A stretch of 64,000 nt of DNA, from positions 806,001-870,000 of the forward strand of contig NZ_OY970459.1 of the NCBI RefSeq assembly GCF_963853665.1. The letters run 5' to 3'. A program made the position numbers and the translations under genes. The notes beneath the pieces were generated by a model that worked only from the letters and a program-made list of their open reading frames with translations, was not told where the DNA came from and ran no database searches. Of the stretch, positions 1-64,000 are shown in pieces; the first letter of the stretch is position 1, and each line of letters begins with the position of its first letter. The stretch is from Mycobacterium decipiens (GTDB lineage: Bacteria > Actinomycetota > Actinomycetes > Mycobacteriales > Mycobacteriaceae).

Positions 1-2
1 TG

Positions 3-329
3 GCCGATCCCCTGCCGGCCGCCGACGTCATCACGATGGGCCAGATCCTGCACGACTGGAACCTCGACCGTAAACAGCAGCTGGTGGAAAAGGCCTACCA
101 GGCGCTGCCCGAGGACGGGGCATTCATCGTGATCGAGACGTTGATCGACGACGCGCGGCGCGAGAACACCGAAGGACTGATGATGTCGCTGAACATGCTC
201 GTCGAGTTCGGCGACGCGTTCGACTACTCGGGTGCCGACTTCCGCGAGTGGTGTGGCGCGGCCGGATTCCGGTCCTTTGAGGTCATCCCGCTCGCCGCCG
301 GCTCCAGCGCGGCCGTCGCCTATCGGTAG
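3..329 (+). CDS. O-methyltransferase, C-terminal part (5' end outside window)
   Basis: The frame is open from the window edge to the stop at 327-329, so only about the last 108 residues are present. The stretch reading ADVITMGQILHDWNLD, followed by ALPEDGAFIVIETLIDD, is typical of the SAM-binding methyltransferase_2 (O-methyltransferase) fold: an aspartate/histidine 'LHDW' segment, then the strand with IVIE. The ending FREWCGAAGFRSFEVIPLAAGSSAAVAYR is the usual C-terminus of the family. It lies directly upstream of the cyp135B1-like gene, which matches my memory of Rv0567-Rv0568 in M. tuberculosis. The substrate is unknown. Family assignment is firm; the exact orthologue is inferred from position. 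Confidence 0.85.
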   Translation, partial: ADPLPAADVITMGQILHDWNLDRKQQLVEKAYQALPEDGAFIVIETLIDDARRENTEGLMMSLNMLVEFGDAFDYSGADFREWCGAAGFRSFEVIPLAAGSSAAVAYR

Positions 330-339
330 CCCCGCCGAC

Positions 340-795
340 TCGTACAGGTGCGCGTGCCGGATGGTTTCGGCGAAGTTCCGCGCATGTCGCAATGACACAC
401 CACGACTGGTTGTAAGCGCGGTAGGAGCCCAGCCGGCGGCTGGCCTGGCGGACGTCGTTGAGGAATCCGTAGCCCGATTCCATCGCGTTGAACGTGGCGC
501 GTGTGGCGATCCGGTCGCCCTGCGACAGCTGCGGCCACCACCGATCCTCGGGTAGCCGTGATAACGACTTCGACATGATCTTCAGCCCAGCATCACTGGC
601 TACCAGCCGGCGAATGGCGGCCCCCGTCATCGGCTGGGTCGCGGGCCCGAAGGCTAGCGGGACCGCGACGTCGTCGCGCGGTTAGGGGTGGCGAATCTCG
701 ACCGGTCCTGCGCGGGTGACCACGATCTGGTTGCCCATCACCATGTCCATGATGGCCGACGTCGAGCCGCCGGGCAGGCACGCCGAGCCCTGTCA
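340..795 (-). pseudogene. Degraded minus-strand reading frame, unidentified
   Basis: Between the methyltransferase and the P450, the minus strand reads through protein-like sequence (CLPGGSTSAIMDMVMGNQIV, then a TAA at 682-684, then RRLVASDAGLKIMSKSLSRL and ATFNAMESGYGFLNDVRQAS in the same frame). The in-frame stop at 682-684 and another at 793-795 break it. The composition is that of real protein rather than a shadow, since no gene lies on the other strand here. I do not recognise the family. It may be the relic of one enzyme, or two small unrelated pieces. The rest of the roughly 660-bp gap before the P450 shows nothing else. Confidence 0.35.
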
Positions 796-994
796 ACCAA
801 GCGGTCGCGAACTCGGGCTTCGGCAACCGGGGGGCTTCAATGCGGGTAACAATGCGTCGTTTCTTCGACTTGTGATGCCCTGGTGTTGCGGCTGTTTTTC
901 ACCTGTCATTCGCGCGCATGCCCGTGGCGTCGGGTAATTTGTCCGTGAATTCTGTGCACGCGGTCGCGATAACGCCGGTCGTAGAATCGTGTCC

Positions 995-2428
995 ATGAGC
1001 AAGATTCCGCGTGCCGCGCTGCCGCCCGGACCTCGCCTGCCCCGATTGGTGCAGGCCGCATTGATCTTGTTCCGGGGGGCGCATTTTTTGTTCGCCTGTC
1101 AGCGCCGGTATGGCAGCGTGTTCACGCTGCGGGCCGCGGGTGTGGGCGCGATGGTGTATCTGAGCGATCCGGCGGATATCAAGACGGTGTTCGCCGGCAA
1201 TCCGAGTGTTTTCCACGCCGGCGAAGCGAACGCGATGTTGGCCGGGCTGCTCGGGGACAGCTCATTGCTGTTGATCGACGATGACGTGCATCGGGACCGG
1301 CGCCGCTTGATGTTGCCGCCATTCCATCGCGACGCGGTCGCGCGCCAGGCCGGGCTGATGGCCGAGATCGCCGCGGCCAATATCGCCCGGTGGCCGGTGG
1401 GCAAGGATTTCGCGGTGGCGCCCAAAATGTCTGAGATCACCCTCGAGGTGATCCTGCGGACGGTCATTGGCGCCACCGATCCGGATCGGCTGGCGGCGCT
1501 ACGCAAGGTCATGCCGCGGCTGCTCAACGTCGGTCCGTGGGAGACGCTGGCACTCGCCAAGCCGGAGCTGCAGCGACACCGGTTGTGGCGGCGGCTGAGT
1601 CGGCGCATCGCGGAGGCCGACAAGCTGCTCTACGCCGAGATCGCGGACCGCCGCGCCGACCCCGACCTGGCCGCACGCACCGACACGCTGGCCATGCTGA
1701 TCCGCGCCGCCGACGAAGACATCGCAAAATCAGACGGCGCGATGAACGACCGTGAGCTGCGCGACCAGCTGATGACCTTGCTGGTAGCCGGTCACGACAC
1801 CACCGCGACGGGCCTGTCCTGGGCGCTGGAGCGGCTGACCCGCCACCCGGCCATCCTGGCCAAGGCGGTGCGGGCGGCAGCTGCCGGCGTGGCGGGTGAT
1901 CCGGGCGGCGACGAGTACCTCGACGCGCTGGTCAAGGAGACGTTGCGGATCCGTCCGGTGGTGTTCGACGTCGGCAGGGTTCTTACCGAGCCGGTCGAGG
2001 TGGCCGGCTACCGGCTGCCGGCCGGCGTCATGGTGGTTCCGGCGATCGGGTTGGTGCACGCGAGTGCGGAGCTGTACCCGGACCCGGGCCGGTTCGATCC
2101 CGATCGGATGGTCGGCGCGACCTTGAGTCCGACCACCTGGTTCCCGTTCGGCGGCGGCAATCGCCGCTGTCTCGGCGCCACTTTCGCCATGGTCGAGATG
2201 CGGGTCGTGCTGCGGGAAATCCTGCGCCGGGTGGAGTTGCGCACCACTACGGCAGCCGGCGAACAACAGAAGCTGAAGCACGTCATCTGGGTGCCCCGCC
2301 GCGGCGCGCGCATCACTGCCCGGGCGATCCGGGACGTCCCGTCAGCGTCGGAGTCATCGGCGCAGACACCGAAATGCCCGGCCGCGAAAAGCGACACGGC
2401 GCCAACGAGCGCCGCGCCGCCCAGGTAG
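995..2428 (+). CDS. cyp135B1: Cytochrome P450, CYP135B1-like
   Basis: This is a haem-thiolate monooxygenase of about 477 residues. The key P450 signatures are all present: the I-helix oxygen-activation motif AGHDTTATG, the K-helix ETLR (ExxR), and the haem-binding loop FGGGNRRCLGA with the cysteine near residue 392. There is no N-terminal membrane anchor, as expected for a bacterial soluble P450. ATG 995 is taken as the start; an in-frame GTG sits two codons upstream at 989. The length and the flanking O-methyltransferase match Rv0568 (CYP135B1) as I recall it. The physiological substrate of this P450 is not known to me. Its 3' end converges on the LLM oxidoreductase with only about 10 bp between the stops. 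Confidence 0.9.
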   Translation: MSKIPRAALPPGPRLPRLVQAALILFRGAHFLFACQRRYGSVFTLRAAGVGAMVYLSDPADIKTVFAGNPSVFHAGEANAMLAGLLGDSSLLLIDDDVHRDRRRLMLPPFHRDAVARQAGLMAEIAAANIARWPVGKDFAVAPKMSEITLEVILRTVIGATDPDRLAALRKVMPRLLNVGPWETLALAKPELQRHRLWRRLSRRIAEADKLLYAEIADRRADPDLAARTDTLAMLIRAADEDIAKSDGAMNDRELRDQLMTLLVAGHDTTATGLSWALERLTRHPAILAKAVRAAAAGVAGDPGGDEYLDALVKETLRIRPVVFDVGRVLTEPVEVAGYRLPAGVMVVPAIGLVHASAELYPDPGRFDPDRMVGATLSPTTWFPFGGGNRRCLGATFAMVEMRVVLREILRRVELRTTTAAGEQQKLKHVIWVPRRGARITARAIRDVPSASESSAQTPKCPAAKSDTAPTSAAPPR

Positions 2429-2439
2429 GAGAGGCGTCG

Positions 2440-3471
2440 TCAGCCGAGCTCACGTTGCACCATGGGCAGCACCTCACCCGCGAGCAGTTCGATTGTGCGG
2501 CATACGATCCGGTGCTCCATGCCCATCCATTGGACCCTGGCGACAAGCCGGGTGAATTCGATTGCGCGCGCCAGCCGCACCAGTTCCTCGGCGCAATCCT
2601 GGGGTGATCCAATGATCACTCGTCCCGCCAGCAGCTCGGGAACACCGTTGGCCGCCGCCGGATCGCCAACCACCTCGGTGAACAATCCCCAGCGATGGAA
2701 GATCTGGTAGCTGGCCTGCAGGTAGGGCACGGCCTCGCGGAGCGCGGTGGCGCGGTCTTCGGCCACCACGATGTTGCGCAGCAGCGGAAAGTCGGTTGGC
2801 CGCGGCTTGCCCAGCACCTCCAGCCGTGCGTTGAAAGCCTGCGCCTGGTCGACTATCACCGAATCGGTCAGGTGCGATGACGCCACCCAGGTGTCGCCTA
2901 CCGAGGTGTCGGCCAGCTCAGCGGCCCGTTCGACGGACCGGATAACGCTGCCGCCCAACCAGATCGGCGGGCGTGGCCGCTGGACGGGCCGCAGCGCGAG
3001 CGCACAATCCTCGACCCGATAGTAGTTGCCGTCGAAGCAAACCCGATCATGCGACCACAAGCGGGTAACCAGATCCAGCGACTCGGTGAACCGCCCGACA
3101 CGCTCGCCCCGGTCGATGCCCAGCAACGCAAATTCGTCGTGGGCCCAGCCCGCCGCAACCCCGAGGATAAAGCGGCCGCCGCTCACCACATCGAGAAACG
3201 CGCCGTCGACCGCGACTTGCAGCGGGTGGTGATAGGGGAGCACCAGCATGCAGGTGGACAGCGACATGCCGGTCGCGGCCGGGGCGAGGTGCACCAGAGT
3301 CTGAAACGGCGGCAGCCATGCCGCGGAGCCGTACGGCAGGTGGGTTCCGATGGTCACACCGTCATAGCCCGCGGCCCGAGCCGTCGATACCTGCTGCACA
3401 TGCTCGGCCAACCGGATGTCGAGCGGATCCCCAGCTGGGTGCTCGGGGTTGATGAACAGCGTCAACCGCAT
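2440..3471 (-). CDS. Luciferase-like (LLM class) F420-dependent oxidoreductase
   Basis: The 343-residue protein has the bacterial luciferase-like TIM-barrel pattern: an N-terminal strand MRLTLFINPEHP, the motif GRFILGVAAGW around residues 100-110 (the family's F420 phosphate-binding region), then PPIWLGGS and a C-terminal helical region. In mycobacteria this family mainly uses the deazaflavin F420 to move hydride to or from small organic substrates, or acts as flavin monooxygenases. The conserved GVAAGW points to the F420 branch. The gene converges with the P450 and is followed upstream on the same strand by an FAD oxidoreductase, 36 bp away. Co-transcription with that gene is likely. Substrate unknown. 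Confidence 0.85.
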   Translation of the reverse strand: MRLTLFINPEHPAGDPLDIRLAEHVQQVSTARAAGYDGVTIGTHLPYGSAAWLPPFQTLVHLAPAATGMSLSTCMLVLPYHHPLQVAVDGAFLDVVSGGRFILGVAAGWAHDEFALLGIDRGERVGRFTESLDLVTRLWSHDRVCFDGNYYRVEDCALALRPVQRPRPPIWLGGSVIRSVERAAELADTSVGDTWVASSHLTDSVIVDQAQAFNARLEVLGKPRPTDFPLLRNIVVAEDRATALREAVPYLQASYQIFHRWGLFTEVVGDPAAANGVPELLAGRVIIGSPQDCAEELVRLARAIEFTRLVARVQWMGMEHRIVCRTIELLAGEVLPMVQRELG

Positions 3472-3507
3472 GAAGCCAAACTCTATTGGATAGTGCCGCT
3501 GCCGGGT

Positions 3508-4674
3508 CTACATGTCGTAGTCGGGCAGATCGAACTCATCACGCATGCTGCCGGCGAACAACTTGCTCAGCGGCTCAAAGTTCATCGTGCGCATCGCCAC
3601 GTTGCGAAACCATAGGCCGAATCGGGTTCGGGTGGCGAAGAACCAGATGAACCGCGCCGCGCGCGCTTGCTTGCTTTCGATGAAGGGGCGCAGCCGTGCC
3701 TCGTAGGCATCGAAGGCGCGACGGTAGTCGCCCCCGGCCAGCGCGAGCTCCCCGGCCAGCACGTAGGCCTCGGTGATCGCCAGGCCGGTGCCCTCGCCGC
3801 CGAGCAGCGAAATGCACCCGGCCGCATCGCCGATCAGCAGTACCCGGCCGCGCGACCAGCGGTCCATGCGGATCTGGCTGACCACGTCGAAGTACAGGTC
3901 GTCGACGTCATCGAGGGTCGCCAGAATGTCCGGGCCTTCCCAGCCGACGTCATCGAACTGATTGCGCAGCTCATCTTTTGGTGCCAGGCCTGGGCTGTCG
4001 TGCTCGGCGCGAAAGATGAACAGGAACATGGTGCGGTCGCCGCGCAACGCGAAACGCCCCAGCTGTCTGTCGCGCGTGTTGTGCAGCACATAGCTCAGCT
4101 CGTCGCGGGGTCGGTAGCCATCGACCACGCAGGCAGCGACCTTGCAGCCGAGGTAGTGCTCAAAATCTGGGTCCGGGCCAAAGACCTGGCGACGCACGTT
4201 GGAGTGCAGTCCGTCGGCGCCGATGACCAGGTCGAAATCGCGGGGCGGGGTCCTTTCGAAGGTGAGGTGGACGCCGTCGCTGTGCTCGTCGATGGTGACG
4301 ATGCTGTCGTCGAAGATCGTTTCGACCTTGTCTTCGATCGTCGCGTAGATCGCGGCGGCCAGGTCGCCGCGCGGCAGGCTGGTGAAGTCGTCGCCGACCA
4401 TGCGGCGAAAGACGTCGACGCTCAGGTCGGCTTTGACCTCGCCGTTGCGACCGATGGAGCGGACGCGTTCCATGTGGTAACCGGCCGTGCGGATCGAGTC
4501 CCCGATGCCCATACGCTTGGCCACCTGGTACCCGACTCCCCAGAAGTCGATCACGTAGCCGCCGGTGCGGAACTGCGGCGCCCGCTCGATCACCGTCGGA
4601 GTGTGGCCGGTGCGGTGCAGCCAGTGGGCTAGCGCCGCGCCCGCCACGCCGGCACCGCTAATCGCTACCTTCAC
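3508..4674 (-). CDS. FAD-dependent oxidoreductase / aromatic-ring hydroxylase type (Rv0575c-like)
   Basis: Starting at GTG 4672-4674, the protein opens with VKVAISGAGVAGAALAHWL, a classic GxGxxG FAD-binding Rossmann motif. It later shows VIGADGLHS (the DG motif) and LLIGDAAGCISLLGGEGTG (the GD motif), so it belongs to the class A flavoprotein monooxygenases. It is about 388 residues. An AAAGG stretch just upstream (in minus-strand sense) supports this GTG over longer alternatives starting near 4728. The gene is transcribed away from an ArsR-type regulator across a 90-bp divergent region with a perfect palindrome, so it is probably the regulator's target. This matches the Rv0575c/Rv0576 pair. 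Substrate unknown. Confidence 0.88.
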   Translation of the reverse strand: MKVAISGAGVAGAALAHWLHRTGHTPTVIERAPQFRTGGYVIDFWGVGYQVAKRMGIGDSIRTAGYHMERVRSIGRNGEVKADLSVDVFRRMVGDDFTSLPRGDLAAAIYATIEDKVETIFDDSIVTIDEHSDGVHLTFERTPPRDFDLVIGADGLHSNVRRQVFGPDPDFEHYLGCKVAACVVDGYRPRDELSYVLHNTRDRQLGRFALRGDRTMFLFIFRAEHDSPGLAPKDELRNQFDDVGWEGPDILATLDDVDDLYFDVVSQIRMDRWSRGRVLLIGDAAGCISLLGGEGTGLAITEAYVLAGELALAGGDYRRAFDAYEARLRPFIESKQARAARFIWFFATRTRFGLWFRNVAMRTMNFEPLSKLFAGSMRDEFDLPDYDM

Positions 4675-4727
4675 ACAGCCTTTGTACTGCAACGGTGCTC
4701 GGCGTGATTCGGCCACTCCGCAACCCA

Positions 4728-4756
4728 TTGATCAATACGTTAGGAATCGCTAACGT
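4728..4756 (+). promoter_or_regulatory. Candidate sigma-A-like promoter for the ArsR-fusion gene
   Basis: TTGATC at 4728-4733 and TAACGT at 4751-4756 are separated by 17 bp and would place transcription start close to the GTG at 4765, implying a leaderless mRNA. The -10 element lies inside the right arm of the palindrome, which would let a bound repressor block it. This is read by eye only. Confidence 0.4.
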
Positions 4757-4760
4757 ATTG
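4733..4760. promoter_or_regulatory. Perfect inverted repeat, probable ArsR-type operator
   Basis: CAATACGTTA (4733-4742) and its exact reverse complement TAACGTATTG (4751-4760) flank an 8-base spacer. The site lies between two divergent genes and ends 4 bp before the regulator's GTG start at 4765. A dimeric winged-helix repressor would bind such a site; autoregulation plus control of the FAD oxidoreductase is inferred. Confidence 0.75.
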
Positions 4761-4764
4761 ACGT

Positions 4765-6078
4765 GTGCCCGACATGCTGGAAGTCGCGGCAGAGCCGACC
4801 CGGCGCCGGCTGCTGCAGCTCCTGGCGCCGGGCGAATGCACCGTCACCCGGCTCGCGTCGCAGTTCCCGGTCACCCGTTCAGCGATATCGCAGCATTTGG
4901 CGATCCTTGCCGAGGTGGGTCTGGTCACTGCCCGCAAGCAGGGGAGGGAACGGTATTACCGGCTCGACGAGCGCGGGGTGCTGCGGCTTCGCGCGCTCCT
5001 GGAGTCGTTCTGGAACGACGAGCTGGACCGTCTCGTCGCCGACGCCACCCACTACCCATCGTCACGAGGAGACTTCGCCATGGCGTTCGAAAAAACAGTC
5101 GTCGTGCCCCTGGCCCCAGCACAGACCTTCGCGCTGATCACCCGGCCCGACCGGCTTCGGCGCTGGATGGCCGTCGCCGCGCGCGTCGAACTGCGCGCCG
5201 GCGGTTCCTATCGATGGACGGTGACGCCCGGCCACACCGCGTCCGGCGCGGTCGTCGACGTCGACCCGGGCAAGCGGGTCGTCTTCACCTGGGGTTGGGA
5301 GGATCATGGCGACCCACCGCCGGGCGGGTCGACCGTGACCGTCACGCTGACCCCGGTTGGCGGCGGCACCGAGGTCCGGCTGGTCCACGACGGGCTGAGC
5401 GAGGAGCAGGCCGCGCGTCACGCCGAAGGATGGAACCACTTCCTGGACCGGCTGGTCGCCGCTGGCAAGCATGGTGACGCCGGTCCCGACGAATGGGCCG
5501 CAACGCCCGATCCGCTCGACGAATTGTCCTGCACCGAAGCAACTTTGGCTGTTCTTCAGCATGTGCTGCGCGGGATGGATGCCACCGACCTGGCCGCGCC
5601 GACGCCGTGCACGGAATATGACGTTTCGCAACTGGCGGATCATTTGATGCGGTCCCTGACGATTATCGGCGGGGCGGCGGGCGCGCAGCTGCCGCCCCGC
5701 GACAAAGACGCGCCACTGGAGACTCAGGTTGCCGACGCGGCACAGGTGGTGCTTCAGGCGTGGCGCCGACGGGGTTTGGACGGCACGGTCGAGCTGAATT
5801 CGAACCAGGTGCCCCCGACTATGCCCGTCGGTATCCTGTCGCTCGAATTCCTCATCCACGCTTGGGACTTCGCCATTGCCGCCGGGCGGCCGCTGGCGGT
5901 ATCCGAGCCGGTGTCGGAGTATGTATTGGGGGTGGCCCATCAGGTCATCACCCCGCAAGCCCGCAACTACGCGGGCTTCGCCGAGGCAGTGGCGGTCCCG
6001 CCCGACGCCGCGGTCCTGGATCGACTGATCGCTTTCACCGGCCGCCGGCCGGCCATCGCTCCCGTATCCACCAACTAG
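4765..6078 (+). CDS. ArsR-family regulator fused to SRPBCC and DinB-like domains (Rv0576-like)
   Basis: This 437-residue protein is a three-part fusion. Residues about 1-90 form an ArsR winged helix ([19 protein letters not shown], then [20 protein letters not shown] as the recognition region, then GRERYYRL). Residues about 100-235 form an SRPBCC/AHSA1 ligand-binding domain ([52 protein letters not shown]). Residues about 250-437 resemble the mycothiol-dependent maleylpyruvate-isomerase / DinB helical domain ([40 protein letters not shown]). It probably senses a hydrophobic or thiol-linked ligand and controls itself and the divergent FAD oxidoreductase. Ligand and mechanism are inferred. It is followed after 13 bp by the glyoxalase-family gene, so co-transcription is likely. 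Confidence 0.87.
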
Positions 6079-6091
6079 CGAAAGGTCAACC

Positions 6092-6877
6092 ATGCCCAAG
6101 AGAACCGAATACGCGCCAGGCACGCCGAACTGGGTTGACCTGCAGACCACCGATCAGTCGGCCGCCAAGGGGTTCTACACAACGCTTTTCGGCTGGAGCT
6201 ACGACGACAACCCGATGCCCGGTGGCGGTGGGGTGTATTCCATGGCCACCTTGAACGGGGAAACCGTGGCCGCCATCGCGCCAATGCCTCCGGGCGCACC
6301 GGAGGGCATGCCGCCGATCTGGAACACCTACCTCACGGTGGACGGCGTGGATGCCGTGCTGGACAAGGTGGTGACCGCGGGAGGTCAGGTGCTGATGCCT
6401 GCCTTCGATATCGGCGATGCCGGCCGAATGTCGTTCATCGCCGATCCGACGGGCGCGGCCGTGGGACTGTGGCAGGCCGATCAACACATCGGCGCAACGC
6501 TGGTCAACGAGACGGGCACGGTCATCTGGAACGAATTGCTCACGGAGAAACCAGATTTGGCGCTGGTCTTCTATGAAGCGGTGGTTGGCCTGACCCACTC
6601 GACGATCGAGATGGCTCCGGGCCAGAACTACCGGGTGCTCAAGGCAGCCGGAACGGATGTCGGTGGCTGTATGGAACCGCCGATGCCCGGTATACCCAAT
6701 CATTGGCATGTCTATTTCGCGGTGGACGACGCCGACGCCACGGCCGCCAAGGCGGCCGCGGCGGGTGGTCAGATCACCGTGGAGCCGTTTGACATTCCGT
6801 CGGTGGGACGGTGCGCCGTCTTGTCCGATCCGCAGGGCGCGATATTCAGTCTGCTGACGCCCGCACCGCAGCAGTAG
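6092..6877 (+). CDS. cfp32: Glyoxalase/bleomycin-resistance superfamily protein Cfp32 (Rv0577-like)
   Basis: The 261 residues form two vicinal-oxygen-chelate half domains: one starting [20 protein letters not shown] and a second starting [20 protein letters not shown]. Both end in the beta strands typical of the fold ([30 protein letters not shown]). An AAAGG ribosome-binding site precedes the ATG. The M. tuberculosis homologue (TB27.3/CFP30B/Cfp32) is known as a culture-filtrate antigen, and expressing it gives M. smegmatis the neutral-red staining phenotype. No signal peptide is visible, so extracellular presence would need leakage or another route. Its enzymatic reaction is not established from sequence. 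It lies immediately downstream of the ArsR-fusion gene. Confidence 0.9.
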
Positions 6878-6894
6878 GGCAAGCGCCGTACACG

Positions 6895-9099
6895 TCAGCT
6901 CGAGGCGTCATCCGTCAGTCGCAGGCCGTCGACCGCGCCGAGGTCGATTGCCGCGGTGACCACGGCCCGGTCGATTTGGCGCAGCGCGCGCAACGCGGCG
7001 CGGAGTCGTTGACCATCGGGCCGCAGCTCCAAACGGTCTCGCCCCGCGAGAGTTTCAGCGGAGTCGAGATGGTCGGTTGCGGGCACGACGGTCGCGGTCG
7101 GGGTGCCGTCGCTGGCGGTGACCAACGCGTCGATGTTGTGGATGACCTGCGCAGCCGCCGACGTGACGGCATCGGCCAGCTGGGTGGAGCCGGCGGCGTC
7201 CTCGCATCGTTCGCTGGACCGGGCCAGCGTCCGTGCGTAGCGATCGCACGCGGTGAACAGCCGCATGTTACGCCGGATGCTACGGCGCCCGGCGACACCG
7301 ACGACGCCGGCCCGCAGCGGCGCGGCGGTAATCCGCAACTGGTGCAGGTCCCGGTCGAGTCGACGCGCCGTGTCGGTTGGGCTCGCGGCCGCTCGGTTGG
7401 GTGCGGGGTTGCCCAGCAGGGTCGCGACGGACGACGTGATCAGCTGGGACAGGGTCGTCAAAAACGTTTGGGTGTCGTCGCGGACGGAGGCTCGCAGCCG
7501 GGTTGGGAGCACCGCGATCGCAACCACGACGCCGATGGCGGCGCCGACCGCGGTCTCAGCGATCCGCAGCAGTAGCACCTCGAGGGTGAAATGGCCGAGC
7601 AGACCGTAAAGCAACGCCAACATGGTGGTGATCCAGAAGATCGTCAGGCTGTAGGCGACATCCAGGAAATAGGTGGCGCAGAACACGCAGACCAGGATCA
7701 AGACGATCGACGCGACGGCTTCTCCGGAGATCAAGGTGGCGATCAGCACCCCACAGGGCACGCCGAGCAGGGTGCCGAGCAGGCGTTGCCAGCCCTTGCG
7801 GACGGTTTGGCCCCAGGAGGTAGTGCCGGAGAACATCGCGAACGCCGCGATCACCGCCCAGTATGAGCGCGCCGGGGACACCAACTCGCCGGCGACGATG
7901 GCCAGCGACGCGGCGACGGCTACCTGGATGGCCTGCCGGGTTGTCGGCCGCAGACCCCAGTGCAGTTCGTCACCGGCGTGGCAACCTTCGGGTGCCGGCG
8001 GTGGGATGCTCGCATCGACCTCGGTGTCCGCGGTGGCGGAGTGCTCATCGGCTACCCGGACTTCGGCAGCCGCGGCCGCCGCGTCGATGATCGCCAGCGC
8101 CAGTCGCCGCACCGCTGTTGCGCCCGGGTTGTCGTCTGGGGCGCGGTGCTGATCGCGCAGCTGAGCAGCCAGGCTGGCGGCCCGCCGCAGCCCGTCAGGT
8201 TGGGGTAACCGGATGGCGCTCGCTAGCTGTGCGAGCGCCTCCACCAGTTGGACGCGGGTGGCGGTGGGTATCTCCGAAGCAACGGCCGCGGCGCGGATGG
8301 CCGCGGTCGCGACGCGTTCGACGGTGAGTTCGGCGTCGAACAACCACTGGGCCAGGTGCTCGCCGGTGACCCCGACCCAGAGCGCAGCCGGACTGACGTT
8401 GTCGTCTACTTGGCCTTGGATTAGCAACGCGGTCTCGTTGAGCCCGACCATCCGGAGGCGCACCCGTCGGTGCCGCCGTTCGTCGAGGTGGCCGACCCGC
8501 AGCGGGTCGGTGGCGGAGTCGATGACCAGCGCCATCCGCGCCCGCAAGGCCCGCATGGTGGCTCGCAGCACCTGCTCGGGTCGATCGGGCAGAACGTAGG
8601 CGCTCATGACGAAGGTGCAGGCCGTGCCCACCAGGACAGCCGCGATCAGCCAAGGCAGCTCGGTGGTGCTGGCCCGCAGGTACAAGGTGAAGAAATAGGC
8701 CATGACCGCGACCATCCCCAGCGCCCTGCCCCGCGCCCCGAAGCGGCGGACGTAGGCCGCCGCGAACACGATCACAACGAAGACAATGTCGCCGGCCACC
8801 TTGTGGGGCGTGAGCAGCGTGGCCGCGGTGATGACAGGTGTGGCGACAACCGGCAGCAGCGCTATCGTGACCTGCTGGCGATGCGGGTCCGGCTCCCGCA
8901 CGGATCGTGCCGCGATCATGGTGATAAGGACGCCGAACAGCGAGACGGTCAATGGCTGGTTCGTTGCGCTGGTTAGCAGGTAGAGAACTGCCAGGGCGCA
9001 CACCAGCGCGGCCGTCGTCCGGGCGGCCAACCGCAGTCGGAACAACCCGGGATCGGAGCCGCTCGCCCAGGTGCGCAACTGCTCGAAATGCTTAATCAT
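6895..9099 (-). CDS. FUSC-family integral membrane protein (aromatic acid exporter-like)
   Basis: The 734-residue protein has two groups of transmembrane segments, each followed by a cytoplasmic helical region: first AALVCALAVLYLLTSATNQP through ITMIAARSVREPD and further hydrophobic stretches, then QAIQVAVAASLAIVAGELVS with VIAAFAMFSG. The motif RSYWAVIAAFAMFSGTTSWG followed by RLLGTLLGVPCGVLIATLIS is the typical FUSC_2 signature. The start is ATG 9097-9099 (MIKHFEQLRTW), because the longer open frame upstream is unrelated low-complexity translation. Members of this family include the p-hydroxybenzoate exporter AaeB; the substrate here is unknown. In M. tuberculosis I recall PE_PGRS7 at this position, so the locus differs. 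It converges with Cfp32 with 17 bp between stops. Confidence 0.82.
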   Translation of the reverse strand: MIKHFEQLRTWASGSDPGLFRLRLAARTTAALVCALAVLYLLTSATNQPLTVSLFGVLITMIAARSVREPDPHRQQVTIALLPVVATPVITAATLLTPHKVAGDIVFVVIVFAAAYVRRFGARGRALGMVAVMAYFFTLYLRASTTELPWLIAAVLVGTACTFVMSAYVLPDRPEQVLRATMRALRARMALVIDSATDPLRVGHLDERRHRRVRLRMVGLNETALLIQGQVDDNVSPAALWVGVTGEHLAQWLFDAELTVERVATAAIRAAAVASEIPTATRVQLVEALAQLASAIRLPQPDGLRRAASLAAQLRDQHRAPDDNPGATAVRRLALAIIDAAAAAAEVRVADEHSATADTEVDASIPPPAPEGCHAGDELHWGLRPTTRQAIQVAVAASLAIVAGELVSPARSYWAVIAAFAMFSGTTSWGQTVRKGWQRLLGTLLGVPCGVLIATLISGEAVASIVLILVCVFCATYFLDVAYSLTIFWITTMLALLYGLLGHFTLEVLLLRIAETAVGAAIGVVVAIAVLPTRLRASVRDDTQTFLTTLSQLITSSVATLLGNPAPNRAAASPTDTARRLDRDLHQLRITAAPLRAGVVGVAGRRSIRRNMRLFTACDRYARTLARSSERCEDAAGSTQLADAVTSAAAQVIHNIDALVTASDGTPTATVVPATDHLDSAETLAGRDRLELRPDGQRLRAALRALRQIDRAVVTAAIDLGAVDGLRLTDDASS

Positions 9100-9246
9100 C
9101 GATCCGGCGAGGCTGCCACGGTTGCCGCGCTGTGGTGCACCTGCCACGCTCGCAGAGTAGTGCCGTTGGTGCGCGGTCGCAGACCGGTGCCGGTAGCCGC
9201 GCCACCGGGCATTGCGCCCGGCCCTCTGGCGGGGAGAGCATGAGGC

Positions 9247-10017
9247 ATGGCCGGCTACGTCGAGGTCCGGGCATACGCGGAGCTCAACGGGTTCGTGGAA
9301 CCGCGGTCGCGCGGTCTGACGGTGCGCCGGCCGTTCCGCAGCCACCAGACGGTCAAGGATGTGCTGGAGGCGATGGGCATTCCGCATACCGAGGTCGATC
9401 TCATCCTGGTGAACGGCGACCCTGCCGATTTTTCGCACCGGCCGGCCGTCGGCGACCGCATCGCCGCCTACCCCATGTTCGAAGCCCTCGACATCGGGTC
9501 GACCGCCAGACTGCGGCCGGTGCCGCTGCGGAATCCGCGCTTCGTCGTCGACGTCAACCTCGGCCGGCTGGCGTGGCTGCTCCGATTGCTGGGCTTTGAC
9601 GCATGGTGGTCGAGTGACGCCGACGATCCGGCGCTGGCCGATATCAGTCTTGGCCAGCAGCGAATCCTGCTGACCCGCGACCGCGCCCTGCTAAAGCGCC
9701 GGGCGCTCACCCATGGTCTGTTCGTCCACTCCCAGCACCCCGAGGAACAGGCGCTTGAGGTGCTACGTCGGTTGGACCTGAGAAATAGGCTGGCGCCGCT
9801 CACCCGGTGTCTGCGATGCAATGGCGAGTTGGCCGCGGTGGCCAAAGCCGAGGTGATCGACCAGCTGGAACCGTTGACCCGCCGGTACTACGAGGCATTC
9901 GGCCGCTGCCGCGAATGCGGACGGATCTACTGGCCGGGATCACATCACGCGAGGTTGGTCCGACTGGTCGAACGACTGCGCGACCGGCTGACTAACGCTG
10001 CGGCTCCGGGAGGCTGA
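9247..10017 (+). CDS. Mut7-C RNase-domain protein with N-terminal ubiquitin-like domain (Rv0579-like)
   Basis: Residues about 1-85 form a ThiS/MoaD-like beta-grasp domain (VEVRAYAELNGFVE, QTVKDVLEAMGIPHTEVDLI). Residues about 95-250 form a Mut7-C domain: FVVDVNLGRLAWLLRLLGFD, the catalytic-type LADISLGQQRILLTRDRALL (PIN-like), and a zinc ribbon with CLRCNG and CRECGRIYW. Mut7-C proteins are PIN-fold RNases; the fused beta-grasp part is a known actinobacterial arrangement whose role is unclear. A GGGGAGA element precedes ATG 9247. Its last 26 bases overlap the 3' end of the convergent hydrolase gene. The RNA substrate is unknown. Confidence 0.85.
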   Translation: MAGYVEVRAYAELNGFVEPRSRGLTVRRPFRSHQTVKDVLEAMGIPHTEVDLILVNGDPADFSHRPAVGDRIAAYPMFEALDIGSTARLRPVPLRNPRFVVDVNLGRLAWLLRLLGFDAWWSSDADDPALADISLGQQRILLTRDRALLKRRALTHGLFVHSQHPEEQALEVLRRLDLRNRLAPLTRCLRCNGELAAVAKAEVIDQLEPLTRRYYEAFGRCRECGRIYWPGSHHARLVRLVERLRDRLTNAAAPGG

Positions 10018-11572
10018 AGGTCGGGGTGGTTTGCGCGATACAGGACTGATCGACCTCGCGGTGCGGGTCATCGACGAACGCCGTCATGATCGCCTGGGCG
10101 CAAGCCGAAGCCGGTAGCACCCCGTGGCCCACGCCCGGGAAGCGCAACGCCTTGGCGTTGCTGAGTCCGGGGGTGATCTCCCTGACCCAGTGCGGTGCGG
10201 TGCTGGCGTCGAACGTGCCCGACAGGATGAGCGTGGGAACGGCGCTCGATACCGGCAGGCGATCGGCGGTGTCGGACCTGCCCAGTCCCCACGCTTGGCA
10301 TTCGCGGAAAATCCAACTGCCGGTCGGAGTGATCCGCAGGACCGAATCGGGGAGGCCGGGCATCGCTCGCCGCGCCTGGGACAGGGCTTGCTCCGGGGTG
10401 GTCCAGTTCGCCATCTCCTGGCAGTAGGCCCCCAACGCCAGCCCGGCGCCCAAAAGCCCGCGTTCCGGCGGGGGCGGGGCGGTCGCGGCGATCCCAGCGC
10501 CCGCCAGCCTGCCATCACCGTTCGCCAGGCCGAAGATCATCCGCGGCACGTCGGCCACCTTGCTGGGGTCGGCGCTCCAGTCGAGCAGCAGGGGGACCAT
10601 CTTGAACCCGTCGATGGTGACGTGGACCGAGTCATCGGCGCGACCCGTGGTGGTGACCGCCAGCGGTGTCTGACTCAACTTGTTGACGGTATTGATGAAT
10701 ACCGTCGGCAGGTCCGGATAGGCGGCAGCGCAGGCCGGCTGATCGGCGCATGCCTGAAAGATCGCCGCGAGGCCGCTGGCGGGGGCCTCCCACCAGCGGT
10801 CGATGAGGTTCAGAGCCGGTGGGACAACGGAGTCCAAGACCACCGACCGGATGCCGGCGGGATGTGTGCGCAGCAGTTGCTGGGCCAGATCGGTGCCATA
10901 CGAGACGCCGTAGACGTTCCATTGATCGATGCCCAATTTCACTCGCAGGTCGGCGATATCGGCGGCGTTCTCCCTGGAGCCGTAGGCGGCGAAATCGACA
11001 GCGGCCGTCGCTGCCAGCCGCTTGCGGCAGGCAGCGACGGCCGCTGCGTCCAGGTCTGCCGTCGACGGGGCTTCGAAGACCAGATCCACGGCTCGGGCAG
11101 TAAAGTCGTCCATCTCCGGGCAGCTCAGGTGCGGGTCGTCATGAACGGTGCCCCGTTGGTTGACGAAAATGACGTCGCGGTCGGCATTCATTCCGCCGGC
11201 GACCACGCCGGGCGCGCTCAGCGTACCGGCACCACCGGGACCCCCGGCCAGATAGACGATGGGGTCCGGCCGCGGTTTGTCGCTGACCGCTTTCACCCTG
11301 GCGACCAGAATCCGGATCGTCCGACTCTTCGGATCGAGGCGGTTCTCCGGCACCGTGAGATATCCGCAGCTGTAGTTCGAACCCAAATCGGCTTGCGGCA
11401 CACCGGGGAAGTTCGGCTGCGGACAGGGGGTTGACACATATGACGTCTGATAGGCGGCATTGTCGGCGGGCGACGCACACGAGATGAGCCCGGCGGCAAC
11501 CATCACCACCGAGAGCAGGCGCCAAGCCGCTGCCCGAGGGTGTGAACCGCCAAATATTCTCGCGCGCGACAA
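9992..11572 (-). CDS. Secreted lipoprotein alpha/beta hydrolase (TAP/SlpE-like)
   Basis: The 526-residue protein starts with a lipoprotein signal peptide: positively charged start, hydrophobic core LLSVVMVAAG and lipobox LISC with Cys32. The mature part has an oxyanion loop YLAGGPGGAG, a nucleophile elbow YGVSYGTDLAQ, a late aspartate in LILSGTFDASTAP and a histidine in FPGVGHGVLP, which together form the Ser-Asp-His triad of the TAP-like/proline-iminopeptidase group. Such cell-envelope hydrolases cut peptides or esters at the surface; the substrate is unknown. The best-supported start is TTG 11570-11572, because no ATG or GTG precedes the signal peptide in frame. It shares a 26-bp 3' overlap with the Mut7-C gene. 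Confidence 0.83.
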   Translation of the reverse strand: MSRARIFGGSHPRAAAWRLLSVVMVAAGLISCASPADNAAYQTSYVSTPCPQPNFPGVPQADLGSNYSCGYLTVPENRLDPKSRTIRILVARVKAVSDKPRPDPIVYLAGGPGGAGTLSAPGVVAGGMNADRDVIFVNQRGTVHDDPHLSCPEMDDFTARAVDLVFEAPSTADLDAAAVAACRKRLAATAAVDFAAYGSRENAADIADLRVKLGIDQWNVYGVSYGTDLAQQLLRTHPAGIRSVVLDSVVPPALNLIDRWWEAPASGLAAIFQACADQPACAAAYPDLPTVFINTVNKLSQTPLAVTTTGRADDSVHVTIDGFKMVPLLLDWSADPSKVADVPRMIFGLANGDGRLAGAGIAATAPPPPERGLLGAGLALGAYCQEMANWTTPEQALSQARRAMPGLPDSVLRITPTGSWIFRECQAWGLGRSDTADRLPVSSAVPTLILSGTFDASTAPHWVREITPGLSNAKALRFPGVGHGVLPASACAQAIMTAFVDDPHREVDQSCIAQTTPTFSLPEPQR

Positions 11573-11590
11573 AGTTTGGGCCAGCGACGG

Positions 11591-12076
11591 TCAGTCGGTT
11601 GCAGTCAGCCGCACGGCTGCCAGCTGGAGCCGATCCACCGCTTCGGTGAACTCCTCCAGGGTGGGGATGCGCTGGTCGCGGAATTTCAATCCCATCATGG
11701 TTTGGGCGCGCTTGACGCCGTAGGACTGTGCGCACCGCAAGCAGAGATCGGAAACGACCGCACGGTCGCGGATGAGTTCGCCACGCATCGCAGTCGTTTT
11801 GCCGTCGTAGACCACCTGGGCCGCGCCGCCGCCACGAAAGTTGTGCTTCCAGCCGGCGCCGGTCAGCGCATACAGATCGTTGTCGATCACGTGGGCGCTC
11901 AATGGAATTGAGTACTGCCGTCCCGTCTTTCGCCCGGTGAAGTTCAACACCATCAGCTGAGTGTGTAGCGGGCCCGCCAGCGGAGTGCGCAACAGGGCGC
12001 CCAGGAGCGGGTTGACGAGACGGAGTAGGGCCGACGGCGGGTGCCCGATATCGACGGCATACGACTGTTCTGTCAT
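11591..12076 (-). CDS. Ddn-like F420-dependent nitroreductase family protein (Rv0580c-like)
   Basis: This 161-residue protein belongs to the split-beta-barrel family (DUF385) that includes the deazaflavin-dependent nitroreductase Ddn. The signature [20 protein letters not shown] followed by [20 protein letters not shown] is the usual cofactor-binding region (the GRKTG and the W-NLR-like segment). Family members bind F420 or FMN and reduce quinones or unsaturated substrates. The gene is 18 bp from the start of the lipoprotein hydrolase and on the same strand, so they may be co-transcribed. The natural substrate is not evident. Confidence 0.82.
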
Positions 12077-12210
12077 GCCAACACCGTAAGGCCAATCGGG
12101 GGTCGAAGGCTATGACACCGATCGAAGTCGACGCCACTGCTCACGGCGGCCTCGGTGCACCAACTGCTCGCCCGGTTCACGTACTGTCGGTATCAGGAGG
12201 AAGGGTGACC

Positions 12211-13155
12211 GTGGCCAGAACCGATGACGATAGCTGGGAGATCACCGAAAGCGTGGGGGCGACCGCTCTCGGGGTGGCGGCGGCCCGCGCCACCGAAACC
12301 GAGAGCGAGAACCCGCTGATCAGCGATCCGTTTGCGCGGGTGTTCTTAGACGCTGCCGGTGACGGTATGTGGAACATGTTCGGGGCTGGCGAGCTACCGC
12401 CCGAGCTCACCGAGGCGGTGCCGGAAGCGGCGCTGCGGATGCGGGCGATGGTCGACTACATGGCTTCGCGCACAGCGTTTTTCGACCGATTCCTCCTCGA
12501 TGCGACCCGAGCCGGCGTGCGGCAGGTGGTGATCCTGGCGGCCGGCCTGGACGCGCGGGCGTGGCGGTTGCCGTGGCCCGACGGGACCACGGTTTACGAG
12601 CTTGACCAACCGAAGGTGCTTGAGTTCAAGTCGTCAGTGTTGCGGGACCATGGCGCGCAGCCGACCTGCGACCACGTCGCGGTTCGGATCGATCTCCGCC
12701 AGGACTGGCCGGCGGCGTTGCGGCAGGCCGGATTCGACGCCTCGGCGGCCGGGGCCTGGTTGGCGGAGGGGCTGTTGCCATTCCTGCCGGCGGCGGCCCA
12801 GGATTTGCTGTTCGAGCGCGTTCTCGCATTGAGCGTCGCCGGCAGCCGCATCGCCGTCGAGGCGCCCGGCCCCGACTTCAACAACCCCGACGTCCGGGAA
12901 CGGCAGCGATCGCTGATGCGGTGCTATCGCGAGGTCGCGGCGAAAGCCGGACAGCATGAGGTGCCGGATTTCGAAGACCTGTGGTACTTCGAGGACCGCA
13001 CCGACGTCGCTGACATGCTGCGCGGGCATGGCTGGGACGTATCCGCGGCGCCGGCCGACAAGCTGATGGCCGGGTATGGGCGCAGTGTGCCTGAGCAGCT
13101 TGACGACGGCGCGCCGCCGAGCGTGTTCGTCGCCGCGGTGCGATCCGGCGCTTGA
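12211..13155 (+). CDS. Class I SAM-dependent methyltransferase (mycobacterial Rv0146/Rv0281 family)
   Basis: The start chosen is GTG 12211, giving [20 protein letters not shown], the N-terminus typical of this large mycobacterial paralogue family. A strong AGGAGG at 12195-12200 supports it over the longer frame beginning at 12112. The protein is 314 residues. The central motif [18 protein letters not shown] is the SAM-binding loop of the leucine-carboxyl-methyltransferase-like branch, followed by [13 protein letters not shown] and [11 protein letters not shown]. Family members methylate small acids or hydroxyls in mycobacterial lipids or metabolites; the substrate here is unknown. In M. tuberculosis I recall Rv0581-Rv0582 (vapBC) near this place, so this gene is probably an accessory insertion. 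Confidence 0.87.
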
Positions 13156-13156
13156 G

Positions 13157-13840
13157 TCAGGGGGTAATGGTCGTTTTCTCGTCGATGACGTCGGTGGCGT
13201 CCATCAACGGGACCGTTTCGTCGTCGAGCGCGTCAGCGTCAAGCTGAAGCACGAACAGGCCGTTGGGTGTCGGAATTACCGCCGTCTTCTGCGCGACGGT
13301 GCGCAGCTTGCCGTTCTTGGTATAGGAGCCGCCGAGTTGCCATGCCTTAAAGCCGCTGAGCGTGGACGCCGTTCCATCGTTGCCCTCGAACCCGGGCAAG
13401 TTCTTCAACTCGCCGGGTGCGAATTCGAGGATCTTCGCCGGGTCGACGTCACCGGTGAGTTTGGAAAGAAGGGCAACGATGGTGGGTGGATCGTTGGGAT
13501 CCGCGGGCTGTTCGTAGACGATGCCCCCGTACGGTGCGCCGGAACTTTCCGGGAGCAGCTTCCAACCATTGGGCACCGGCAGGTCGATGGTCGGGGAGCC
13601 GGGATCGCCGTGGTGGATGGGGGTCTCCTGGATGTGGTTGTCCCGGATGTAGTCCGCGATGGTGTAGTTGGCTCCCGCTGCAGGAGCCGAGGTCGTCGCC
13701 GACGGTGTCGTTGCCGACGTCGGCGAGGACGTCGTGGTTGCCGTCGTGGTTGTCGCGTGCTCGGTCTTGGTGTCGGAGCCACAACCAGCCAGTGCCAGAC
13801 TCAGCGCCGCAGTCGCGACTGCCGCCGTGAAGTGCTTCAT
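13157..13840 (-). CDS. lpqN: Lipoprotein LpqN
   Basis: The 227-residue protein has a clear lipoprotein signal (MKHFTAAVATAALSLALAGC, lipobox LAGC with Cys20). A threonine/serine-rich linker follows, then a compact domain with PTIDLPVPNGWKLLPESSGA and a C-terminal VFVLQLDADALDDE-type region of the LpqN/LpqT fold. The ATG at 13838-13840 has a GGGAGA site upstream; the longer frame to 14566 crosses unrelated sequence. LpqN homologues are surface lipoproteins that resemble Mog1p/PsbP-like folds and have been linked to envelope biogenesis and host protein binding in M. tuberculosis (Rv0583c). It converges with the methyltransferase (stops 2 bp apart) and diverges from the mannosidase. Confidence 0.9.
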   Translation of the reverse strand: MKHFTAAVATAALSLALAGCGSDTKTEHATTTTATTTSSPTSATTPSATTSAPAAGANYTIADYIRDNHIQETPIHHGDPGSPTIDLPVPNGWKLLPESSGAPYGGIVYEQPADPNDPPTIVALLSKLTGDVDPAKILEFAPGELKNLPGFEGNDGTASTLSGFKAWQLGGSYTKNGKLRTVAQKTAVIPTPNGLFVLQLDADALDDETVPLMDATDVIDEKTTITP

Positions 13841-14023
13841 ATTGCATCTCCCGCAGATTGGGCCGGCACCCCGCCGGTCGGGTCGAACTGAGACTAGCCG
13901 AACTGGCGCGAAACGAGGCCGGTATTGCTCGGGTACCGGCGGCGTTATCGCGCCTTCCATTTCTCCCCGTGTTTCGCAGCGAAAAGGCCGCGCGACTATG
14001 CGTCGATGCAGTAAGAGACAGCT

Positions 14024-16657
14024 ATGCGGGCACGCAAGACACGCAGAGCTCTCGCCGCACTCCTCGCCGCGACGGGCCTGTTTGTTCCGTTCATTGTCGG
14101 GGTGCCCACGGCGTACGACGGTGAGCCCGTGTTCGTCGCCAATCCGGTCGAGCACGTTGACACGCTGATCGGCACCGGCACCGGAGGCGAGATAGTGGGG
14201 GAGATCAACCACTTCCCTGGCGCCTCGGTGCCCTTCGGCATGGTGCAGTACTCGCCCGACACCGTCAACAACTACGCCGGCTACGACTACAACAATCGTC
14301 GCTCCACCGGATTCAGCATGACCCACGCCTCGGTGGGTTGCCCGGCGTTCGGCGACATCTCGATGCTGCCGACGACCACCCCGATCAGCTCGCAGCCCTG
14401 GAGCACCTGGGAGGAGATCGCGCACGATGACACCGAGGTGGGCGTGCCCGGCTACTACACCGTGCGGTTCCCCGCCACCGAAGTGCGCGCGGAGCTCACC
14501 GCGACCACGCGCACCGGCGTCGGTCGGTTCAGCTACCCCCGCAATGGGTGGCCCGCGCTGTTCCATGTGCGCTCCGGGGCTTCGCTGGCGGGCAACTTCG
14601 CCGCGACCCTGCGGATCGAGGACAGCACAACGATCACCGGTTCGGCGACCAGCGGCGGGTTCTGCGGCAAGAAGAACCTGTACACGGTCTACTTCGCTAT
14701 GCAGTTCAGCCAGCCGTTCAGCTCATATGGCACCTGGGACGGCTACGCGGTCTACCCCGGCTCGCCCACCGTGAATTCGAGTTATAGCGGCGGGTATGTC
14801 GAGTTTCCGGCCGGCTCGGTGCTCGAGGTGCGCACCGCACTTTCCTACGTGAGCGTGGATGGGGCGCGAGCCAACCTCGCCGCCGAACGCGGAGCAAGCT
14901 TCGACGACGTTCGTGCGGCGGCATCGACCGAATGGAACGCCGCGCTGTCGCGAATCGCGGTGGCCAGCAGGGGCCCTGGCGACGTGGCGACGTTCTACAC
15001 CTGTCTCTACCGGTCGCTGTTGCACCCCAACACCTTTAACGACGCGGACGGACGCTACATCGGATTCGACGGCGTCATCCACAGCGTTGCCAGTGGCCAT
15101 ACCCACTACGCCAATTTCTCCGACTGGGACACCTACCGAAGCCTTGCCCCGCTGCAGGGACTGCTGTACCCGCAGCGGGCCAGCGACATGGTCCGATCGC
15201 TGTTGAACGACGCCGAGCAGAGCGGTGCGTATCCGCGTTGGGCGCTTGCGAATTCCGCGACCGGCATGATGAGCGGGGACAGTGTGGTACCGCTCATCGT
15301 GAACCTCTACGCCTTCGGCGCGCGGGATTTCGACCACAGGATGGCGCTGCGCTACATGGTGAATGCGGCGACCCAGGGCGGGGTCGGACTCAACGATTAC
15401 GTCGAGCGGCCGGGCATCGCTGCCTACCTCAAGCTTGGCTACGGACCACAAACGGCAGAGTTCCGCGCCAACGGTCGGATCGCCGGCGCCTCGATCACGC
15501 TCGAGTGGTCGGTCGATGACTTTGCCATTTCCCGATTCGCCGATTCGCTGGGTGATACCGCGACCGCCGCCGAATTCCAGAACCGGTCGCAGTATTGGCA
15601 GAACCTGTTCAATCCCACCACCGGCTACATCTCGCCGCGTAGCGCGGCCGGCTTCTTCCGCGACGGTCCCGGATTCGTGAAACACCCCTCGGGCTTCGGT
15701 CAGACCGGATACGACGAGGGCAACGCCGAACAGTACCTGTGGTGGGTGCCGCATAACGTCGCCGGTTTGGTGACCGCTCTTGGTGGCCGCAAGGCAGTGG
15801 CCGACCGGCTCGACCGCTTTACGAAGAAGCTCAATGTGGGCCCCAACGAGCCCTATCTGTGGGCGGGTAACGAGCCGAGTTTCGGGGTGCCGTGGCTGTA
15901 CAACTACATCGGCCAACCGTGGCAGACTCAGCGGACGGTCGATCGGGTGCGCGGGCTGTTTGGTCCCACACCCGGCGGTGCGCCGGGCAACGACGACCTC
16001 GGCGCGCTGTCCAGCTGGTATGTCTGGGCCGCTCTCGGCCTGTACCCGAGCACCCCGGGAACCACCATCCTGACCGTGAACACACCGCTGTTCGATCGCG
16101 CCGTGATCGCGCTCCCCACGGGTAAAACCATCCGGATCACCGCGCCGGGCGCATCCGGGCGCAACCGCATGAAGTACATCGATGGCCTCAGCATCGACGG
16201 CCAACCAACCGATCAAACATTTCTTCCGGAGTCGATCGTCCGCACCGGGGGCAACCTCAATTTCTCGCTCGCCGGTAAACCCGACAAGGTCTGGGGCACC
16301 TCCAAGTCCGCCGTGCCCCCGTCGTTCGGCGCGGGCAGCTCGGCAGTGACCGCCAACATCTCCTTCCCCATCGTCGAGATCGCGCCGGGGGGGACCGGAA
16401 CCGTGACCGTCGACGCGCAACGGATGATCGACGGCGTCGGCGATTACACAGTTACCGCGACGTCCTACGGCGATGGGATTACCGCGGCACCCGTGTCTGG
16501 GCAGTTCGACGATGACGGATCGGTGACCGCTTCGGTCGTCATCACGGCGGCCCGATCAGTTCCCGTCGGGTACTACCCGATGTATGTGACGACCACGGCC
16601 GGGGACAGCGCAAGGACATTGATGGTGTTGGTTGTGGTCGCCCAGGCCGTTGAATGA
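14024..16657 (+). CDS. Secreted GH92 alpha-1,2-mannosidase (Rv0584-like)
   Basis: The 877-residue protein begins with a Sec signal ([18 protein letters not shown] and further hydrophobic residues). It then shows GH92 hallmarks: [132 protein letters not shown]92 enzymes are calcium-dependent exo-mannosidases that would act on mannose-capped glycans such as lipoarabinomannan or on host N-glycans; which one is inferred. The C-terminal about 100 residues form an extra beta-sandwich. The length equals that of Rv0584 as I recall it. The last 59 coding bases are duplicated at 22032-22090, marking an island boundary. Confidence 0.92.
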
Positions 16658-16693
16658 TCGTTTGCCACAGGAGGGAACTGCTCGCGTGGGGAG
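16599..16693. repeat. Left copy of 95-bp direct repeat (mannosidase 3' end)
   Basis: This copy covers the final 59 bases of the mannosidase gene plus 36 bases after it. The second copy is at 22032-22126 in the same orientation, with 3 mismatches that I can count. The two copies bracket about 5.3 kb of accessory DNA. Confidence 0.92.
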
Positions 16694-16925
16694 GTTATCC
16701 CCTACACCACCAACCGGGCCGGCTACGATCTGGCCCGCCTCCGTCTCAACGGGGTGGCCACCCCTACGGTTTGCGATCTTCTACACCGATTGCACGACCG
16801 CTTGCTGCTTCCGCTGCTCGCCGCCAACCAGCCGCCAGCTCCAACGCCAATACGAAAAGCCTTGCTTCACATCACCGAAACTGTCCACAGAGCCCGAGCC
16901 TTGCCGAACGCAGCAAAAAATCAAG
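16694..16925 (+). pseudogene. Decayed mobile-element-associated ORF remnant
   Basis: Directly after the left repeat the plus strand reads TNRAGYDLARLRLNG, then (after a frame change) RFAIFYT, then HRLHDRLLLPLLAANQPPAP. These pieces follow one another like the C-terminal module 'AGYDLARLRLNG...GLRFAIFYTKLHDRLLRPLLAAD' that I have seen in mobile-element-linked actinobacterial proteins, but frame and spacing are broken. It is a fragment without a start. The exact family is uncertain. From about 16926 to 17000 I see nothing. Confidence 0.4.
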
Positions 16926-17000
16926 ACAATTCTCCACGTCCCAGCGATCAAGGGTCGCTAGCGCACCTCATGAACCCGGAATGCGGCAAACAGCAGCAGG

Positions 17001-17786
17001 TCATCTACCGACGACACGCCCTGTAATCCAACCGAATTCTGAGACTATGCGTAGACCAATACCATCTACGAGTGAAGGACTCAGTGCGTCGCGGATCGCA
17101 TCGGCGAACCGCTTGTAGCCGACCCGCTTTAACGCGGGCCAGGAGGTACCCGATGACGCGAGCGCCCGAACCGCGATGTCAAGGTCAGGCCACTCACTTA
17201 TCCCCAATGCGATTCCCCGTTCAACAAAACATAGGCCTGCCTCGGCTAGCAGCTGTTCAGCAACGCCTGGGCGACCCGTATTGCCTTGCTCCGCAACAGC
17301 AACGGCATGACTTGGTGGTGACAAACGCAACACTGCTTCGAAGCAGGGAGCAAGGCCGATCCGTTTGGGAGAACCCAAGAAGCTGAACCCAATAAGACCG
17401 CCCGGCCGGACCACCCGGGCGGCCTCCGACAGTGAATTTTGAGACCCGATTCCGATGCCGCTGAAACTGACAGCGGCATCGAAACTGTTGTCGTCAAAAG
17501 GCAGTGAAAACATGTCACCGACCCGGAAATCGGCCTGGGGAGTGCGTGATCGCGCTATCGCTATTAAGGCCTCCGAGGCATCAATTCCTGTCACGTTGGC
17601 GCCCAGGTTTCTAGCTAGGTTGGCCGCGAACCCTGAACCGCAAGCAATATCAATTAGGTTCGTGCCCGGGCCGACGCTGACTCGTCTGAACAGCTCTTCG
17701 TTGACCTGGCGGGTGAAGGCCTCGCACAGATAAGCCCAATCGAGCGCACGTTCACCCCAAGCTCGCCCGGCTTCGACCCAGCTCAT
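17001..17786 (-). CDS. Class I SAM-dependent methyltransferase, island-borne
   Basis: The protein (about 261 residues) carries motif I as LIDIACGSGFAANLARNLGA, motif II around VTGIDASEALIAIAR, DMFSLPFDDNSFDAAVSFSG and AARVVRPGGLIGFSFLGSPK, so it is a ubiE/COQ5-like small-molecule methyltransferase. Two ATGs are possible (17795 and 17786). An AGGAG ends directly at the first and lies about 9 bp before the second, so 17786 is preferred. It sits inside the repeat-bounded island with a diiron-oxidase candidate and a Rieske oxygenase, although on the opposite strand from both. A shared pathway is possible but not shown. Substrate unknown. Confidence 0.82.
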   Translation of the reverse strand: MSWVEAGRAWGERALDWAYLCEAFTRQVNEELFRRVSVGPGTNLIDIACGSGFAANLARNLGANVTGIDASEALIAIARSRTPQADFRVGDMFSLPFDDNSFDAAVSFSGIGIGSQNSLSEAARVVRPGGLIGFSFLGSPKRIGLAPCFEAVLRLSPPSHAVAVAEQGNTGRPGVAEQLLAEAGLCFVERGIALGISEWPDLDIAVRALASSGTSWPALKRVGYKRFADAIRDALSPSLVDGIGLRIVSEFGWITGRVVGR

Positions 17787-17893
17787 GACTCTCATCTCCT
17801 AGCCTGGACGGTTAACCGATTGGGGGTGTAGGCGTCCAGATGTACGGAAGCGCTTGTCCTGCAGTGGATTGTTGGGATTGCGACGTCTCAAGT

Positions 17894-18103
17894 CTACCGA
17901 ACGGGGCGAACATTTCGGTAGACAGTCGAGCGTCGAATGAATCTCCCAGGTGTGTCCGGTCGCCTTGTTTGTGAGTTCCCGACCGGGCGGTGGGGCTGGT
18001 ATTCGCAGTAGTAGGCGGCCTCCAACTCGGCTGCCAACCAATCGCAGATGTAGCCGGGGCGGACCTCAACAAACATGCGGATCGAAGTGAAGTGTCCGGA
18101 CAC
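17894..18103 (-). pseudogene. Possible IS3-type transposase C-terminal fragment
   Basis: The minus strand reads YICDWLAAELEAAYYCEYQP followed by HRPVGNSQTRRPDTPGRF. This resembles the C-terminal end of IS3-family OrfB proteins (…PxEFEAAYY…). No start or catalytic residues are present. The call rests on one short motif, and the surrounding 17790-18160 holds no intact gene. Confidence 0.3.
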
Positions 18104-18160
18104 GCCAGGGGATTCGAGGTGGCCGGTGCCTCACGCATGGTAAGCGCGTGGGGGCTTGCG

Positions 18161-18505
18161 CTACTTCGTCTTGACCAATCGGTTGATTGACGGGTGCGAT
18201 GCTTCCAGATCGATGTGGCGGGCCGCGGCGAGGGCTTCGGTCTTGGTCTTGGCCAGGTTCAGGCGTTGCATTTAGGTGGTGGTGATTTGCGGTGTTGGGT
18301 CGGCCGGGTTGATGCCCTCGATTCGGGCGGACACCTTCGAGAGGCGTTGGCTGTCCAGCACTGCCGATTCCTGCAGGCGTTGGCACGGGGTGGCTGGTTT
18401 GTCATAGATGAGGTTGCGGCGCCCTTTGGCGGTGGTGGTGTAGCCGACGGCCCTTTTCGTCGGGGTGAAGAAGTTGCACCGCAGCGACATCAGCCGCCAC
18501 CACCG
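18161..18505 (-). pseudogene. Transposase (integrase-core type) C-terminal remnant
   Basis: The minus frame reads RWWRLMSLRCNFFTPTKRAV, then KGRRNLIYDKPATPCQRLQE, then RIEGINPADPTPQ. After an in-frame TAA it continues in the same frame as MQRLNLAKTKTEALAAARHI up to TAG at 18161-18163. The pattern NFF(x)P..K…YD.P.TP.QRL is the usual C-terminal tail of integrase-catalytic-domain transposases of actinobacteria. The DDE domain is missing and there is an internal stop, so this is a dead 3' fragment. Confidence 0.65.
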
Positions 18506-18691
18506 GCCACGCGCTCAAATTGGATGAGGCACACCGGGGTATTGTGCAGAGGCGCCGAGATGCAATAGCATTTAACCGCCGACTGGCGTAACACTACGCT
18601 GTAGTGTGCAACTGTTTGGGGGTCACCGGTGCAGCAGCCGCCGGTGTTTTGTTGGCCGTTCGGTTCGGGCTGCGGGTGGGGTGCATCCGAA

Positions 18692-19495
18692 ATGTCGATG
18701 TCAAAGGTCACGGAAACGTCGTCTGCAACTCGAGCACGCTCCGTACACCACCCCTCGGTCAAGCGGGAGCTGAGCGAGTCCCCACATCCGGATTGGGTGC
18801 AGCGCATGATCCCGGGCCTGCAGCGCGAGCTAGCCGAGGTTCTTGACTGCCCGCTATTCCGCGCCACTGTCGAGGGGCCGCTGCCCGAGCGGTCCTGGCG
18901 GAACACAGTGAAGGAATTCTTCGGGGTCGTCGAATCTTTCCCCAAGTACATGGGTATCTCCCTGGCCAAGACCACTTTCGGGCGGCGTCCGGGAGACGCC
19001 TTGGCCCGCGATTGGCTCATCGGCAACATCCGCACCGAGGCCCGACACGCGCAGTGGTACATCGACTGGGCGGTCGGGCTCGGGATTAGGTACGAGGAGC
19101 TGGTCGAGCACCGGCCAGGCCCCGAGGTCCTCGCCGTGCAGGAGTTCCTCTGGTCGATGGCATACCGAGGCAGCCTCGCGGAGTCCTTCGCTGCGGTCAA
19201 CTACGCCATCGAGGGGAGTACTGGCGAGTGGACCCGCCTGGTCATCCCCGCATTCCGACAGTACTTCGGCGACGACAAGCAGACGCTCATGTGGCTGGTC
19301 GAGCACGCGGAGTACGACGACGCACACCCGCGTGAGGCGCTCGAACTAATCAAGCTGACGGTGACCGACGAGGCCGACCAGAGGAAGACCGAGTACGCCG
19401 CCCGCCGGTCGCTGCAGCTCTTCCGGCGCGGTTTCGATGCCTGCCATACGCTGCATACGGCCCCCGGGCGCGGGTTGGATCCGCATGCCTTGTGA
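18692..19495 (+). CDS. Haem-oxygenase-like diiron protein (TenA/PqqC superfamily, 'iron-containing redox enzyme')
   Basis: With ATG 18692 the protein is 267 residues, all-helical in pattern, like the PqqC/TenA/haem-oxygenase fold. Candidate metal ligands are E116 and H119 (TEARHAQW), E174 (YAIEGSTGEW) and the D209-x2-H212 pair in HAEYDDAHPREA, spaced like haem-oxygenase-like diiron oxidases (HDOs). HDOs carry out N-oxygenation, C-C cleavage or terminal-alkene formation, usually in natural-product pathways. An in-frame ATG at 18629 would add a poorly conserved-looking 21-residue leader and is not preferred. The Rieske oxygenase follows after 126 bp on the same strand, suggesting a two-oxygenase unit. 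Fold assignment is good; reaction unknown. Confidence 0.75.
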   Translation: MSMSKVTETSSATRARSVHHPSVKRELSESPHPDWVQRMIPGLQRELAEVLDCPLFRATVEGPLPERSWRNTVKEFFGVVESFPKYMGISLAKTTFGRRPGDALARDWLIGNIRTEARHAQWYIDWAVGLGIRYEELVEHRPGPEVLAVQEFLWSMAYRGSLAESFAAVNYAIEGSTGEWTRLVIPAFRQYFGDDKQTLMWLVEHAEYDDAHPREALELIKLTVTDEADQRKTEYAARRSLQLFRRGFDACHTLHTAPGRGLDPHAL

Positions 19496-19621
19496 TTCCT
19501 CACCGCGGTCGGCTCGCGCCAGATCGAGCACCTCGGCTTTGGCGCTGGACAGGTTCGACTACTGACCAAATGCCGATGACTGAATCTTCAGAGAAATGCG
19601 TACCATTGGAGACGATTATCC

Positions 19622-20716
19622 GTGTGGGTTCCTGTCCTTGAGTCCGACGGGCTGAAGAGCGATCGGCCGGTGCGGCTTTCGTATTGGGGCACGCCAGTCG
19701 TGGTGTTTCGGACCAGCTCCGGTCGGCTGGGAGCTATAGAGGATGCGTGTGGCCATCGCGGTGTGCCGCTCTCGCAAGGCTGCATTCGCGGTGAGCAGAT
19801 TCAATGCGGGTTTCATCACTTTCGGTTCGATATTAATGGTCGCTGTACACATATTCCCGCGGTGTTCGGAGCCGACGAGGGGTTTCGCCGCCGATGCAAT
19901 GTCCGAAAATTCTTTATCCGAGAAGAGGTCGGGCTGATCTGGATTTCGGTGGAAGACGAACCGGAAGCGGAGTTCCCCGTTGATGCTTCGCTTCTGCCTG
20001 ATGACCGCATTACTGCAACCGGGTCGTTTAACGTTGACGGTGATTTGCGGGTCTGGCTGGATCATTTTCTCGACATCCCCCACTGCATTTGGGCGCATGC
20101 CGAAAGCGCGTATTTTGGATCGCCTGAACGTCCTGCCGAATTGGCTTCGGTTAGGGTTGGCATTGGGAATGCTAGTCGGTACCCGGTGCGGCGGGCAATC
20201 GAGATGGCGTTTTGTATTGAAGATGACGGCCGCTACGCACGGTACGCGGTTCCTGTGCGGATGCTAGCGGTCATGGATCGCATCAAGAAGAGGCTGCATC
20301 GGAATTTGCGAGCGGGGTGTACAAGTCATTTAAAGGTGCGTGCCGACTTGGTGACGCCACTATGTCAGGAAACCAGATCACGCGTCGGTCCGCTGAAAGT
20401 TTGCGCCTGGACAGGAATCAATCCTTTGTCAGCAGGTAAGAACCAATTCATCTATTCTCTTGTGGCCGACGCTCGCAACCGTGGTTGGATAAGCCGAATC
20501 TTCGGACGCAAGCTACTACATGATTTTGTTCGCTACCATCTGGGTGTGGAGGATGGGAATTTCCTGGCTTATGCCCGATACTTCGACGATGAACGACTCT
20601 GCGCTACAGACCTTGACTCAACAGTGCTGGCGATGCGCGAAATGTTCACCACCTACCAGCGGGAGAAGGGCAAACTTTACCCCGACGACTCGCTCATTCA
20701 CGCCATTCGCTACTGA
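19622..20716 (+). CDS. Rieske [2Fe-2S] non-haem iron oxygenase, alpha-subunit type
   Basis: The 364-residue protein has a Rieske centre with C43-x-H45 (ACGHRG) and C62-x2-H65 (QCGFHH), then the mononuclear iron site in DHFLDIPHCIWAH: D151-x2-H154-x4-H159, the usual 2-His-1-carboxylate spacing. Such oxygenases hydroxylate, demethylate or cyclise organic substrates and need a reductase, which is not encoded here. The start is GTG 19622 with a GGAG site 10 bp upstream. A plausible N-terminus (ATG 19570, MPMTESSEKCVPLETI) lies in another frame, so a one-base loss near 19615-19622 may have shortened the protein. Codon third positions are visibly more AT-rich than in flanking backbone genes, consistent with transfer. 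Confidence 0.83.
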   Translation: MWVPVLESDGLKSDRPVRLSYWGTPVVVFRTSSGRLGAIEDACGHRGVPLSQGCIRGEQIQCGFHHFRFDINGRCTHIPAVFGADEGFRRRCNVRKFFIREEVGLIWISVEDEPEAEFPVDASLLPDDRITATGSFNVDGDLRVWLDHFLDIPHCIWAHAESAYFGSPERPAELASVRVGIGNASRYPVRRAIEMAFCIEDDGRYARYAVPVRMLAVMDRIKKRLHRNLRAGCTSHLKVRADLVTPLCQETRSRVGPLKVCAWTGINPLSAGKNQFIYSLVADARNRGWISRIFGRKLLHDFVRYHLGVEDGNFLAYARYFDDERLCATDLDSTVLAMREMFTTYQREKGKLYPDDSLIHAIRY

Positions 20717-20800
20717 ATGATCGTTATGTAACACGAACGACTTCTGGCCGGATCCCGTGAACTGGTCCACGTGATCTGGCTCCGCCGTTCCGGGCCGTGG

Positions 20801-21045
20801 TTATGCGAGTTGAGGGACCGAATAGGTGGATCTGCCGAATGTCTGGAACTTTGTCGGGCTGACGCTACTGAGGTGGCTGTGGCGGCGTTCGGCTTTGTAG
20901 AAGTTGGCGATGTAGTCGGCCACGGCGGCGGCCAGTTCCAGGGTGCTTGACCATTGCGAATGTCGAGCAATTCGACCTGAATCCGGGCCCAGAATGACTC
21001 CATGGCGGCGTCACCGAATTCATCGCCGACGGCAGCCCGAGTGCC
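20801..21045 (-). pseudogene. IS3-family transposase OrfB remnant (frameshifted)
   Basis: The minus strand begins DAAMESFWARIQVELLD, the typical '(N)AxxESFWxxLKxEL' region holding the last catalytic glutamate of IS3-type transposases. After a frameshift it continues as LELAAAVADYIANFYKAERR and HSHLSSVSPTKFQ to a TAA at 20801-20803. The upstream D-D part is absent. It sits just after the Rieske gene, tail to tail. Confidence 0.72.
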
Positions 21046-21700
21046 AGCTGTGCACCGAATCGATCTACCAGGCGATTTATGACCCGCGGATCACGTTGAC
21101 TCGTCCAGCCAAACGTCGGCGGCGACGGCGCCGGTGTCGCGTGCAGGGCCTGGAACTCCGTGGCCGGCTCACCAATATGACGATGATCGCTGATCGACCC
21201 GCCGAGGTTGATGACCGGGTGCAGGTCGGGCACTGGGAAGGTGACTGCCTCATGGGCGCCGGAAACCGTTCGGCGATTGGCACTTGGGTGGACGTGTGAT
21301 CCGCTTGCTGGTGCTGGTCCATGTGCCTGCCGAGTGCCCGAAGGCCGAGGCGGTACGTGAAGGAATCACCGAGATGCTCGGCGTGTTCCCGCCCCATCTT
21401 CGACGGACGCTGACCTGGGCTCAGGGCAAGGAACTTTCACTGCACCAACAGATCACCGCCGACATGGGATGCAGGTGTTCTTCTGTGACGCGCACTCGCC
21501 GTGGCAGCGCGGATCCAATGAGAACATGAACGGCCTACTGCGGGACTACTCCCCGAAAGGCGCCAATTTGGCCAACATCACACCCGCGCAACTGCAGTAC
21601 GTTGCAGACGAAATCAATCACCGGCCACGCGAAACCCTGGGCTGGGCCCGACCGGCCGACCTCATCGCCGACGCCGCTATCGCCAGCACAGCACAAGTTG
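21045..21700 (+). pseudogene. IS30-family transposase remnant (two frameshifts)
   Basis: Three consecutive pieces in different frames together spell an IS30 transposase without its N-terminus: CTESIYQAIYDPRITLTRPA through DRVQVGHWEGDCLMGAG (first catalytic D), then VIRLLVLVHVPAECPKAEAV and LRRTLTWAQGKEL (second D position changed to Q-G), then FFCDAHSPWQRGSNENMNGL (final E) and ETLGWARPADLIAD. Frame changes fall near 21297 and 21475. The element is inactive. No terminal inverted repeats were identified by eye. Confidence 0.78.
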
Positions 21701-21714
21701 CTGCCGGGGATTGG

Positions 21715-22200
21715 TCAGCCCCAAACGATCGCGGTGGGATCACGATCCACCTCCGTCAGCAACTCACCGACACTGACCGTGGGCGACACATGATCGTAGG
21801 TGTGGAAACCCAAGTTACGGTCACGCCAATATAGCGACCACAACCCGCTCGTCGTCGTATAGCCCAACCGCGTAATCAGCGATTGTGTCCACTCCGCACC
21901 CATGTCCGCCCGCCACGGCGGACGACGCTCCGCGATCGTCAAATGACGGTCAGCAACGTCTAGCTCGACTCGCACCTCGTCACGGACATGCGCAGGCACC
22001 CTGTCCCGACACCACCGCTGAACCCGGGCAACCGGGGACAGCGCAAGGACATTGATGGTGTTGGTTGTGGTCGCCCAGGCCGCTGAATGATCGTTTGCCA
22101 CAGGAGAGGACTGCTCGCGTGGGGAGTCAGTCGCAGCCGCTGCTCGAGGCGCCAGGGTGGCCGCGGCAATCCGACGCCGGGCGATCGTGGTGTCGGGCAA
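21715..22200 (-). CDS. DUF3024 protein with 5' end replaced by the direct repeat
   Basis: The conserved part is VARVQRWCRDRVPAHVRDEV, then RHLTIAERRPPWRADMG, then GLWSLYWRDRNLGFHTYDHV and LLTEVDRDPTAIVWG, which I recognise as DUF3024, a small actinobacterial family without known function. Upstream of about 22031 the open frame runs through the reverse complement of the 95-bp repeat (SPREQSSPVANDHSAAWATT), so those residues are not native DUF3024. The only start codon at the 5' end is TTG 22198-22200. The native start seems to have been cut off by the event that placed the right repeat. Expression is doubtful. Confidence 0.55.
   Translation of the reverse strand: MPDTTIARRRIAAATLAPRAAAATDSPREQSSPVANDHSAAWATTTNTINVLALSPVARVQRWCRDRVPAHVRDEVRVELDVADRHLTIAERRPPWRADMGAEWTQSLITRLGYTTTSGLWSLYWRDRNLGFHTYDHVSPTVSVGELLTEVDRDPTAIVWG
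22032..22126. repeat. Right copy of 95-bp direct repeat
   Basis: Second copy of the mannosidase 3' end and its downstream flank (see 16599-16693), lying 5433 bp away in direct orientation. Here the sequence upstream is DUF3024 rather than mannosidase, so this copy is only a 3' tail. The spacing is exact across the whole repeat with no indels. Confidence 0.92.
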
Positions 22201-22208
22201 GTGGTCGG

Positions 22209-22664
22209 TCAGCCGCCGAGCGCTGCGATCAGGTCCTTGATCTTGCCGGTCTCGGCCTCGGTCGTTGGCTCTTCCGACTCGATTGCCTCAATCAGGTCGG
22301 CCCGCAGCCCGGCGCCGTTGGCGGCTTCCTGTGCCGTCAGTTTGGCCCGCTTGCGGGCGACGTAGAGGCGTTGGCCGAGTGTGGATCCCGGGCCGTTGGC
22401 CGCACGCTCCATGAGCGCGTCATACGCTTTCCGTGCGCCGCTGAGGGACACCACAACCGCTGGAGTGACCCGGCTTCGGGCGGCCGCCTGGGTCAGCGAG
22501 CTCTCGAGCTTGCGCAGGCCCGCCAAAACCACGCCCGCCCGGTCGCCGAACTCCGGGTCCTCGGTTTCGGGTAGCGACTCGATGGCCGCGGAGAACATGT
22601 ACATCGCAGCGTCCGCGACACCGACGATAACCTGAGCTTCTCCCTCGTTTTCCGCACTGCCCAC
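22209..22664 (-). CDS. Small protein with C-terminal HTH (XRE-like) domain
   Basis: The 151-residue protein starts at GTG 22662-22664, behind a GAGGA site. Residues about 1-90 are helical and unrecognised. Residues about 95-150 (GSTLGQRLYVARKRAKLTAQ, EAANGAGLRADLIEAIESEE) look like a Cro/CI-type helix-turn-helix. It may bind DNA or act as a cytoplasmic adaptor, as some mycobacterial proteins of this shape are annotated only as hypothetical. It lies outside the repeat-bounded island, between the right repeat and the Rv0585c-like gene. The 194 bp up to that gene hold nothing recognisable. Confidence 0.6.
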   Translation of the reverse strand: MGSAENEGEAQVIVGVADAAMYMFSAAIESLPETEDPEFGDRAGVVLAGLRKLESSLTQAAARSRVTPAVVVSLSGARKAYDALMERAANGPGSTLGQRLYVARKRAKLTAQEAANGAGLRADLIEAIESEEPTTEAETGKIKDLIAALGG

Positions 22665-22858
22665 GGTTCCTCAATTCTTTTGCGGTGCACGCGCACGTGC
22701 AACCACCTGGATGATCGGCTGCACGATGCCTCGGGGCTGAGCGAGCAGCACCAGAGTCGATGAAGAACATAGTTCTTCTACGTAAGCATTTCAAGATCTG
22801 TTGTCACGAAATTCCGAAAACGCTGGGCGTCGGGTCGAAGCGCCGGCGGCTTGGTCTA

Positions 22859-25246
22859 TTAGATCAATTCCTTTCTGGTCAGCCAGCGCATCACCTGCCA
22901 GCCGGCGAATACCGGCAGCCAACAGGTCAAGAGTCGGTAAAGCAGCACTGACGGCACACCCACGGCCGCGGGTACACCGAAGGCGGCCAGCCCACCGATC
23001 AGCGCCGCCTCCACCGCGCCGACGCCGCCCGGGGTGGGGGCGGCCGAGGCGAGGGTCCCGCCGACCATCGTCACCACCGTTACGGTAACGAACGTCGTGC
23101 CGCCGCCGAAGGCTTCGATGCTGGCCCAAAGTGCCAACGCCGCTCCGAGAGTGGTTCCGGCGCAACCAAGTACGATCAGTGCCAACCGTTTCGGTTCCCG
23201 GGCCAGCGCGATGAGATCGTTCGTTACCTCTTTGAGCTTGGGGCGCACCGCCGTCGCCAGCCAGCGCCGCAGCCTCGGCACCAGGAGCAGCGTGCCGACT
23301 ATGCCCAGCGCTACACCAGAGATCAGGTACAGCACCGCGGCATTCGGGACAAAATGAGCCAGTTCGGTCGACGTGCCGGCAACGGCGCTGAACAGGATCA
23401 GCAACGTGAGGTGGACGATCACCTGTACTGATTGCTGCAACGCCACCGCGGCGGTGGCCCGCAATGCGTTCAGACCCCCCTTCTGCAGGAACCGAGTGCT
23501 CAGCGCCAGCCCGCCGACGCCGGCCGGGGTGGTCGTTGCCGCAAAAGTGTTGGCTACCTGCATGATTGACAGCTTCCAAAAGCTGACCAGCCCGTCGGCG
23601 CAGGCCCACAATGCCGCCGCAGCACCGACATACGTCAACGCCGACACCGCCAAGCCCAATAGCGCCCACCACCAGTTCGCATTTCGCAGCTCGGAAAAGA
23701 ACGTCGGTACGGTGCTGATGAAGGGGTAAGCGACATAGACCAGCGCACCGATGAGTACCAGTTGAATGATCTGGCCGCGGCTGAACCGGGTGATGGTTTC
23801 GGCTTTGATCTGATCCGCGCCCGTTTGGCGCATCACCTCGGCGCGGGCGCTGGCGATGACGGCGTTCGGGTCGGCTACCGACTCTCTGATTCGCTTTGGC
23901 ACCGCGGATTTGGTGAGTCTGCGCGATGCGGCCAGCACGGTTTTATGGCCGAACGCGTCGATCGCTGCGGTCACGGCGGACTCGGCGTCATACAGCGCTG
24001 ACGTCGTAACCAGGAGTTGGGCCAGGTCGGATTGAAGTTGGGCATCGGTGGCGCCGTATTCGGCGCCGCCAAACCCGCCGAAGCGCACCGCGCCGTCGTC
24101 GACGGTGATCTCGCCGCTGGACAGGTCGCCGTGGGAGATCAGCTGGTCGTGCAGGGTTCGCAGTGCCTCCCACACGCGGGCAACCGGCGTGGTCCCGGCG
24201 CATTCGCTGATGCCGATTCCGCGAACGGGCTGGTGCGCGTACAGGGTCCAGCCCCGGTCGAGCGGGCATGCAGCGATCACCGTCGTATTGGCCACACCCG
24301 CATCGCCGATGGCAATGGCCATCAGCGCCCGATGCTCGATGGCGCGGCGCATGGAGGCTTGTAGGGGCGGGGTCTCGGTGCCGCGCAGCGTCAGCTTCAG
24401 CCAGAGTTGGCGCAGTGCGCCTCCGCCGCTTTGGTGCGGGCCGTACAACTCGATCAGCGCCTCGTTCGATGCCCCGCCATCGGGGTTCTCGCACTCGGCT
24501 GACAGCACGAGTGGGCCGGGTCCGGCCGGCCGCACCACGGTGAGCCCGGACACGACGAATCCGCGTTTGGCCAACGCGCGAACCGCACCATCCAGCGGCA
24601 CCTCGAGCGCGGGTGTGCCCACGACCAGGACCACCAACGCTCCGACCAACCAGCCCACCGCCAGCCCCAACAATGAGCGGGCCGGCACTATGGCGCTGAC
24701 CACCAGATGGATCGGCACGAAGGCCAGTAGCAGCGCCCACCACCAGTGTCGCCAGCGTGCGGGCAGCCACGGACCGGACACGGTGAGCACCGCCGCGAGC
24801 ATCGCGATCCAGCGTGGGTCGTCGAGGAACTGGGCCAGCAGCGTGGTGAGCCGGTCGGAGAGGTCAAAGTGCCATCGGGGGGCCGCGATGCGGTTGCTGC
24901 TGATCGACAACGGGAGAACGGCCATAAGTCCTGCGGCCGCGTACGCGCCGAGCAGTTTCCACTGCCGGGAAATGATCAGACCGATCAGGATCACGAACGG
25001 CAAGGCCAGAATCGCGAGGCCGTACGCCAGGTACACCAGATCGGATTGCGACGCGGACAAGACCCCGACGATCTCCGAGATGGATCTCTCCAGCGCCACC
25101 CACTGCGGGCGGGTGATCAACGAGCTGGTGATGACCGCCACGAGGTAGACCGCCGCGAGGGCCAGCCGGATGATGTCGTTGGTGCGCCTGGTCAGTGGTT
25201 GCAGCAAGCGACCGGAAACGGTGATATCGCGTCCGTCAACTCGCAT
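22859..25246 (-). CDS. Integral membrane protein with C-terminal flippase-like (UPF0104/LPG-synthase type) domain (Rv0585c-like)
   Basis: Starting at ATG 25244-25246 (MRVDGRDITVSGRLLQ) the protein is 795 residues, the length I recall for Rv0585c. Residues about 20-200 contain six or so transmembrane segments. Residues about 230-460 form a soluble domain resembling a kinase-like or phosphotransferase fold (the stretch LHDQLISHGDLSSGEITVDD contains an HGDL catalytic-loop motif). Residues about 490-790 form the polytopic lysylphosphatidylglycerol-synthase/flippase-like domain (FAATTTPAGVGGLALSTRFL, ASAAPTPGGVGAVEAALIGG). This architecture suggests modification or translocation of a lipid; the substrate is unknown. 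It diverges from mce2R. Confidence 0.85.
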   Translation of the reverse strand: MRVDGRDITVSGRLLQPLTRRTNDIIRLALAAVYLVAVITSSLITRPQWVALERSISEIVGVLSASQSDLVYLAYGLAILALPFVILIGLIISRQWKLLGAYAAAGLMAVLPLSISSNRIAAPRWHFDLSDRLTTLLAQFLDDPRWIAMLAAVLTVSGPWLPARWRHWWWALLLAFVPIHLVVSAIVPARSLLGLAVGWLVGALVVLVVGTPALEVPLDGAVRALAKRGFVVSGLTVVRPAGPGPLVLSAECENPDGGASNEALIELYGPHQSGGGALRQLWLKLTLRGTETPPLQASMRRAIEHRALMAIAIGDAGVANTTVIAACPLDRGWTLYAHQPVRGIGISECAGTTPVARVWEALRTLHDQLISHGDLSSGEITVDDGAVRFGGFGGAEYGATDAQLQSDLAQLLVTTSALYDAESAVTAAIDAFGHKTVLAASRRLTKSAVPKRIRESVADPNAVIASARAEVMRQTGADQIKAETITRFSRGQIIQLVLIGALVYVAYPFISTVPTFFSELRNANWWWALLGLAVSALTYVGAAAALWACADGLVSFWKLSIMQVANTFAATTTPAGVGGLALSTRFLQKGGLNALRATAAVALQQSVQVIVHLTLLILFSAVAGTSTELAHFVPNAAVLYLISGVALGIVGTLLLVPRLRRWLATAVRPKLKEVTNDLIALAREPKRLALIVLGCAGTTLGAALALWASIEAFGGGTTFVTVTVVTMVGGTLASAAPTPGGVGAVEAALIGGLAAFGVPAAVGVPSVLLYRLLTCWLPVFAGWQVMRWLTRKELI

Positions 25247-25350
25247 GTGGTAACGATCTTTCGGATCAGCGGCGCACTGTCTGATGCCGCGTAGCGGCCC
25301 CGCCGACAACTTAGCCGGATAACTGGGCCGCCGGAAGAGGTCTGGCCACT

Positions 25351-25378
25351 TGACGTCTTACCAATTTCGGGTAACACT
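25351..25378 (+). promoter_or_regulatory. Candidate mce2 operon promoter with overlapping palindrome
   Basis: TTGACG (25351-25356) and TAACAC (25373-25378), 16 bp apart, form a sigma-A-like promoter whose start point would fall near the ATG of mce2R at 25385. The inverted repeat TTACC-N7-GGTAA (25359-25375) lies across it, a fitting site for a FadR-type repressor, so autoregulation by Mce2R is likely. Read by eye only. Confidence 0.5.
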
Positions 25379-25384
25379 GGGCGC

Positions 25385-26104
25385 ATGGCACTGCAGCCGG
25401 TGACGCGCCGATCGGTGCCCGAACAGGTCTTCGAGCAGATCGCCGCCGATGTGCTCAGCGGGGAGCTGCAGCCTGGCGAGGCGTTGCCCAGCGAGCGCCG
25501 GTTGGCTGAGCTGCTTGGGGTGTCCCGGCCCGCCGTCCGCGAGGCGCTCAAGCGGCTTTCGGCGGCCGGTCTGGTCGAGGTGCGTCAAGGTGACGTCACC
25601 ACGGTGCGTGACTTCCGGCATTGCGCCGGCCTGGACCTGCTGCCCCGGTTGCTGTTTCGCCATGGCGAGCTCGACGTCTCGGTTGTCCGCAGCATGCTCG
25701 AGGCCCGGCTGCGCAACGGTCCCAAGGTTGCGGAACTGGCGGCCGAACGGCACGGACCCGAGTTGGCGGAAATTCTCGAGGACTCGCTGCGCGCGTTGGC
25801 GAGCGAGGAAGATCCCATCGAGTGGCAACGCCACACCCTCAAGTTCTGGGATCATGTGGTCGACAGCGCCGGTTCGATCGTATATCGGTTGATGTACAAC
25901 GCATTTCGTGCCGCGTATGAGTCGGCGTTAGCTGCCGTTGCCACCCGGATGACAGCCGAGGTCAAGCGTCCCGATGCCTACCGGAAGCTGGCCGATGCGA
26001 TTTGTTCGGGTGATCCGGCCGCAGCTAGGCAAGTCGCCCAAGACCTACTCGATCTTTCAAACATGACATTCATGGCCGCACTCGACACTCGGGGGAGTCG
26101 ATGA
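25385..26104 (+). CDS. mce2R: GntR/FadR-family transcriptional regulator Mce2R
   Basis: The 239-residue protein has an N-terminal winged helix of the GntR type ([56 protein letters not shown]) and a C-terminal all-helical FCD ligand domain of the FadR subfamily. It is the first gene of the mce2 operon and overlaps yrbE2A by ATGA (26101-26104). In M. tuberculosis, Mce2R (Rv0586) represses the mce2 operon; a fatty-acid-like effector is assumed for the family. A palindrome and promoter lie directly upstream, ending within a few bases of the start, so the transcript may be leaderless. Confidence 0.93.
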
Positions 26105-26898
26105 CCACACACACCGTGATCGCCACCTATCTGCGCGACCAAATCCAGCCCGGGGTCGACGCGGTCGGCGGCTTCTACCGGACGTGCGTGCTGACCGGAA
26201 AGGCGTTGTTTCGAAGGCCCTTTCAGTGGCGTGAGGCGATCGAGCAGGGCTGGTTCATCACCAGCATCTCGCTACTGCCGACCTTGGCGGTCTCGATTCC
26301 GCTGACCGTGCTGATCATCTTCACGCTCAACATCCTGCTGGCCGAGTTCGGCGCCGCCGACATCTCCGGCGCGGGCGCGGCGCTGGGCGCGGTCACCCAG
26401 CTGGGCCCGCTGACCACCGTGCTGGTCATTGCGGGTGCTGGATCCACGGCCATCTGCGCCGACCTGGGCGCTCGCACCATCCGTGAGGAGATCGATGCGA
26501 TGGAGGTGCTCGGCATCGATCCCATCCACCGGCTGGTCGTGCCGCGCGTGGTGGCCGCGACCATCGTCGCGACACTGCTCAACGGCGCGGTGATAACCAT
26601 CGGCCTGGTCGGCGGGTTCATCTTCGGCGTGTATATCCAACACGTTTCGGCCAGCGCCTATGTCAGCACACTCACGCTGGTCACCGGGTTGCCCGAGGTG
26701 CTCATCTCGGTGGTCAAGTCGGCCACGTTCGGACTGATCGCCGGTTTGGTCGGCTGCTACCGCGGGCTGACCACCAAGGGCGGTCCCAAGGGCGTCGGCA
26801 CCGCCGTCAACGAGACGTTGGTGTTGTGCGTGATCGCGCTGTTCGCGATCAACGTGGTGCTGACCACGATCGGCGTGCGGTTCGGGACGGGGCGCTAA
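26101..26898 (+). CDS. yrbE2A: YrbE2A, MlaE-type permease subunit of the Mce2 lipid transporter
   Basis: The 265-residue protein is a MlaE/YrbE permease with five or six transmembrane segments. The conserved cytoplasmic coupling loop is clear in [20 protein letters not shown]. It would pair with YrbE2B to form the inner-membrane channel of an Mce transporter powered by the MceG (Mkl) ATPase, which is encoded elsewhere in mycobacteria. The start overlaps the mce2R stop. No defects are visible. Confidence 0.94.
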
Positions 26899-26900
26899 GC

Positions 26901-27779
26901 ATGGACGGGTCGTTAGGGGCTACCGCACTGCGCGCCCGGTTCCCGCGGACCGCTACCAACCTCAACCGCTATGGCGGCGGCGCGACCCGAAGGCTGGAGC
27001 AGGTCGGGATTTTCGCCAGGTTCACCCGGATGAGCGTGGTGCAGATCGGTTGGGCGCTACGCCACTACCGCCGGGAGACACTGCGGCTCACCGCCGAGAT
27101 CGGCATGGGCACCGGCGCGATGGCCGTCGTCGGCGGTACGGTCGCGATCATCGGCTTCGTGACGCTGTCCGGTGGCTCGCTAATCGCCATCCAGGGCTTC
27201 GCGTCGCTGGGCAACATAGGTGTCGAGGCCTTCACCGGATTCTTTGCCGCACTGGCTAACACACGCGTCGCCGCGCCCATCGTCTCCGGTGTCGCGCTGG
27301 CCGCCACGGTTGGGGCGGGCGCCACCGCCCAGTTGGGTGCCATGCGGATCAGCGAGGAGATCGACGCGCTGGAAGTCATGGGCATCAAGTCGATTTCGTT
27401 CTTGGTCTCCACTCGGATCCTGGGCGGGCTGGCGGTGATCGTGCCGCTGTACGCGCTGGCGCTGGACATGGCGTTCACATCCGGCCAGTTCGTCACCACG
27501 GTGTTCTACGGGCAGTCCAACGGAACCTACGAGCACTACTTCCGCACCTTCCTGCGGCCTGAGGACGTGGGTTGGTCGGTGGTAGAAGTCGTCGTCATGG
27601 CGGTGGTGGTGATGATCACCCATTGCTACTACGGGTACACCGCCACCGGTGGACCGGTGGGTGTCGGCCAGGCCGTCGGTCGATCGATGCGATTCTCGCT
27701 GGTCTCGGTTGTCGTCGTCGTCCTGTTGGCCGAGTTGGCGCTCTACGGCGTCGACCCGAACTTCAATCTGACGGTGTAG
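26901..27779 (+). CDS. yrbE2B: YrbE2B, second MlaE-type permease subunit
   Basis: The start is ATG 26901 (MDGSLGATALRARF), two bases after the yrbE2A stop; a longer frame back to 26826 lies inside yrbE2A and is rejected. The 292-residue protein shows the same permease pattern as YrbE2A, with the coupling loop AMRISEEIDALEVMGIKSIS and hydrophobic helices around VGGTVAIIGFVTLSG and GGLAVIVPLYALALDMAF. It forms the heteromeric permease with YrbE2A. The next gene, mce2A, follows after 5 bp. Confidence 0.94.
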   Translation: MDGSLGATALRARFPRTATNLNRYGGGATRRLEQVGIFARFTRMSVVQIGWALRHYRRETLRLTAEIGMGTGAMAVVGGTVAIIGFVTLSGGSLIAIQGFASLGNIGVEAFTGFFAALANTRVAAPIVSGVALAATVGAGATAQLGAMRISEEIDALEVMGIKSISFLVSTRILGGLAVIVPLYALALDMAFTSGQFVTTVFYGQSNGTYEHYFRTFLRPEDVGWSVVEVVVMAVVVMITHCYYGYTATGGPVGVGQAVGRSMRFSLVSVVVVVLLAELALYGVDPNFNLTV

Positions 27780-27784
27780 CCACC

Positions 27785-28999
27785 ATGCCGACGTCGGTAA
27801 CGCGTAAGACCCGACGGGTGTGGCTGTACCTGGAAGGCCTTGCCCTGTTGGTCGCCGCCGCATTGGTTCTGGTCTTGGTGTTCATGCAGTTTCGCGGGGA
27901 TTTCACCCCGAAGACCGAGCTGACAATGGTGGCCTCGCGGGCGGGGCTGGTGATGGAATCGGGGTCGAAGGTCACCTATAACGGGGTGGAGATCGGCCGG
28001 GTGGCCAGCATCTCGGAGATCGAGCGTGACGGCCGGCCCGCTGCGAAGCTGGTGTTGGATGTGAATCCGCGCTACATAAAGCTGATTCCGGCCAATGTTG
28101 TCGCCACTATCGAAGCGGCCACTTTGTTCGGCAACAAATACGTGTCGCTAACAGCACCGAAACAACCGAAACAGCAGCGGATTTCGTCGCACGATGTAAT
28201 TGACGTGCGGTCGGTAACCACCGAGTTCAACACGCTGTTCGAGACGATCACTTCGATCGCCGAAAAGGTGGACCCGATTGACCTGAACGCGACGTTGTCC
28301 GCGCTGGCGCAGGCGTTGGATGGGCTGGGCAGCAAGTTCGGCGAGTCGATCACCAATGGCAATCAGATTCTGGCGCAATTGAACCCGCGGATGCCGCAGC
28401 TCCACCACGACGTGCAGCGGCTGGCGGATCTCGCTGACATTTACTCCGGTGCGTCGCGGGATCTGTGGGACTTTCTACAGAACGCGATCACCACCGCGCG
28501 CACACTTACCAGACAACAGAACGATCTGGATGCCGCGTTGTTGGCGGCGGTGGGGGCGGGCCAGACCGGTGAAGACGTCTTGGCTCGGGGCGGGCCGTAT
28601 CTGGCCCGTGGGGCCACCGATCTGGTGCCGACCGCTGAGTTGCTCGACACCTACAGTCCGGAACTGTTCTGCTTGGTCCGCAACTTTCACGAGGCTGCGC
28701 CCAAAGTGGCGAACGCGGTTGGCGGCAACGGCTATTCGCTGGCGGCCGCCGGGACGATCTTGGGGGCACCCAACCCCTACGTCTATCCGGACAATCTGCC
28801 TCGGGTGAATGCTCGCGGTGGACCCGGCGGCCGGCCGGGCTGCTGGCAGACGATCACCCGGGATTTGTGGCCGGCGCCGTATCTGGTGATGGACACCGGC
28901 GCCAGCCTCGCGCCGTACAACCACTTGGAGCTCGGCCAGCCGATGTTCAACGAGTACGTCTGGGGACGTCAATACGGAGAGAACACGATCAACCCATGA
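27785..28999 (+). CDS. mce2A: Mce2A, MlaD-domain periplasmic lipid-transport subunit
   Basis: The 404-residue protein (start ATG 27785, MPTSVTRKTRRVWLYLEGLA) has one N-terminal transmembrane helix and then the MlaD domain. The MlaD part reads RAGLVMESGSKVTYNGVEIG and ATLFGNKYVSL, and a long helical region follows (residues about 150-300). The six Mce2 proteins are thought to form a hexameric periplasmic tube for lipid movement. Mce2A carries the characteristic C-terminal WxxxxRDLWPAPYL-like stretch and few prolines. The length equals Rv0589 as I recall it. It overlaps mce2B by ATGA at 28996-28999. Confidence 0.94.
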   Translation: MPTSVTRKTRRVWLYLEGLALLVAAALVLVLVFMQFRGDFTPKTELTMVASRAGLVMESGSKVTYNGVEIGRVASISEIERDGRPAAKLVLDVNPRYIKLIPANVVATIEAATLFGNKYVSLTAPKQPKQQRISSHDVIDVRSVTTEFNTLFETITSIAEKVDPIDLNATLSALAQALDGLGSKFGESITNGNQILAQLNPRMPQLHHDVQRLADLADIYSGASRDLWDFLQNAITTARTLTRQQNDLDAALLAAVGAGQTGEDVLARGGPYLARGATDLVPTAELLDTYSPELFCLVRNFHEAAPKVANAVGGNGYSLAAAGTILGAPNPYVYPDNLPRVNARGGPGGRPGCWQTITRDLWPAPYLVMDTGASLAPYNHLELGQPMFNEYVWGRQYGENTINP

Positions 29000-30027
29000 G
29001 AACCACTCGCACAGCTGTCAAACTCGGCCTCCTGTGGTTGGTGCTGTTGGTGTTCACCGTGATGGTCATCGTGGTGTTTGGGCAGGTGCGCTTCAACCGC
29101 ACCACGGGGTACTCGGCGGTGTTCACCAATGTCAGTGGGCTACGGGCGGGGCAGTTCGTCCGCGCGTCGGGCGTGGAAATCGGCAAGGTCGCCAAGGTGA
29201 CGTTGATCGACCGTGACACGCGGGTGTTGGTGGAGTTCACCGTGGATCGCTCGCTGACGCTGGATCAGGCGACGTCTGCGTCGATCCGCTACCTCAACCT
29301 GATTGGCGACCGCTACCTGGAGCTCAAGCGTGGCGACAGCGGTCAGCGGCTGGCCCCGGGTGCCACGATCGGAGTTGAGCACACCGAACCGGCGTTGGAT
29401 CTGGACGCGCTGATCGGGGGGTTCCGCCCGCTTTTCAAGGCGCTGGACCCGGACAAGGTCAACAGCATCGCGCAGTCGATCATCACCGTGTTCCAGGGGC
29501 AGGGCGCCACCATCAACGACATCCTCGACCAGACCGCATCGCTGACCGCATCACTGGCCGACCGGGACCGGGCGATAGGCGAGGTCGTCAACAACTTGAA
29601 CACCGTGCTAGCCACCACCGTCAAGCATCAGCAGGAGTTCGACCGAACGGCCGACAAGTTGGAGGTGCTGATCACCGGTCTGAAGAACCGGGCCGATCCG
29701 TTGGCCGCGGCGACGGCGCATATCAGCAACGCGGCGGGAACCCTGGCCGACCTGCTGGGTACGGACCGGCCCTTGTTGCACAGCACCTTCGGGTATGTCG
29801 AAGGCATTCAGCAGTCGCTCATCAATGACCTGCCGATGCTCGACGATGTGTTGGCCAAGATGCCCGACGCGTACCGGAAGATCGGTCGTGTCGGCGGCAC
29901 CTACGGCGACTTCTTCAACTTTTACCTGTGTGACGTCTCGGTGAAAGTCAACGGATTGCAGCCGGGCGGTCCGGTACGCACCGTCAAGCTCTTCGGACAA
30001 CCCACCGGGAGGTGCACGCCGCAATGA
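28996..30027 (+). CDS. mce2B: Mce2B, MlaD-domain subunit, intact here
   Basis: The 343-residue protein starts at ATG 28996 inside the mce2A stop. It has a transmembrane helix (LGLLWLVLLVFTVMVIVVFG), the MlaD domain (GLRAGQFVRASGVEIGKVAK, ASIRYLNLIGDRYLELKRGD) and the Mce helical region (residues about 140-300). In M. tuberculosis H37Rv I recall this gene being split into Rv0590 and Rv0590A; here the frame is uninterrupted, so this copy represents the intact form. It is translationally coupled to mce2C by ATGA at 30024-30027. Confidence 0.93.
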   Translation: MRTTRTAVKLGLLWLVLLVFTVMVIVVFGQVRFNRTTGYSAVFTNVSGLRAGQFVRASGVEIGKVAKVTLIDRDTRVLVEFTVDRSLTLDQATSASIRYLNLIGDRYLELKRGDSGQRLAPGATIGVEHTEPALDLDALIGGFRPLFKALDPDKVNSIAQSIITVFQGQGATINDILDQTASLTASLADRDRAIGEVVNNLNTVLATTVKHQQEFDRTADKLEVLITGLKNRADPLAAATAHISNAAGTLADLLGTDRPLLHSTFGYVEGIQQSLINDLPMLDDVLAKMPDAYRKIGRVGGTYGDFFNFYLCDVSVKVNGLQPGGPVRTVKLFGQPTGRCTPQ

Positions 30028-31568
30028 GGACGTTGACGGAGTTCAACCGCGGCCGCGTCGGGCTGATGGGTGTGCTGGTCACGCTGCTCGTGATTGGTGT
30101 GGCGCAAAGCTTTACCAGCGTGCCGATGCTGTTCGCCACACCCACCTACTACGCGCAGTTCGCCGACACCGGCGGAATCAATACGGGCGACAAGGTTCAG
30201 ATCGCCGGGGTGAACGTCGGTCTGGTGCGCTCGCTGGCGATCCGTGGCGACCGGGTGGTGATCGGATTCACGTTGGCCGGCAAGACGATCGGGACACAAA
30301 GCCGTGCGGCGATACGCACCGACACCATTCTCGGTCGCAAGAACATGCAGATCGAACCGCGCGGTTCAGAGCCGTTGCAGCCCAACGGTTTCCTCTCATT
30401 GGCGCAGACTGCTACGCCCTACCAGGTCTACGATGCGTTCGTCGATGTCACGAAGGCGGCCACGGATTGGGACATCGACGCCGTCAAGCGTTCGCTGAAT
30501 GTGTTGTCGGAGACCTTCGATCAGACCGCTCCGCATCTGAGTGCCGCTCTCGACGGTGTGGCCGAAATCTCCGACACCATCGGTAAGCGGGACGAGCAGA
30601 TCAAACAGCTGCTGGCGAACGCCAACAAGGTGGCCGGCGTGCTCGGCAACCGCAGCCAACAGTTCAACGGGCTGCTGGTCAATACCCAGACGCTGCTGGC
30701 CGCCTTCAAGCAACGCAGCCAGGCGCTGAGCGTTCTGCTGAGCAATGTATCGGCGGCGTCAGTCCAGGTATCCGGTCTCATCAAGGACAACCCCAACCTC
30801 CACCATGTGCTGGGCCAGCTGGGCACGGTCAGTGACGAGCTGGTCAAGCGCAAGAACGAGTTGGGTGATGTGCTGATACTGCTCAGTAGATACACCGCAT
30901 CCCTGACGGAAGCCGTCGCGTCCGGGCCGTACTTCAAGGCGATGGTGGTGAATCTGCTGCCCTACCAGATCCTGCAGCCGTGGGTTGACGCGGCGTTCAA
31001 GAAGCGAGGCATCGACCCGGAGAACTTCTGGCGCAGCGCCGGCCTACCGGAGTTCCGCTGGCCCGACCCGAACGGCACCCGGTTCCCCAACGGCGCGCCG
31101 CCGCCGGCGCCGCCGGTCCTAGAGGGCACGCCGGATCATCCTAAGCCGGCTGTCGGGCCCGGATCGCCGTGTTCGTACACGCCGGCGGAGGGCGCATCGC
31201 CGCGGCCGGACAATCCGCTGCCCTGCGCGGGCGCCACCACCGGCCCGTACGGTGGCCCCGCCTTCCCGGCGCCGCTCGACGTGCAGATGTCGCCGCCGAA
31301 CCCGAACGGTCTGCCGCCGACGCCGGGCATCCCCGGTGCCGGGCGGCCGGGCGACCCGCCGCCGCACGTAGTGGGCACACCGGTGCCGGTGCCGCCGAAC
31401 GCGCCGCCGGGTGCGCGCACCGAACAGCTGGCACCGGCCGGCCCGACGCCGCCACCGTCGACGTTCACGCCGGGCCTGCCGCCGGGTTCGCCCGCCCCGC
31501 TTGGCCCCGGGCCGCAGCTGCCGGCTCCGTTCATCACCCCCGATGGGACCGGAGGTAGCAACCAATGA
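30024..31568 (+). CDS. mce2C: Mce2C, MlaD-domain subunit with long proline-rich tail
   Basis: The start is ATG 30024 (MRTLTEFNRGRVGLMGVLVT) in the ATGA overlap with mce2B, giving 514 residues. A transmembrane helix is followed by the MlaD domain (GGINTGDKVQIAGVNVGLVR, IRTDTILGRKNMQIEPRGSE), the helical domain, and from about residue 350 a tail very rich in proline and glycine with repeated PPxP motifs. Such tails are seen in several Mce C and F subunits and may cross or anchor in the cell wall. The tail looks longer than in M. tuberculosis Mce2C (481 residues by memory). Confidence 0.92.
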   Translation: MRTLTEFNRGRVGLMGVLVTLLVIGVAQSFTSVPMLFATPTYYAQFADTGGINTGDKVQIAGVNVGLVRSLAIRGDRVVIGFTLAGKTIGTQSRAAIRTDTILGRKNMQIEPRGSEPLQPNGFLSLAQTATPYQVYDAFVDVTKAATDWDIDAVKRSLNVLSETFDQTAPHLSAALDGVAEISDTIGKRDEQIKQLLANANKVAGVLGNRSQQFNGLLVNTQTLLAAFKQRSQALSVLLSNVSAASVQVSGLIKDNPNLHHVLGQLGTVSDELVKRKNELGDVLILLSRYTASLTEAVASGPYFKAMVVNLLPYQILQPWVDAAFKKRGIDPENFWRSAGLPEFRWPDPNGTRFPNGAPPPAPPVLEGTPDHPKPAVGPGSPCSYTPAEGASPRPDNPLPCAGATTGPYGGPAFPAPLDVQMSPPNPNGLPPTPGIPGAGRPGDPPPHVVGTPVPVPPNAPPGARTEQLAPAGPTPPPSTFTPGLPPGSPAPLGPGPQLPAPFITPDGTGGSNQ

Positions 31569-33055
31569 GCACCATCTTCGACATCCGCGGACTTCGGCTG
31601 CCGAAAGTGTCCCGTACGGCGCTGGCCGCCGCGGCGCTGGTGGCAATTCTGGCAGTTCTCGGGGTTGTGGTCGGTGTGCAGCTCTACCGGAAACTGACCA
31701 CCATTACCGTGGTCGCGAATTTTTCTGAGGCGCTTGCGCTTTACCCAGGTGACAAGGTCCAGATCATGGGTGTGCGGGTCGGTTCGATCGACAAAATCGA
31801 ACCGGCCGGCGACACCATGCGAGTCACCTTCCACTACAGCAACAAGTACAAGGTGCCCGCCAAGGCCAACGCGTCGATCCTCAACCCGAGTCTGGTGGCC
31901 TCGCGCACCATCCAGCTATCACCGCCCTACACCGGCGGGCCGGTGCTCAAGGACGGCGCGGTGATTCCGATTGAGCGCACCCAGGTGCCCATCGAGTGGG
32001 ATCAGCTGCGCGATTCCATCAACGGGATCCTGCGGCAGCTCGGTCCGACGGAGCAGCAGCCAGCGGGACCGTTCGGCGACGTCATTGAATCGGCCGCGGA
32101 CAACCTTGCCGGTAAGGGCAAGCGGGTCAACGAAACCCTGAACAGATTGGCGCAAGCATTGACCGCGCTGAACGAGGGCCGAGGGGACTTCGTCGCAATC
32201 ACGCGAAGCCTGGCGCAGTTCGTCAGCGCGCTGTACCGAAACGATCAACAGTTCGTCGCGCTCAACAAAAATCTGGCCGAGTTCACCGACTGGTTCACCA
32301 GATCCGACCACGACTTGGCCGACACGGTCACCAACATCGACGACGTCCTGACAACGGTCCGAAAGTTCGTGGGTGACAACGGATCCGTGCTGGCTCGTGA
32401 TGTTAACAACCTTGCCGACGTGACCACCACGATCCTGCAACCCGAGCCACGGGACGGCCTGGAAACCGCGTTGCACGTGCTGCCCACTTTTGCGGGCAAC
32501 TTCAATAACCTCTACTACCCGCTGCACGGCTCGCTGGTGAGCCAGTTCGTAATCCCGAACTTCGCCAATCCCATTCAGTTCATCTGCAGCGCCATCCAGG
32601 CCGGCAGTCGGCTGGGCTATCAGGACTCCGCCGAGCTGTGCGCGCAGTACCTGGCGCCGGTGTTGGACGCCATCAAGTTCAATTACCCGCCGTTCGGCGC
32701 GAACGCGTTCAGTTCTGCGGCCACCTTGCCCAAGGAGGTGGCTTACTCCGAGGAGCGACTGCACCCGCCGCCCGGGTACAAGGACACCACCGTGCCGGGG
32801 ATCTTCTCGCGGGATACCCCGTTTTCGCATCGCAACTCCGAACCGGGCTGGGTCGTCGCGCCGGGGATGCAGGACATGCAGGTTCAGCCGTTCACCGCGA
32901 ACATGTTGACCCCGGAATCGCTGGCCGAGCTCATGGGCGGTCCGGACATCGCGCCGCCGTCGCAAGGAACCAATTTGCCCGGATCGCCGAACGCCTACGA
33001 CGAGTCCAATCCGTTGCCGCCGCCGTGGTACCCGCAGCCCCGAGCGGGCCAGTGA
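31565..33055 (+). CDS. mce2D: Mce2D, MlaD-domain subunit
   Basis: The 496-residue protein starts at ATG 31565 in an ATGA overlap with mce2C. The N-terminal helix (ALAAAALVAILAVLGVVVGV) precedes the MlaD domain (EALALYPGDKVQIMGVRVGS, NPSLVASRTIQLSPPYTGGP). The central region is a long amphipathic helical domain, and the end is proline-rich. It ends within a GTGA overlap with mce2E. It contributes one chain to the Mce2 hexamer. Confidence 0.93.
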   Translation: MSTIFDIRGLRLPKVSRTALAAAALVAILAVLGVVVGVQLYRKLTTITVVANFSEALALYPGDKVQIMGVRVGSIDKIEPAGDTMRVTFHYSNKYKVPAKANASILNPSLVASRTIQLSPPYTGGPVLKDGAVIPIERTQVPIEWDQLRDSINGILRQLGPTEQQPAGPFGDVIESAADNLAGKGKRVNETLNRLAQALTALNEGRGDFVAITRSLAQFVSALYRNDQQFVALNKNLAEFTDWFTRSDHDLADTVTNIDDVLTTVRKFVGDNGSVLARDVNNLADVTTTILQPEPRDGLETALHVLPTFAGNFNNLYYPLHGSLVSQFVIPNFANPIQFICSAIQAGSRLGYQDSAELCAQYLAPVLDAIKFNYPPFGANAFSSAATLPKEVAYSEERLHPPPGYKDTTVPGIFSRDTPFSHRNSEPGWVVAPGMQDMQVQPFTANMLTPESLAELMGGPDIAPPSQGTNLPGSPNAYDESNPLPPPWYPQPRAGQ

Positions 33056-34314
33056 GGCGCGGCGTGAGCGTGGAACGCGCGAGCGGCAAGCCGAACCGAT
33101 GGTCACCGCGGCGCGGCGTGAGCGTGGAACGCGCGAGCGGCAAGCCGAACCGATGGTCACCGCGGCGCGGCGTGAGCGCCCGACGCCGCGGACTGGTATT
33201 CGTATTGGCCTTCTTGCTGGCCCCGGTGGTGCTGAGTTCGTGCGCCTGGCGTGGCATCGCCAACGTACCGCTGCCGATTGGCCGTGGCACGGGTCCGGAT
33301 CGCCTGACGATCTATGTCCAGATGCCCGACACGCTGGCGCTGAACACCAACAGCCGGGTGAGGGTCGCCGATGTATGGGTCGGCACGGTGCGCGATATCA
33401 GGCTGAAGAACTGGATCGCGACCCTGACGCTGAACCTTGATCCGACCGTGAAGCTGCCGGCAAACGCGACCGCAAAGGTCGGCCAGACCAGCCTATTGGG
33501 CACGCAACACGTCGAGCTGGCCGCGCCGCCGGACCCGTCACCGCAACCGCTGAAGAACGGCGACACCATTGGCTTGAAGAACTCCTCGGCCTACCCCACC
33601 GTCGAACGGACGTTGGCCAGCGTCGCGGTGATCCTCACTGGTGGCGGCATCGGCAACCTCGACGTGATTCAAACCGAGGTCCTCAACATTCTTGACGGCC
33701 GCGTCGACCAGTTCCGCGAATTCCTCAAGCGGCTGGACACATTCACCGCCGAGCTGAATCGACAACGCGCCGATCTCACCCGCGCAATCGATTCGACCAA
33801 CCAACTGCTGAGTATCGTCGCGAGCCGCAACGACACCCTGGATCGGGTGCTCACCGACATCCCACCGCTGATCGAGCATTTCGCCGACACACGCGAGCTG
33901 TTCGCCGATGCCACCGAATCCCTGGGGCGGTTCAGCGACGCTGCCAACCGGGCGCTGGCCGACACCCAGCCCAACCTGCACCAGAGTCTGCAGTCGCTGC
34001 AGCGACCGCTCAAGCAACTCGGCCGGGCCTCGCCGTATGTGGTCGGTGCGCTGAAGTTGGGCCTCACCGCGCCGTTCAATATCGACGAGGTGTCCAACGT
34101 GATCCGCGGTGACTACGTCAACGTGTCGGGCGTGCTCGACCTGACGCTTTCCTCCATCGATAACGCGATGCTGAGTGGAACGGGCCTTTCGGGGATGTTG
34201 CGAGCGCTCGAGCAGTCATGGGGACGCGATCCGGACACCATGATCCCGGATGTCCGCTATACGCCGAACCCGAACAACGCCCCGGGCGGGCCGCTGGTGG
34301 ACAGGAGTGAGTGA
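33052..34314 (+). CDS. lprL: Mce2E lipoprotein (LprL) with duplicated N-terminal segment
   Basis: The start GTG 33052 overlaps the mce2D stop and gives 420 residues. Before the lipoprotein signal (VFVLAFLLAPVVLSSC, lipobox LSSC) lie two in-frame copies of an 18-residue unit containing GVSVERASGKPNRWSP. Then come the MlaD domain (NTNSRVRVADVWVGTVRDIR, KVGQTSLLGTQHVELAAPPD) and the helical domain. The E subunits of Mce systems are the lipid-anchored members. An internal GTG at 33172, after the repeats, could be the true start of a 380-residue protein with a normal signal peptide. If Rv0593 is 402 residues, as I recall, this gene differs by exactly one repeat unit. Confidence 0.9.
   Translation: MRRGVSVERASGKPNRWSPRRGVSVERASGKPNRWSPRRGVSARRRGLVFVLAFLLAPVVLSSCAWRGIANVPLPIGRGTGPDRLTIYVQMPDTLALNTNSRVRVADVWVGTVRDIRLKNWIATLTLNLDPTVKLPANATAKVGQTSLLGTQHVELAAPPDPSPQPLKNGDTIGLKNSSAYPTVERTLASVAVILTGGGIGNLDVIQTEVLNILDGRVDQFREFLKRLDTFTAELNRQRADLTRAIDSTNQLLSIVASRNDTLDRVLTDIPPLIEHFADTRELFADATESLGRFSDAANRALADTQPNLHQSLQSLQRPLKQLGRASPYVVGALKLGLTAPFNIDEVSNVIRGDYVNVSGVLDLTLSSIDNAMLSGTGLSGMLRALEQSWGRDPDTMIPDVRYTPNPNNAPGGPLVDRSE
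33061..33178 (+). repeat. 54-bp tandem repeat (two full copies plus a partial third)
   Basis: The unit beginning GGCGTGAGCGTGGAACGCGC starts at 33061 and again at 33115; the first 10 bases appear a third time at 33169. Because 54 is divisible by three, copies add 18 residues each to mce2E without breaking the frame. It sits at the mce2D/mce2E stop-start overlap, the kind of place where mycobacterial minisatellites (MIRU/VNTR) occur. Confidence 0.92.
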
Positions 34315-34317
34315 GAG

Positions 34318-35877
34318 ATGCTGACTCGCTTTATCAAGACCCAGCTGTTGTTGTTGACGCTGTTGGCGGTGGCCGCGGTGGTGGTCCTGGGCTGGTACTA
34401 CTTGCGGATACCCAAACTTGTCGGCATCGGTCAATACACGGTCTATGCCGAATTGCCTCAGTCCGGGGGCCTGTACCGAACCGCCAACGTCACCTATCGG
34501 GGCATCACCATCGGGAAGGTCACCGGCGTAGAACCGACCGAGCGGGGCGCACTCGCGACGATGAGTATCGACGACGGCTATCAGATCCCGACCGACGCGT
34601 CGGCCAATGTGCACTCGGTGTCGGCGGTCGGCGAGCAGTTCATTGACCTGGTATCGACCCGCTCCCGCGGTCCATACATCCGCGACGGGCAGACGATCAC
34701 CGACAGCACGGTTCCCAGCCGGATCGGCCCGGCGCTGGATGCCGCCAACCGCGGATTGGCGGTGCTGCCCAAAGACAAGATCGCCGCGCTGCTGCACGAG
34801 ACGTCGGAGGCGGTGGGTGGGCTGGGCGCATCGCTCAAGCGCCTGGTCGACGCCACCGGTGCGATCGCCCACGACTTCAGGGGCAGCATCGACGACATCG
34901 ACGACATCATCGAGCGGTCGGCACCCATCATCGACAGCCAGGTCAACTCCGGTGACGAGATCGGCCGCTGGGCCGCCAACCTCAACACTCTGGCCGTGCA
35001 AACCGCGCGGCAGGATGAAGCGGTGCGAAGCATCCTGGCCAACACGGCGCCGACTGCCGATCAGGTCAACGCCACGTTCAGCGACGTGCGGGAGGGGCTG
35101 CCGCAGACGCTGGCCAATCTTGAGGTCGTGCTCGACATGCTCAAGCGCTACCACAATGGCGTCGAGCAGGCGTTGGTGTTCTTGCCGCAGTCCGCGGCGA
35201 TCGCCCAGTCGGTTACCTCGGAATTTCCCGGCCAGGCAGGCCTGGGCATCGGTGCCATCGCGTTCAACCAACCACCGCCGTGCCTGACCGGCTTCCTGCC
35301 GGCATCGGAGTGGCGGGCTCCGGCGGACACCAGCACGGCGCCGCTGCCCAAGGGCACCTACTGCAAGATCCCCATGGACGCGACGAATGTGGTTCGTGGA
35401 GCACGCAACTACCCGTGTGTGGACGTGCCCGGCAAGCGGGCGGCGACCCCGCGGGAGTGCCGCAGCGACGAGCCCTATGTGCCGATGGGTACCAACCCCT
35501 GGTACGGGGACCCGAACCAGATCCTCACCTGCCCCGGGCCGGCCGCGCGTTGTGACCAGCCGGTGAAGCCGGGCCAGGTGATCCCGGCGCCGTCGGTCAA
35601 CAATGGCCTCAACCCGGTGCCCGCCGATCGGCTGCCAGGCACACCGCCGCCGGTCAGCGACCCGTTGCAGCGACCCGGGTCGGGCACCGTCCAGTGCAAC
35701 GGGCAGCAACCCAACCCGTGCATCTATACCCCGAGTGCGGCTCCGACCACCCTGTATGACGTGCAGAGCGGGACGGTCGTCGCACCCGACGGTGTGGTGT
35801 ATTCCGTGGAGAACTCGAATCAGGTCGGAGACGACGGGTGGAAGCAGATGCTGGCACCGGCCGCTGAAGCGGTGTGA
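34318..35877 (+). CDS. mce2F: Mce2F, MlaD-domain subunit, last gene of the operon
   Basis: The 519-residue protein begins MLTRFIKTQLLLLTLLAVAA (a transmembrane helix). It continues with the MlaD domain (GGLYRTANVTYRGITIGKVT, DASANVHSVSAVGEQFIDLV) and helical domain, and ends with a proline-rich tail including PGPAARCDQPVKPGQVIPAP. It starts 3 bp after the mce2E stop. No further mce-associated genes follow on this strand; the next gene is convergent, 78 bp away, with no clear hairpin in between. Confidence 0.93.
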   Translation: MLTRFIKTQLLLLTLLAVAAVVVLGWYYLRIPKLVGIGQYTVYAELPQSGGLYRTANVTYRGITIGKVTGVEPTERGALATMSIDDGYQIPTDASANVHSVSAVGEQFIDLVSTRSRGPYIRDGQTITDSTVPSRIGPALDAANRGLAVLPKDKIAALLHETSEAVGGLGASLKRLVDATGAIAHDFRGSIDDIDDIIERSAPIIDSQVNSGDEIGRWAANLNTLAVQTARQDEAVRSILANTAPTADQVNATFSDVREGLPQTLANLEVVLDMLKRYHNGVEQALVFLPQSAAIAQSVTSEFPGQAGLGIGAIAFNQPPPCLTGFLPASEWRAPADTSTAPLPKGTYCKIPMDATNVVRGARNYPCVDVPGKRAATPRECRSDEPYVPMGTNPWYGDPNQILTCPGPAARCDQPVKPGQVIPAPSVNNGLNPVPADRLPGTPPPVSDPLQRPGSGTVQCNGQQPNPCIYTPSAAPTTLYDVQSGTVVAPDGVVYSVENSNQVGDDGWKQMLAPAAEAV

Positions 35878-35955
35878 TCCTCGGGGCTCGAGTAGGAGTC
35901 GCTTTGCGGGCTGGCGCCGGCGCCGGAATCGCCGACGCGGCCCTCGTCGAGGCGG

Positions 35956-36519
35956 CTAGTCTGGGTTGGCCTTGAGCCATCCCAGCACCTGCTGGGCATG
36001 CTCACCGGGCGGAAAGACTGGGTAGAACACGTGCTCGATCAGCCCGCCACGGACGATTAGTGTCAGTCGCTTGTAGAGCGTCGGCCCGCCAGCTTCGAAT
36101 GTGGGCAGCTCAAGCTCAATGGCAAGCTTTAGCGCCGGGTCGGAGAGCATGTCGAAGGGTAGATGCAGCCTTTCGACAGATTCCTGCTGGTAATCGGTTT
36201 CTTGGCTGGACAGCCCGAATACACGTGTGGCACCGGCGTTTAGAAGCTCCCCGTAGTGATCGCGGAAGCCGCACGACTCGGGAGTGCAACCGCGCGCCCC
36301 GGGAATCGAATCCCAGCCCTCGGGCGGATCGATGCCGGGGCGGCCGATCTTGGGATAGATGAAAATCACGGTGCGACCTGTCCCCAACGCGTCGAGGGTG
36401 ATTATCTCGCCCGCGGTGCTCGCCAGTGCCAGGCAGGGAATAGCCCGGCCGGGAAGCTGGTCCGCGGCTCCATCATCCTCGGGTACGGGCAGGTTCGGGA
36501 GCGGACTCAAAAAGTCCAT
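35956..36519 (-). CDS. Peroxiredoxin, PrxQ/BCP-like
   Basis: The start at ATG 36517-36519 (MDFLSPLPNLPVPEDDG) has a well-placed GAGGAG upstream (8 bp spacer) and yields 187 residues. The thioredoxin-like fold shows TVIFIYPKIGRPG and the active-site stretch GARGCTPESCGFRDHY, with peroxidatic Cys78 and a second cysteine at 83 in the five-residue spacing typical of PrxQ. The enzyme would reduce peroxides or lipid hydroperoxides using thioredoxin-like partners. It lies at the left edge of the PKS region and may be a bystander. The stop faces mce2F. Confidence 0.85.
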   Translation of the reverse strand: MDFLSPLPNLPVPEDDGAADQLPGRAIPCLALASTAGEIITLDALGTGRTVIFIYPKIGRPGIDPPEGWDSIPGARGCTPESCGFRDHYGELLNAGATRVFGLSSQETDYQQESVERLHLPFDMLSDPALKLAIELELPTFEAGGPTLYKRLTLIVRGGLIEHVFYPVFPPGEHAQQVLGWLKANPD

Positions 36520-36546
36520 TAGCTGTTCTCCTCGTGCAGCCGACAC

Positions 36547-36944
36547 CGTGGGTTCGAGCTCGAATGTGTCGAGTCCTGTCGCACAGACCGCGGGTGATTA
36601 GGAAGATCGACTACCCACCGCGTCACTGACGGACCCTGGCTATGGGATCTACCGCAGGATGTTCGCCACGCTCGGCCTTCCATGGTCGGTGCGCGGGGAG
36701 GCGGCGGGGAGACAACTGAGGTCCGCGAGCAAGACTTTTCGGTCGATTATGTTCTCCACGCGCCCGTCGCACGTGAGCCGGCACTCGAGCAGACACGACG
36801 GGTGCTATCTGACCGCTTCCAGCAGCAGCAGCCGTCCCAGTGGGAGTCGAGATGGCGTTGCCAGTCATTGCATACCCTTCTGTCTTGTATCAGACCTCAG
36901 TCGATCCGCACGGCTTTGCCGCCAGTCACCGTATCCGGGATGGC
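36547..36944. other. No recognisable gene
   Basis: About 400 bp between the peroxiredoxin start and the end of the dioxygenase pseudogene. Short open frames on both strands give no family match that I recognise and have no ribosome-binding sites. Confidence 0.5.
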
Positions 36945-37749
36945 TCAAGTAGGCACAGCAAACTTGTCCTTCGGGGCAAAGATCTTCGCAGTTTTCAACC
37001 AGCGGCGCCCTTCGAACGGCTCGCGGCGATGCATGAGTTGAGCGTTGTCGTAAAGGATCAAATCCCCCATGGACCACTCGTGTGAATAGACCGACTCGGG
37101 TGGAGCAGATGATCGAGCACCAGCCGCTTGAGTACGGCGGAGCCTTCTTCCCCGAGACCTAAGAACTCGACGATGTTCTCGCTGACGTACGCGAAACGTC
37201 TTTGGGAAATGGGGCTTTTCAGAAGCGCCGACTGGGAGACCTTGACCGCTGGAATGTTGTCATGGTCGGACGCAGGCCCATACAAATCGTGTAAAACGGC
37301 CGGCCGATCGACCAGATCAGAGTCGAGCCCTGTTTTGTCTACCTCGGTGGGCACGAAACTTGTCGCACCGCCTGCCATGGACGGGACCAGACAGTGCAGG
37401 AAGGCGAGTGTCGCCGGATTCTGTCGGTGTTGTTGGTCGGAGTGCCAGAAGTCCGTTGTGGTGCTGGCGAACCCGATTCGTTCGCCGTCGTCATCCCGCA
37501 GATTCGAAAGGTACCCGATCGCCGGGAAGCGGGGTGAGAGACAGACCTTTCTAGACGATTCCTCCGGACTTCCGATCCGAATGGCGAATGCGTCCAGATC
37601 ACGGTCGTCCAACGGCTGTCGCGGAAACACGAGCAGCCCCCATTCCCCAAGCAACGAGAGCATGTTGATCAGCACACGGTCCCGACTTCATGCAGCGCGA
37701 TTCCATCGACGCTGGCTCCGAACCCATGACCTAATGAAGTGACCCTCAT
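36945..37749 (-). pseudogene. TauD/TfdA-family 2-oxoglutarate-dependent dioxygenase with two frameshifts
   Basis: Three minus-strand segments in different frames join into one protein of about 268 residues: MRVTSLGHGFGASVDGIALH from ATG 37749, then INMLSLLGEWGLLVFPRQPL with FWHSDQQHR (HxD iron ligands), then SVYSHEWSMGDLILYDNAQL and MHRREPFEGRRWLKTAKIFA (third His ligand and the arginine that holds 2-oxoglutarate) to TGA 36945-36947. Frame changes lie near 37680 and 37098. All catalytic residues survive, so the breaks are recent or are sequencing errors. In an intact relative the enzyme would hydroxylate an organic substrate, fitting a tailoring role for the neighbouring PKS locus. Confidence 0.8.
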
Positions 37750-38061
37750 GTAACCCGCTTCTTGAGCCGCACTAACGAACAGGTAGAAAATAGTAGAAGA
37801 CACCATCAACCGTCGAGCGGGTTGCATCCGCCCGCAAAACCTGATGTCGAGGGGCGGGTTGGCGGGCGAACGATCTGCATGTCTCAATCCCATGCCTGAC
37901 GGCACCGAATCACTACTGGTGCTATTGCGGATCGTCTTCGTCGTCGTTGTTGCGGAGCAGCGTCTCGGGGGTGGAAGAACATGTTGGTGCGGGGCTGCCG
38001 GCAATCCAGATGGGCCGGCGGAATCCGTAAGTTCGCAGGTGCAGTACTTCGTGCTTACCGT
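37750..38061. other. No recognisable gene
   Basis: About 310 bp between the dioxygenase start and the 3' end of the MmpL gene, both on the minus strand. Nothing recognisable was found; a promoter for the dioxygenase would be expected here. Confidence 0.5.
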
Positions 38062-40305
38062 TCAAGGCATGCTTGCATATTCGTTGATTCCGATGCGTTT
38101 GTGGAGCCGCACCAAAGGCGCTGGCGCCCACCAATTCCATCCGCCCATGATGTACATGAACGCCGGAACCAGCACCATACGTACCACGGTCGCGTCGACC
38201 AGCACTGCTATCGTCAACCCGAGGCCAAACATCCGCATGAACGAGACTTCGGCCGTAGTCAGTGCGGCAAAGCTGATCGCCATGATCAATGCCGCGGCTG
38301 TGATCACACGACCGGTGTAGGCGATTCCGAGGGTGACGGATTCGTCGTTTATGGCACGCGGAGTCGTCGCCGACATGCCCCGCTTCAACTCACACCAGTA
38401 CTCGCGGATTCTCGCAAGCAGAAAGACCTCGTAATCCATGGACAACCCGAACGCGATGCAGAACAACAAGACGGCGAGATTGGCTACTAGCGTTCCGGTG
38501 GACGTCGTACCCAAGGCGCCGAGGTGTCCGTCTTGGAAGACCCAGACCAGCGCACCGAAAACGGCCGTCAGCGACATGAGATTGAGAATTATCGCCTTTA
38601 ATGGCAACACGATGCTGCCGGTGAGCAGAAACAATAACGCGAAGGTGACTACAGCGATGAAGCCCAGTACCGACGGCAATCGGGCCTGGATAGCGTCCAC
38701 ACTGTCGCGGTTGGTCTCGGCTAAGCCACCGAAGTCCACGCTGCGTGCCTGCGGTGGGGTAACTGCGTGCAGCGCATCGAGCTGGGCGTCTGAGACGTGG
38801 GAGTACAGCGGCGCCTTGCTGTTCACGGTGAGGAAGGCGCTACCGCCGGAAACGCCGGTCGGCGCTTCCGGCGGTCCGATGACTCTGCCGTCGCGATAGG
38901 TTCCCGACGGTGCTGACACGTCCAAGACATCGTCAACCCTCGACAGCGCGGCGGCGTACTGGCCAAGCTGCTCTGCCGTCAGGCCATGGGCGTCTGGGAT
39001 AACGACTTGAATCGACTTCGAGTTGTCGTCGGTGAAGTTGCTGCGCAACTCGTCGCCGACCTGGCGCGAGGACGCCGACGCTGGTAGCACGCGGTCATCC
39101 GGGTAACCCCATTGGACATGAAGGAAGGGCACCCCAGCGAGCAGCAATACCGCGACTACGGTCACTCCTATCGGCACGCGGTGACGCAAGACGAACTTGC
39201 TCGACCGGTACCAAACGAATTGCTCTACCGGACGTTGATCGCGCTCCGGACGCCGCAACAAACGCCGCAGCGATCGGCGAAAATCCAAGGCATTCAACCG
39301 GTCGCCAAGTAGAGTAATCGCCGCCGGAGCCGCGATGATTGCGCTCGCCGCCGCGAACCCCACCGTGGCGATTCCAGCGTAGGCGAACGACCTCAGGTAA
39401 TACATTGGAAATAGCGTCAAAGCCGCCATCGACAAGGCGACGGTAAATGCCGAGAACCCCACTGTGCGGCCGGCAGTCAATATGGTGCGAGCTATGGCGT
39501 CGTCGCCGGTAGAACCCGCGGCGAGTTCCTCGCGGTAGCGGCTGATGATCAGCAGGGTGTAGTCGATAGCCAACGCCAGGCCCATGGCCATGGTGAGGTT
39601 CAGCGCATAGATAGATACATCGGTGGCGTAGGTAATCAATCGAAGCACCGACAGTGAGCCGAGGATGGCCAACACACCGACACCAATTGGAACGACTGCA
39701 GCAATCAGCCCACCGAACGCCCAGACGAGGACGACAAAGCTGAGCGGGATAGCGATTAACTCCATGCGTAGCAGGTCAAGCTCGGTTCGATCGTTCACCT
39801 GGGCGTAAATCATCGCGCCACCGCCAGCGCGAACAACGAGCCCGTCCTGATCGGTGATCACGTCATCGGAAAGCTCCTTGGCGTATTTTGGGGCTGTGTT
39901 CTCCCCACCCGCAAGGTTGGCGACGATGAGACCGGTTTTGCCGTCTTTGCTTACCATTCCCGATGTCGCCGTTGCCGGCTGAGTCCACAGTGAGGCGACG
40001 CTGAGCACATACGATGATGCGCGCAGTTTTTCGACTATGCCGATTGCCACTGCGCGAGCCAACGGACTGGTGGCCCCCTGCGGGGCGGTTACTGTGACAA
40101 GCAGTTGCTGGTCACTTTGGTTGAACTTGTCGGTCAACAGTTGGCTGGCCCGCGTCGACTCTGAATTCGGGTCATCAAACCCGCCGGCGGACAGGTGGTC
40201 GATAACCGGTATGCCGAATACGGCGGCGCCGATCATCACCAGGGTAACCACCGCCAGGATGCGCCGGGGCGCTGTTGTTGCCAGAATCGCGATCCGGTGC
40301 AGCAT
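38062..40305 (-). CDS. MmpL-family (RND) lipid transporter
   Basis: The 747-residue protein has the MmpL layout: an N-terminal transmembrane helix, a periplasmic domain (GGFDDPNSESTRASQLLTDK), a block of about five helices, a second periplasmic domain and a final block of helices. The proton-relay Asp-Tyr pairs are visible in ALAIDYTLLIISRYREE and GLSMDYEVFLLARIREY. MmpL proteins export complex lipids and siderophores across the mycobacterial envelope. It is shorter than MmpL3-MmpL8 and closer in size and opening sequence to the MmpL11/13 type. Its place next to the PKS locus suggests it exports the product; this is inferred. A truncated relative lies at 53255. Confidence 0.88.
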   Translation of the reverse strand: MLHRIAILATTAPRRILAVVTLVMIGAAVFGIPVIDHLSAGGFDDPNSESTRASQLLTDKFNQSDQQLLVTVTAPQGATSPLARAVAIGIVEKLRASSYVLSVASLWTQPATATSGMVSKDGKTGLIVANLAGGENTAPKYAKELSDDVITDQDGLVVRAGGGAMIYAQVNDRTELDLLRMELIAIPLSFVVLVWAFGGLIAAVVPIGVGVLAILGSLSVLRLITYATDVSIYALNLTMAMGLALAIDYTLLIISRYREELAAGSTGDDAIARTILTAGRTVGFSAFTVALSMAALTLFPMYYLRSFAYAGIATVGFAAASAIIAAPAAITLLGDRLNALDFRRSLRRLLRRPERDQRPVEQFVWYRSSKFVLRHRVPIGVTVVAVLLLAGVPFLHVQWGYPDDRVLPASASSRQVGDELRSNFTDDNSKSIQVVIPDAHGLTAEQLGQYAAALSRVDDVLDVSAPSGTYRDGRVIGPPEAPTGVSGGSAFLTVNSKAPLYSHVSDAQLDALHAVTPPQARSVDFGGLAETNRDSVDAIQARLPSVLGFIAVVTFALLFLLTGSIVLPLKAIILNLMSLTAVFGALVWVFQDGHLGALGTTSTGTLVANLAVLLFCIAFGLSMDYEVFLLARIREYWCELKRGMSATTPRAINDESVTLGIAYTGRVITAAALIMAISFAALTTAEVSFMRMFGLGLTIAVLVDATVVRMVLVPAFMYIMGGWNWWAPAPLVRLHKRIGINEYASMP

Positions 40306-40603
40306 GATTGGTCTTCCCGTCAGATTCTGTGGACTAGTTGTTGTGCGGCGAGAATTTCGTTGGCAGATGGCGCGGTCAACGGTGAACTTCGAAGTTGAAA
40401 GTCACCCTTGCTGGTTGGCCGCGGCGCCGCAGGGCGTGCCGGCTTAACTCGCGGCGATAGTGCAGTTGGCGTTGGATTGGCGATTGCAGGCGAGGCGGTG
40501 TGGGGGTGCAGCGTGGTGGGTGGGGTCTTGGACCGGTGCTCCTCGCTTGCGCAAGAACAGACGCGCACCAACCGAGAGAATCTCGTTGACATGGCCGAGA
40601 AGA
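40306..40603. other. No recognisable gene
   Basis: About 300 bp between the MmpL start and the end of the monooxygenase pseudogene. On the opposite, intact side of the locus an alcohol dehydrogenase fills the matching place, but no dehydrogenase remnant could be recognised here. Confidence 0.45.
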
Positions 40604-41455
40604 CTACCTTCTTCTGAACTGCAGATCCTCTTCGGCGATTTTGCCACGCCGAATCAGCCAGAGGTCCCGAAAGTAGTTGTGGTATACCCGCCACGGGGCA
40701 CACGAGCCTTGCTTTGGCATCCAATCCAGCACGCGTAGAACATAACCCGGCGTGAAGTCCTCGATAATCGGCCGCTCGTCGACGTCGGTGCCCGGGCGCT
40801 CAGCTACGACCATTGCAAAGCCTTTGGCGTGCATGTACTTCAGCAGTCGGCAAACGAACTCTGATACCAAGTCGGCTTTCACTGTCCATGATGCATTGGT
40901 GTCGCCGAACGTGAAAGCCATGTTCGGCACACCCGAGAGCATCATGCCCTTGTATGCCATAGTTTGGAAAAGGTCAACGGGCTGGCCGTCGATACTTACC
41001 GACGTACCGCCCAGGAGTTGCAGGTTCAGTCCGGTAGCGGTAACGATGATATCTGCTGCCGGCTCACGCCCCGAGTCAAGCAAGATCCCTGTTGTGGTGA
41101 GCCGCTTGATTGTATCGGTGACTACCTCGGTCTTTCCCTGTCGGATCGTGCGGAACAGGTCACCGTTGGGCGCCAGACATCGCCGCTGGTTCCATGGGTC
41201 ATATTGCGGCTCAAAGTTTTTGTTCACGTCATAGCCCTGAGGAAGCTGACGGCGGGCCAGCTCAATAAGCCGTCTCCTCATACGTTGTGGCCACCGTCGG
41301 CAAGCGCAATAGACGGCTGCCTTCTGCACGATACTGCTTCCAGCGAACGGCAGCGTAGGCCTTGCCCGCAGGCAGCCAGCGATTTAGCTTGTCGGCGATG
41401 AAGTCTCGGTCGGGTTGATCCATTATGTATGTCGGTGAGCGCTGCAGCCACCAAG
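40604..41455 (-). pseudogene. Truncated, frameshifted EthA/MymA-type flavin monooxygenase
   Basis: The minus strand encodes the C-terminal half of a protein closely similar to the intact monooxygenase at 50556-52049. LQRSPTYIMDQPDRDFIADK and RWLPAGKAYAAVRWKQ come in one frame. After a shift near 41335, QKAAVYCACRRWPQRMRRRL, IIVTATGLNLQLLGG and VLDWMPKQGSCAPWRVYHNY follow to TAG 40604-40606. Everything upstream of LQRSPTYI, including the FAD-binding Rossmann motif, is missing; homology stops near 41455 next to IS5-like DNA. It is a dead paralogue that probably arose by duplication of the monooxygenase-transporter segment. Confidence 0.88.
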
Positions 41456-41599
41456 ACCCCTGAGATCAGCCAAAACGGACCTTTCTTGAAGAGCATGTTC
41501 TATGTGGTGATGTGGAGTTTCTTGAAGCAAGTGAGCGCAGCTGTGAGTTTGCAGGACGGCTGGGTAGATGCGGCCGTGGCGTATGTAATGGCCTTTCGG

Positions 41600-41885
41600 G
41601 CGATACGTGGGGTTTGGCATTGGCGATAACGTGCATCTTCGAACCTGCTTTGCCACGATCGACTAGGTTGGGGCCCGTCAGGGTGATCCCGCCTTTTGCT
41701 CGGACATTGGCCGCGTCGAGGATTGCCGCCGACCAGTTCAGGTCGCCGGCCCCCCGCGATGGTCGAGCATCTGCCGGTGAATCGCATCGAAGACTCCGGC
41801 GCCACCACCCTGAGGGCGCGCTCGAAGTCGGGGAATCAGCTCACTAATCAACTCGCACAACTCAGCTGACACCAAATGCGAATTC
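41600..41885 (-). pseudogene. IS5-family transposase fragment (frameshifted)
   Basis: The minus strand reads LVSAELCELISELIPRLRAR and VFDAIHRQMLDHRGGPAT. After a one-base shift it gives DLNWSAAILDAANVRAKGGI, TLTGPNLVDRGKAGSKMHVI and further sequence. The 'DxSxVRAxxGGxxTGPNPVDRGKxGSKxHV' block is typical of the first catalytic region of IS5-group transposases. The remaining DDE domain is absent. From 41886 to 42145 and from 41456 to 41600 nothing else is recognised. Confidence 0.72.
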
Positions 41886-42154
41886 GACTCATCTTTGCTC
41901 GTCCCACTATCAACACAAACCACATTGGCCACGTAAGACACGTTCCAAGTACGAACCGAAGCAAGACGTAGCCCCATCATGGAGTTGGCCGGCGCCGGCG
42001 CCGCCGGCCGGATGGTTGACTGACTTCGTGCGGCGATAAGGCTTGTGGCGCAACAATTTGCCATGGACACCTGAGTGGCCGCCCGGCTTACCAGCGACGA
42101 GGTCAATGACTCGACGATGTATGACCTATTGACCACGTGGGTCACAGTACCACT

Positions 42155-42191
42155 TTGTCAACTGACATTGATTGTCAATCACCGTTGACAA
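42155..42191. promoter_or_regulatory. Nested inverted repeats, candidate repressor operator upstream of the PKS
   Basis: TTGTCAAC (42155-42162) is matched by GTTGACAA (42184-42191). Inside lies TGACA-N5-TGTCA (42163-42177). Such nested palindromes fit a TetR- or MarR-type operator. No regulator gene is visible nearby, so the binding protein is unknown. Confidence 0.45.
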
Positions 42192-42721
42192 CGGTCGCTG
42201 TCTTAATCTACTCTGCCAACCAGGGCCGCTGCGGATTCCAAGCCACGCGACCCATTGCGCTCAGCTCATCGCGGCTGAGACCAGCGCTAGGGCCCGACTC
42301 ACTGGAGAGTCTTTCGGCATGCACGGTTCGTGAGTCCTCATTCTCATGGGTTACGCACAATGGGCCACAATGGACGCTCTTCAAATAGAACACATCGAGG
42401 AGGCAGTGCATCATTTCGACCGTTTAGCATGAGACTGGTGGGGTTCAGCCCGGAGGAGAATTGCTCTCTGCGGCCCGCCTCGCCTTCCCTTGACGTTAAC
42501 GCTTCACCGCGACTTCCGCGCGGCCTGACTTCCTTATATCAACGCAAATTGACGCTGATCATCAGGCCCGTCATCCCAAACTGACCCGCGATGGTTCAGC
42601 AGCCGGCGCAGGTAAGTTCGTTATGGCCGCATTCTCGGGTGGGGCGGCGAAAAGCGATGCAAGCACGCTTACCCCATTACCGATCATTTTGTCAATAATC
42701 TTTCAGCCTGAGGAGAGTGCA
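42192..42721 (+). promoter_or_regulatory. Long upstream region of the PKS operon with strong ribosome-binding site
   Basis: About 530 bp with no recognisable gene. An AGGAGAG at 42711-42717 lies 6 bp before ATG 42722 (counting from AGGAG) and fixes the PKS start; an in-frame ATG at 42623 lacks such a site. The region is less GC-rich than the surrounding genes and probably holds the operon promoter. Confidence 0.6.
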
Positions 42722-45700
42722 ATGAGCCGTATTGCGATTGTCGGAATCGGATGTCGGTATGCCGGCGGCATTGATTCACCGGATTCTTTCTGGGATTTCG
42801 TGGTGAACAAGAAAGACAATGCCATCGTTGACATCCCCGCCGATCGCTGGGACTACCGGCGATTCTACGACCCGGACAAGAGTGCTGCCGGACGGTCATA
42901 CACCAAACGAGGCGCTTTCCTGACCTGCGATCCCTGGAAGTTCGATCCGGAGTTCTTCGGGATATCGCCGCGCGAGGCAACCGTCATGGACCCGCAGCAG
43001 CGCTTGATCATGGAGGTCGCCTGGGAGGCGGCTGATGACGCCGGTGTGGCCGGCCGACTGGCTGGCAGCTCAGTGGGTGTCTATGTCGGTGCATTCAACG
43101 TCGATTTCTCGGTTACCACCATGGCCATCCCGGTAATCCCTCACTTCGACATGAACACTTCGACCGCCGCCTCCTTCACCATGTTGTCGAATCGGCTGTC
43201 TTTTGCGCTCAACTTGATGGGGCCTGCCCTGACGGTCGACACCGCGTGTTCGTCGTCGCTTGTTGCCTTCCACCTGGCTTGCCAAGCTGTCGCGAGCGGC
43301 GATTGCGAAATGGCTCTCGCCGGCGGCGTCAACGTGATGTTGCAGCCGGAAATGTTTGTGTCGATGTGCAAAGGCGGATTCCTGGCGGCCGACGGGCGCA
43401 GCAAGTCATTCTCCGCTATCGGTGACGGCTATGGCCGTGGCGAGGGTGCCGGCATGGTCCTACTGCGCAGACTCGAGGACGCTGTACGTGATGGCGACCG
43501 CATCTATGCGGTCGTCGCAGCGACCGGTTCCAATCAAGACGGGCGCACCAACGTGATGACCGTCCCGAACGGCGATGCGCAGGAGACGCTGGCCCGTTCG
43601 GTATGTGCCCGGTCTGGCTTCGCCCCGCACGAGGTGACCTATGTGGAGGCACATGGCACTGGAACGCCGGTCGGTGATCCGATTGAGCTGGGCGCGCTCG
43701 GACGCGCATACGGCTGTGTTGAAGGGCGTAGCAAGCCGCTTGCCGTCGGCTCACTGAAAGCTACGCTTGGCCACACAGAAGCGGCTTCCGGCATCGGCAG
43801 TGTGATCAAGGCCGCACTGGCCATTCACAACCGAACTCTGCCGCCGCAAGGCTGGTTCAGCGACCCCAATCCAGAGATTGCGTTCGACGAGCTGCAGTTG
43901 ACGATCCAGGTGGAACCGCAACCTATCGATTCAGCTGTCGAGCGGATGACCGTGGCTGTCAACGGCTTCGGATACGGTGGCACCAATGCACATGCGATCC
44001 TGACTGAGCCGATCGCAGAGTTGATGGCGCCGAAGCCTCGATCCTCAACTCGGCAGAACATCGGGATTTTTCCGCTGTCTGCGCGCGGCGAGGCGGCTAC
44101 GCGCGAGCTGGCGGGTGCCTATGCCGAGCTGCTCGATACAGGTACCGATCCGCACGACCTGATCGAGGCGGCGTGGAATCGGCGTGCGCACCACCGCAAT
44201 CGAGCGGCGGTGACCTTCGCTGATTCAGCAGATCTCGCCGAGCGCTTGCGGCTGGTCTCGACCGGCGATGGTCCGGTGAGCTCTGTGGTTGACAACTCCG
44301 CGGGCGTGGCCTTTGTATTCTCCGGAATGGGAACGCAGTGGTGGGCCATGGGCCGCGATCTGCTCAATGCGGGAGGTGTCTTTGCCGCTGAAGCGGCTCG
44401 CATCGACGAGTGCTACCAGAGCATCGCCGGCCGGTCCATTATCGAAGAATTGTTCCGTTCCCAGGACGACTCGAAGATCACGTCCACAGCGATTGCGCAA
44501 CCGGCAACCTTCCTTCTCCAGGTGGCACTGACGTGTGAGCTCGCCGAGCACGGAATCAAACCCAGTGCCTTGGTTGGACACAGCATGGGCGAGGTGCCCG
44601 CGGCCTACTTGGCCGGTGCGTTGTCGCTCCATGAAGCCCTGTTGGTGACCCACCATCGGGCGCGACTGCAGGCGACCACGGCGGGAACCGGCGGTATGCT
44701 CGCAGTCGGGTTGCCGTACAAGGAATTACGCGAGTTGGTTCCTGCTGATCTCCAGATTGATGTTGCCGCGATGAACAGCCCATCTGCGGTGACGGTTGCC
44801 GGCGAAGTGAGTCACCTAGAAGCGCTCGCTGAAATTCTCACTGAGCGGGGCATCTTCAATCGCCGTTTGCGTGTGGAGGTACCGTATCACAGCCACCGCA
44901 TGGATCCCATCCTCGATGAACTGCGGGCCGAGCTCGCCAATCTCGCGCCACAGCAGCCTCGAATCCCGCTGTACTCGACAGTCACAGGCGAATTGGCCAC
45001 TGGCCTCCTGGATGCCGACTACTGGTGTGCAAACGTACGTGAGCCGGTTCGTTTCGCCGATGCAATCAAGACGCTCGTGGGCGACGGCCATCGGGTCTTT
45101 CTGGAAGTCGGACCCCATCCGGCGTTGTCAGCGAATATCCGCGAGGTCTTACTGAAAGGCCACGAAATCGGGGTGTCGATCCCGACCCTGGATCGCACTC
45201 GGCCAGATGCTGACAGCCTCCGGCAGACACTTGCCGAACTCTACAACGCCGGTTCGCTTGACGCGACAGCTCTGTGCACAGAAATCAGTCCGTTCTTTAA
45301 GCTTCCCAGCTATCCCTGGCAGCGCCAGCGGCTTCACAAGGAGCTGGCCGTATTCGAGCAGATGAAGTTCGGCACGCCGGGCAACTACTCGATGCTGGGC
45401 GACCCCGACCTTGACCGTTCATCGGTGTGGGAGTTGCACGTCAGCGGGCAGACACTGCCGTGGCTTGCCGATCACGTCGTCAACGACGCGTGCCTACTGC
45501 CCGGCACGGCGTACCTGGATGCAGCATTGAGCGCGGCAGCTGTACGTGCCGGGACCGAATCGGCGATAGCTGATGACGTTCGCTTTGCCTCTCCGCTGTT
45601 CTTCGACCCGGCTGACGCCACCGTGTTGCGTACCGAAGTCGACGAGGCAACCCGCCGTTTCACCATCAAATCTCGTGCGGGCACCGGCACCATCTGGACC

Positions 45701-48700
45701 ACCCACGCAACCGGCCGGCTAGTCGATGGAAAGTGCGTAGCTACACAGCATTCCATCCCCGATGCCATCGGCATGGTCGAGATAGGTCCAGGCGAGTTGT
45801 ACGCCGCCATGTCGCGAAACGGGATGAACTACGGTCCCAACTTCCAGCGCGTCACATCACTGCGGGCGAACTCCACCCAGGCAGTCGGCACTTTGGATGC
45901 AAAATCGGATGAGGATACCGCAAAGCACCTCGTACACCCCGGCGTCATTGATGCTGCCTTCCACACTATCTCCCCTCTCATCGAGCAGTCCGTTGGTCGA
46001 ACGCTTGGGGCCATTGTCCCGATCGGAGTCGACAAGGTGCGTGTCTTCGGCCCGCTGCCCGACCATGTCGAGGTGGTCACCACCCAGCATCACACCGACC
46101 CGCTGCGCTTCGACATCGTGATACTTGACGCGGAACAGACTGCTTGCGTTCAGCTTTCGGGTGTCCAATTCGGTTCCATCACACCTCAGGAGCCAATGGA
46201 CCGTCTTGACCCACTCTTTCACGAAGAGGTGTGGGAGCTCTGTGACGAGCTGAACGTGGCAACACTGCCGTCCCAAGAGCAAACTGCGACAATGGTCTTG
46301 GCACTTGGCGATCCCAGCCCGCGGGTAAAGCAGCTGGCCGAGGCTCTACCGCACGCCGTCTATCACAACTGCACCGACACACTGGATTTCGAATCCGACC
46401 TCGTCGAAGGACTTCGGACGATGTCATCGGGTTTGCCGAGAGCGCACGTCTGTGTTGTTGCGGGAAGCTTCACTGACGACACCGATGCGTTGTGGACGCT
46501 CAAGCGAATCGCCATCGCCACTGAGCAGTTCTTTGAGGAGGAGAGGGGCGACCACGGTGAGGGAGAAGCTGAGGGACTGGAGGTGCTAGGTGACGAGACC
46601 TTCTCTGTCAGCCTGATCACCGAACAAGCCCTCACGCACCCCAACGATATTTGCGCACCGAATGTGAGCCACGCTGCTCTCGCCGGAGCACGACGCTCCC
46701 TGGTCGCTGAACAGCCGAGGTTGCGCTGGCGTCTGATAGACGTGGCACCCGATACGACGCTCGCTGAGCTTATGTCCGAGCTCGTTGTTCCAGGCGCCTT
46801 CTCTGAGGACAAGACCGACGAGATCATCTTGCGCGGCGGCCTACGGTGGTCTGTCGTCGTAGCACGGACCTTGCGGCAGCAGCTTGAAACGATGGCAGAA
46901 AAGCATGAATTGACAGACCCAGAGGCCAACTTCAGAATCGATGTCCCCAAATCGCGGATTCTGTCCGAAGTCAGTTGGCGACGCTGCCCGCGGCCAGAAC
47001 CGGGGATCGGCGAAGTCGAAGTGCAGATGCACATGGTCGGCTTGAACTACAAGGACTCCGTCAAGGTAGTCGGACTACTCGGCTCCAGGGATCTGGAAGG
47101 TACGCATTTCGGCACCGAGTTAGGGATGGAGGGCGTTGGAGTAGTTACCCGCGTCGGACCGCAAGCGGGTGACCTGCAAGTCGGTGACACGGTTGTCACC
47201 CTCACCAAAGGCATGCTCGTCCGTTATCAGATCGCTGATGCGACGCTGTGCGTCAAGTTGCCGATCTCCGCCGATAACCAGTCCCACTCGCTGTTCACCA
47301 GCAGCATGACCGCGTTCATCACCGCTGAGCACTCGCTGCTGGCGTTGGGCCGACTGCAGCCTGGTGAGACGGTGCTGATTCACGGCGCGGCCGGCGGTGT
47401 CGGTCAGGCGGCAATTCAGGTTGCGAAACTACACGGTGCGACGGTGATTGGTACGGCGAGCACCGATGAGCGGCGTGAGTTCGGACTTGCCTTGGGCGCC
47501 GACTACATGGTCGACTCGCGCACCCTCGATTTTGTCGACGATGTTCAGGAACTGACGAATGGCCGTGGCGTCGATGTGATCGTCAGCAGCGCGCCCGGGG
47601 AGATCCTTCGCCACAATTTCGATGCCATCAGCGAGGTCGGTCGGATAATCGAAGTCGGCAAAGCCGACATCTACGGCCACAGCGTCTTGGACATGGCGGT
47701 TTTCGACAAGAACATCACGTATTTCCAGATCGACATCGATCGTATGGTCGGCTGGGATGCGCCTCGCATCATGAACATGGTGGTCGAGATCTTCAACAAA
47801 CTGATCAGCGGGATTTACCAACCGCTTCCAGCAGAGGTGTTCGAACCAGCCGACGTTGGCCGGGCATTCGAAGAAGTGTTCCGCTCCAGCCGACCTAGCC
47901 GCGTCGCAATTCGCCTTGCCGAAAACACCGCACCGGTCAAGGCCGCGTGGCGCGAAGTCGTGATTGATCCGCAAGCTTCCTACCTGATCACTGGCGGGTT
48001 CGGAGGCTTCGGTCTGGCAACCGGTCGATGGCTGGTTAGGCGGGGCGCCCGGCACCTCACTCTGGTCGGCAGGAGCGGTGCGAGCACCGAGCTGGCACGT
48101 AGGCAGATTGCACAGTGGCGAACCGCAGGAATCGATGTCACCGAGGAGCTGGTCGATCTGACCGACACTTCCGCAGTGGCCGCCCTGATTGATCGTTGCA
48201 AGAACAGTGACCACGCGCTGCGCGGAATCTTCCACGCTGCGGGCACCATCGCCGACCAGCGCATCGCTGATATCGGCATGGCCGACCTCAAACGTGTATA
48301 CGAGGTCAAGGTCACCGGAGGGCGTGCTCTCTGGTCGGCCGTCAAGGCCGCGGGCATCACACTCGACCAGTTTGTGTTCTATTCCTCATCCAGTGCGATG
48401 CTGGGTCTGCTCGGACAGTACAGCTACGCTGCGGCCAACTTTGCCGTGCAGGCTCTTTCGGAATCGATTGCCCGTGAAGGACAGCCGACACTATGCATCG
48501 GCTGGGGACACATGTCAGGAACGGGCGGCGGTATGGCCACCGACAAAGATCTGGAGAAGTACATGATTCTTTGTGGTGTCGACGCAATCGACATGGACGA
48601 CGGCCCGATCTACCTGGAGGAAGCACTGCGGTTGGGCGTCACGCAAGCATCGATCATTTCGATTAATTGGTCGCAGATCGGCACGGTGTTGAGCCACTTC

Positions 48701-49054
48701 AAGCATCTGCTCCGCACTTCGACGATGATCTCTACGGCCAATGAGTCGCACTCCGCATTCGACCGATTGCGCGCCGACCTTAAGGCTCTCGATGAGGACG
48801 AGCGCAGCGTGGTAGTCGGTTTGATGCTCGCCGAGCAGCTCGCCACCGTGATGGGCGTGGCTACTGACTCTATCGATATCGACCTACCGGTGATGGAACT
48901 CGGGTTGAACTCACTTATGGCCGTGGAATTCAGCGCCCGTACCGGTGAGTCGCTCGGCGTGTCATTGAATACGCTGATGCTCGGACCCAGCTATAGCCTG
49001 CGCAAAGCCGGCGCAGAGTTGGCTGCAACGATTGTGTCCGGAGTCCGGTCATGA
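42722..49054 (+). CDS. Reducing type I polyketide synthase (KS-AT-DH-ER-KR-ACP), no thioesterase
   Basis: The 2110-residue protein is one complete module. KS (1-425): active Cys176 in DTACSSS, EAHGTGT and GHTEAASG histidines. AT (about 530-840): GHSMGE with Ser621. DH (about 890-1170): His918 in HVVNDACLLPG and Asp1077 in DAAFH. ER (about 1400-1715): HGAAGGVGQAA near 1554. KR (about 1750-1930): GGFGGFGLA near 1758 and Tyr in YSYAAANF. ACP (about 2030-2100): Ser2064 in GLNSLMA. This order is that of mycobacterial Mas/Pks2-type iterative synthases that make fully reduced (often methyl-branched) chains. AT specificity is not clear (PYHSH motif). No release domain is present; the next gene, an oxoamine synthase, overlaps by ATGA and probably releases the chain. 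The DH motif has Asp where Gly is usual. Confidence 0.93.
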   Translation: MSRIAIVGIGCRYAGGIDSPDSFWDFVVNKKDNAIVDIPADRWDYRRFYDPDKSAAGRSYTKRGAFLTCDPWKFDPEFFGISPREATVMDPQQRLIMEVAWEAADDAGVAGRLAGSSVGVYVGAFNVDFSVTTMAIPVIPHFDMNTSTAASFTMLSNRLSFALNLMGPALTVDTACSSSLVAFHLACQAVASGDCEMALAGGVNVMLQPEMFVSMCKGGFLAADGRSKSFSAIGDGYGRGEGAGMVLLRRLEDAVRDGDRIYAVVAATGSNQDGRTNVMTVPNGDAQETLARSVCARSGFAPHEVTYVEAHGTGTPVGDPIELGALGRAYGCVEGRSKPLAVGSLKATLGHTEAASGIGSVIKAALAIHNRTLPPQGWFSDPNPEIAFDELQLTIQVEPQPIDSAVERMTVAVNGFGYGGTNAHAILTEPIAELMAPKPRSSTRQNIGIFPLSARGEAATRELAGAYAELLDTGTDPHDLIEAAWNRRAHHRNRAAVTFADSADLAERLRLVSTGDGPVSSVVDNSAGVAFVFSGMGTQWWAMGRDLLNAGGVFAAEAARIDECYQSIAGRSIIEELFRSQDDSKITSTAIAQPATFLLQVALTCELAEHGIKPSALVGHSMGEVPAAYLAGALSLHEALLVTHHRARLQATTAGTGGMLAVGLPYKELRELVPADLQIDVAAMNSPSAVTVAGEVSHLEALAEILTERGIFNRRLRVEVPYHSHRMDPILDELRAELANLAPQQPRIPLYSTVTGELATGLLDADYWCANVREPVRFADAIKTLVGDGHRVFLEVGPHPALSANIREVLLKGHEIGVSIPTLDRTRPDADSLRQTLAELYNAGSLDATALCTEISPFFKLPSYPWQRQRLHKELAVFEQMKFGTPGNYSMLGDPDLDRSSVWELHVSGQTLPWLADHVVNDACLLPGTAYLDAALSAAAVRAGTESAIADDVRFASPLFFDPADATVLRTEVDEATRRFTIKSRAGTGTIWTTHATGRLVDGKCVATQHSIPDAIGMVEIGPGELYAAMSRNGMNYGPNFQRVTSLRANSTQAVGTLDAKSDEDTAKHLVHPGVIDAAFHTISPLIEQSVGRTLGAIVPIGVDKVRVFGPLPDHVEVVTTQHHTDPLRFDIVILDAEQTACVQLSGVQFGSITPQEPMDRLDPLFHEEVWELCDELNVATLPSQEQTATMVLALGDPSPRVKQLAEALPHAVYHNCTDTLDFESDLVEGLRTMSSGLPRAHVCVVAGSFTDDTDALWTLKRIAIATEQFFEEERGDHGEGEAEGLEVLGDETFSVSLITEQALTHPNDICAPNVSHAALAGARRSLVAEQPRLRWRLIDVAPDTTLAELMSELVVPGAFSEDKTDEIILRGGLRWSVVVARTLRQQLETMAEKHELTDPEANFRIDVPKSRILSEVSWRRCPRPEPGIGEVEVQMHMVGLNYKDSVKVVGLLGSRDLEGTHFGTELGMEGVGVVTRVGPQAGDLQVGDTVVTLTKGMLVRYQIADATLCVKLPISADNQSHSLFTSSMTAFITAEHSLLALGRLQPGETVLIHGAAGGVGQAAIQVAKLHGATVIGTASTDERREFGLALGADYMVDSRTLDFVDDVQELTNGRGVDVIVSSAPGEILRHNFDAISEVGRIIEVGKADIYGHSVLDMAVFDKNITYFQIDIDRMVGWDAPRIMNMVVEIFNKLISGIYQPLPAEVFEPADVGRAFEEVFRSSRPSRVAIRLAENTAPVKAAWREVVIDPQASYLITGGFGGFGLATGRWLVRRGARHLTLVGRSGASTELARRQIAQWRTAGIDVTEELVDLTDTSAVAALIDRCKNSDHALRGIFHAAGTIADQRIADIGMADLKRVYEVKVTGGRALWSAVKAAGITLDQFVFYSSSSAMLGLLGQYSYAAANFAVQALSESIAREGQPTLCIGWGHMSGTGGGMATDKDLEKYMILCGVDAIDMDDGPIYLEEALRLGVTQASIISINWSQIGTVLSHFKHLLRTSTMISTANESHSAFDRLRADLKALDEDERSVVVGLMLAEQLATVMGVATDSIDIDLPVMELGLNSLMAVEFSARTGESLGVSLNTLMLGPSYSLRKAGAELAATIVSGVRS

Positions 49055-50424
49055 CACGAGATCGAAGCAATGACGCCGCGCTGCGCGATATGGCCAGCAG
49101 GCTGCTCGCGCAGCGCGGCGCCAATCCAAGCCCTGCGCCAGCATCGACGACACCTCGACCCGCGCCCCGGACGGCCCCATCGCCAGGTCCACGCAAACGG
49201 TTCAGCGACCACCCCGGGGTGGTGGCCGTCTGCGAACTCAACGCGCAGAGGCGCGCGTTGTGGGAGCCGACCGGAATGCCGAACCCGCTGTTTCTGCCCA
49301 GGACGACCCCGAATACGGCCCTCATCAACAGCCCACAAGGGGAGCTGATCAACTTCTCCAGCTACAACTACCTTGGCCTGGCCCATCACCCGAGAGTCGT
49401 TCGTGCTGTTCAGGATGCGGTAGCACAGTATGGCGCCTCGGCATCGAACAGTCGCATCACCTCCGGAGAGACCGAACTGCATCCGCGACTCGAAAGTCGG
49501 CTGGCCCAGATGTATGACATGGATGCGGCCATCATCGCGACCAGCGGGTTCATCACCAACGCCGGAGTCATCGGCTTTCTCCTCAGCGAGGGTGACGCGC
49601 TCGTAGTTGACTCACTGATTCATGCCAGCGTGGTGACGGGGGCCCGGTGGGCAGGCGCTCGGATTATCACATTTCGACACAACGACCCCGAGTCGCTGCG
49701 CGGCGTGCTCCGAACGTCGCGTGACCGTTTCAAGCGGGTGCTCGTTGTCATCGAAGGCCTTTACAGCATGGACGGGGATATCGGCCGACTCCCGGAAATC
49801 TCGGCAGTTGCGCGTGAATACGACTGCGCCGTGATGGTTGATGAGGCCCATTCGGTCGGCATCTTCGGTTCCCACGGCTTCGGTGTGCGTGAGCACTTCG
49901 GTCTGCCTGGTGACGCGGCAGACATCTGGATGGGCAGTCTTTCGAAAGGGCTCGGCAGTTGCGGCGGCTTCGTTGCGGCCAGTGCCAACGTGATCGAAGC
50001 GCTTCATGTTGCTCCCGCAATGCTGCTCACCGTTGGTGTCCCACCGACCGCCGCGGCAGCCGCACTCACCGCCCTCGAGGTCATCGAGAGCGAGCCCGAG
50101 CGACTGAAACGTCTGTGGCGCAACACCGAATGGTTCAACTCGACGTTGCGTGAACGCAATATCGACCTCGGACTGTCGGAGAACACCCCGATATGTCCGG
50201 TGATGATCCCCGGCGTGAACAAAGTCGTATACGCCTCATCGCTACTCTTGCAACGCGGCATTTACGCCGGCCCCGTGTTGTCGCCAGGGGTTGCGCCTGG
50301 ACAGGAACGGCTCCGCTTCTTCATCACCAGCGAACACACCGAGGATCAACTGAAAGCCGCGGCTGATCAGTTGGTTGAGGTGGTTGAATTGGCCAAGAAT
50401 CTCGACGAGACAGTCTCAGTCTGA
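49051..50424 (+). CDS. PLP-dependent alpha-oxoamine synthase (KAPA synthase / serine palmitoyltransferase family)
   Basis: The 457-residue enzyme has the fold-type I core: NFSSYNYLGLAHHPRVV, the DEAHSVGIFGSHGFGVREHF stretch (Asp and His that hold PLP) and Lys299 in GSLSKGLGSCGGF for the internal aldimine. Family members join an acyl thioester to an amino acid with loss of CO2, giving an alpha-amino ketone. About 60 extra N-terminal residues precede the core: a short helix (DAALRDMASRLLAQRG) and a Pro/Ala/Ser-rich linker. This looks like a docking segment. Genuine BioF normally uses pimeloyl thioester and sits in bio operons; here the start overlaps the PKS stop, so the acyl donor is most likely the PKS ACP-bound chain. 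The amino acid (Gly, Ala or Ser) cannot be told. Confidence 0.9.
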   Translation: MTRDRSNDAALRDMASRLLAQRGANPSPAPASTTPRPAPRTAPSPGPRKRFSDHPGVVAVCELNAQRRALWEPTGMPNPLFLPRTTPNTALINSPQGELINFSSYNYLGLAHHPRVVRAVQDAVAQYGASASNSRITSGETELHPRLESRLAQMYDMDAAIIATSGFITNAGVIGFLLSEGDALVVDSLIHASVVTGARWAGARIITFRHNDPESLRGVLRTSRDRFKRVLVVIEGLYSMDGDIGRLPEISAVAREYDCAVMVDEAHSVGIFGSHGFGVREHFGLPGDAADIWMGSLSKGLGSCGGFVAASANVIEALHVAPAMLLTVGVPPTAAAAALTALEVIESEPERLKRLWRNTEWFNSTLRERNIDLGLSENTPICPVMIPGVNKVVYASSLLLQRGIYAGPVLSPGVAPGQERLRFFITSEHTEDQLKAAADQLVEVVELAKNLDETVSV

Positions 50425-50555
50425 GTGCGCTGTCCGACGTTGAGGTGCCGCATGCTCTGGCTCACAGCTCCGTTCAACACCGGTGAGATGCATGCACAAG
50501 CACATCCTGGCGACGACCGAAACGGTGATCGACCAGCACCCGGGAGTGTCAGATA

Positions 50556-52049
50556 ATGGAGCGCCTTGACGTCGTCATTGTCGGAGCGGGCATTTCAGGT
50601 GTCAGCGCGGCCTGGCACTTGCAACAGCGTTGTCCCGCCAAGACTTACGCCATTCTGGAGATGCGGGGTGACATAGGCGGCACGTGGGATCTTTTCCGCT
50701 ACCCGGGGGTACGCGCTGATACCGACATGTACACGCTTGGCTACCGTTTCCGGCCGTGGAAGGGACAAGCCATTGCCGAGGGCAGTGCCATACTCGACTA
50801 TGTCAAGCAAACAGCTGCAGTAGGCGACATCGACAAGCACATCCGCTTTAACCACAAGGTGATCAAGGCCGACTGGCGCAGTGCAGAGAACCGCTGGATT
50901 GTGCGCGCCCAATGCGCGAAGCCGGGAAGTAGGATCGCTTCCTCGGTCACGATCTCCTGCTCATTCCTTTTCATGTGTAGCGGTTACTACAACTACGACC
51001 AAGGCTACTCACCCTATTTCGCGGGTACCGAAGCCTTCAACGGGCCGATCATCCACCCGCAGCACTGGCCCAAGGACCTTGACTACGTCGGCAAGGACGT
51101 CGTCGTGATAGGGAGCGGCGCCACGGCGGTTACGATGGTTCCCGCGCTAGCGGACTCGGGCGCCAAGCACGTCACCATGCTGCAACGCTCGCCCACCTAC
51201 ATCAAGTCTGAACCCGCGCGAGACGCCATCGCCGAAAGGCTCATGCGTTGGCTGCCCGAGAACAACGCTTACGCAGCAGTTCGATGGAAGCGGATTTTGC
51301 AGCGGACGGCGTTGTACTGGGCCTGCCGGCAGTGGCCGCACCGCATGCGGACGCAGCTGATTCAGCTGTGCCGGCGCCAACTTCCCGCAGGGTATGACGT
51401 GATCAAAGACTTTGGACCGCACTACAATCCGTGGGACCAGCGACTGTGTGCGGCACCTAACGGGGACCTGTTCCGCGCCATCCGGCAGGGACAGACGGAG
51501 GTAGTCACCGACACCATAAAACGGTTCACCGCAACCGGGGTCCTGCTCGACTCGGGGCGTGAGCTGCCCGCGGAGATCATCGTGACCGCTACCGGATTGA
51601 ACCTTCAGCTTCTCGGTGGCAGCTCGGTCACGGTCGACGGTCAACCCGTGGAGTTGGCTCAGACGATGACCTACAAAGGCACGATGCTCACCGGGTTGCC
51701 CAACATGGCCTACGCGTTCGGTTACATCAATTCGTCGTGGACCTTGAAGGCCGACCTGACATCGGAATTCGTGTGCCGTCTGCTCGAATACATGGACGCC
51801 AATGGCTTTGAGAAAGTTGTGGCTGAGCATCCAGCCACCGACGTCGAAGAGCGCCCTTTCATCGAGGATTTCGTCCCAGGTTATGTGCTACGCGTACTAG
51901 GATGGATGCCCAAGCAAGGTTCGCGCAGTCCGTGGCGGATGCACCAGAACTACTTGCGTGATCTCCAGTTGATCCGCCACCGCAAGGTTGCCGACGAGAG
52001 CCTACGGTTCGAGAGGGCCCCGGAGCGGTCGGCCGCACAGCTGCGCTAA
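50556..52049 (+). CDS. EthA/MymA-type flavin-containing (Baeyer-Villiger class) monooxygenase
   Basis: The 497-residue protein opens with the FAD Rossmann motif VIVGAGISGVSAAWHL and GDIGGTWDLFRYPGVRADTD. From residue 155 it has FAGTEAFNG, then HPQHWP, close to the Baeyer-Villiger fingerprint FxGxxxHxxxW. The NADPH motif VVVIGSGATAVTM follows. It matches the mycobacterial EthA/MymA group, which oxidises ketones and sulfur or nitrogen groups. Acting on a keto or aminoketone lipid would turn it into an ester or hydroxylamine; this is inferred. A GGGAG lies before ATG 50556. The gene starts 131 bp after the oxoamine synthase. A decayed paralogue lies at 40604-41455 in opposite orientation. Confidence 0.9.
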   Translation: MERLDVVIVGAGISGVSAAWHLQQRCPAKTYAILEMRGDIGGTWDLFRYPGVRADTDMYTLGYRFRPWKGQAIAEGSAILDYVKQTAAVGDIDKHIRFNHKVIKADWRSAENRWIVRAQCAKPGSRIASSVTISCSFLFMCSGYYNYDQGYSPYFAGTEAFNGPIIHPQHWPKDLDYVGKDVVVIGSGATAVTMVPALADSGAKHVTMLQRSPTYIKSEPARDAIAERLMRWLPENNAYAAVRWKRILQRTALYWACRQWPHRMRTQLIQLCRRQLPAGYDVIKDFGPHYNPWDQRLCAAPNGDLFRAIRQGQTEVVTDTIKRFTATGVLLDSGRELPAEIIVTATGLNLQLLGGSSVTVDGQPVELAQTMTYKGTMLTGLPNMAYAFGYINSSWTLKADLTSEFVCRLLEYMDANGFEKVVAEHPATDVEERPFIEDFVPGYVLRVLGWMPKQGSRSPWRMHQNYLRDLQLIRHRKVADESLRFERAPERSAAQLR

Positions 52050-52157
52050 TCGATAGTTGGCTGCGCCATTAGCCTGTGGCGCTTCGCCGATATCCAGGCC
52101 CGGGACCGTGAAACTCAACCAAATACATTCTGCAACAGAGGAAGTGAGCACACTGAC

Positions 52158-53183
52158 ATGCGCGCTGTAGTCATCGAAGGGCCGCGCAGAGTCCGGGTCG
52201 AAACCCGCCCCGACCCAGCCCTTCCCGGGCCTGACGGGGCGGTCGTCGCCGTCACCGCGGCCGGCATCTGTGGATCAGACTTGCATTTCTACGGGGGTGA
52301 ATACCCGGTCGGCGAGCCATTGGCCGTCGGACACGAAGCGGTGGGCACTGTGGTGGAGGCTGGACCGCAAGTTCGCAGCCTCAAGGTGGGCGACCGGGTC
52401 ATGGTGTCTTCGGTAGTTGGCTGTGGCGTTTGCCCGGGCTGCGCGACCCGCGACCCCGTCCTGTGCCATGGCGGCCTGCGAATCTTCGGTGCTGGTGCAC
52501 TCGGCGGTGCGCAGGCCGACCTACTCGCGGTACCCGTCGCCGATTTTCAGGTGATGAAGATCCCCGAATCGATAAGCGACGAGCAGGCGCTGCTCCTCAC
52601 CGATAACCTCGTCACCGGCTGGGCAGCTGCCAAGCGAGCCGACATTCCGTTAGGTGGCACGGTCGCGGTGATCGGTCTGGGTGCGGTGGGATTGTGCGCG
52701 CTGCGCAGTGCGTTCGTACAGGGCGCCGCAACCGTTTTCGCTGTCGATCGGGTCGGCGGGCGGCTGGACCGCGCCGCCGGGTATGGTGCCACGCCGGTCA
52801 GATCGCCGGCCGCTGAGCGCATCATCGCCGCGACGGGCGGCCAAGGCGCCGATTCGGTGATTGACGCAGTCGGCAGCAGCGCATCGATGACCGACGCGCT
52901 CAATGCGGCACGGCCCGGCGGGACCGTGTCGGTGGTGGGCATGCACGATCTGCAGCCGTTCCCCCTTCCCGCCACCACCTGTGTGCTACGCAGCATCACA
53001 CTGCGAATGACCACCGCGCCGGTGCAGCGCACCTGGCCAGAATTGATTCCGCTACTTCAGTCAGGGCGGCTGGACATCGACGGCATCTTCACGACGACGC
53101 TGCCGTTGGACGAAGCGGCCAAGGGTTACGCGACAGCCCAGTCGCGATCGGGCGACAACGTGAAGATCTTGCTCAAGCCGTAG
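52158..53183 (+). CDS. Zinc-dependent medium-chain alcohol dehydrogenase
   Basis: The 341-residue enzyme has the catalytic zinc ligands in CGSDLHFYGGE and GHEAVG, the four-cysteine structural zinc loop CGVCPGCATRDPVLC, and the nucleotide-binding motif VIGLGAVGLCALRSA. It belongs to the threonine/sorbitol-dehydrogenase-like MDR group. In this locus it could reduce the ketone produced by the oxoamine synthase, giving an amino alcohol, or act before the monooxygenase; both are inferences. It follows the monooxygenase by 108 bp on the same strand and is the last intact gene of the cluster. Confidence 0.88.
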   Translation: MRAVVIEGPRRVRVETRPDPALPGPDGAVVAVTAAGICGSDLHFYGGEYPVGEPLAVGHEAVGTVVEAGPQVRSLKVGDRVMVSSVVGCGVCPGCATRDPVLCHGGLRIFGAGALGGAQADLLAVPVADFQVMKIPESISDEQALLLTDNLVTGWAAAKRADIPLGGTVAVIGLGAVGLCALRSAFVQGAATVFAVDRVGGRLDRAAGYGATPVRSPAAERIIAATGGQGADSVIDAVGSSASMTDALNAARPGGTVSVVGMHDLQPFPLPATTCVLRSITLRMTTAPVQRTWPELIPLLQSGRLDIDGIFTTTLPLDEAAKGYATAQSRSGDNVKILLKP

Positions 53184-53254
53184 TCGCTTGCGCGACACAC
53201 ATTGTGACCGCGTTGATTATCGTGCGCCGAGTCCAAGCCGCCCGCTACCCATCG

Positions 53255-53385
53255 CCGCGCCACGGCGGGTCGTCTTCGTAGTCCTGCTGGTGATGATCGG
53301 TGCGGGCGTGTTCGGCGTCCCGGCAGTCAGTCGGTTGTCCGTCGGTGGCTTGAAGGCCCGAATTCGGAGTCGGCCAGAGCCAGCG
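53255..53385 (+). pseudogene. MmpL N-terminal remnant
   Basis: PRRVVFVVLLVMIGAGVFGV, then PAVSRLSVGGL and (after a frame change) PNSESARASDA match the start of the intact MmpL at 38062-40305, which reads PRRILAVVTLVMIGAAVFGI and GGFDDPNSESTRASQ. The remaining roughly 700 residues are gone, and the match breaks off where an IS110-type fragment begins. It follows the alcohol dehydrogenase in the same direction, so the ancestral operon probably ended in an mmpL gene. Confidence 0.75.
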
Positions 53386-53580
53386 ATGCGCCGAGCGTTC
53401 TACATGGCCGCACTGTCGGCCATCCGAGCTCCCGGCCCTTCGCGGCAGGTCTACGACCGCAAACGCGGCGAACAATTCATCCATACCCAGGCGCTCCTAG
53501 CTCTCGCCCGTCGCCTCGTCGACGTGCTCTGGGCACTGCTGCGCGACGGCCGCGAATTCACTCCCCAAATGCCTACACCC
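53386..53580 (+). pseudogene. IS110-family transposase C-terminal fragment
   Basis: The plus strand reads RAFYMAALSAIRAPGPSRQV, YDRKRGEQFIHTQALLALAR and RLVDVLWALLRDGREF. This is the conserved end of the transposase_20 domain of IS110-type transposases (…FYLAALSAIR…FYDRKRAEGKxHxQALxALARR…). Only the last 60 residues remain. It directly joins the mmpL remnant on one side and the 3' end of recD on the other, marking the right edge of the accessory region. Confidence 0.8.
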
Positions 53581-53581
53581 A

Positions 53582-55360
53582 TCAGCGCAGCGGTTCGACA
53601 TCCTCATTGAGATTCCCCTTTGCATAGTCGGTTAGGTCGTGTAACCGCCGGCTTAGCCCTGTCGCCCGAACGGCCCGACGCGTGATCGCCGCCCGCACCG
53701 AAACCTCAGATCCGACCACCCGCACTCCCTCTTTCGCCCGGGTGACCGCGGTGTAGAACAGCTCCCGCGTCAGCAGCCGCGAATCCGGTGGCGGCAGCAA
53801 CACGGTGACCTCGCCGACCTGACTGCCCTGGCTCTTGTGGATCGTCATCGCGTGCATCGTCTCGACCGCGGACAGCCGGCCGGTTGCGAAGTCAACCCGC
53901 CCGGTGGCAGAGGTGATGACGGCGCGCAGACCGTCGGGGCCGGCCACCGCGACACCGGTGTCGCCGTTGTAAACCCGTAACCCGTAGTCGTTTTCGGTGA
54001 CCAGCAGGGGTCGTCCGGCGTACCACTGCGACCAAGGCGGCTGGCCCGTTTCTTCGGCAAGCCAGTTCTGCACCCGGCGGTTCCACTGCCGCACACCGTG
54101 GGGCCCCTCCCGGTGGGCACACAGCAGCCGCTGCCGGCCCAGAGTCGCCAACGCTTCGTCGCCAGATCCCAACAACGCCGCCTCGCGCAGCCGCAACGTG
54201 TGCGGCATGATCAGCGCGCGCAGCCGCTCGGTCGGGTCGTCATCTTCGATGAACTCGATGTGTTCGTCACCCGATCGCAACAGCGCGATCACCCGATCCG
54301 GATCGCCGACCCGGATCGCACCGGCCAGCTGCGCGATCGCCTTTCCGAACCGGTGCGAGGTTCGTAGGGCCGCGACCCGAACGTCGGTGCGGGCCGAGAG
54401 GCCGTCCACCAGGTCCGCCAGCACCGCACCGGCTTCCACCGACGCAAGCTGGTCGGCATCACCGACCAGAATCAGCCGCGTGCCGGGACGCACCGCCTCC
54501 AGCAGCCGTGCCATCAATGTCAGCGACACCATCGACGTCTCGTCGACCACGATCACGTCGTGCGGCAACCGGTTGCCCCGGTCGTGCCGAAACCGCGTTG
54601 ACGTTTCCGGCTTAGCCCCGAGCAGCCGATGCAGCGTCATCGCCTGCGGCTGGCCCAGCCGCGTGCGATCGGCGGAATGAAGTTCGGCGACTTCATCCCG
54701 CACCGCCTCGGTCAGCCGTGCCGCCGCCTTACCGGTCGGCGCCGCCAGTGCGATGCGGGGCCGCGACCCACCGGCCAGCTCCGCCTGCTCGGCCAGCACC
54801 GCCAGCAGGCGTGCGATCGTCGTCGTCTTTCCGGTCCCAGGCCCACCGGTCAGGACCGTGACCCCCTGCGAGAGAGCAATTTCGGCCGCTTCCCGCTGTT
54901 CATCAAAGCCGCGTGGGAAAAGTCGGTCGTAGGCGGGTACTTCGACTACCGGTCCGGACGCCAGCAGGGCCAGCAAGTCGTCACACACCTGCTTTTCCTC
55001 GCGCCAGTACCGGTCGAGATAGAGCAGTCGATCGTCAAGATGCAGCACCGGCGGCGTGTCGCAGAGTGGGCTTGCGCGCACCGCTGCCAGCCACTGCTCG
55101 GGCTCCGGCCACCCCACGTCGTCGGAGACGTCGGCAACCCCGGCAACCTCGGCAACCGTAGCCAGATCCACACACACCGACCCGCCGCGAACCGCGCGCA
55201 CCGCCAGCGCCACCGCGAGCGCCACCCGCTCATCGGGCTCCTGGCCCAACGCGCAGAGCCGTTGCGCCACCTGCACATCCGAGACATCCAGCACCCCAGC
55301 CTCATTGAAGAGACGCAACAGGCCGCTGGCGGCGACGCAGACCTCGACCTCGGTGGGCAT
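53582..55360 (-). CDS. recD: RecD, exonuclease V alpha subunit (5'-3' helicase)
   Basis: The start ATG 55358-55360 (MPTEVEVCVAASGLLRLF) overlaps the recB stop and gives 592 residues; a longer frame into recB is rejected. Walker A is at 171-180 (TGGPGTGKTT), followed by VDETSMVSLTLMARLL (Walker B/motif II), LVGDADQLASVEAG and the C-terminal AMTIHKSQGSQ and FYTAVTRAKEGV of superfamily 1B helicases. RecD supplies the second motor of RecBCD. In mycobacteria RecBCD is reported to act mainly in single-strand annealing repair, while AdnAB handles recombination. It is the last gene of recC-recB-recD. Confidence 0.94.
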   Translation of the reverse strand: MPTEVEVCVAASGLLRLFNEAGVLDVSDVQVAQRLCALGQEPDERVALAVALAVRAVRGGSVCVDLATVAEVAGVADVSDDVGWPEPEQWLAAVRASPLCDTPPVLHLDDRLLYLDRYWREEKQVCDDLLALLASGPVVEVPAYDRLFPRGFDEQREAAEIALSQGVTVLTGGPGTGKTTTIARLLAVLAEQAELAGGSRPRIALAAPTGKAAARLTEAVRDEVAELHSADRTRLGQPQAMTLHRLLGAKPETSTRFRHDRGNRLPHDVIVVDETSMVSLTLMARLLEAVRPGTRLILVGDADQLASVEAGAVLADLVDGLSARTDVRVAALRTSHRFGKAIAQLAGAIRVGDPDRVIALLRSGDEHIEFIEDDDPTERLRALIMPHTLRLREAALLGSGDEALATLGRQRLLCAHREGPHGVRQWNRRVQNWLAEETGQPPWSQWYAGRPLLVTENDYGLRVYNGDTGVAVAGPDGLRAVITSATGRVDFATGRLSAVETMHAMTIHKSQGSQVGEVTVLLPPPDSRLLTRELFYTAVTRAKEGVRVVGSEVSVRAAITRRAVRATGLSRRLHDLTDYAKGNLNEDVEPLR

Positions 55361-58300
55361 CACGCTGCCCCCGCATCGAGCAGCTCGGACAGCGCCACCA
55401 CCAGCCGTGGCGGCGGGCTCCAGCCGAACACGCCGGCCGGGGTATCGCCCAGCACGGGCGTGTCGGCACCGCACATGCCCCGCACGAACAGATACAGCAC
55501 CCCGCCGAGATGGCGTTGCGGATCGTAGCCGGGCTGCCGCCACCGCAGAAACCGGTGCAGCACAACGGTATATAACAATGCCTGTAAGGGGTAATCGGAA
55601 TGTAGCATCGCCTCGGTCAAGCGCGGAAAACTGTATTCGACCGCGCCGCGACCGAGGTCATTGGTCTTGTAGTCCACCACCAGGTATCGCTGCCCCGGCA
55701 GCCGCAACACCACGTCGATCGACCCTGCCAGGTAGCCGCGCAGCGGCCGTCCACCCAATGCGGCGGACGTCAGCCGATCGACATACGAGAACAGTGGGTC
55801 GCTTCCGGGCAGTTGCACTCGCAGCAGCTCACCCACGTCGGATAGCGAAACATTCGGGGCCGCATCGCGTAGATCGCCGCCGGCCAACGGCATTTCGAAG
55901 GCTAGCTCCCGCAGCCGATCCCGCACACCGATCTGGCGCAATGTCAACCCGCCGGCCAGTGACCCCAACGGTGTGTCGTGCAATGGCACCAGTGCGGTAC
56001 CCAGCGCTGCGGCCGGATCGGGGGCACCGATGTCCACCGGCCACCAGGCCAGGTGCCGGCGCACCTGCTGCGTGAGCTCGGCGGCCAAATTGGTGGAATG
56101 CGGGTCGGCGGACTCCAGCACGGCGTGCACCAGCGACCCGAACGTGGCGCCCGACGGCATGGCTGCTAGCGGCGATGTTGGTTCGGTGATGCGGGGGCCC
56201 GAACTTGGTGCGGTAACGACTAGTGCCTCCACCTCGTCGTCGCGCACTTGCACCTCGGGTTCGCTGGCGACTGCGGCCGTAGCGCCAGCCGGTTCCGCGT
56301 CGCGCACCAACGCCGAATACGACGTTCGTCGCCACGCGGTATCAATTCGGCGGTGAAAGTGCCGTACCGACAAACCCGATACCGGTGGCGTCTTTTCGGG
56401 AACAGGAGCAACGGCGAACACCGATTCCTCCACCGCCGGCCCGCCCTCGGCCTCCCACTGCGCGAACACCGCCCACGCCTCTTCGTCGCTGATTCGGGAC
56501 GTGCATCTGTCCGGCACCTGCGGATCGCCGATGGCACGGCCGCGCAGCAGCCGCGACAAACCGCCGTTGACTTCGTCTTTGGTCGGTGCCCACCAGGCCA
56601 CCACCTGCGACTGCGCCCGGGTGAGTGCGACGTAGGTAAGCCGGATATTGTCCCGGGCGGCTTCGACGCGGTTGCGCTCCTCGACCGCTTGACGCTGCGG
56701 GCCGCGCCTGGTTCCGCCGATATACAAGCAGCGGGTATCAGTCTCGTCGTGGTAGAGCAGGATATCGTCGCTGCGAACATGCCGATTGAACATGAACGGC
56801 AGGTACACGATTGGAAACTGCAGACCTTTGGCGACGAACACCGTCATGATTTGAACCGCCGCGGCGTCGCTGTCCAGGCGACGGTTATGCTCGGCCGCGC
56901 CGCCTCGGTCGCTGCACTGTTTGCGCAGCCAATCCCGCAGTGCCGAAAGACCGTATCGCTGTCGATGTGCGGTCTCATGCAACAGCTGTGCGATGTGTGC
57001 CAAGTCAGTCATATGCCGCTCGCCGCCCCGCTCGCGCAGCACCCGGCGCCCCATCCCGGCGAGCTGTGCGGCCTCGAATACCGCTGCAATCCCGCGTTGC
57101 CGGGCCTCCTCGGCCCACTCTCGCAGCGTACCGGCCACCCGATCGGTGAGCTCATCACCCTGCGCGGCAAGGGTTTCCGCCGTCTCGCCGAAGAACCTGG
57201 TGCACGCGGCCGCGCGGGCCAGCCCACTGCGTTGCGGCGCGTCGAACGCCTCCAACAGACATAGCCAGTCCTGGGCGGCTTGGGAAGCGAACACATCGGT
57301 GTCGCCGGTGTAGATCGCCGGGATACCCGCAGCCGCCAAAGCATCCCGGCAGGCCCGCGCGTCCCGGTGCTGCTCGACGATCACCGCGATGTGGCCGGCC
57401 GCAACGGGCTCGCCGTCGAACGTCGCGTCGCTGGCCAACAGCGCTGCGATATCGGCGGCCAGGTCGGCGGGAATATGGGCCCGCAACACGTCGATCGGGA
57501 TGGCGGCGGTGCCCGCATAGCCAACTGCGGGTCGGGTTACCACCCGCAGCCGAAACGGCGCGGGGTGGGGGGCTGAGGCTAGGCGGTGTCCTTGACGTTG
57601 GGCGTTGATGTCGCGCACGACGATCTCGGCGTGACCGAGGGTGGCGCCGCGCAGCACCGTCTGCAGGCTCGCGATGAGCGCCCCGTCGCTGCGCCAGTTG
57701 ACGCCCAACGTGTAGCGAGTATCGGCGGTGCGGACCGCCCGCAGATAGGTATGGATGTCGCCGCCGCGGAAGCCATAGATGGCCTGCTTTGGATCGCCGA
57801 TCAGGATCAGCGTGCAGCGGCGGTGGAACGCACACTCGAGCACCCGCCACTGGATGGGGTCGGTGTCCTGGAACTCGTCGACCAGCACGATCTGCCAGCG
57901 CTTCCGCATCCGTTCCCGGGCCGGGGAATCCTCCGCGGCAAGGGCTTTCGCCAGCCGGACGAGCAAGTCGTCATAGCCGAGTATGCGCAGCCGACGCTTG
58001 CGGTGTTCGAGCTCGTCGACGACTTGAGTGGCGAACGTTAGCCGCACCGCCGCCTCGCTGTCCGGTTCGGGATCGGCCGGCCGCAGCTGTGCGCATGGGT
58101 CGCCCACGACCTGGCGGGCCAGGGTGAGCGCTTGTGCGTACGTCAGCACCGGATCGTGTTCTTGACGTCCGAAGTGCGCGAGGTAGAGGTCGTCGACGAT
58201 CTGGGTGATCAGTTCGTCGAGACTCTCCTGCAGCATGAGACCGGTATCGGTATCTCCAGCTACACCAAGTGATTTCAGCACCGATCCACAGAACTCGTGT

Positions 58301-58662
58301 GTGGTGGCGATGGTGGCCGCGTCGAAGTTCGCCAGCGCGTCGCGCAGCCGGGCCCGCCGTATCGCGAGCTTGGCGTCGCTGCCGCGCACCAGGTGCGCGA
58401 CGAGGTCGCTGCCCGGTAGCGCCCGGCCATCGAGGGCGGCCACCGCCGCGACGATCTGGTCGCGGACGCGTTCTCGAAGCTCGCGGCTGGCGGCGCGGTT
58501 GAAGGTGATCAGCAACATTTCGTCGAGCGTGGTGTCGGTCTCGGCCAGGTAGCGGGTCACCAGGCCGGCCAGCGCGAACGTCTTGCCCGTACCGGCGCTG
58601 GCTTCCAGCACTGTTGTGGACCCTCGCTCGGGCAACGGCCCCAGTAGGTCGAAGCATTCCAT
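55360..58662 (-). CDS. recB: RecB, exonuclease V beta subunit (helicase-nuclease)
   Basis: The 1100-residue protein begins MECFDLLGPLPERG and has Walker A at about 21-28 (ASAGTGKT). It also shows the UvrD-type motifs LVDEFQDTDPIQWRVL, LIGDPKQAIYGFRGGD and TVFVAKGLQFPIVYLP, and the C-terminal nuclease motif YLVVDYKTNDLG. It is a 3'-5' SF1A helicase with a RecB nuclease domain that processes double-strand ends. Start and stop overlap recC and recD by one to three bases, so translation is coupled. All key motifs look intact. Confidence 0.95.
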   Translation of the reverse strand: MECFDLLGPLPERGSTTVLEASAGTGKTFALAGLVTRYLAETDTTLDEMLLITFNRAASRELRERVRDQIVAAVAALDGRALPGSDLVAHLVRGSDAKLAIRRARLRDALANFDAATIATTHEFCGSVLKSLGVAGDTDTGLMLQESLDELITQIVDDLYLAHFGRQEHDPVLTYAQALTLARQVVGDPCAQLRPADPEPDSEAAVRLTFATQVVDELEHRKRRLRILGYDDLLVRLAKALAAEDSPARERMRKRWQIVLVDEFQDTDPIQWRVLECAFHRRCTLILIGDPKQAIYGFRGGDIHTYLRAVRTADTRYTLGVNWRSDGALIASLQTVLRGATLGHAEIVVRDINAQRQGHRLASAPHPAPFRLRVVTRPAVGYAGTAAIPIDVLRAHIPADLAADIAALLASDATFDGEPVAAGHIAVIVEQHRDARACRDALAAAGIPAIYTGDTDVFASQAAQDWLCLLEAFDAPQRSGLARAAACTRFFGETAETLAAQGDELTDRVAGTLREWAEEARQRGIAAVFEAAQLAGMGRRVLRERGGERHMTDLAHIAQLLHETAHRQRYGLSALRDWLRKQCSDRGGAAEHNRRLDSDAAAVQIMTVFVAKGLQFPIVYLPFMFNRHVRSDDILLYHDETDTRCLYIGGTRRGPQRQAVEERNRVEAARDNIRLTYVALTRAQSQVVAWWAPTKDEVNGGLSRLLRGRAIGDPQVPDRCTSRISDEEAWAVFAQWEAEGGPAVEESVFAVAPVPEKTPPVSGLSVRHFHRRIDTAWRRTSYSALVRDAEPAGATAAVASEPEVQVRDDEVEALVVTAPSSGPRITEPTSPLAAMPSGATFGSLVHAVLESADPHSTNLAAELTQQVRRHLAWWPVDIGAPDPAAALGTALVPLHDTPLGSLAGGLTLRQIGVRDRLRELAFEMPLAGGDLRDAAPNVSLSDVGELLRVQLPGSDPLFSYVDRLTSAALGGRPLRGYLAGSIDVVLRLPGQRYLVVDYKTNDLGRGAVEYSFPRLTEAMLHSDYPLQALLYTVVLHRFLRWRQPGYDPQRHLGGVLYLFVRGMCGADTPVLGDTPAGVFGWSPPPRLVVALSELLDAGAA

Positions 58663-61600
58663 CAGCCCGGTGCCCCTTCGGGGGCCCGTTCAGCGGCCAG
58701 CACCGGCAGCCACAGCCGCGCGGCCAGAGCACCCAGCCGGGTGTCCTCACCCGGCATCTCTTCGCCTGGGCGCGGCGGGCCCAGCAGCACAGCGAATGCC
58801 GGCCTTTGGCCCCAGACCCGCACGTGTGCGCGCTCGCGGTCGTCGCCGCCGCGAAAGTTGTTGGATTCCCACACTGCCCGCGCCGCCTCGTCCGGGTCGT
58901 CGGCGTCGCGGCGCGCCTGCGCCCACGCGCACGACGTTTTCAGCGGGAGCGGCAGCGGTTCACGCCGACCTGTGTCGTAGAGCAACACCAGGTCGCGCAG
59001 CACGGCTACCGGGTCGGGGGGCGGCGCGAATAGCCGCTGGGCGATCCGGTTTCGGCTCTTGCCCCGGCCGATGCAGCGCGCCGTCCAATCGCGGTCCGGC
59101 CTTTCGGCCGCCAGCGCAACCAACTCGATCCACGACGCCAGCACCTGCTTTGCGGCCAGCTTCGAATAGCTGACCGACACCAAGTGTTGGCCGTGGACCG
59201 GCGTGAGCGTTCCGGTCAACCGGCGCCCATCACCGAGGTCGATGTCAAGGTCGTACGCGTCGCCGTCGCCCGTCCGGTACCGCAATGCGGCTATCGCCAG
59301 ATCACGTGCGCGATCGCGGATCTCCTTGGCTTTGCGTACCCCGAGCCGCCCGGGCGGCAGCGTTCCGCGACGCCACTCCGCGTTGGCGGCGGTGTCCGGA
59401 TGCATGCCGCGCAGCATGTCGCGCAGCATCCGGTCGCCGACCGTCCAGGCCTGTAGCGGGTCGATCTCCACGGGCATCGCATCCGCAACGGTGTCGACGT
59501 CCCACGGCAGCGTGTAGTCGAGCGCCCGGAAGAACCCCTTGACCGGATCTTTGAAGAAGTCGAGCAGATCTGCCAGGGTGAGGTCGGCGGTGGGCTTCGC
59601 CGGCAACGGATCGGTGATGAAAGCCGTTGGTGCACTGCGCTGTCCGGTGCTTGCGTGGGCGGCGCCGAGCGCAGCTGGGTCGAATGTGAACGGCTTGCCG
59701 TGCAACAGTTCGCCGGGCACGACGTTTCTGCGGTCGAACGGCTGTAGCGGATGTCGGGTGAGAATGCGCTCGCGAACCGGTGTTGACGCCGTCCGATCCA
59801 GCGCGTCCAGCAACTCCGCGAGCGGCACGGCCGGCGGACGTGGGTGACCGGTGTGCTCGTCGGCGCCCGTGTAGGTGATCACCAGCGTCTGCCTAGCGGC
59901 ACCGATTGCGTCGAGCAGCAGTTGGCGGTCCTCGGAACGGATGTCGCGCTCGCCGGTCATCGGGTCGCGCGCCAGCACGTCATCACCGTCTGGGACGCTG
60001 TGCCGCGGGAACGATCCGTCGTCGAGCCCGACCAGGCACACCACCCGGTGCGGCACCGAGCGCATCGGCACCATCGAGCAGACGGTCAGCGTTCCGGTGC
60101 GGAAGTTGGCTCGTGTCGGGCGTCCGGCCAGGTACTCGTCCAGCAGCGCGGAAACGTCGGGCAGCCGCAGCCGCGTCGACGAGCGCGCGCCATCTGTGTG
60201 CGCGAGGACGTCGGCGAACTCTCGCCGCAGCTGCGCTTGCTGCCCCGCATCACCGGATCGGGCAAGGAGGCGCACTCCCTCGGCCAGCGCATCGAGCCAG
60301 TCGGTCAACGGCTGTGCGCCGCTGAGTTTTTGGATTACCTGATGTAATCGTGCGACGCACTCGGCGAAGCGCCCAGCCAGCTCCACCCGGTTGCTGCCGA
60401 CATCGTCGAGCGGCAGCGCGGTGTCCAGCCACGCGCGCGAGTCGTCCGACATCGCCACACCGGTGAGAATGCGGTCGATGCCGAACCGCCAGGTGTTGTG
60501 CACGAAATGGTCTAGTCCATAGGGCTGGCGATGTCGCTGGTCGAAACCCCACCGGATGTTCGATTGGCGCACCCAGCCGGTGATCGTGTCGAGATCGTCG
60601 TCGGTGAAGCCAAAGCGGGCGCGCACCGGTGCCGCCTGGGTGAAGTTGAGCACCTGGCTGGCGGTGGCGCGGGTTCCGGCGATGGCAAGCAGTTCCGCGG
60701 CCACGCCGAGCAACGGGTTGGTCTGGGTGAGCGCGCGGTCGGCGAGCTTGACCCGCAACCTGTGTGCGGGGTGGCTGTCACCGGCGGCCTCGCCCAGGCC
60801 GAACCCGGCGATAATCAACGGCGCGTAGGTCTCGATGTCGGGGCACATCACCACGATGTCGCGGGGTTCAAGCGTCGGATCGTCCTCCAACAGACCCAGC
60901 AGCACCTCGCGCAATACGGCGATCTGTCGGGCCGGGCCATGGCAGGCGTGGATCTGCACCGACTGGTCGCCATCGGACAGGCAGCGGCCGGCGGGCCGGA
61001 TGGCGTTGGCGGCGAGGTCGCCTTGCAGCCAGCCCAGCAAGGAATCGGGTTTGGCTGGGGCAGCGATGTATTCGTCGGTCACCGGGGCGGCTGGCAGGGC
61101 GCGCTGCAACTCTCGCAGGTCGCGGCCCAGTGTTTGAAGCAGCGGATGGTTGGCGGCCCGCCGGCTGGGGTCTCGGCGTCGGGGAACCGCTGTGTCGAGG
61201 TCAGTCAACGCCCGCCATAGCTCGTCGCTGGGATGCGGCAGCCACAGGTGCAGTTCGTGATGGGTGGCCAGTGCGTCGAGCAGCTGCACCTCGGTGCACG
61301 CCAACCGGGTGTGCCCGAACAGCGATAGCCGCGCCGCCAGGTCGGCCGGGCCCGCTCGCAGCCGGGCAACCGTCTTCTCGTGCCGGATCTGCGGCGGATC
61401 GGCGGGGACAGCGGCGACCAGCGCTCGCCATAAGGCGGGCTGCCACGCTAGGTCGGCATCGAGGTCGGCGAGGCTGGCGGGGTTGCCGTCCAGCCAGTCG
61501 GTTAGCAGCTGGGGACGCTGCCGGGCGTAGGACGCGAACAGGCCGGCCAGGCGGCGGGCCACCGCGTAGCGGCGCCCCCGGCGCAGTTCGGCTTCGAAAG

Positions 61601-61970
61601 CGTCGGTGTCGAAGTGGCCCAAGTGAGTTGCCAACGTTTGGCACCACGGCTCGTCGAGGCTGGCGTCGATGACCTCGAGCAGCGGCCACGTCAAGGCCTC
61701 CGGCGACCAGGGATCGATGTCGCGTGTGCCGCTGAGCTCGGCAATCAGGGACCGCGGACTGCGGAATGACACCCCGGCGCACACCCCGTCACCACCGAGC
61801 GCGCACCCGAGCAGGTGCGAAAGACGCTGACTCAACCAGCGTTCCACGCCGCGGGCCGCGACGAGCACCAGCTCCTGCGTGAACGGGTCGGGCAGCGGAT
61901 CGGCGAGCAGTGCGCCGAGGCCGTCGGCGAGCAGGTCGGTCCGTTCGGCACGGTGAACATGAAGCGCCAT
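58662..61970 (-). CDS. recC: RecC, exonuclease V gamma subunit
   Basis: The start ATG 61968-61970 (MALHVHRAERTDLLADGLGA) gives 1102 residues; the longer frame to 62039 lacks conservation-like sequence. The typical RecC blocks are present: ELVLVAARGVERWLSQRLSH, RCLSDGDQSVQIHACHGPAR (a dead helicase motif region), VCLVGLDDGSFPRH and DLLDFFKDPVKGFFRALDYT. RecC holds the complex together and, in E. coli, recognises Chi. It heads the operon and diverges from the cyanase gene across about 90 bp. Confidence 0.94.
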   Translation of the reverse strand: MALHVHRAERTDLLADGLGALLADPLPDPFTQELVLVAARGVERWLSQRLSHLLGCALGGDGVCAGVSFRSPRSLIAELSGTRDIDPWSPEALTWPLLEVIDASLDEPWCQTLATHLGHFDTDAFEAELRRGRRYAVARRLAGLFASYARQRPQLLTDWLDGNPASLADLDADLAWQPALWRALVAAVPADPPQIRHEKTVARLRAGPADLAARLSLFGHTRLACTEVQLLDALATHHELHLWLPHPSDELWRALTDLDTAVPRRRDPSRRAANHPLLQTLGRDLRELQRALPAAPVTDEYIAAPAKPDSLLGWLQGDLAANAIRPAGRCLSDGDQSVQIHACHGPARQIAVLREVLLGLLEDDPTLEPRDIVVMCPDIETYAPLIIAGFGLGEAAGDSHPAHRLRVKLADRALTQTNPLLGVAAELLAIAGTRATASQVLNFTQAAPVRARFGFTDDDLDTITGWVRQSNIRWGFDQRHRQPYGLDHFVHNTWRFGIDRILTGVAMSDDSRAWLDTALPLDDVGSNRVELAGRFAECVARLHQVIQKLSGAQPLTDWLDALAEGVRLLARSGDAGQQAQLRREFADVLAHTDGARSSTRLRLPDVSALLDEYLAGRPTRANFRTGTLTVCSMVPMRSVPHRVVCLVGLDDGSFPRHSVPDGDDVLARDPMTGERDIRSEDRQLLLDAIGAARQTLVITYTGADEHTGHPRPPAVPLAELLDALDRTASTPVRERILTRHPLQPFDRRNVVPGELLHGKPFTFDPAALGAAHASTGQRSAPTAFITDPLPAKPTADLTLADLLDFFKDPVKGFFRALDYTLPWDVDTVADAMPVEIDPLQAWTVGDRMLRDMLRGMHPDTAANAEWRRGTLPPGRLGVRKAKEIRDRARDLAIAALRYRTGDGDAYDLDIDLGDGRRLTGTLTPVHGQHLVSVSYSKLAAKQVLASWIELVALAAERPDRDWTARCIGRGKSRNRIAQRLFAPPPDPVAVLRDLVLLYDTGRREPLPLPLKTSCAWAQARRDADDPDEAARAVWESNNFRGGDDRERAHVRVWGQRPAFAVLLGPPRPGEEMPGEDTRLGALAARLWLPVLAAERAPEGAPG

Positions 61971-62060
61971 CGGGCGCCACCATAGACCGTCTTGGCGTTC
62001 GAGGTCGCCGCGCAGTAGAACGACCGCGTGGGGCGACACGCTTTAATGCATGCTGGGGCC

Positions 62061-62528
62061 ATGAACAGAAACGAGATCACCGAACAGATCGTCGTTGCCC
62101 GCCTGGCACGCGGCTTGAGCTGGCAGGAGCTGGCCGACGCCGTCGGCAGGCCGGTGCTGTGGACCACGTCGGCGCTGCTCGGTCAGCATCCCGTTCCCGC
62201 CGAGCTTGCCAAGGTCCTGGTCGAGATGCTGGGTCTGGACGAGTCGGCGGTGCCGGTGCTGGCCGCGCCGCCGATGCGCCGCGGCTGGCCCGCCTCCTTG
62301 GCCGGGATGGCGCCTACCGACCCCACCATTTACCGCTTCTACGAAGCTCTTCAGGTCTACGGCGGCGCCATCAAGGAATTGATCCACGAGCGGTTTGGCG
62401 ACGGCATCATGAGCGCAATCAATTTCAGCGTCGACCTGCAGAAGAAGCCACATCCGTCGGGCGATCGTGTCGTGGTGACATTCGATGGGAAATTCCTTCC
62501 CTACCAATGGGTTTCGGCTCGGGACTGA
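62061..62528 (+). CDS. cynS: Cyanate hydratase (cyanase)
   Basis: The 155-residue protein (start MNRNEITEQIVVARLARGLS) has an N-terminal helix-turn-helix-like dimer region and the conserved catalytic domain. The active residues are R92 and E95 in YRFYEALQVYGG and S118 in DGIMSAINFSVDL, four positions below the E. coli Arg96/Glu99/Ser122. Cyanase converts cyanate and bicarbonate to ammonia and CO2. An upstream in-frame GTG/ATG stretch (from 62028) is less likely. No carbonic anhydrase or cyanate transporter is adjacent. In M. tuberculosis I recall recC and echA3 as neighbours, so this gene and the next appear to be extra here. Confidence 0.9.
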   Translation: MNRNEITEQIVVARLARGLSWQELADAVGRPVLWTTSALLGQHPVPAELAKVLVEMLGLDESAVPVLAAPPMRRGWPASLAGMAPTDPTIYRFYEALQVYGGAIKELIHERFGDGIMSAINFSVDLQKKPHPSGDRVVVTFDGKFLPYQWVSARD

Positions 62529-62536
62529 AGGCGATC

Positions 62537-63571
62537 ATGGTAAACCAGCCTGCCAAGATCCGGCGGCCCAAGCCGGTGGATCTCGTTCTCTCGGGTGGCG
62601 GCGTCAAGGGGGTCGGCCTGGTTGGCGCCGTCGTCGCCGTCATGGACGCCGGGTACACCGTCAAACGGGTGTCTGGCGTCTCCGCTGGGTCACTGGTCGG
62701 GTCGATCCTGGCGGCCGCGTCCAACGGCAACCGGTTGACCAGCCACGAGATCAAAGAACTCGCACTGAGTCTGCCGTACCAGAAGTTCCGCGATGCCGGC
62801 CCCATCGGTCATTTGCCGGTTCTCGGCCAGGCATGGGGGTTGCTGCGCGATACCGGCTTGTACCGCGGTGACTTCGCCCACGATTGGATCCGCGGTGAGC
62901 TAAAAAACCTCGGAGTTACCACCTTCGGGGATTTGGCTCTTGCCGACAAGCAACTACCCGAAGAGCGCCGCTACCGACTGGCGGTCACCGTCACCGACGT
63001 AACGACCGGGCAGCTGGTGCGGCTGCCCTGGGACTACCGCCGCGTCTACGGCCTCGACCCTGACGAGCAGCCGGTCGCCGACGCGGTTCGCGCGTCGATG
63101 GCGATCCCGTTCTTTTTCCGGCCGGTCAGTTTGACCAGTGCGGACGGGCTCACTTCCACCCTGGTCGACGGCGGCGTGTTGTCGAACTTCCCGATCGACT
63201 CGTTCGACCGGCTCGACGGCAAACCGCCACGCTGGCCCACGTTCGGCATCACGGTGGTGCCGAACCTGCCCGAAGGCAATGACCAGGTAATCCCAGGGGT
63301 GGGCGCGCTGCGTCTGCTGGGGCCGCCGTCGGTGCTGCTGGAACAGCTGATCACCACCATGTTCGTCGGCCGCGATCAGACCTATCTGAACCAGCCCTGG
63401 GTCAGTGCCCGCGCCATCCGGGTCGACTCGACGGCCGTCAACTTCCTGGATTTCGGCCTTTCGCGCAAGGATGCCGAAGCGCTCTACGACAAGGGCTGCG
63501 AGGCGGCGCAGGCGTTCCTCTCAACCTGGAACTGGGTCAAATACCTGGAACGGTTCCGGGAGTTCCAATAG
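62537..63571 (+). CDS. Patatin-like phospholipase
   Basis: From ATG 62537, the 344-residue protein begins MVNQPAKIRRPKPVDLVLSG. The oxyanion loop GGGVKG is at 20-25, the nucleophile elbow GVSAG has Ser49 and the catalytic Asp is in LVDGGVLSNFP, which together define the Ser-Asp dyad of patatins. There is no signal peptide, so action on cytoplasmic or membrane lipids is likely. It lies 8 bp after cynS, so the two are probably co-transcribed, although a functional link is not obvious. A longer frame running through cynS is a shadow and is rejected. Confidence 0.88.
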   Translation: MVNQPAKIRRPKPVDLVLSGGGVKGVGLVGAVVAVMDAGYTVKRVSGVSAGSLVGSILAAASNGNRLTSHEIKELALSLPYQKFRDAGPIGHLPVLGQAWGLLRDTGLYRGDFAHDWIRGELKNLGVTTFGDLALADKQLPEERRYRLAVTVTDVTTGQLVRLPWDYRRVYGLDPDEQPVADAVRASMAIPFFFRPVSLTSADGLTSTLVDGGVLSNFPIDSFDRLDGKPPRWPTFGITVVPNLPEGNDQVIPGVGALRLLGPPSVLLEQLITTMFVGRDQTYLNQPWVSARAIRVDSTAVNFLDFGLSRKDAEALYDKGCEAAQAFLSTWNWVKYLERFREFQ

Positions 63572-63657
63572 CGGTCAACGCGCTCGGGCCAGCCGCTTCG
63601 AGGTGACGAGCCGCCGCCAACCTGTCACACTTTCCGAATGGAGGAGGCGGTCCGGGT

Positions 63658-63688
63658 GTGATGCGGTTGCCGAAAGCAACCGCATCAC
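63658..63688. terminator. Strong hairpin between convergent genes
   Basis: GTGATGCGGTTGC (63658-63670) and GCAACCGCATCAC (63676-63688) form a perfect 13-bp stem with loop CGAAA. It lies 8 bp past the echA3 stop and 87 bp past the patatin stop, so it probably ends both transcripts. No U-tract follows, as is common for mycobacterial terminators. Confidence 0.75.
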
Positions 63689-63695
63689 CCGTCAC

Positions 63696-64000
63696 TTACA
63701 CTCCGAACTCGGCTTCGATGCCGTCGATCCCCGCGCGCAGCGCCGCGAGCGCATCGGCGCGGGCCCGCAACTTGGTGGCGGCGTGGGCGCGCTGGTTGAG
63801 ACCGGCGAATTCCCGGGCGGCTTCCTCGGAACGGCTGACCACCACCTCGGGCAGGGCGATTTCGTCGATAAAGCCGGCGGCCAGCGCGGTTTCCCCGAAG
63901 AACGTCTTGGACAGCCCGGTTGCCTGCTGGTACGCCGACCGCGTCAGTCGCAGCTTCATGATCTCTAGCGCCGCGTACGGAATGGTCATGCCGATCGCGA
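63696..64000 (-). CDS. echA3: Enoyl-CoA hydratase/isomerase EchA3-like, C-terminal part (5' end outside window)
   Basis: The frame is open to the window edge, leaving about 100 residues. It reads IPYAALEIMKLRLTRSAYQQ, GLSKTFFGETALAAGFIDEI and then the C-terminal trimerisation helix. The region GETALAAGFIDEIALPE corresponds to the 'A...GLV(D)EV' turn of crotonases, although the catalytic glutamates lie upstream, outside the window. Position after recC on the same strand agrees with Rv0632c (echA3). It would act in fatty-acid beta-oxidation or related CoA chemistry. Confidence 0.85.
   Translation of the reverse strand, partial: AIGMTIPYAALEIMKLRLTRSAYQQATGLSKTFFGETALAAGFIDEIALPEVVVSRSEEAAREFAGLNQRAHAATKLRARADALAALRAGIDGIEAEFGV

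Follow-up and report, generated by a model that had tools for sequence, protein, structure and literature searches.

A polyketide synthase–oxoamine synthase locus of Mycobacterium decipiens, a probable mycobacterial branch of the SgaAB route to sphingoid-like lipids

Analysis of a 64-kb stretch of the Mycobacterium decipiens genome (the window) revealed a locus that most likely makes an exported sphingoid-like lipid, judging from its sequence and from its likeness to a characterized pathway. We put the probability that it represents a mycobacterial branch of the SgaAB pathway, in which a polyketide synthase (PKS) works with an α-oxoamine synthase (AOS) resembling serine palmitoyltransferase (SPT), at about two in three. 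The sequences themselves show which genes are present, that the catalytic motifs are intact, that the linkage is conserved and that the AOS is kin to PKS-linked AOSs. The PKS would build the acyl chain, probably by repeated rounds of extension with malonyl units. The AOS would take the chain from the ACP, join it with loss of CO2 to an amino acid, L-serine being the likeliest, and release a 3-ketosphinganine-like 2-amino-3-ketone, as SgaB and the conserved residues suggest. A zinc-dependent MDR dehydrogenase could then take the part of SgaC and reduce this ketone, giving an amino alcohol that resembles sphinganine, and an MmpL protein would export the finished lipid, as its recurrent linkage suggests. 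The weakest step is a putative oxygen insertion at a ketone of the chain or product by a monooxygenase, confined to loci of the window's type (type A). Release of the chain as a 2-amino-3-ketone had already been proposed in a first-pass annotation of this DNA, and the SgaAB analogy, the residues, the trees and the gene context all lend it support.

The gene cluster and its closest relatives

The PKS gene (42722..49054, + strand) encodes a type I reducing enzyme. Its frame is open from 42623 to 49054, upstream of the ATG at 42722, and GAGGAGAGTGCA directly 5' of this ATG is a likely ribosome-binding site, which makes the start at 42722, as chosen in the first-pass annotation, a reasonable one. 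The AOS gene (49051..50424, + strand) overlaps the PKS stop codon through the sequence ATGA. It is followed in the same direction by genes for an EthA-like, Baeyer–Villiger-type flavin monooxygenase (50556..52049, + strand; identified by domain match and tree) and for the MDR dehydrogenase, which is threonine-dehydrogenase-like and the proposed amino-ketone reductase (52158..53183, + strand). Upstream of the PKS lies the gene for the MmpL-family transporter, the proposed exporter (38062..40305, − strand); this protein and the dehydrogenase were assigned by Pfam/NCBIfam and synteny. The best NCBIfam score of the transporter, to MmpL3, is far under the cut-off (381 of 1400 bits). The overlap, the shared direction of the two downstream genes and the nearby MmpL gene thus all stand as first annotated.

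Among characterized systems, SgaAB of Pseudomonas fluorescens MYb115, described in 2025, comes closest; there a PKS and a serine-using AOS yield sphinganines (PMC12134224). The window resembles it in having a monomodular PKS without a thioesterase, followed by a stand-alone SPT-like AOS that keeps the catalytic residues of SPT as well as Ser81, a residue present in 43 of the 44 PKS-linked AOSs compared. It differs by Asn at SPT position 80 (type A only), by an MDR dehydrogenase with no SDR reductase of the SgaC type in the cluster, and by the addition of the MmpL and EthA-like monooxygenase genes. Identity to proteobacterial pairs, a comparison lying outside the MYb115 proteins themselves, is about 37–44% for the AOS and 27–38% for pieces of the PKS. 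The SgaAB precedent is not cited in the first-pass annotation. Release of a PKS chain by an oxoamine synthase is also found in the fungal fumonisin (FUM8) and sphingofungin (SphA) pathways, which differ in being eukaryotic and in having another PKS and tailoring set. Fungal sphinganine analogues are described as PKS-derived, with similar reductases (PMC12134224).

The oxoamine synthase and its amino acid

The AOS was classified as PLP-dependent and SPT-like from Pfam/NCBIfam, structure matches, residues and a structural model. The closest solved chain is the Sphingobacterium SPT (3a2b), and residues H191, S239, D264, H267, S298, K299 and R422 were matched to SPT, so that by alignment the catalytic residues of SPT are retained. 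With the enzymes of S. multivorum and Sphingomonas it shares the fold, the PLP lysine, the aspartate, the histidines and the carboxylate arginine, and with the Sphingomonas chain also the YNY motif; it differs in its identity of about 28–34% (structural alignments), an extra N-terminal segment and the overlap of its gene with a PKS gene. In the structure comparison, SPT leads ThAOS and KBL by only about 3 Z. Sphingomonas SPT scores 48.1–48.2, not above KBL at 48.7 and tied with one Burkholderia AONS at 48.0; S. wittichii SPT scores lower (46.6), and chain 9pep, of SphA, is matched only distantly. No NCBIfam cut-off was attained, the best scores being 326 bits to bioF (cut-off 426) and 318 bits to SPT (cut-off 640). 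The enzyme thus appears SPT-like in function by its residues and outside the SPT family by its score.

In the AOS tree, a 100/100 branch parts the PKS-linked stand-alone AOSs, window included, from a set of 33 rows, 27 of them in frames of more than 600 aa. The analysis took in a Pseudomonas plasmid relative, MYb115 SgaB being absent. Actinobacterial rows form their own 100/100 clade, whose purely actinobacterial composition depends on the omission of L072, a PKS-linked Cocleimonas row. In an earlier tree with a bioF outgroup, superseded because the outgroup branch was very long, this row, long-branched itself, grouped with the mycobacterial clade (99).

The residues are compatible with condensation of L-serine and a long acyl thioester, and Asn80 leaves doubt. 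At SPT position 80, Asn is found in all five type A AOSs, window included, and in none of the 122 other AOS relatives compared, which uniformly carry Ala; two reference SPTs have Gly. The amino acid used in type A could therefore differ. The offloading reaction would then be the same but would employ Ala, Gly or another amino acid to give a 1-deoxy-sphingoid or other amino-ketone lipid, which we regard as unlikely yet worth serious consideration. In S. multivorum SPT, the main-chain amide of residue 80 helps to contact the hydroxyl group of serine through a water molecule (PMC10196870). V79 of ThAOS, which aligns with SPT position 81, is reported to weigh heavily on which amino acids that enzyme accepts (PMC11906848), and at the position of Thr241 type A enzymes carry Ser and type B enzymes Cys. 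Against a change of substrate, the window AOS shares Ser81 and the YNY motif with the Sphingomonas SPT chain, and SgaB is described as favouring serine almost exclusively over Ala and Gly (PMC12134224).

Origin of the polyketide synthase and spread of the gene pair

Pfam matches to the PKS comprise KS, AT, DH, ER (ADH_N/ADH_zinc_N), KR and ACP, all with their catalytic motifs, and no thioesterase or release domain is among them, which bears out the earlier description of a single module without release domain. The best full-length solved match is mycobacterial MAS (880 bits), from which the likeness in domain order to MAS/Pks2 is drawn; the Pks2 equivalog cut-off in NCBIfam is missed (1043 of 2400 bits). 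MmpL proteins also serve MAS-like lipids. A PKS acting as a MAS-like lipid synthase, its product released by another enzyme while the AOS, monooxygenase and dehydrogenase have substrates of their own, is nevertheless improbable, given that the KS clade does not nest within the own-genome PKSs used in the KS tree, that the AT motif is unlike the four MAS-like motifs aligned, and that PKS–AOS adjacency is kept in Mycobacterium, Nocardia and many Proteobacteria; the release partner differs from MAS/Pks2 as well. The KS tree shows a three-way split into SgaA-like, actinobacterial PKS–AOS and other PKSs. It allows a sister relationship of the PKS with SgaA. A separate origin of the pair, put together from a MAS-like PKS, was also considered and found no support. 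A methyltransferase-like region between DH and ER occurs in both proteobacterial relatives scanned (MYb115 SgaA not among them) and was not found by Pfam in the window PKS (P0001).

The first-pass annotation had proposed searching genomes for the pair. Among 396 genomes of the genus, 15 hold 16 stand-alone PKS–AOS pairs, which fall into three types (A, B and C), each pair accompanied by an MmpL gene (16 of 16; at least three kinds of MmpL). The window's gene set is common to five of the pairs, window included (type A). In the four type A relatives, MmpL, monooxygenase, PKS, AOS and dehydrogenase occur together with 70–79% protein identity to the window, which argues for linkage beyond chance. 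Their dehydrogenase lies directly 3' of the AOS (78–79% identity) and their MmpL is in the same place (77–79% identity; three of these are cut short where the compared sequence ends). Gene order differs in one respect: the relatives have their monooxygenase gene between those for MmpL and PKS, the window its intact copy between those for AOS and dehydrogenase. Window-type dehydrogenase and monooxygenase were found with type A only.

A GNAT-like acyltransferase gene, company that fits an amine product, stands beside five of the seven type C mycobacterial pairs and at 14 of 16 loci from Nocardia and its kin; none was found at type A and B loci within the stretches examined, and in the window genome a single match, at 32%, lies far from the locus. 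The actinobacterial GNAT-like proteins resemble one another (32–42%), with no Pfam matches for two of them (L125 and L197). A GNAT part shared with Proteobacteria was rejected, as no similarity to the actinobacterial proteins could be detected in the GNATs beside the AOSs of Pseudomonas and Paraburkholderia.

According to a review of PLP enzymes in M. tuberculosis from January 2026, sphingolipids have never been described in mycobacteria, and its authors are for this reason sceptical about the role of an SPT-like enzyme in M. tuberculosis (PMC12910592). The word Mycobacterium does not occur in the main text of PMC12134224, whose supplementary list of 6,101 homologues may include such entries. 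Among the open-access literature matches listed, there is no paper on a mycobacterial PKS–AOS lipid, in agreement with the first-pass annotation, which knew of no characterized mycobacterial lipid of such origin. PKS-built sphingoid lipids, if confirmed, would be the first mycobacterial sphingolipids. The PKS–AOS–MmpL locus, present in 15 of 396 genus genomes and in Nocardia relatives, offers a gene set with which to probe whether such lipids are made in mycobacteria and by what means they would be exported, and extends the SgaAB idea to mycolic-acid bacteria. More tentatively, some mycobacteria and nocardiae may make PKS-built exported sphingoids, with the altered pocket and Baeyer–Villiger step of type A leading to a new amino-lipid, of a kind that we know from no organism.

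Signs of decay and minor features

Between the MmpL and PKS genes lie the C-terminal part of a second, broken monooxygenase of the cluster type (40604..41329, − strand; found by search and tree), a further short monooxygenase piece at about 41331–41450, and an IS5-family transposase-like remnant (41629..41810). The broken copy is closest to the cluster copy of one relative (G057; 79% over 238 residues) and sits where the four relatives have their monooxygenase. The remnant is 73–75% identical to annotated IS5 transposases on six Rhodococcus plasmids among the matches listed (10 records). G+C over the cluster is 59.8%, as against 64.9% and 67.6% on the flanks. Broken monooxygenase, remnant and low G+C are absent from the first-pass annotation. 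They could mark the cluster as a decaying relic that yields no product in this strain, which we consider very unlikely since the PKS, AOS, intact monooxygenase, dehydrogenase and MmpL frames are open and the catalytic PKS and AOS residues are retained. Each of the five type A genomes also holds another EthA-like monooxygenase, and in the monooxygenase tree the cluster enzymes group in a clade of their own, apart from these.

That the AOS is the biotin enzyme 8-amino-7-oxononanoate synthase, beside the PKS by chance, can be practically dismissed despite bioF being its top-scoring family: it lies under the bioF cut-off, its gene overlaps a PKS gene with which it is kept together in relatives, and a biotin role is made unlikely by another bioF-like protein (395 bits, also under the 426 cut-off) that adjoins a cut-off-passing bioA elsewhere in the genome.

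Rfam and tRNA scans of the 64-kb window gave no matches. At the AOS N-terminus, the model places a helix at residues 5–20, followed by a linker, with mean confidence of 43 (residues 1–10) and 57 (11–20). A docking role for this helix is a lead only, given this low confidence and a profile (44 proteobacterial and other N-termini) that is unconvincing on mycobacterial N-termini, 3 to 470 of 500 shuffles, depending on the row, scoring at least equally well. A short helix-like N-terminal segment before a low-complexity linker is common to many stand-alone AOSs.

The PKS–AOS cluster in the window

The locus is real and conserved, and its best interpretation is a new mycobacterial version of the sphingolipid pathway built on a reducing PKS and an alpha-oxoamine synthase (AOS). 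In the closest characterised system, from Pseudomonas fluorescens MYb115, SgaA (PKS) and SgaB (AOS) produce sphinganines. In purified form SgaB joins serine to long acyl-CoAs and makes little use of Ala or Gly, and the SDR SgaC is the proposed reductase (PMC12134224). The same paper counts 6,101 putative clusters homologous to SgaAB, dominantly in Burkholderia, and a word search of its main text returned no mention of Mycobacterium.

The window (G000:C1:806001-870000) belongs to a single-contig genome of 5,303,299 bases. An MmpL gene (38062–40305, minus strand), a broken EthA-like monooxygenase fragment (40604–41329, minus strand) and an IS5-like remnant (41629–41810) are followed by the PKS (42722–49054), the AOS (49051–50424), an intact EthA-like monooxygenase (50556–52049) and a zinc MDR dehydrogenase (52158–53183). 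These coordinates bear out the earlier description of a monooxygenase and a zinc dehydrogenase downstream of the AOS with an MmpL nearby. The cluster is bordered by mce-type genes on one side and, directly downstream, by recD, recB and recC-type genes (53582–62039, minus strand) on the other. Its G+C content is 59.8% (37,001–52,100) against 64.9% and 67.6% in the two flanks, which together with the IS5-like remnant suggests that the region was acquired or rearranged.

Pfam assigns KS, AT, DH, ER, KR and ACP domains to the PKS, and the scan of the protein listed no thioesterase, in agreement with the complete module without a release domain that had been read from the DNA. When 20 selected PKSs are aligned, the window PKS is seen to keep Cys and two His in the KS, GHSxG in the AT, His and Asp in the DH, the cofactor motifs of ER and KR, Ser-Tyr-Asn in the KR and the Ser of the ACP. 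The glycine of the DH HxxxGxxxxP motif is replaced by Asp in the window PKS and L115 and retained in L004, so the change need not disable the DH. Among solved structures, mycobacterial MAS matches best, over nearly the full length (880 bits). The AT motif is VPYHS, whereas MAS-like PKSs of the same genome carry VASH (4 aligned) and proteobacterial relatives carry YAFH (5/5 aligned). An aromatic residue before the AT His goes with malonyl units, and its presence here points to probable use of malonyl units by the window PKS.

Pair types and partner genes in Mycobacterium

The genus-wide search for the gene pair proposed in the first-pass annotation covered 396 genomes and gave 33 AOS matches (E ≤ 1e-80) in 30 of them. 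Sixteen of the matches, spread over 15 genomes, are stand-alone AOSs adjacent to a PKS. These fall into type A (n = 5: window, L004, L113, L114, L115), type B (n = 4: L116–L119) and type C (n = 7: L120–L126; in L124 and L126 a contig end truncates the PKS); one genome (G064) carries both a type B and a type C pair. The remaining 17 matches show at most 44% identity: 15 sit in frames of at least 1392 aa, among them a KS-AT-AOS fusion recognised by Pfam (L127), one is an ACP-AOS protein of the window genome, and one (L102), located at the end of a contig, is left unclassed. The ACP-AOS protein (G000:C1:493170-494369; L129:9659-11557, minus strand) is a second AOS of 632 aa with the ACP domain fused in front, and its genus relatives are mostly in frames of ~1400–1700 aa, with one shown KS-AT-AOS fusion.

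MmpL, the cluster monooxygenase and the dehydrogenase are present in all five type A loci, with the monooxygenase between AOS and dehydrogenase in the window and between MmpL and PKS in the four relatives. Each of the four type B loci has an MmpL together with a gene resembling that for the L116 SAM methyltransferase. A GNAT-like gene, labelled from the Pfam match of the L120 protein (1.4e-6), occurs in 5/7 type C loci and is absent from all type A and type B stretches compared; the L120 homologues in L125 and in the Nocardia locus L197 have no Pfam match of their own.

An MmpL gene accompanies all 16 mycobacterial pairs. By identity these MmpLs form at least three groups: type A with L124, L125 and L126 (53–59% when A, L125 and the pair L124/L126 are compared with one another), type B with L120–L122 (43–45%), and L123. 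PF03176 is matched 43 times in the window genome, with about two matches per protein, so that by a rough estimate a random 20-kb stretch would meet an MmpL about one time in ten; linkage at 16/16 loci across several lineages is unlikely to reflect chance. Separately, AOS position 81 (S. multivorum serine palmitoyltransferase numbering) is Thr, not Ser, in L124 and L126, which resembles glycine-using ALAS, and these two type C loci may for that reason use another amino acid.

Relatives outside the genus and phylogeny

AOS matches at E ≤ 1e-95 were found in 60/401 genomes of the family sample and 4/200 of the order-level sample, all four in the same family; a protein search (7,999 candidates scored, 369 matches) had many Nocardia-named entries among the 120 matches listed. 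We compared 16 loci from 16 genomes of Nocardia and kin. A GNAT-like gene lies near the pair in 14 (L192–L204, L206) and not in L205 or L207. MmpL matches are strong in L202–L204 and L206, weak (27–31%) in L195 and L198, and absent in the other ten. A PAP2_3 gene, possibly encoding a head-group enzyme, adjoins the AOS in L192, L194 and L197. The AOSs of L205 and L207 have Val at position 81, and L205 (11528–15581) has another set of partners after the pair, namely UnbV/ASPIC and DUF1702 proteins. In L201 (1669–9633) an unusually long PKS frame of 2654 aa precedes the AOS, with a GNAT-like match inside the same stretch.

Ranking 195 relatives by similarity to the window AOS and keeping the top 80 left 76 non-mycobacterial loci; 44 of these show a PKS match that ends at most 450 bases upstream of a separate AOS frame. 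A Paraburkholderia locus (L212) has GNAT directly after the AOS. One pair (L211) is on a Pseudomonas plasmid typed as mobilizable (NZ_CP016850.1), so PKS–AOS clusters can be located on mobile DNA; genes for GNAT, SDR and LTA synthase lie close to this pair.

The AOS tree (85 rows) unites the actinobacterial stand-alone AOSs in one clade (100/100), and a further 100/100 branch parts actinobacterial and proteobacterial PKS-linked AOSs from a 33-row set, 27 of whose rows sit in frames >600 aa; the exceptions are the PKS-linked L050, L059 and L060 inside that set and the unlinked L052 outside it. The KS tree (53 rows) splits three ways: actinobacterial PKS–AOS sequences (100/100, with a Verrucomicrobial row beside them at 92/89), SgaA-like sequences (100/100), and ten PKSs of the window genome, from the best-scoring of 87 matches, with four others (97/95). 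Both trees place types A and B as sisters with Nocardia next to them, and we read this as the PKS and AOS having travelled largely as a pair; the placement of L123, L125 and L205 differs between trees or is weakly held.

Proposed pathway

The PKS would build a chain iteratively and pass it from the ACP to the AOS, which would condense it with an amino acid, most likely serine, with loss of CO2; these steps are proposed from the SgaAB precedent and the conserved residues. From family and gene context, the MDR enzyme is then proposed to reduce the ketone, the type A monooxygenase to insert oxygen and MmpL to export the product. Of all these steps, oxygen insertion is the least certain. The monooxygenases of the clusters group in one clade (SH-aLRT 100), separate from the second EthA-like copy that every type A genome has, and the broken fragment of the window groups with this clade. 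Two type A loci out of five carry an NAD-dependent epimerase-like gene beside that for the dehydrogenase (L113:12723-13883 and L114:5676-6677).
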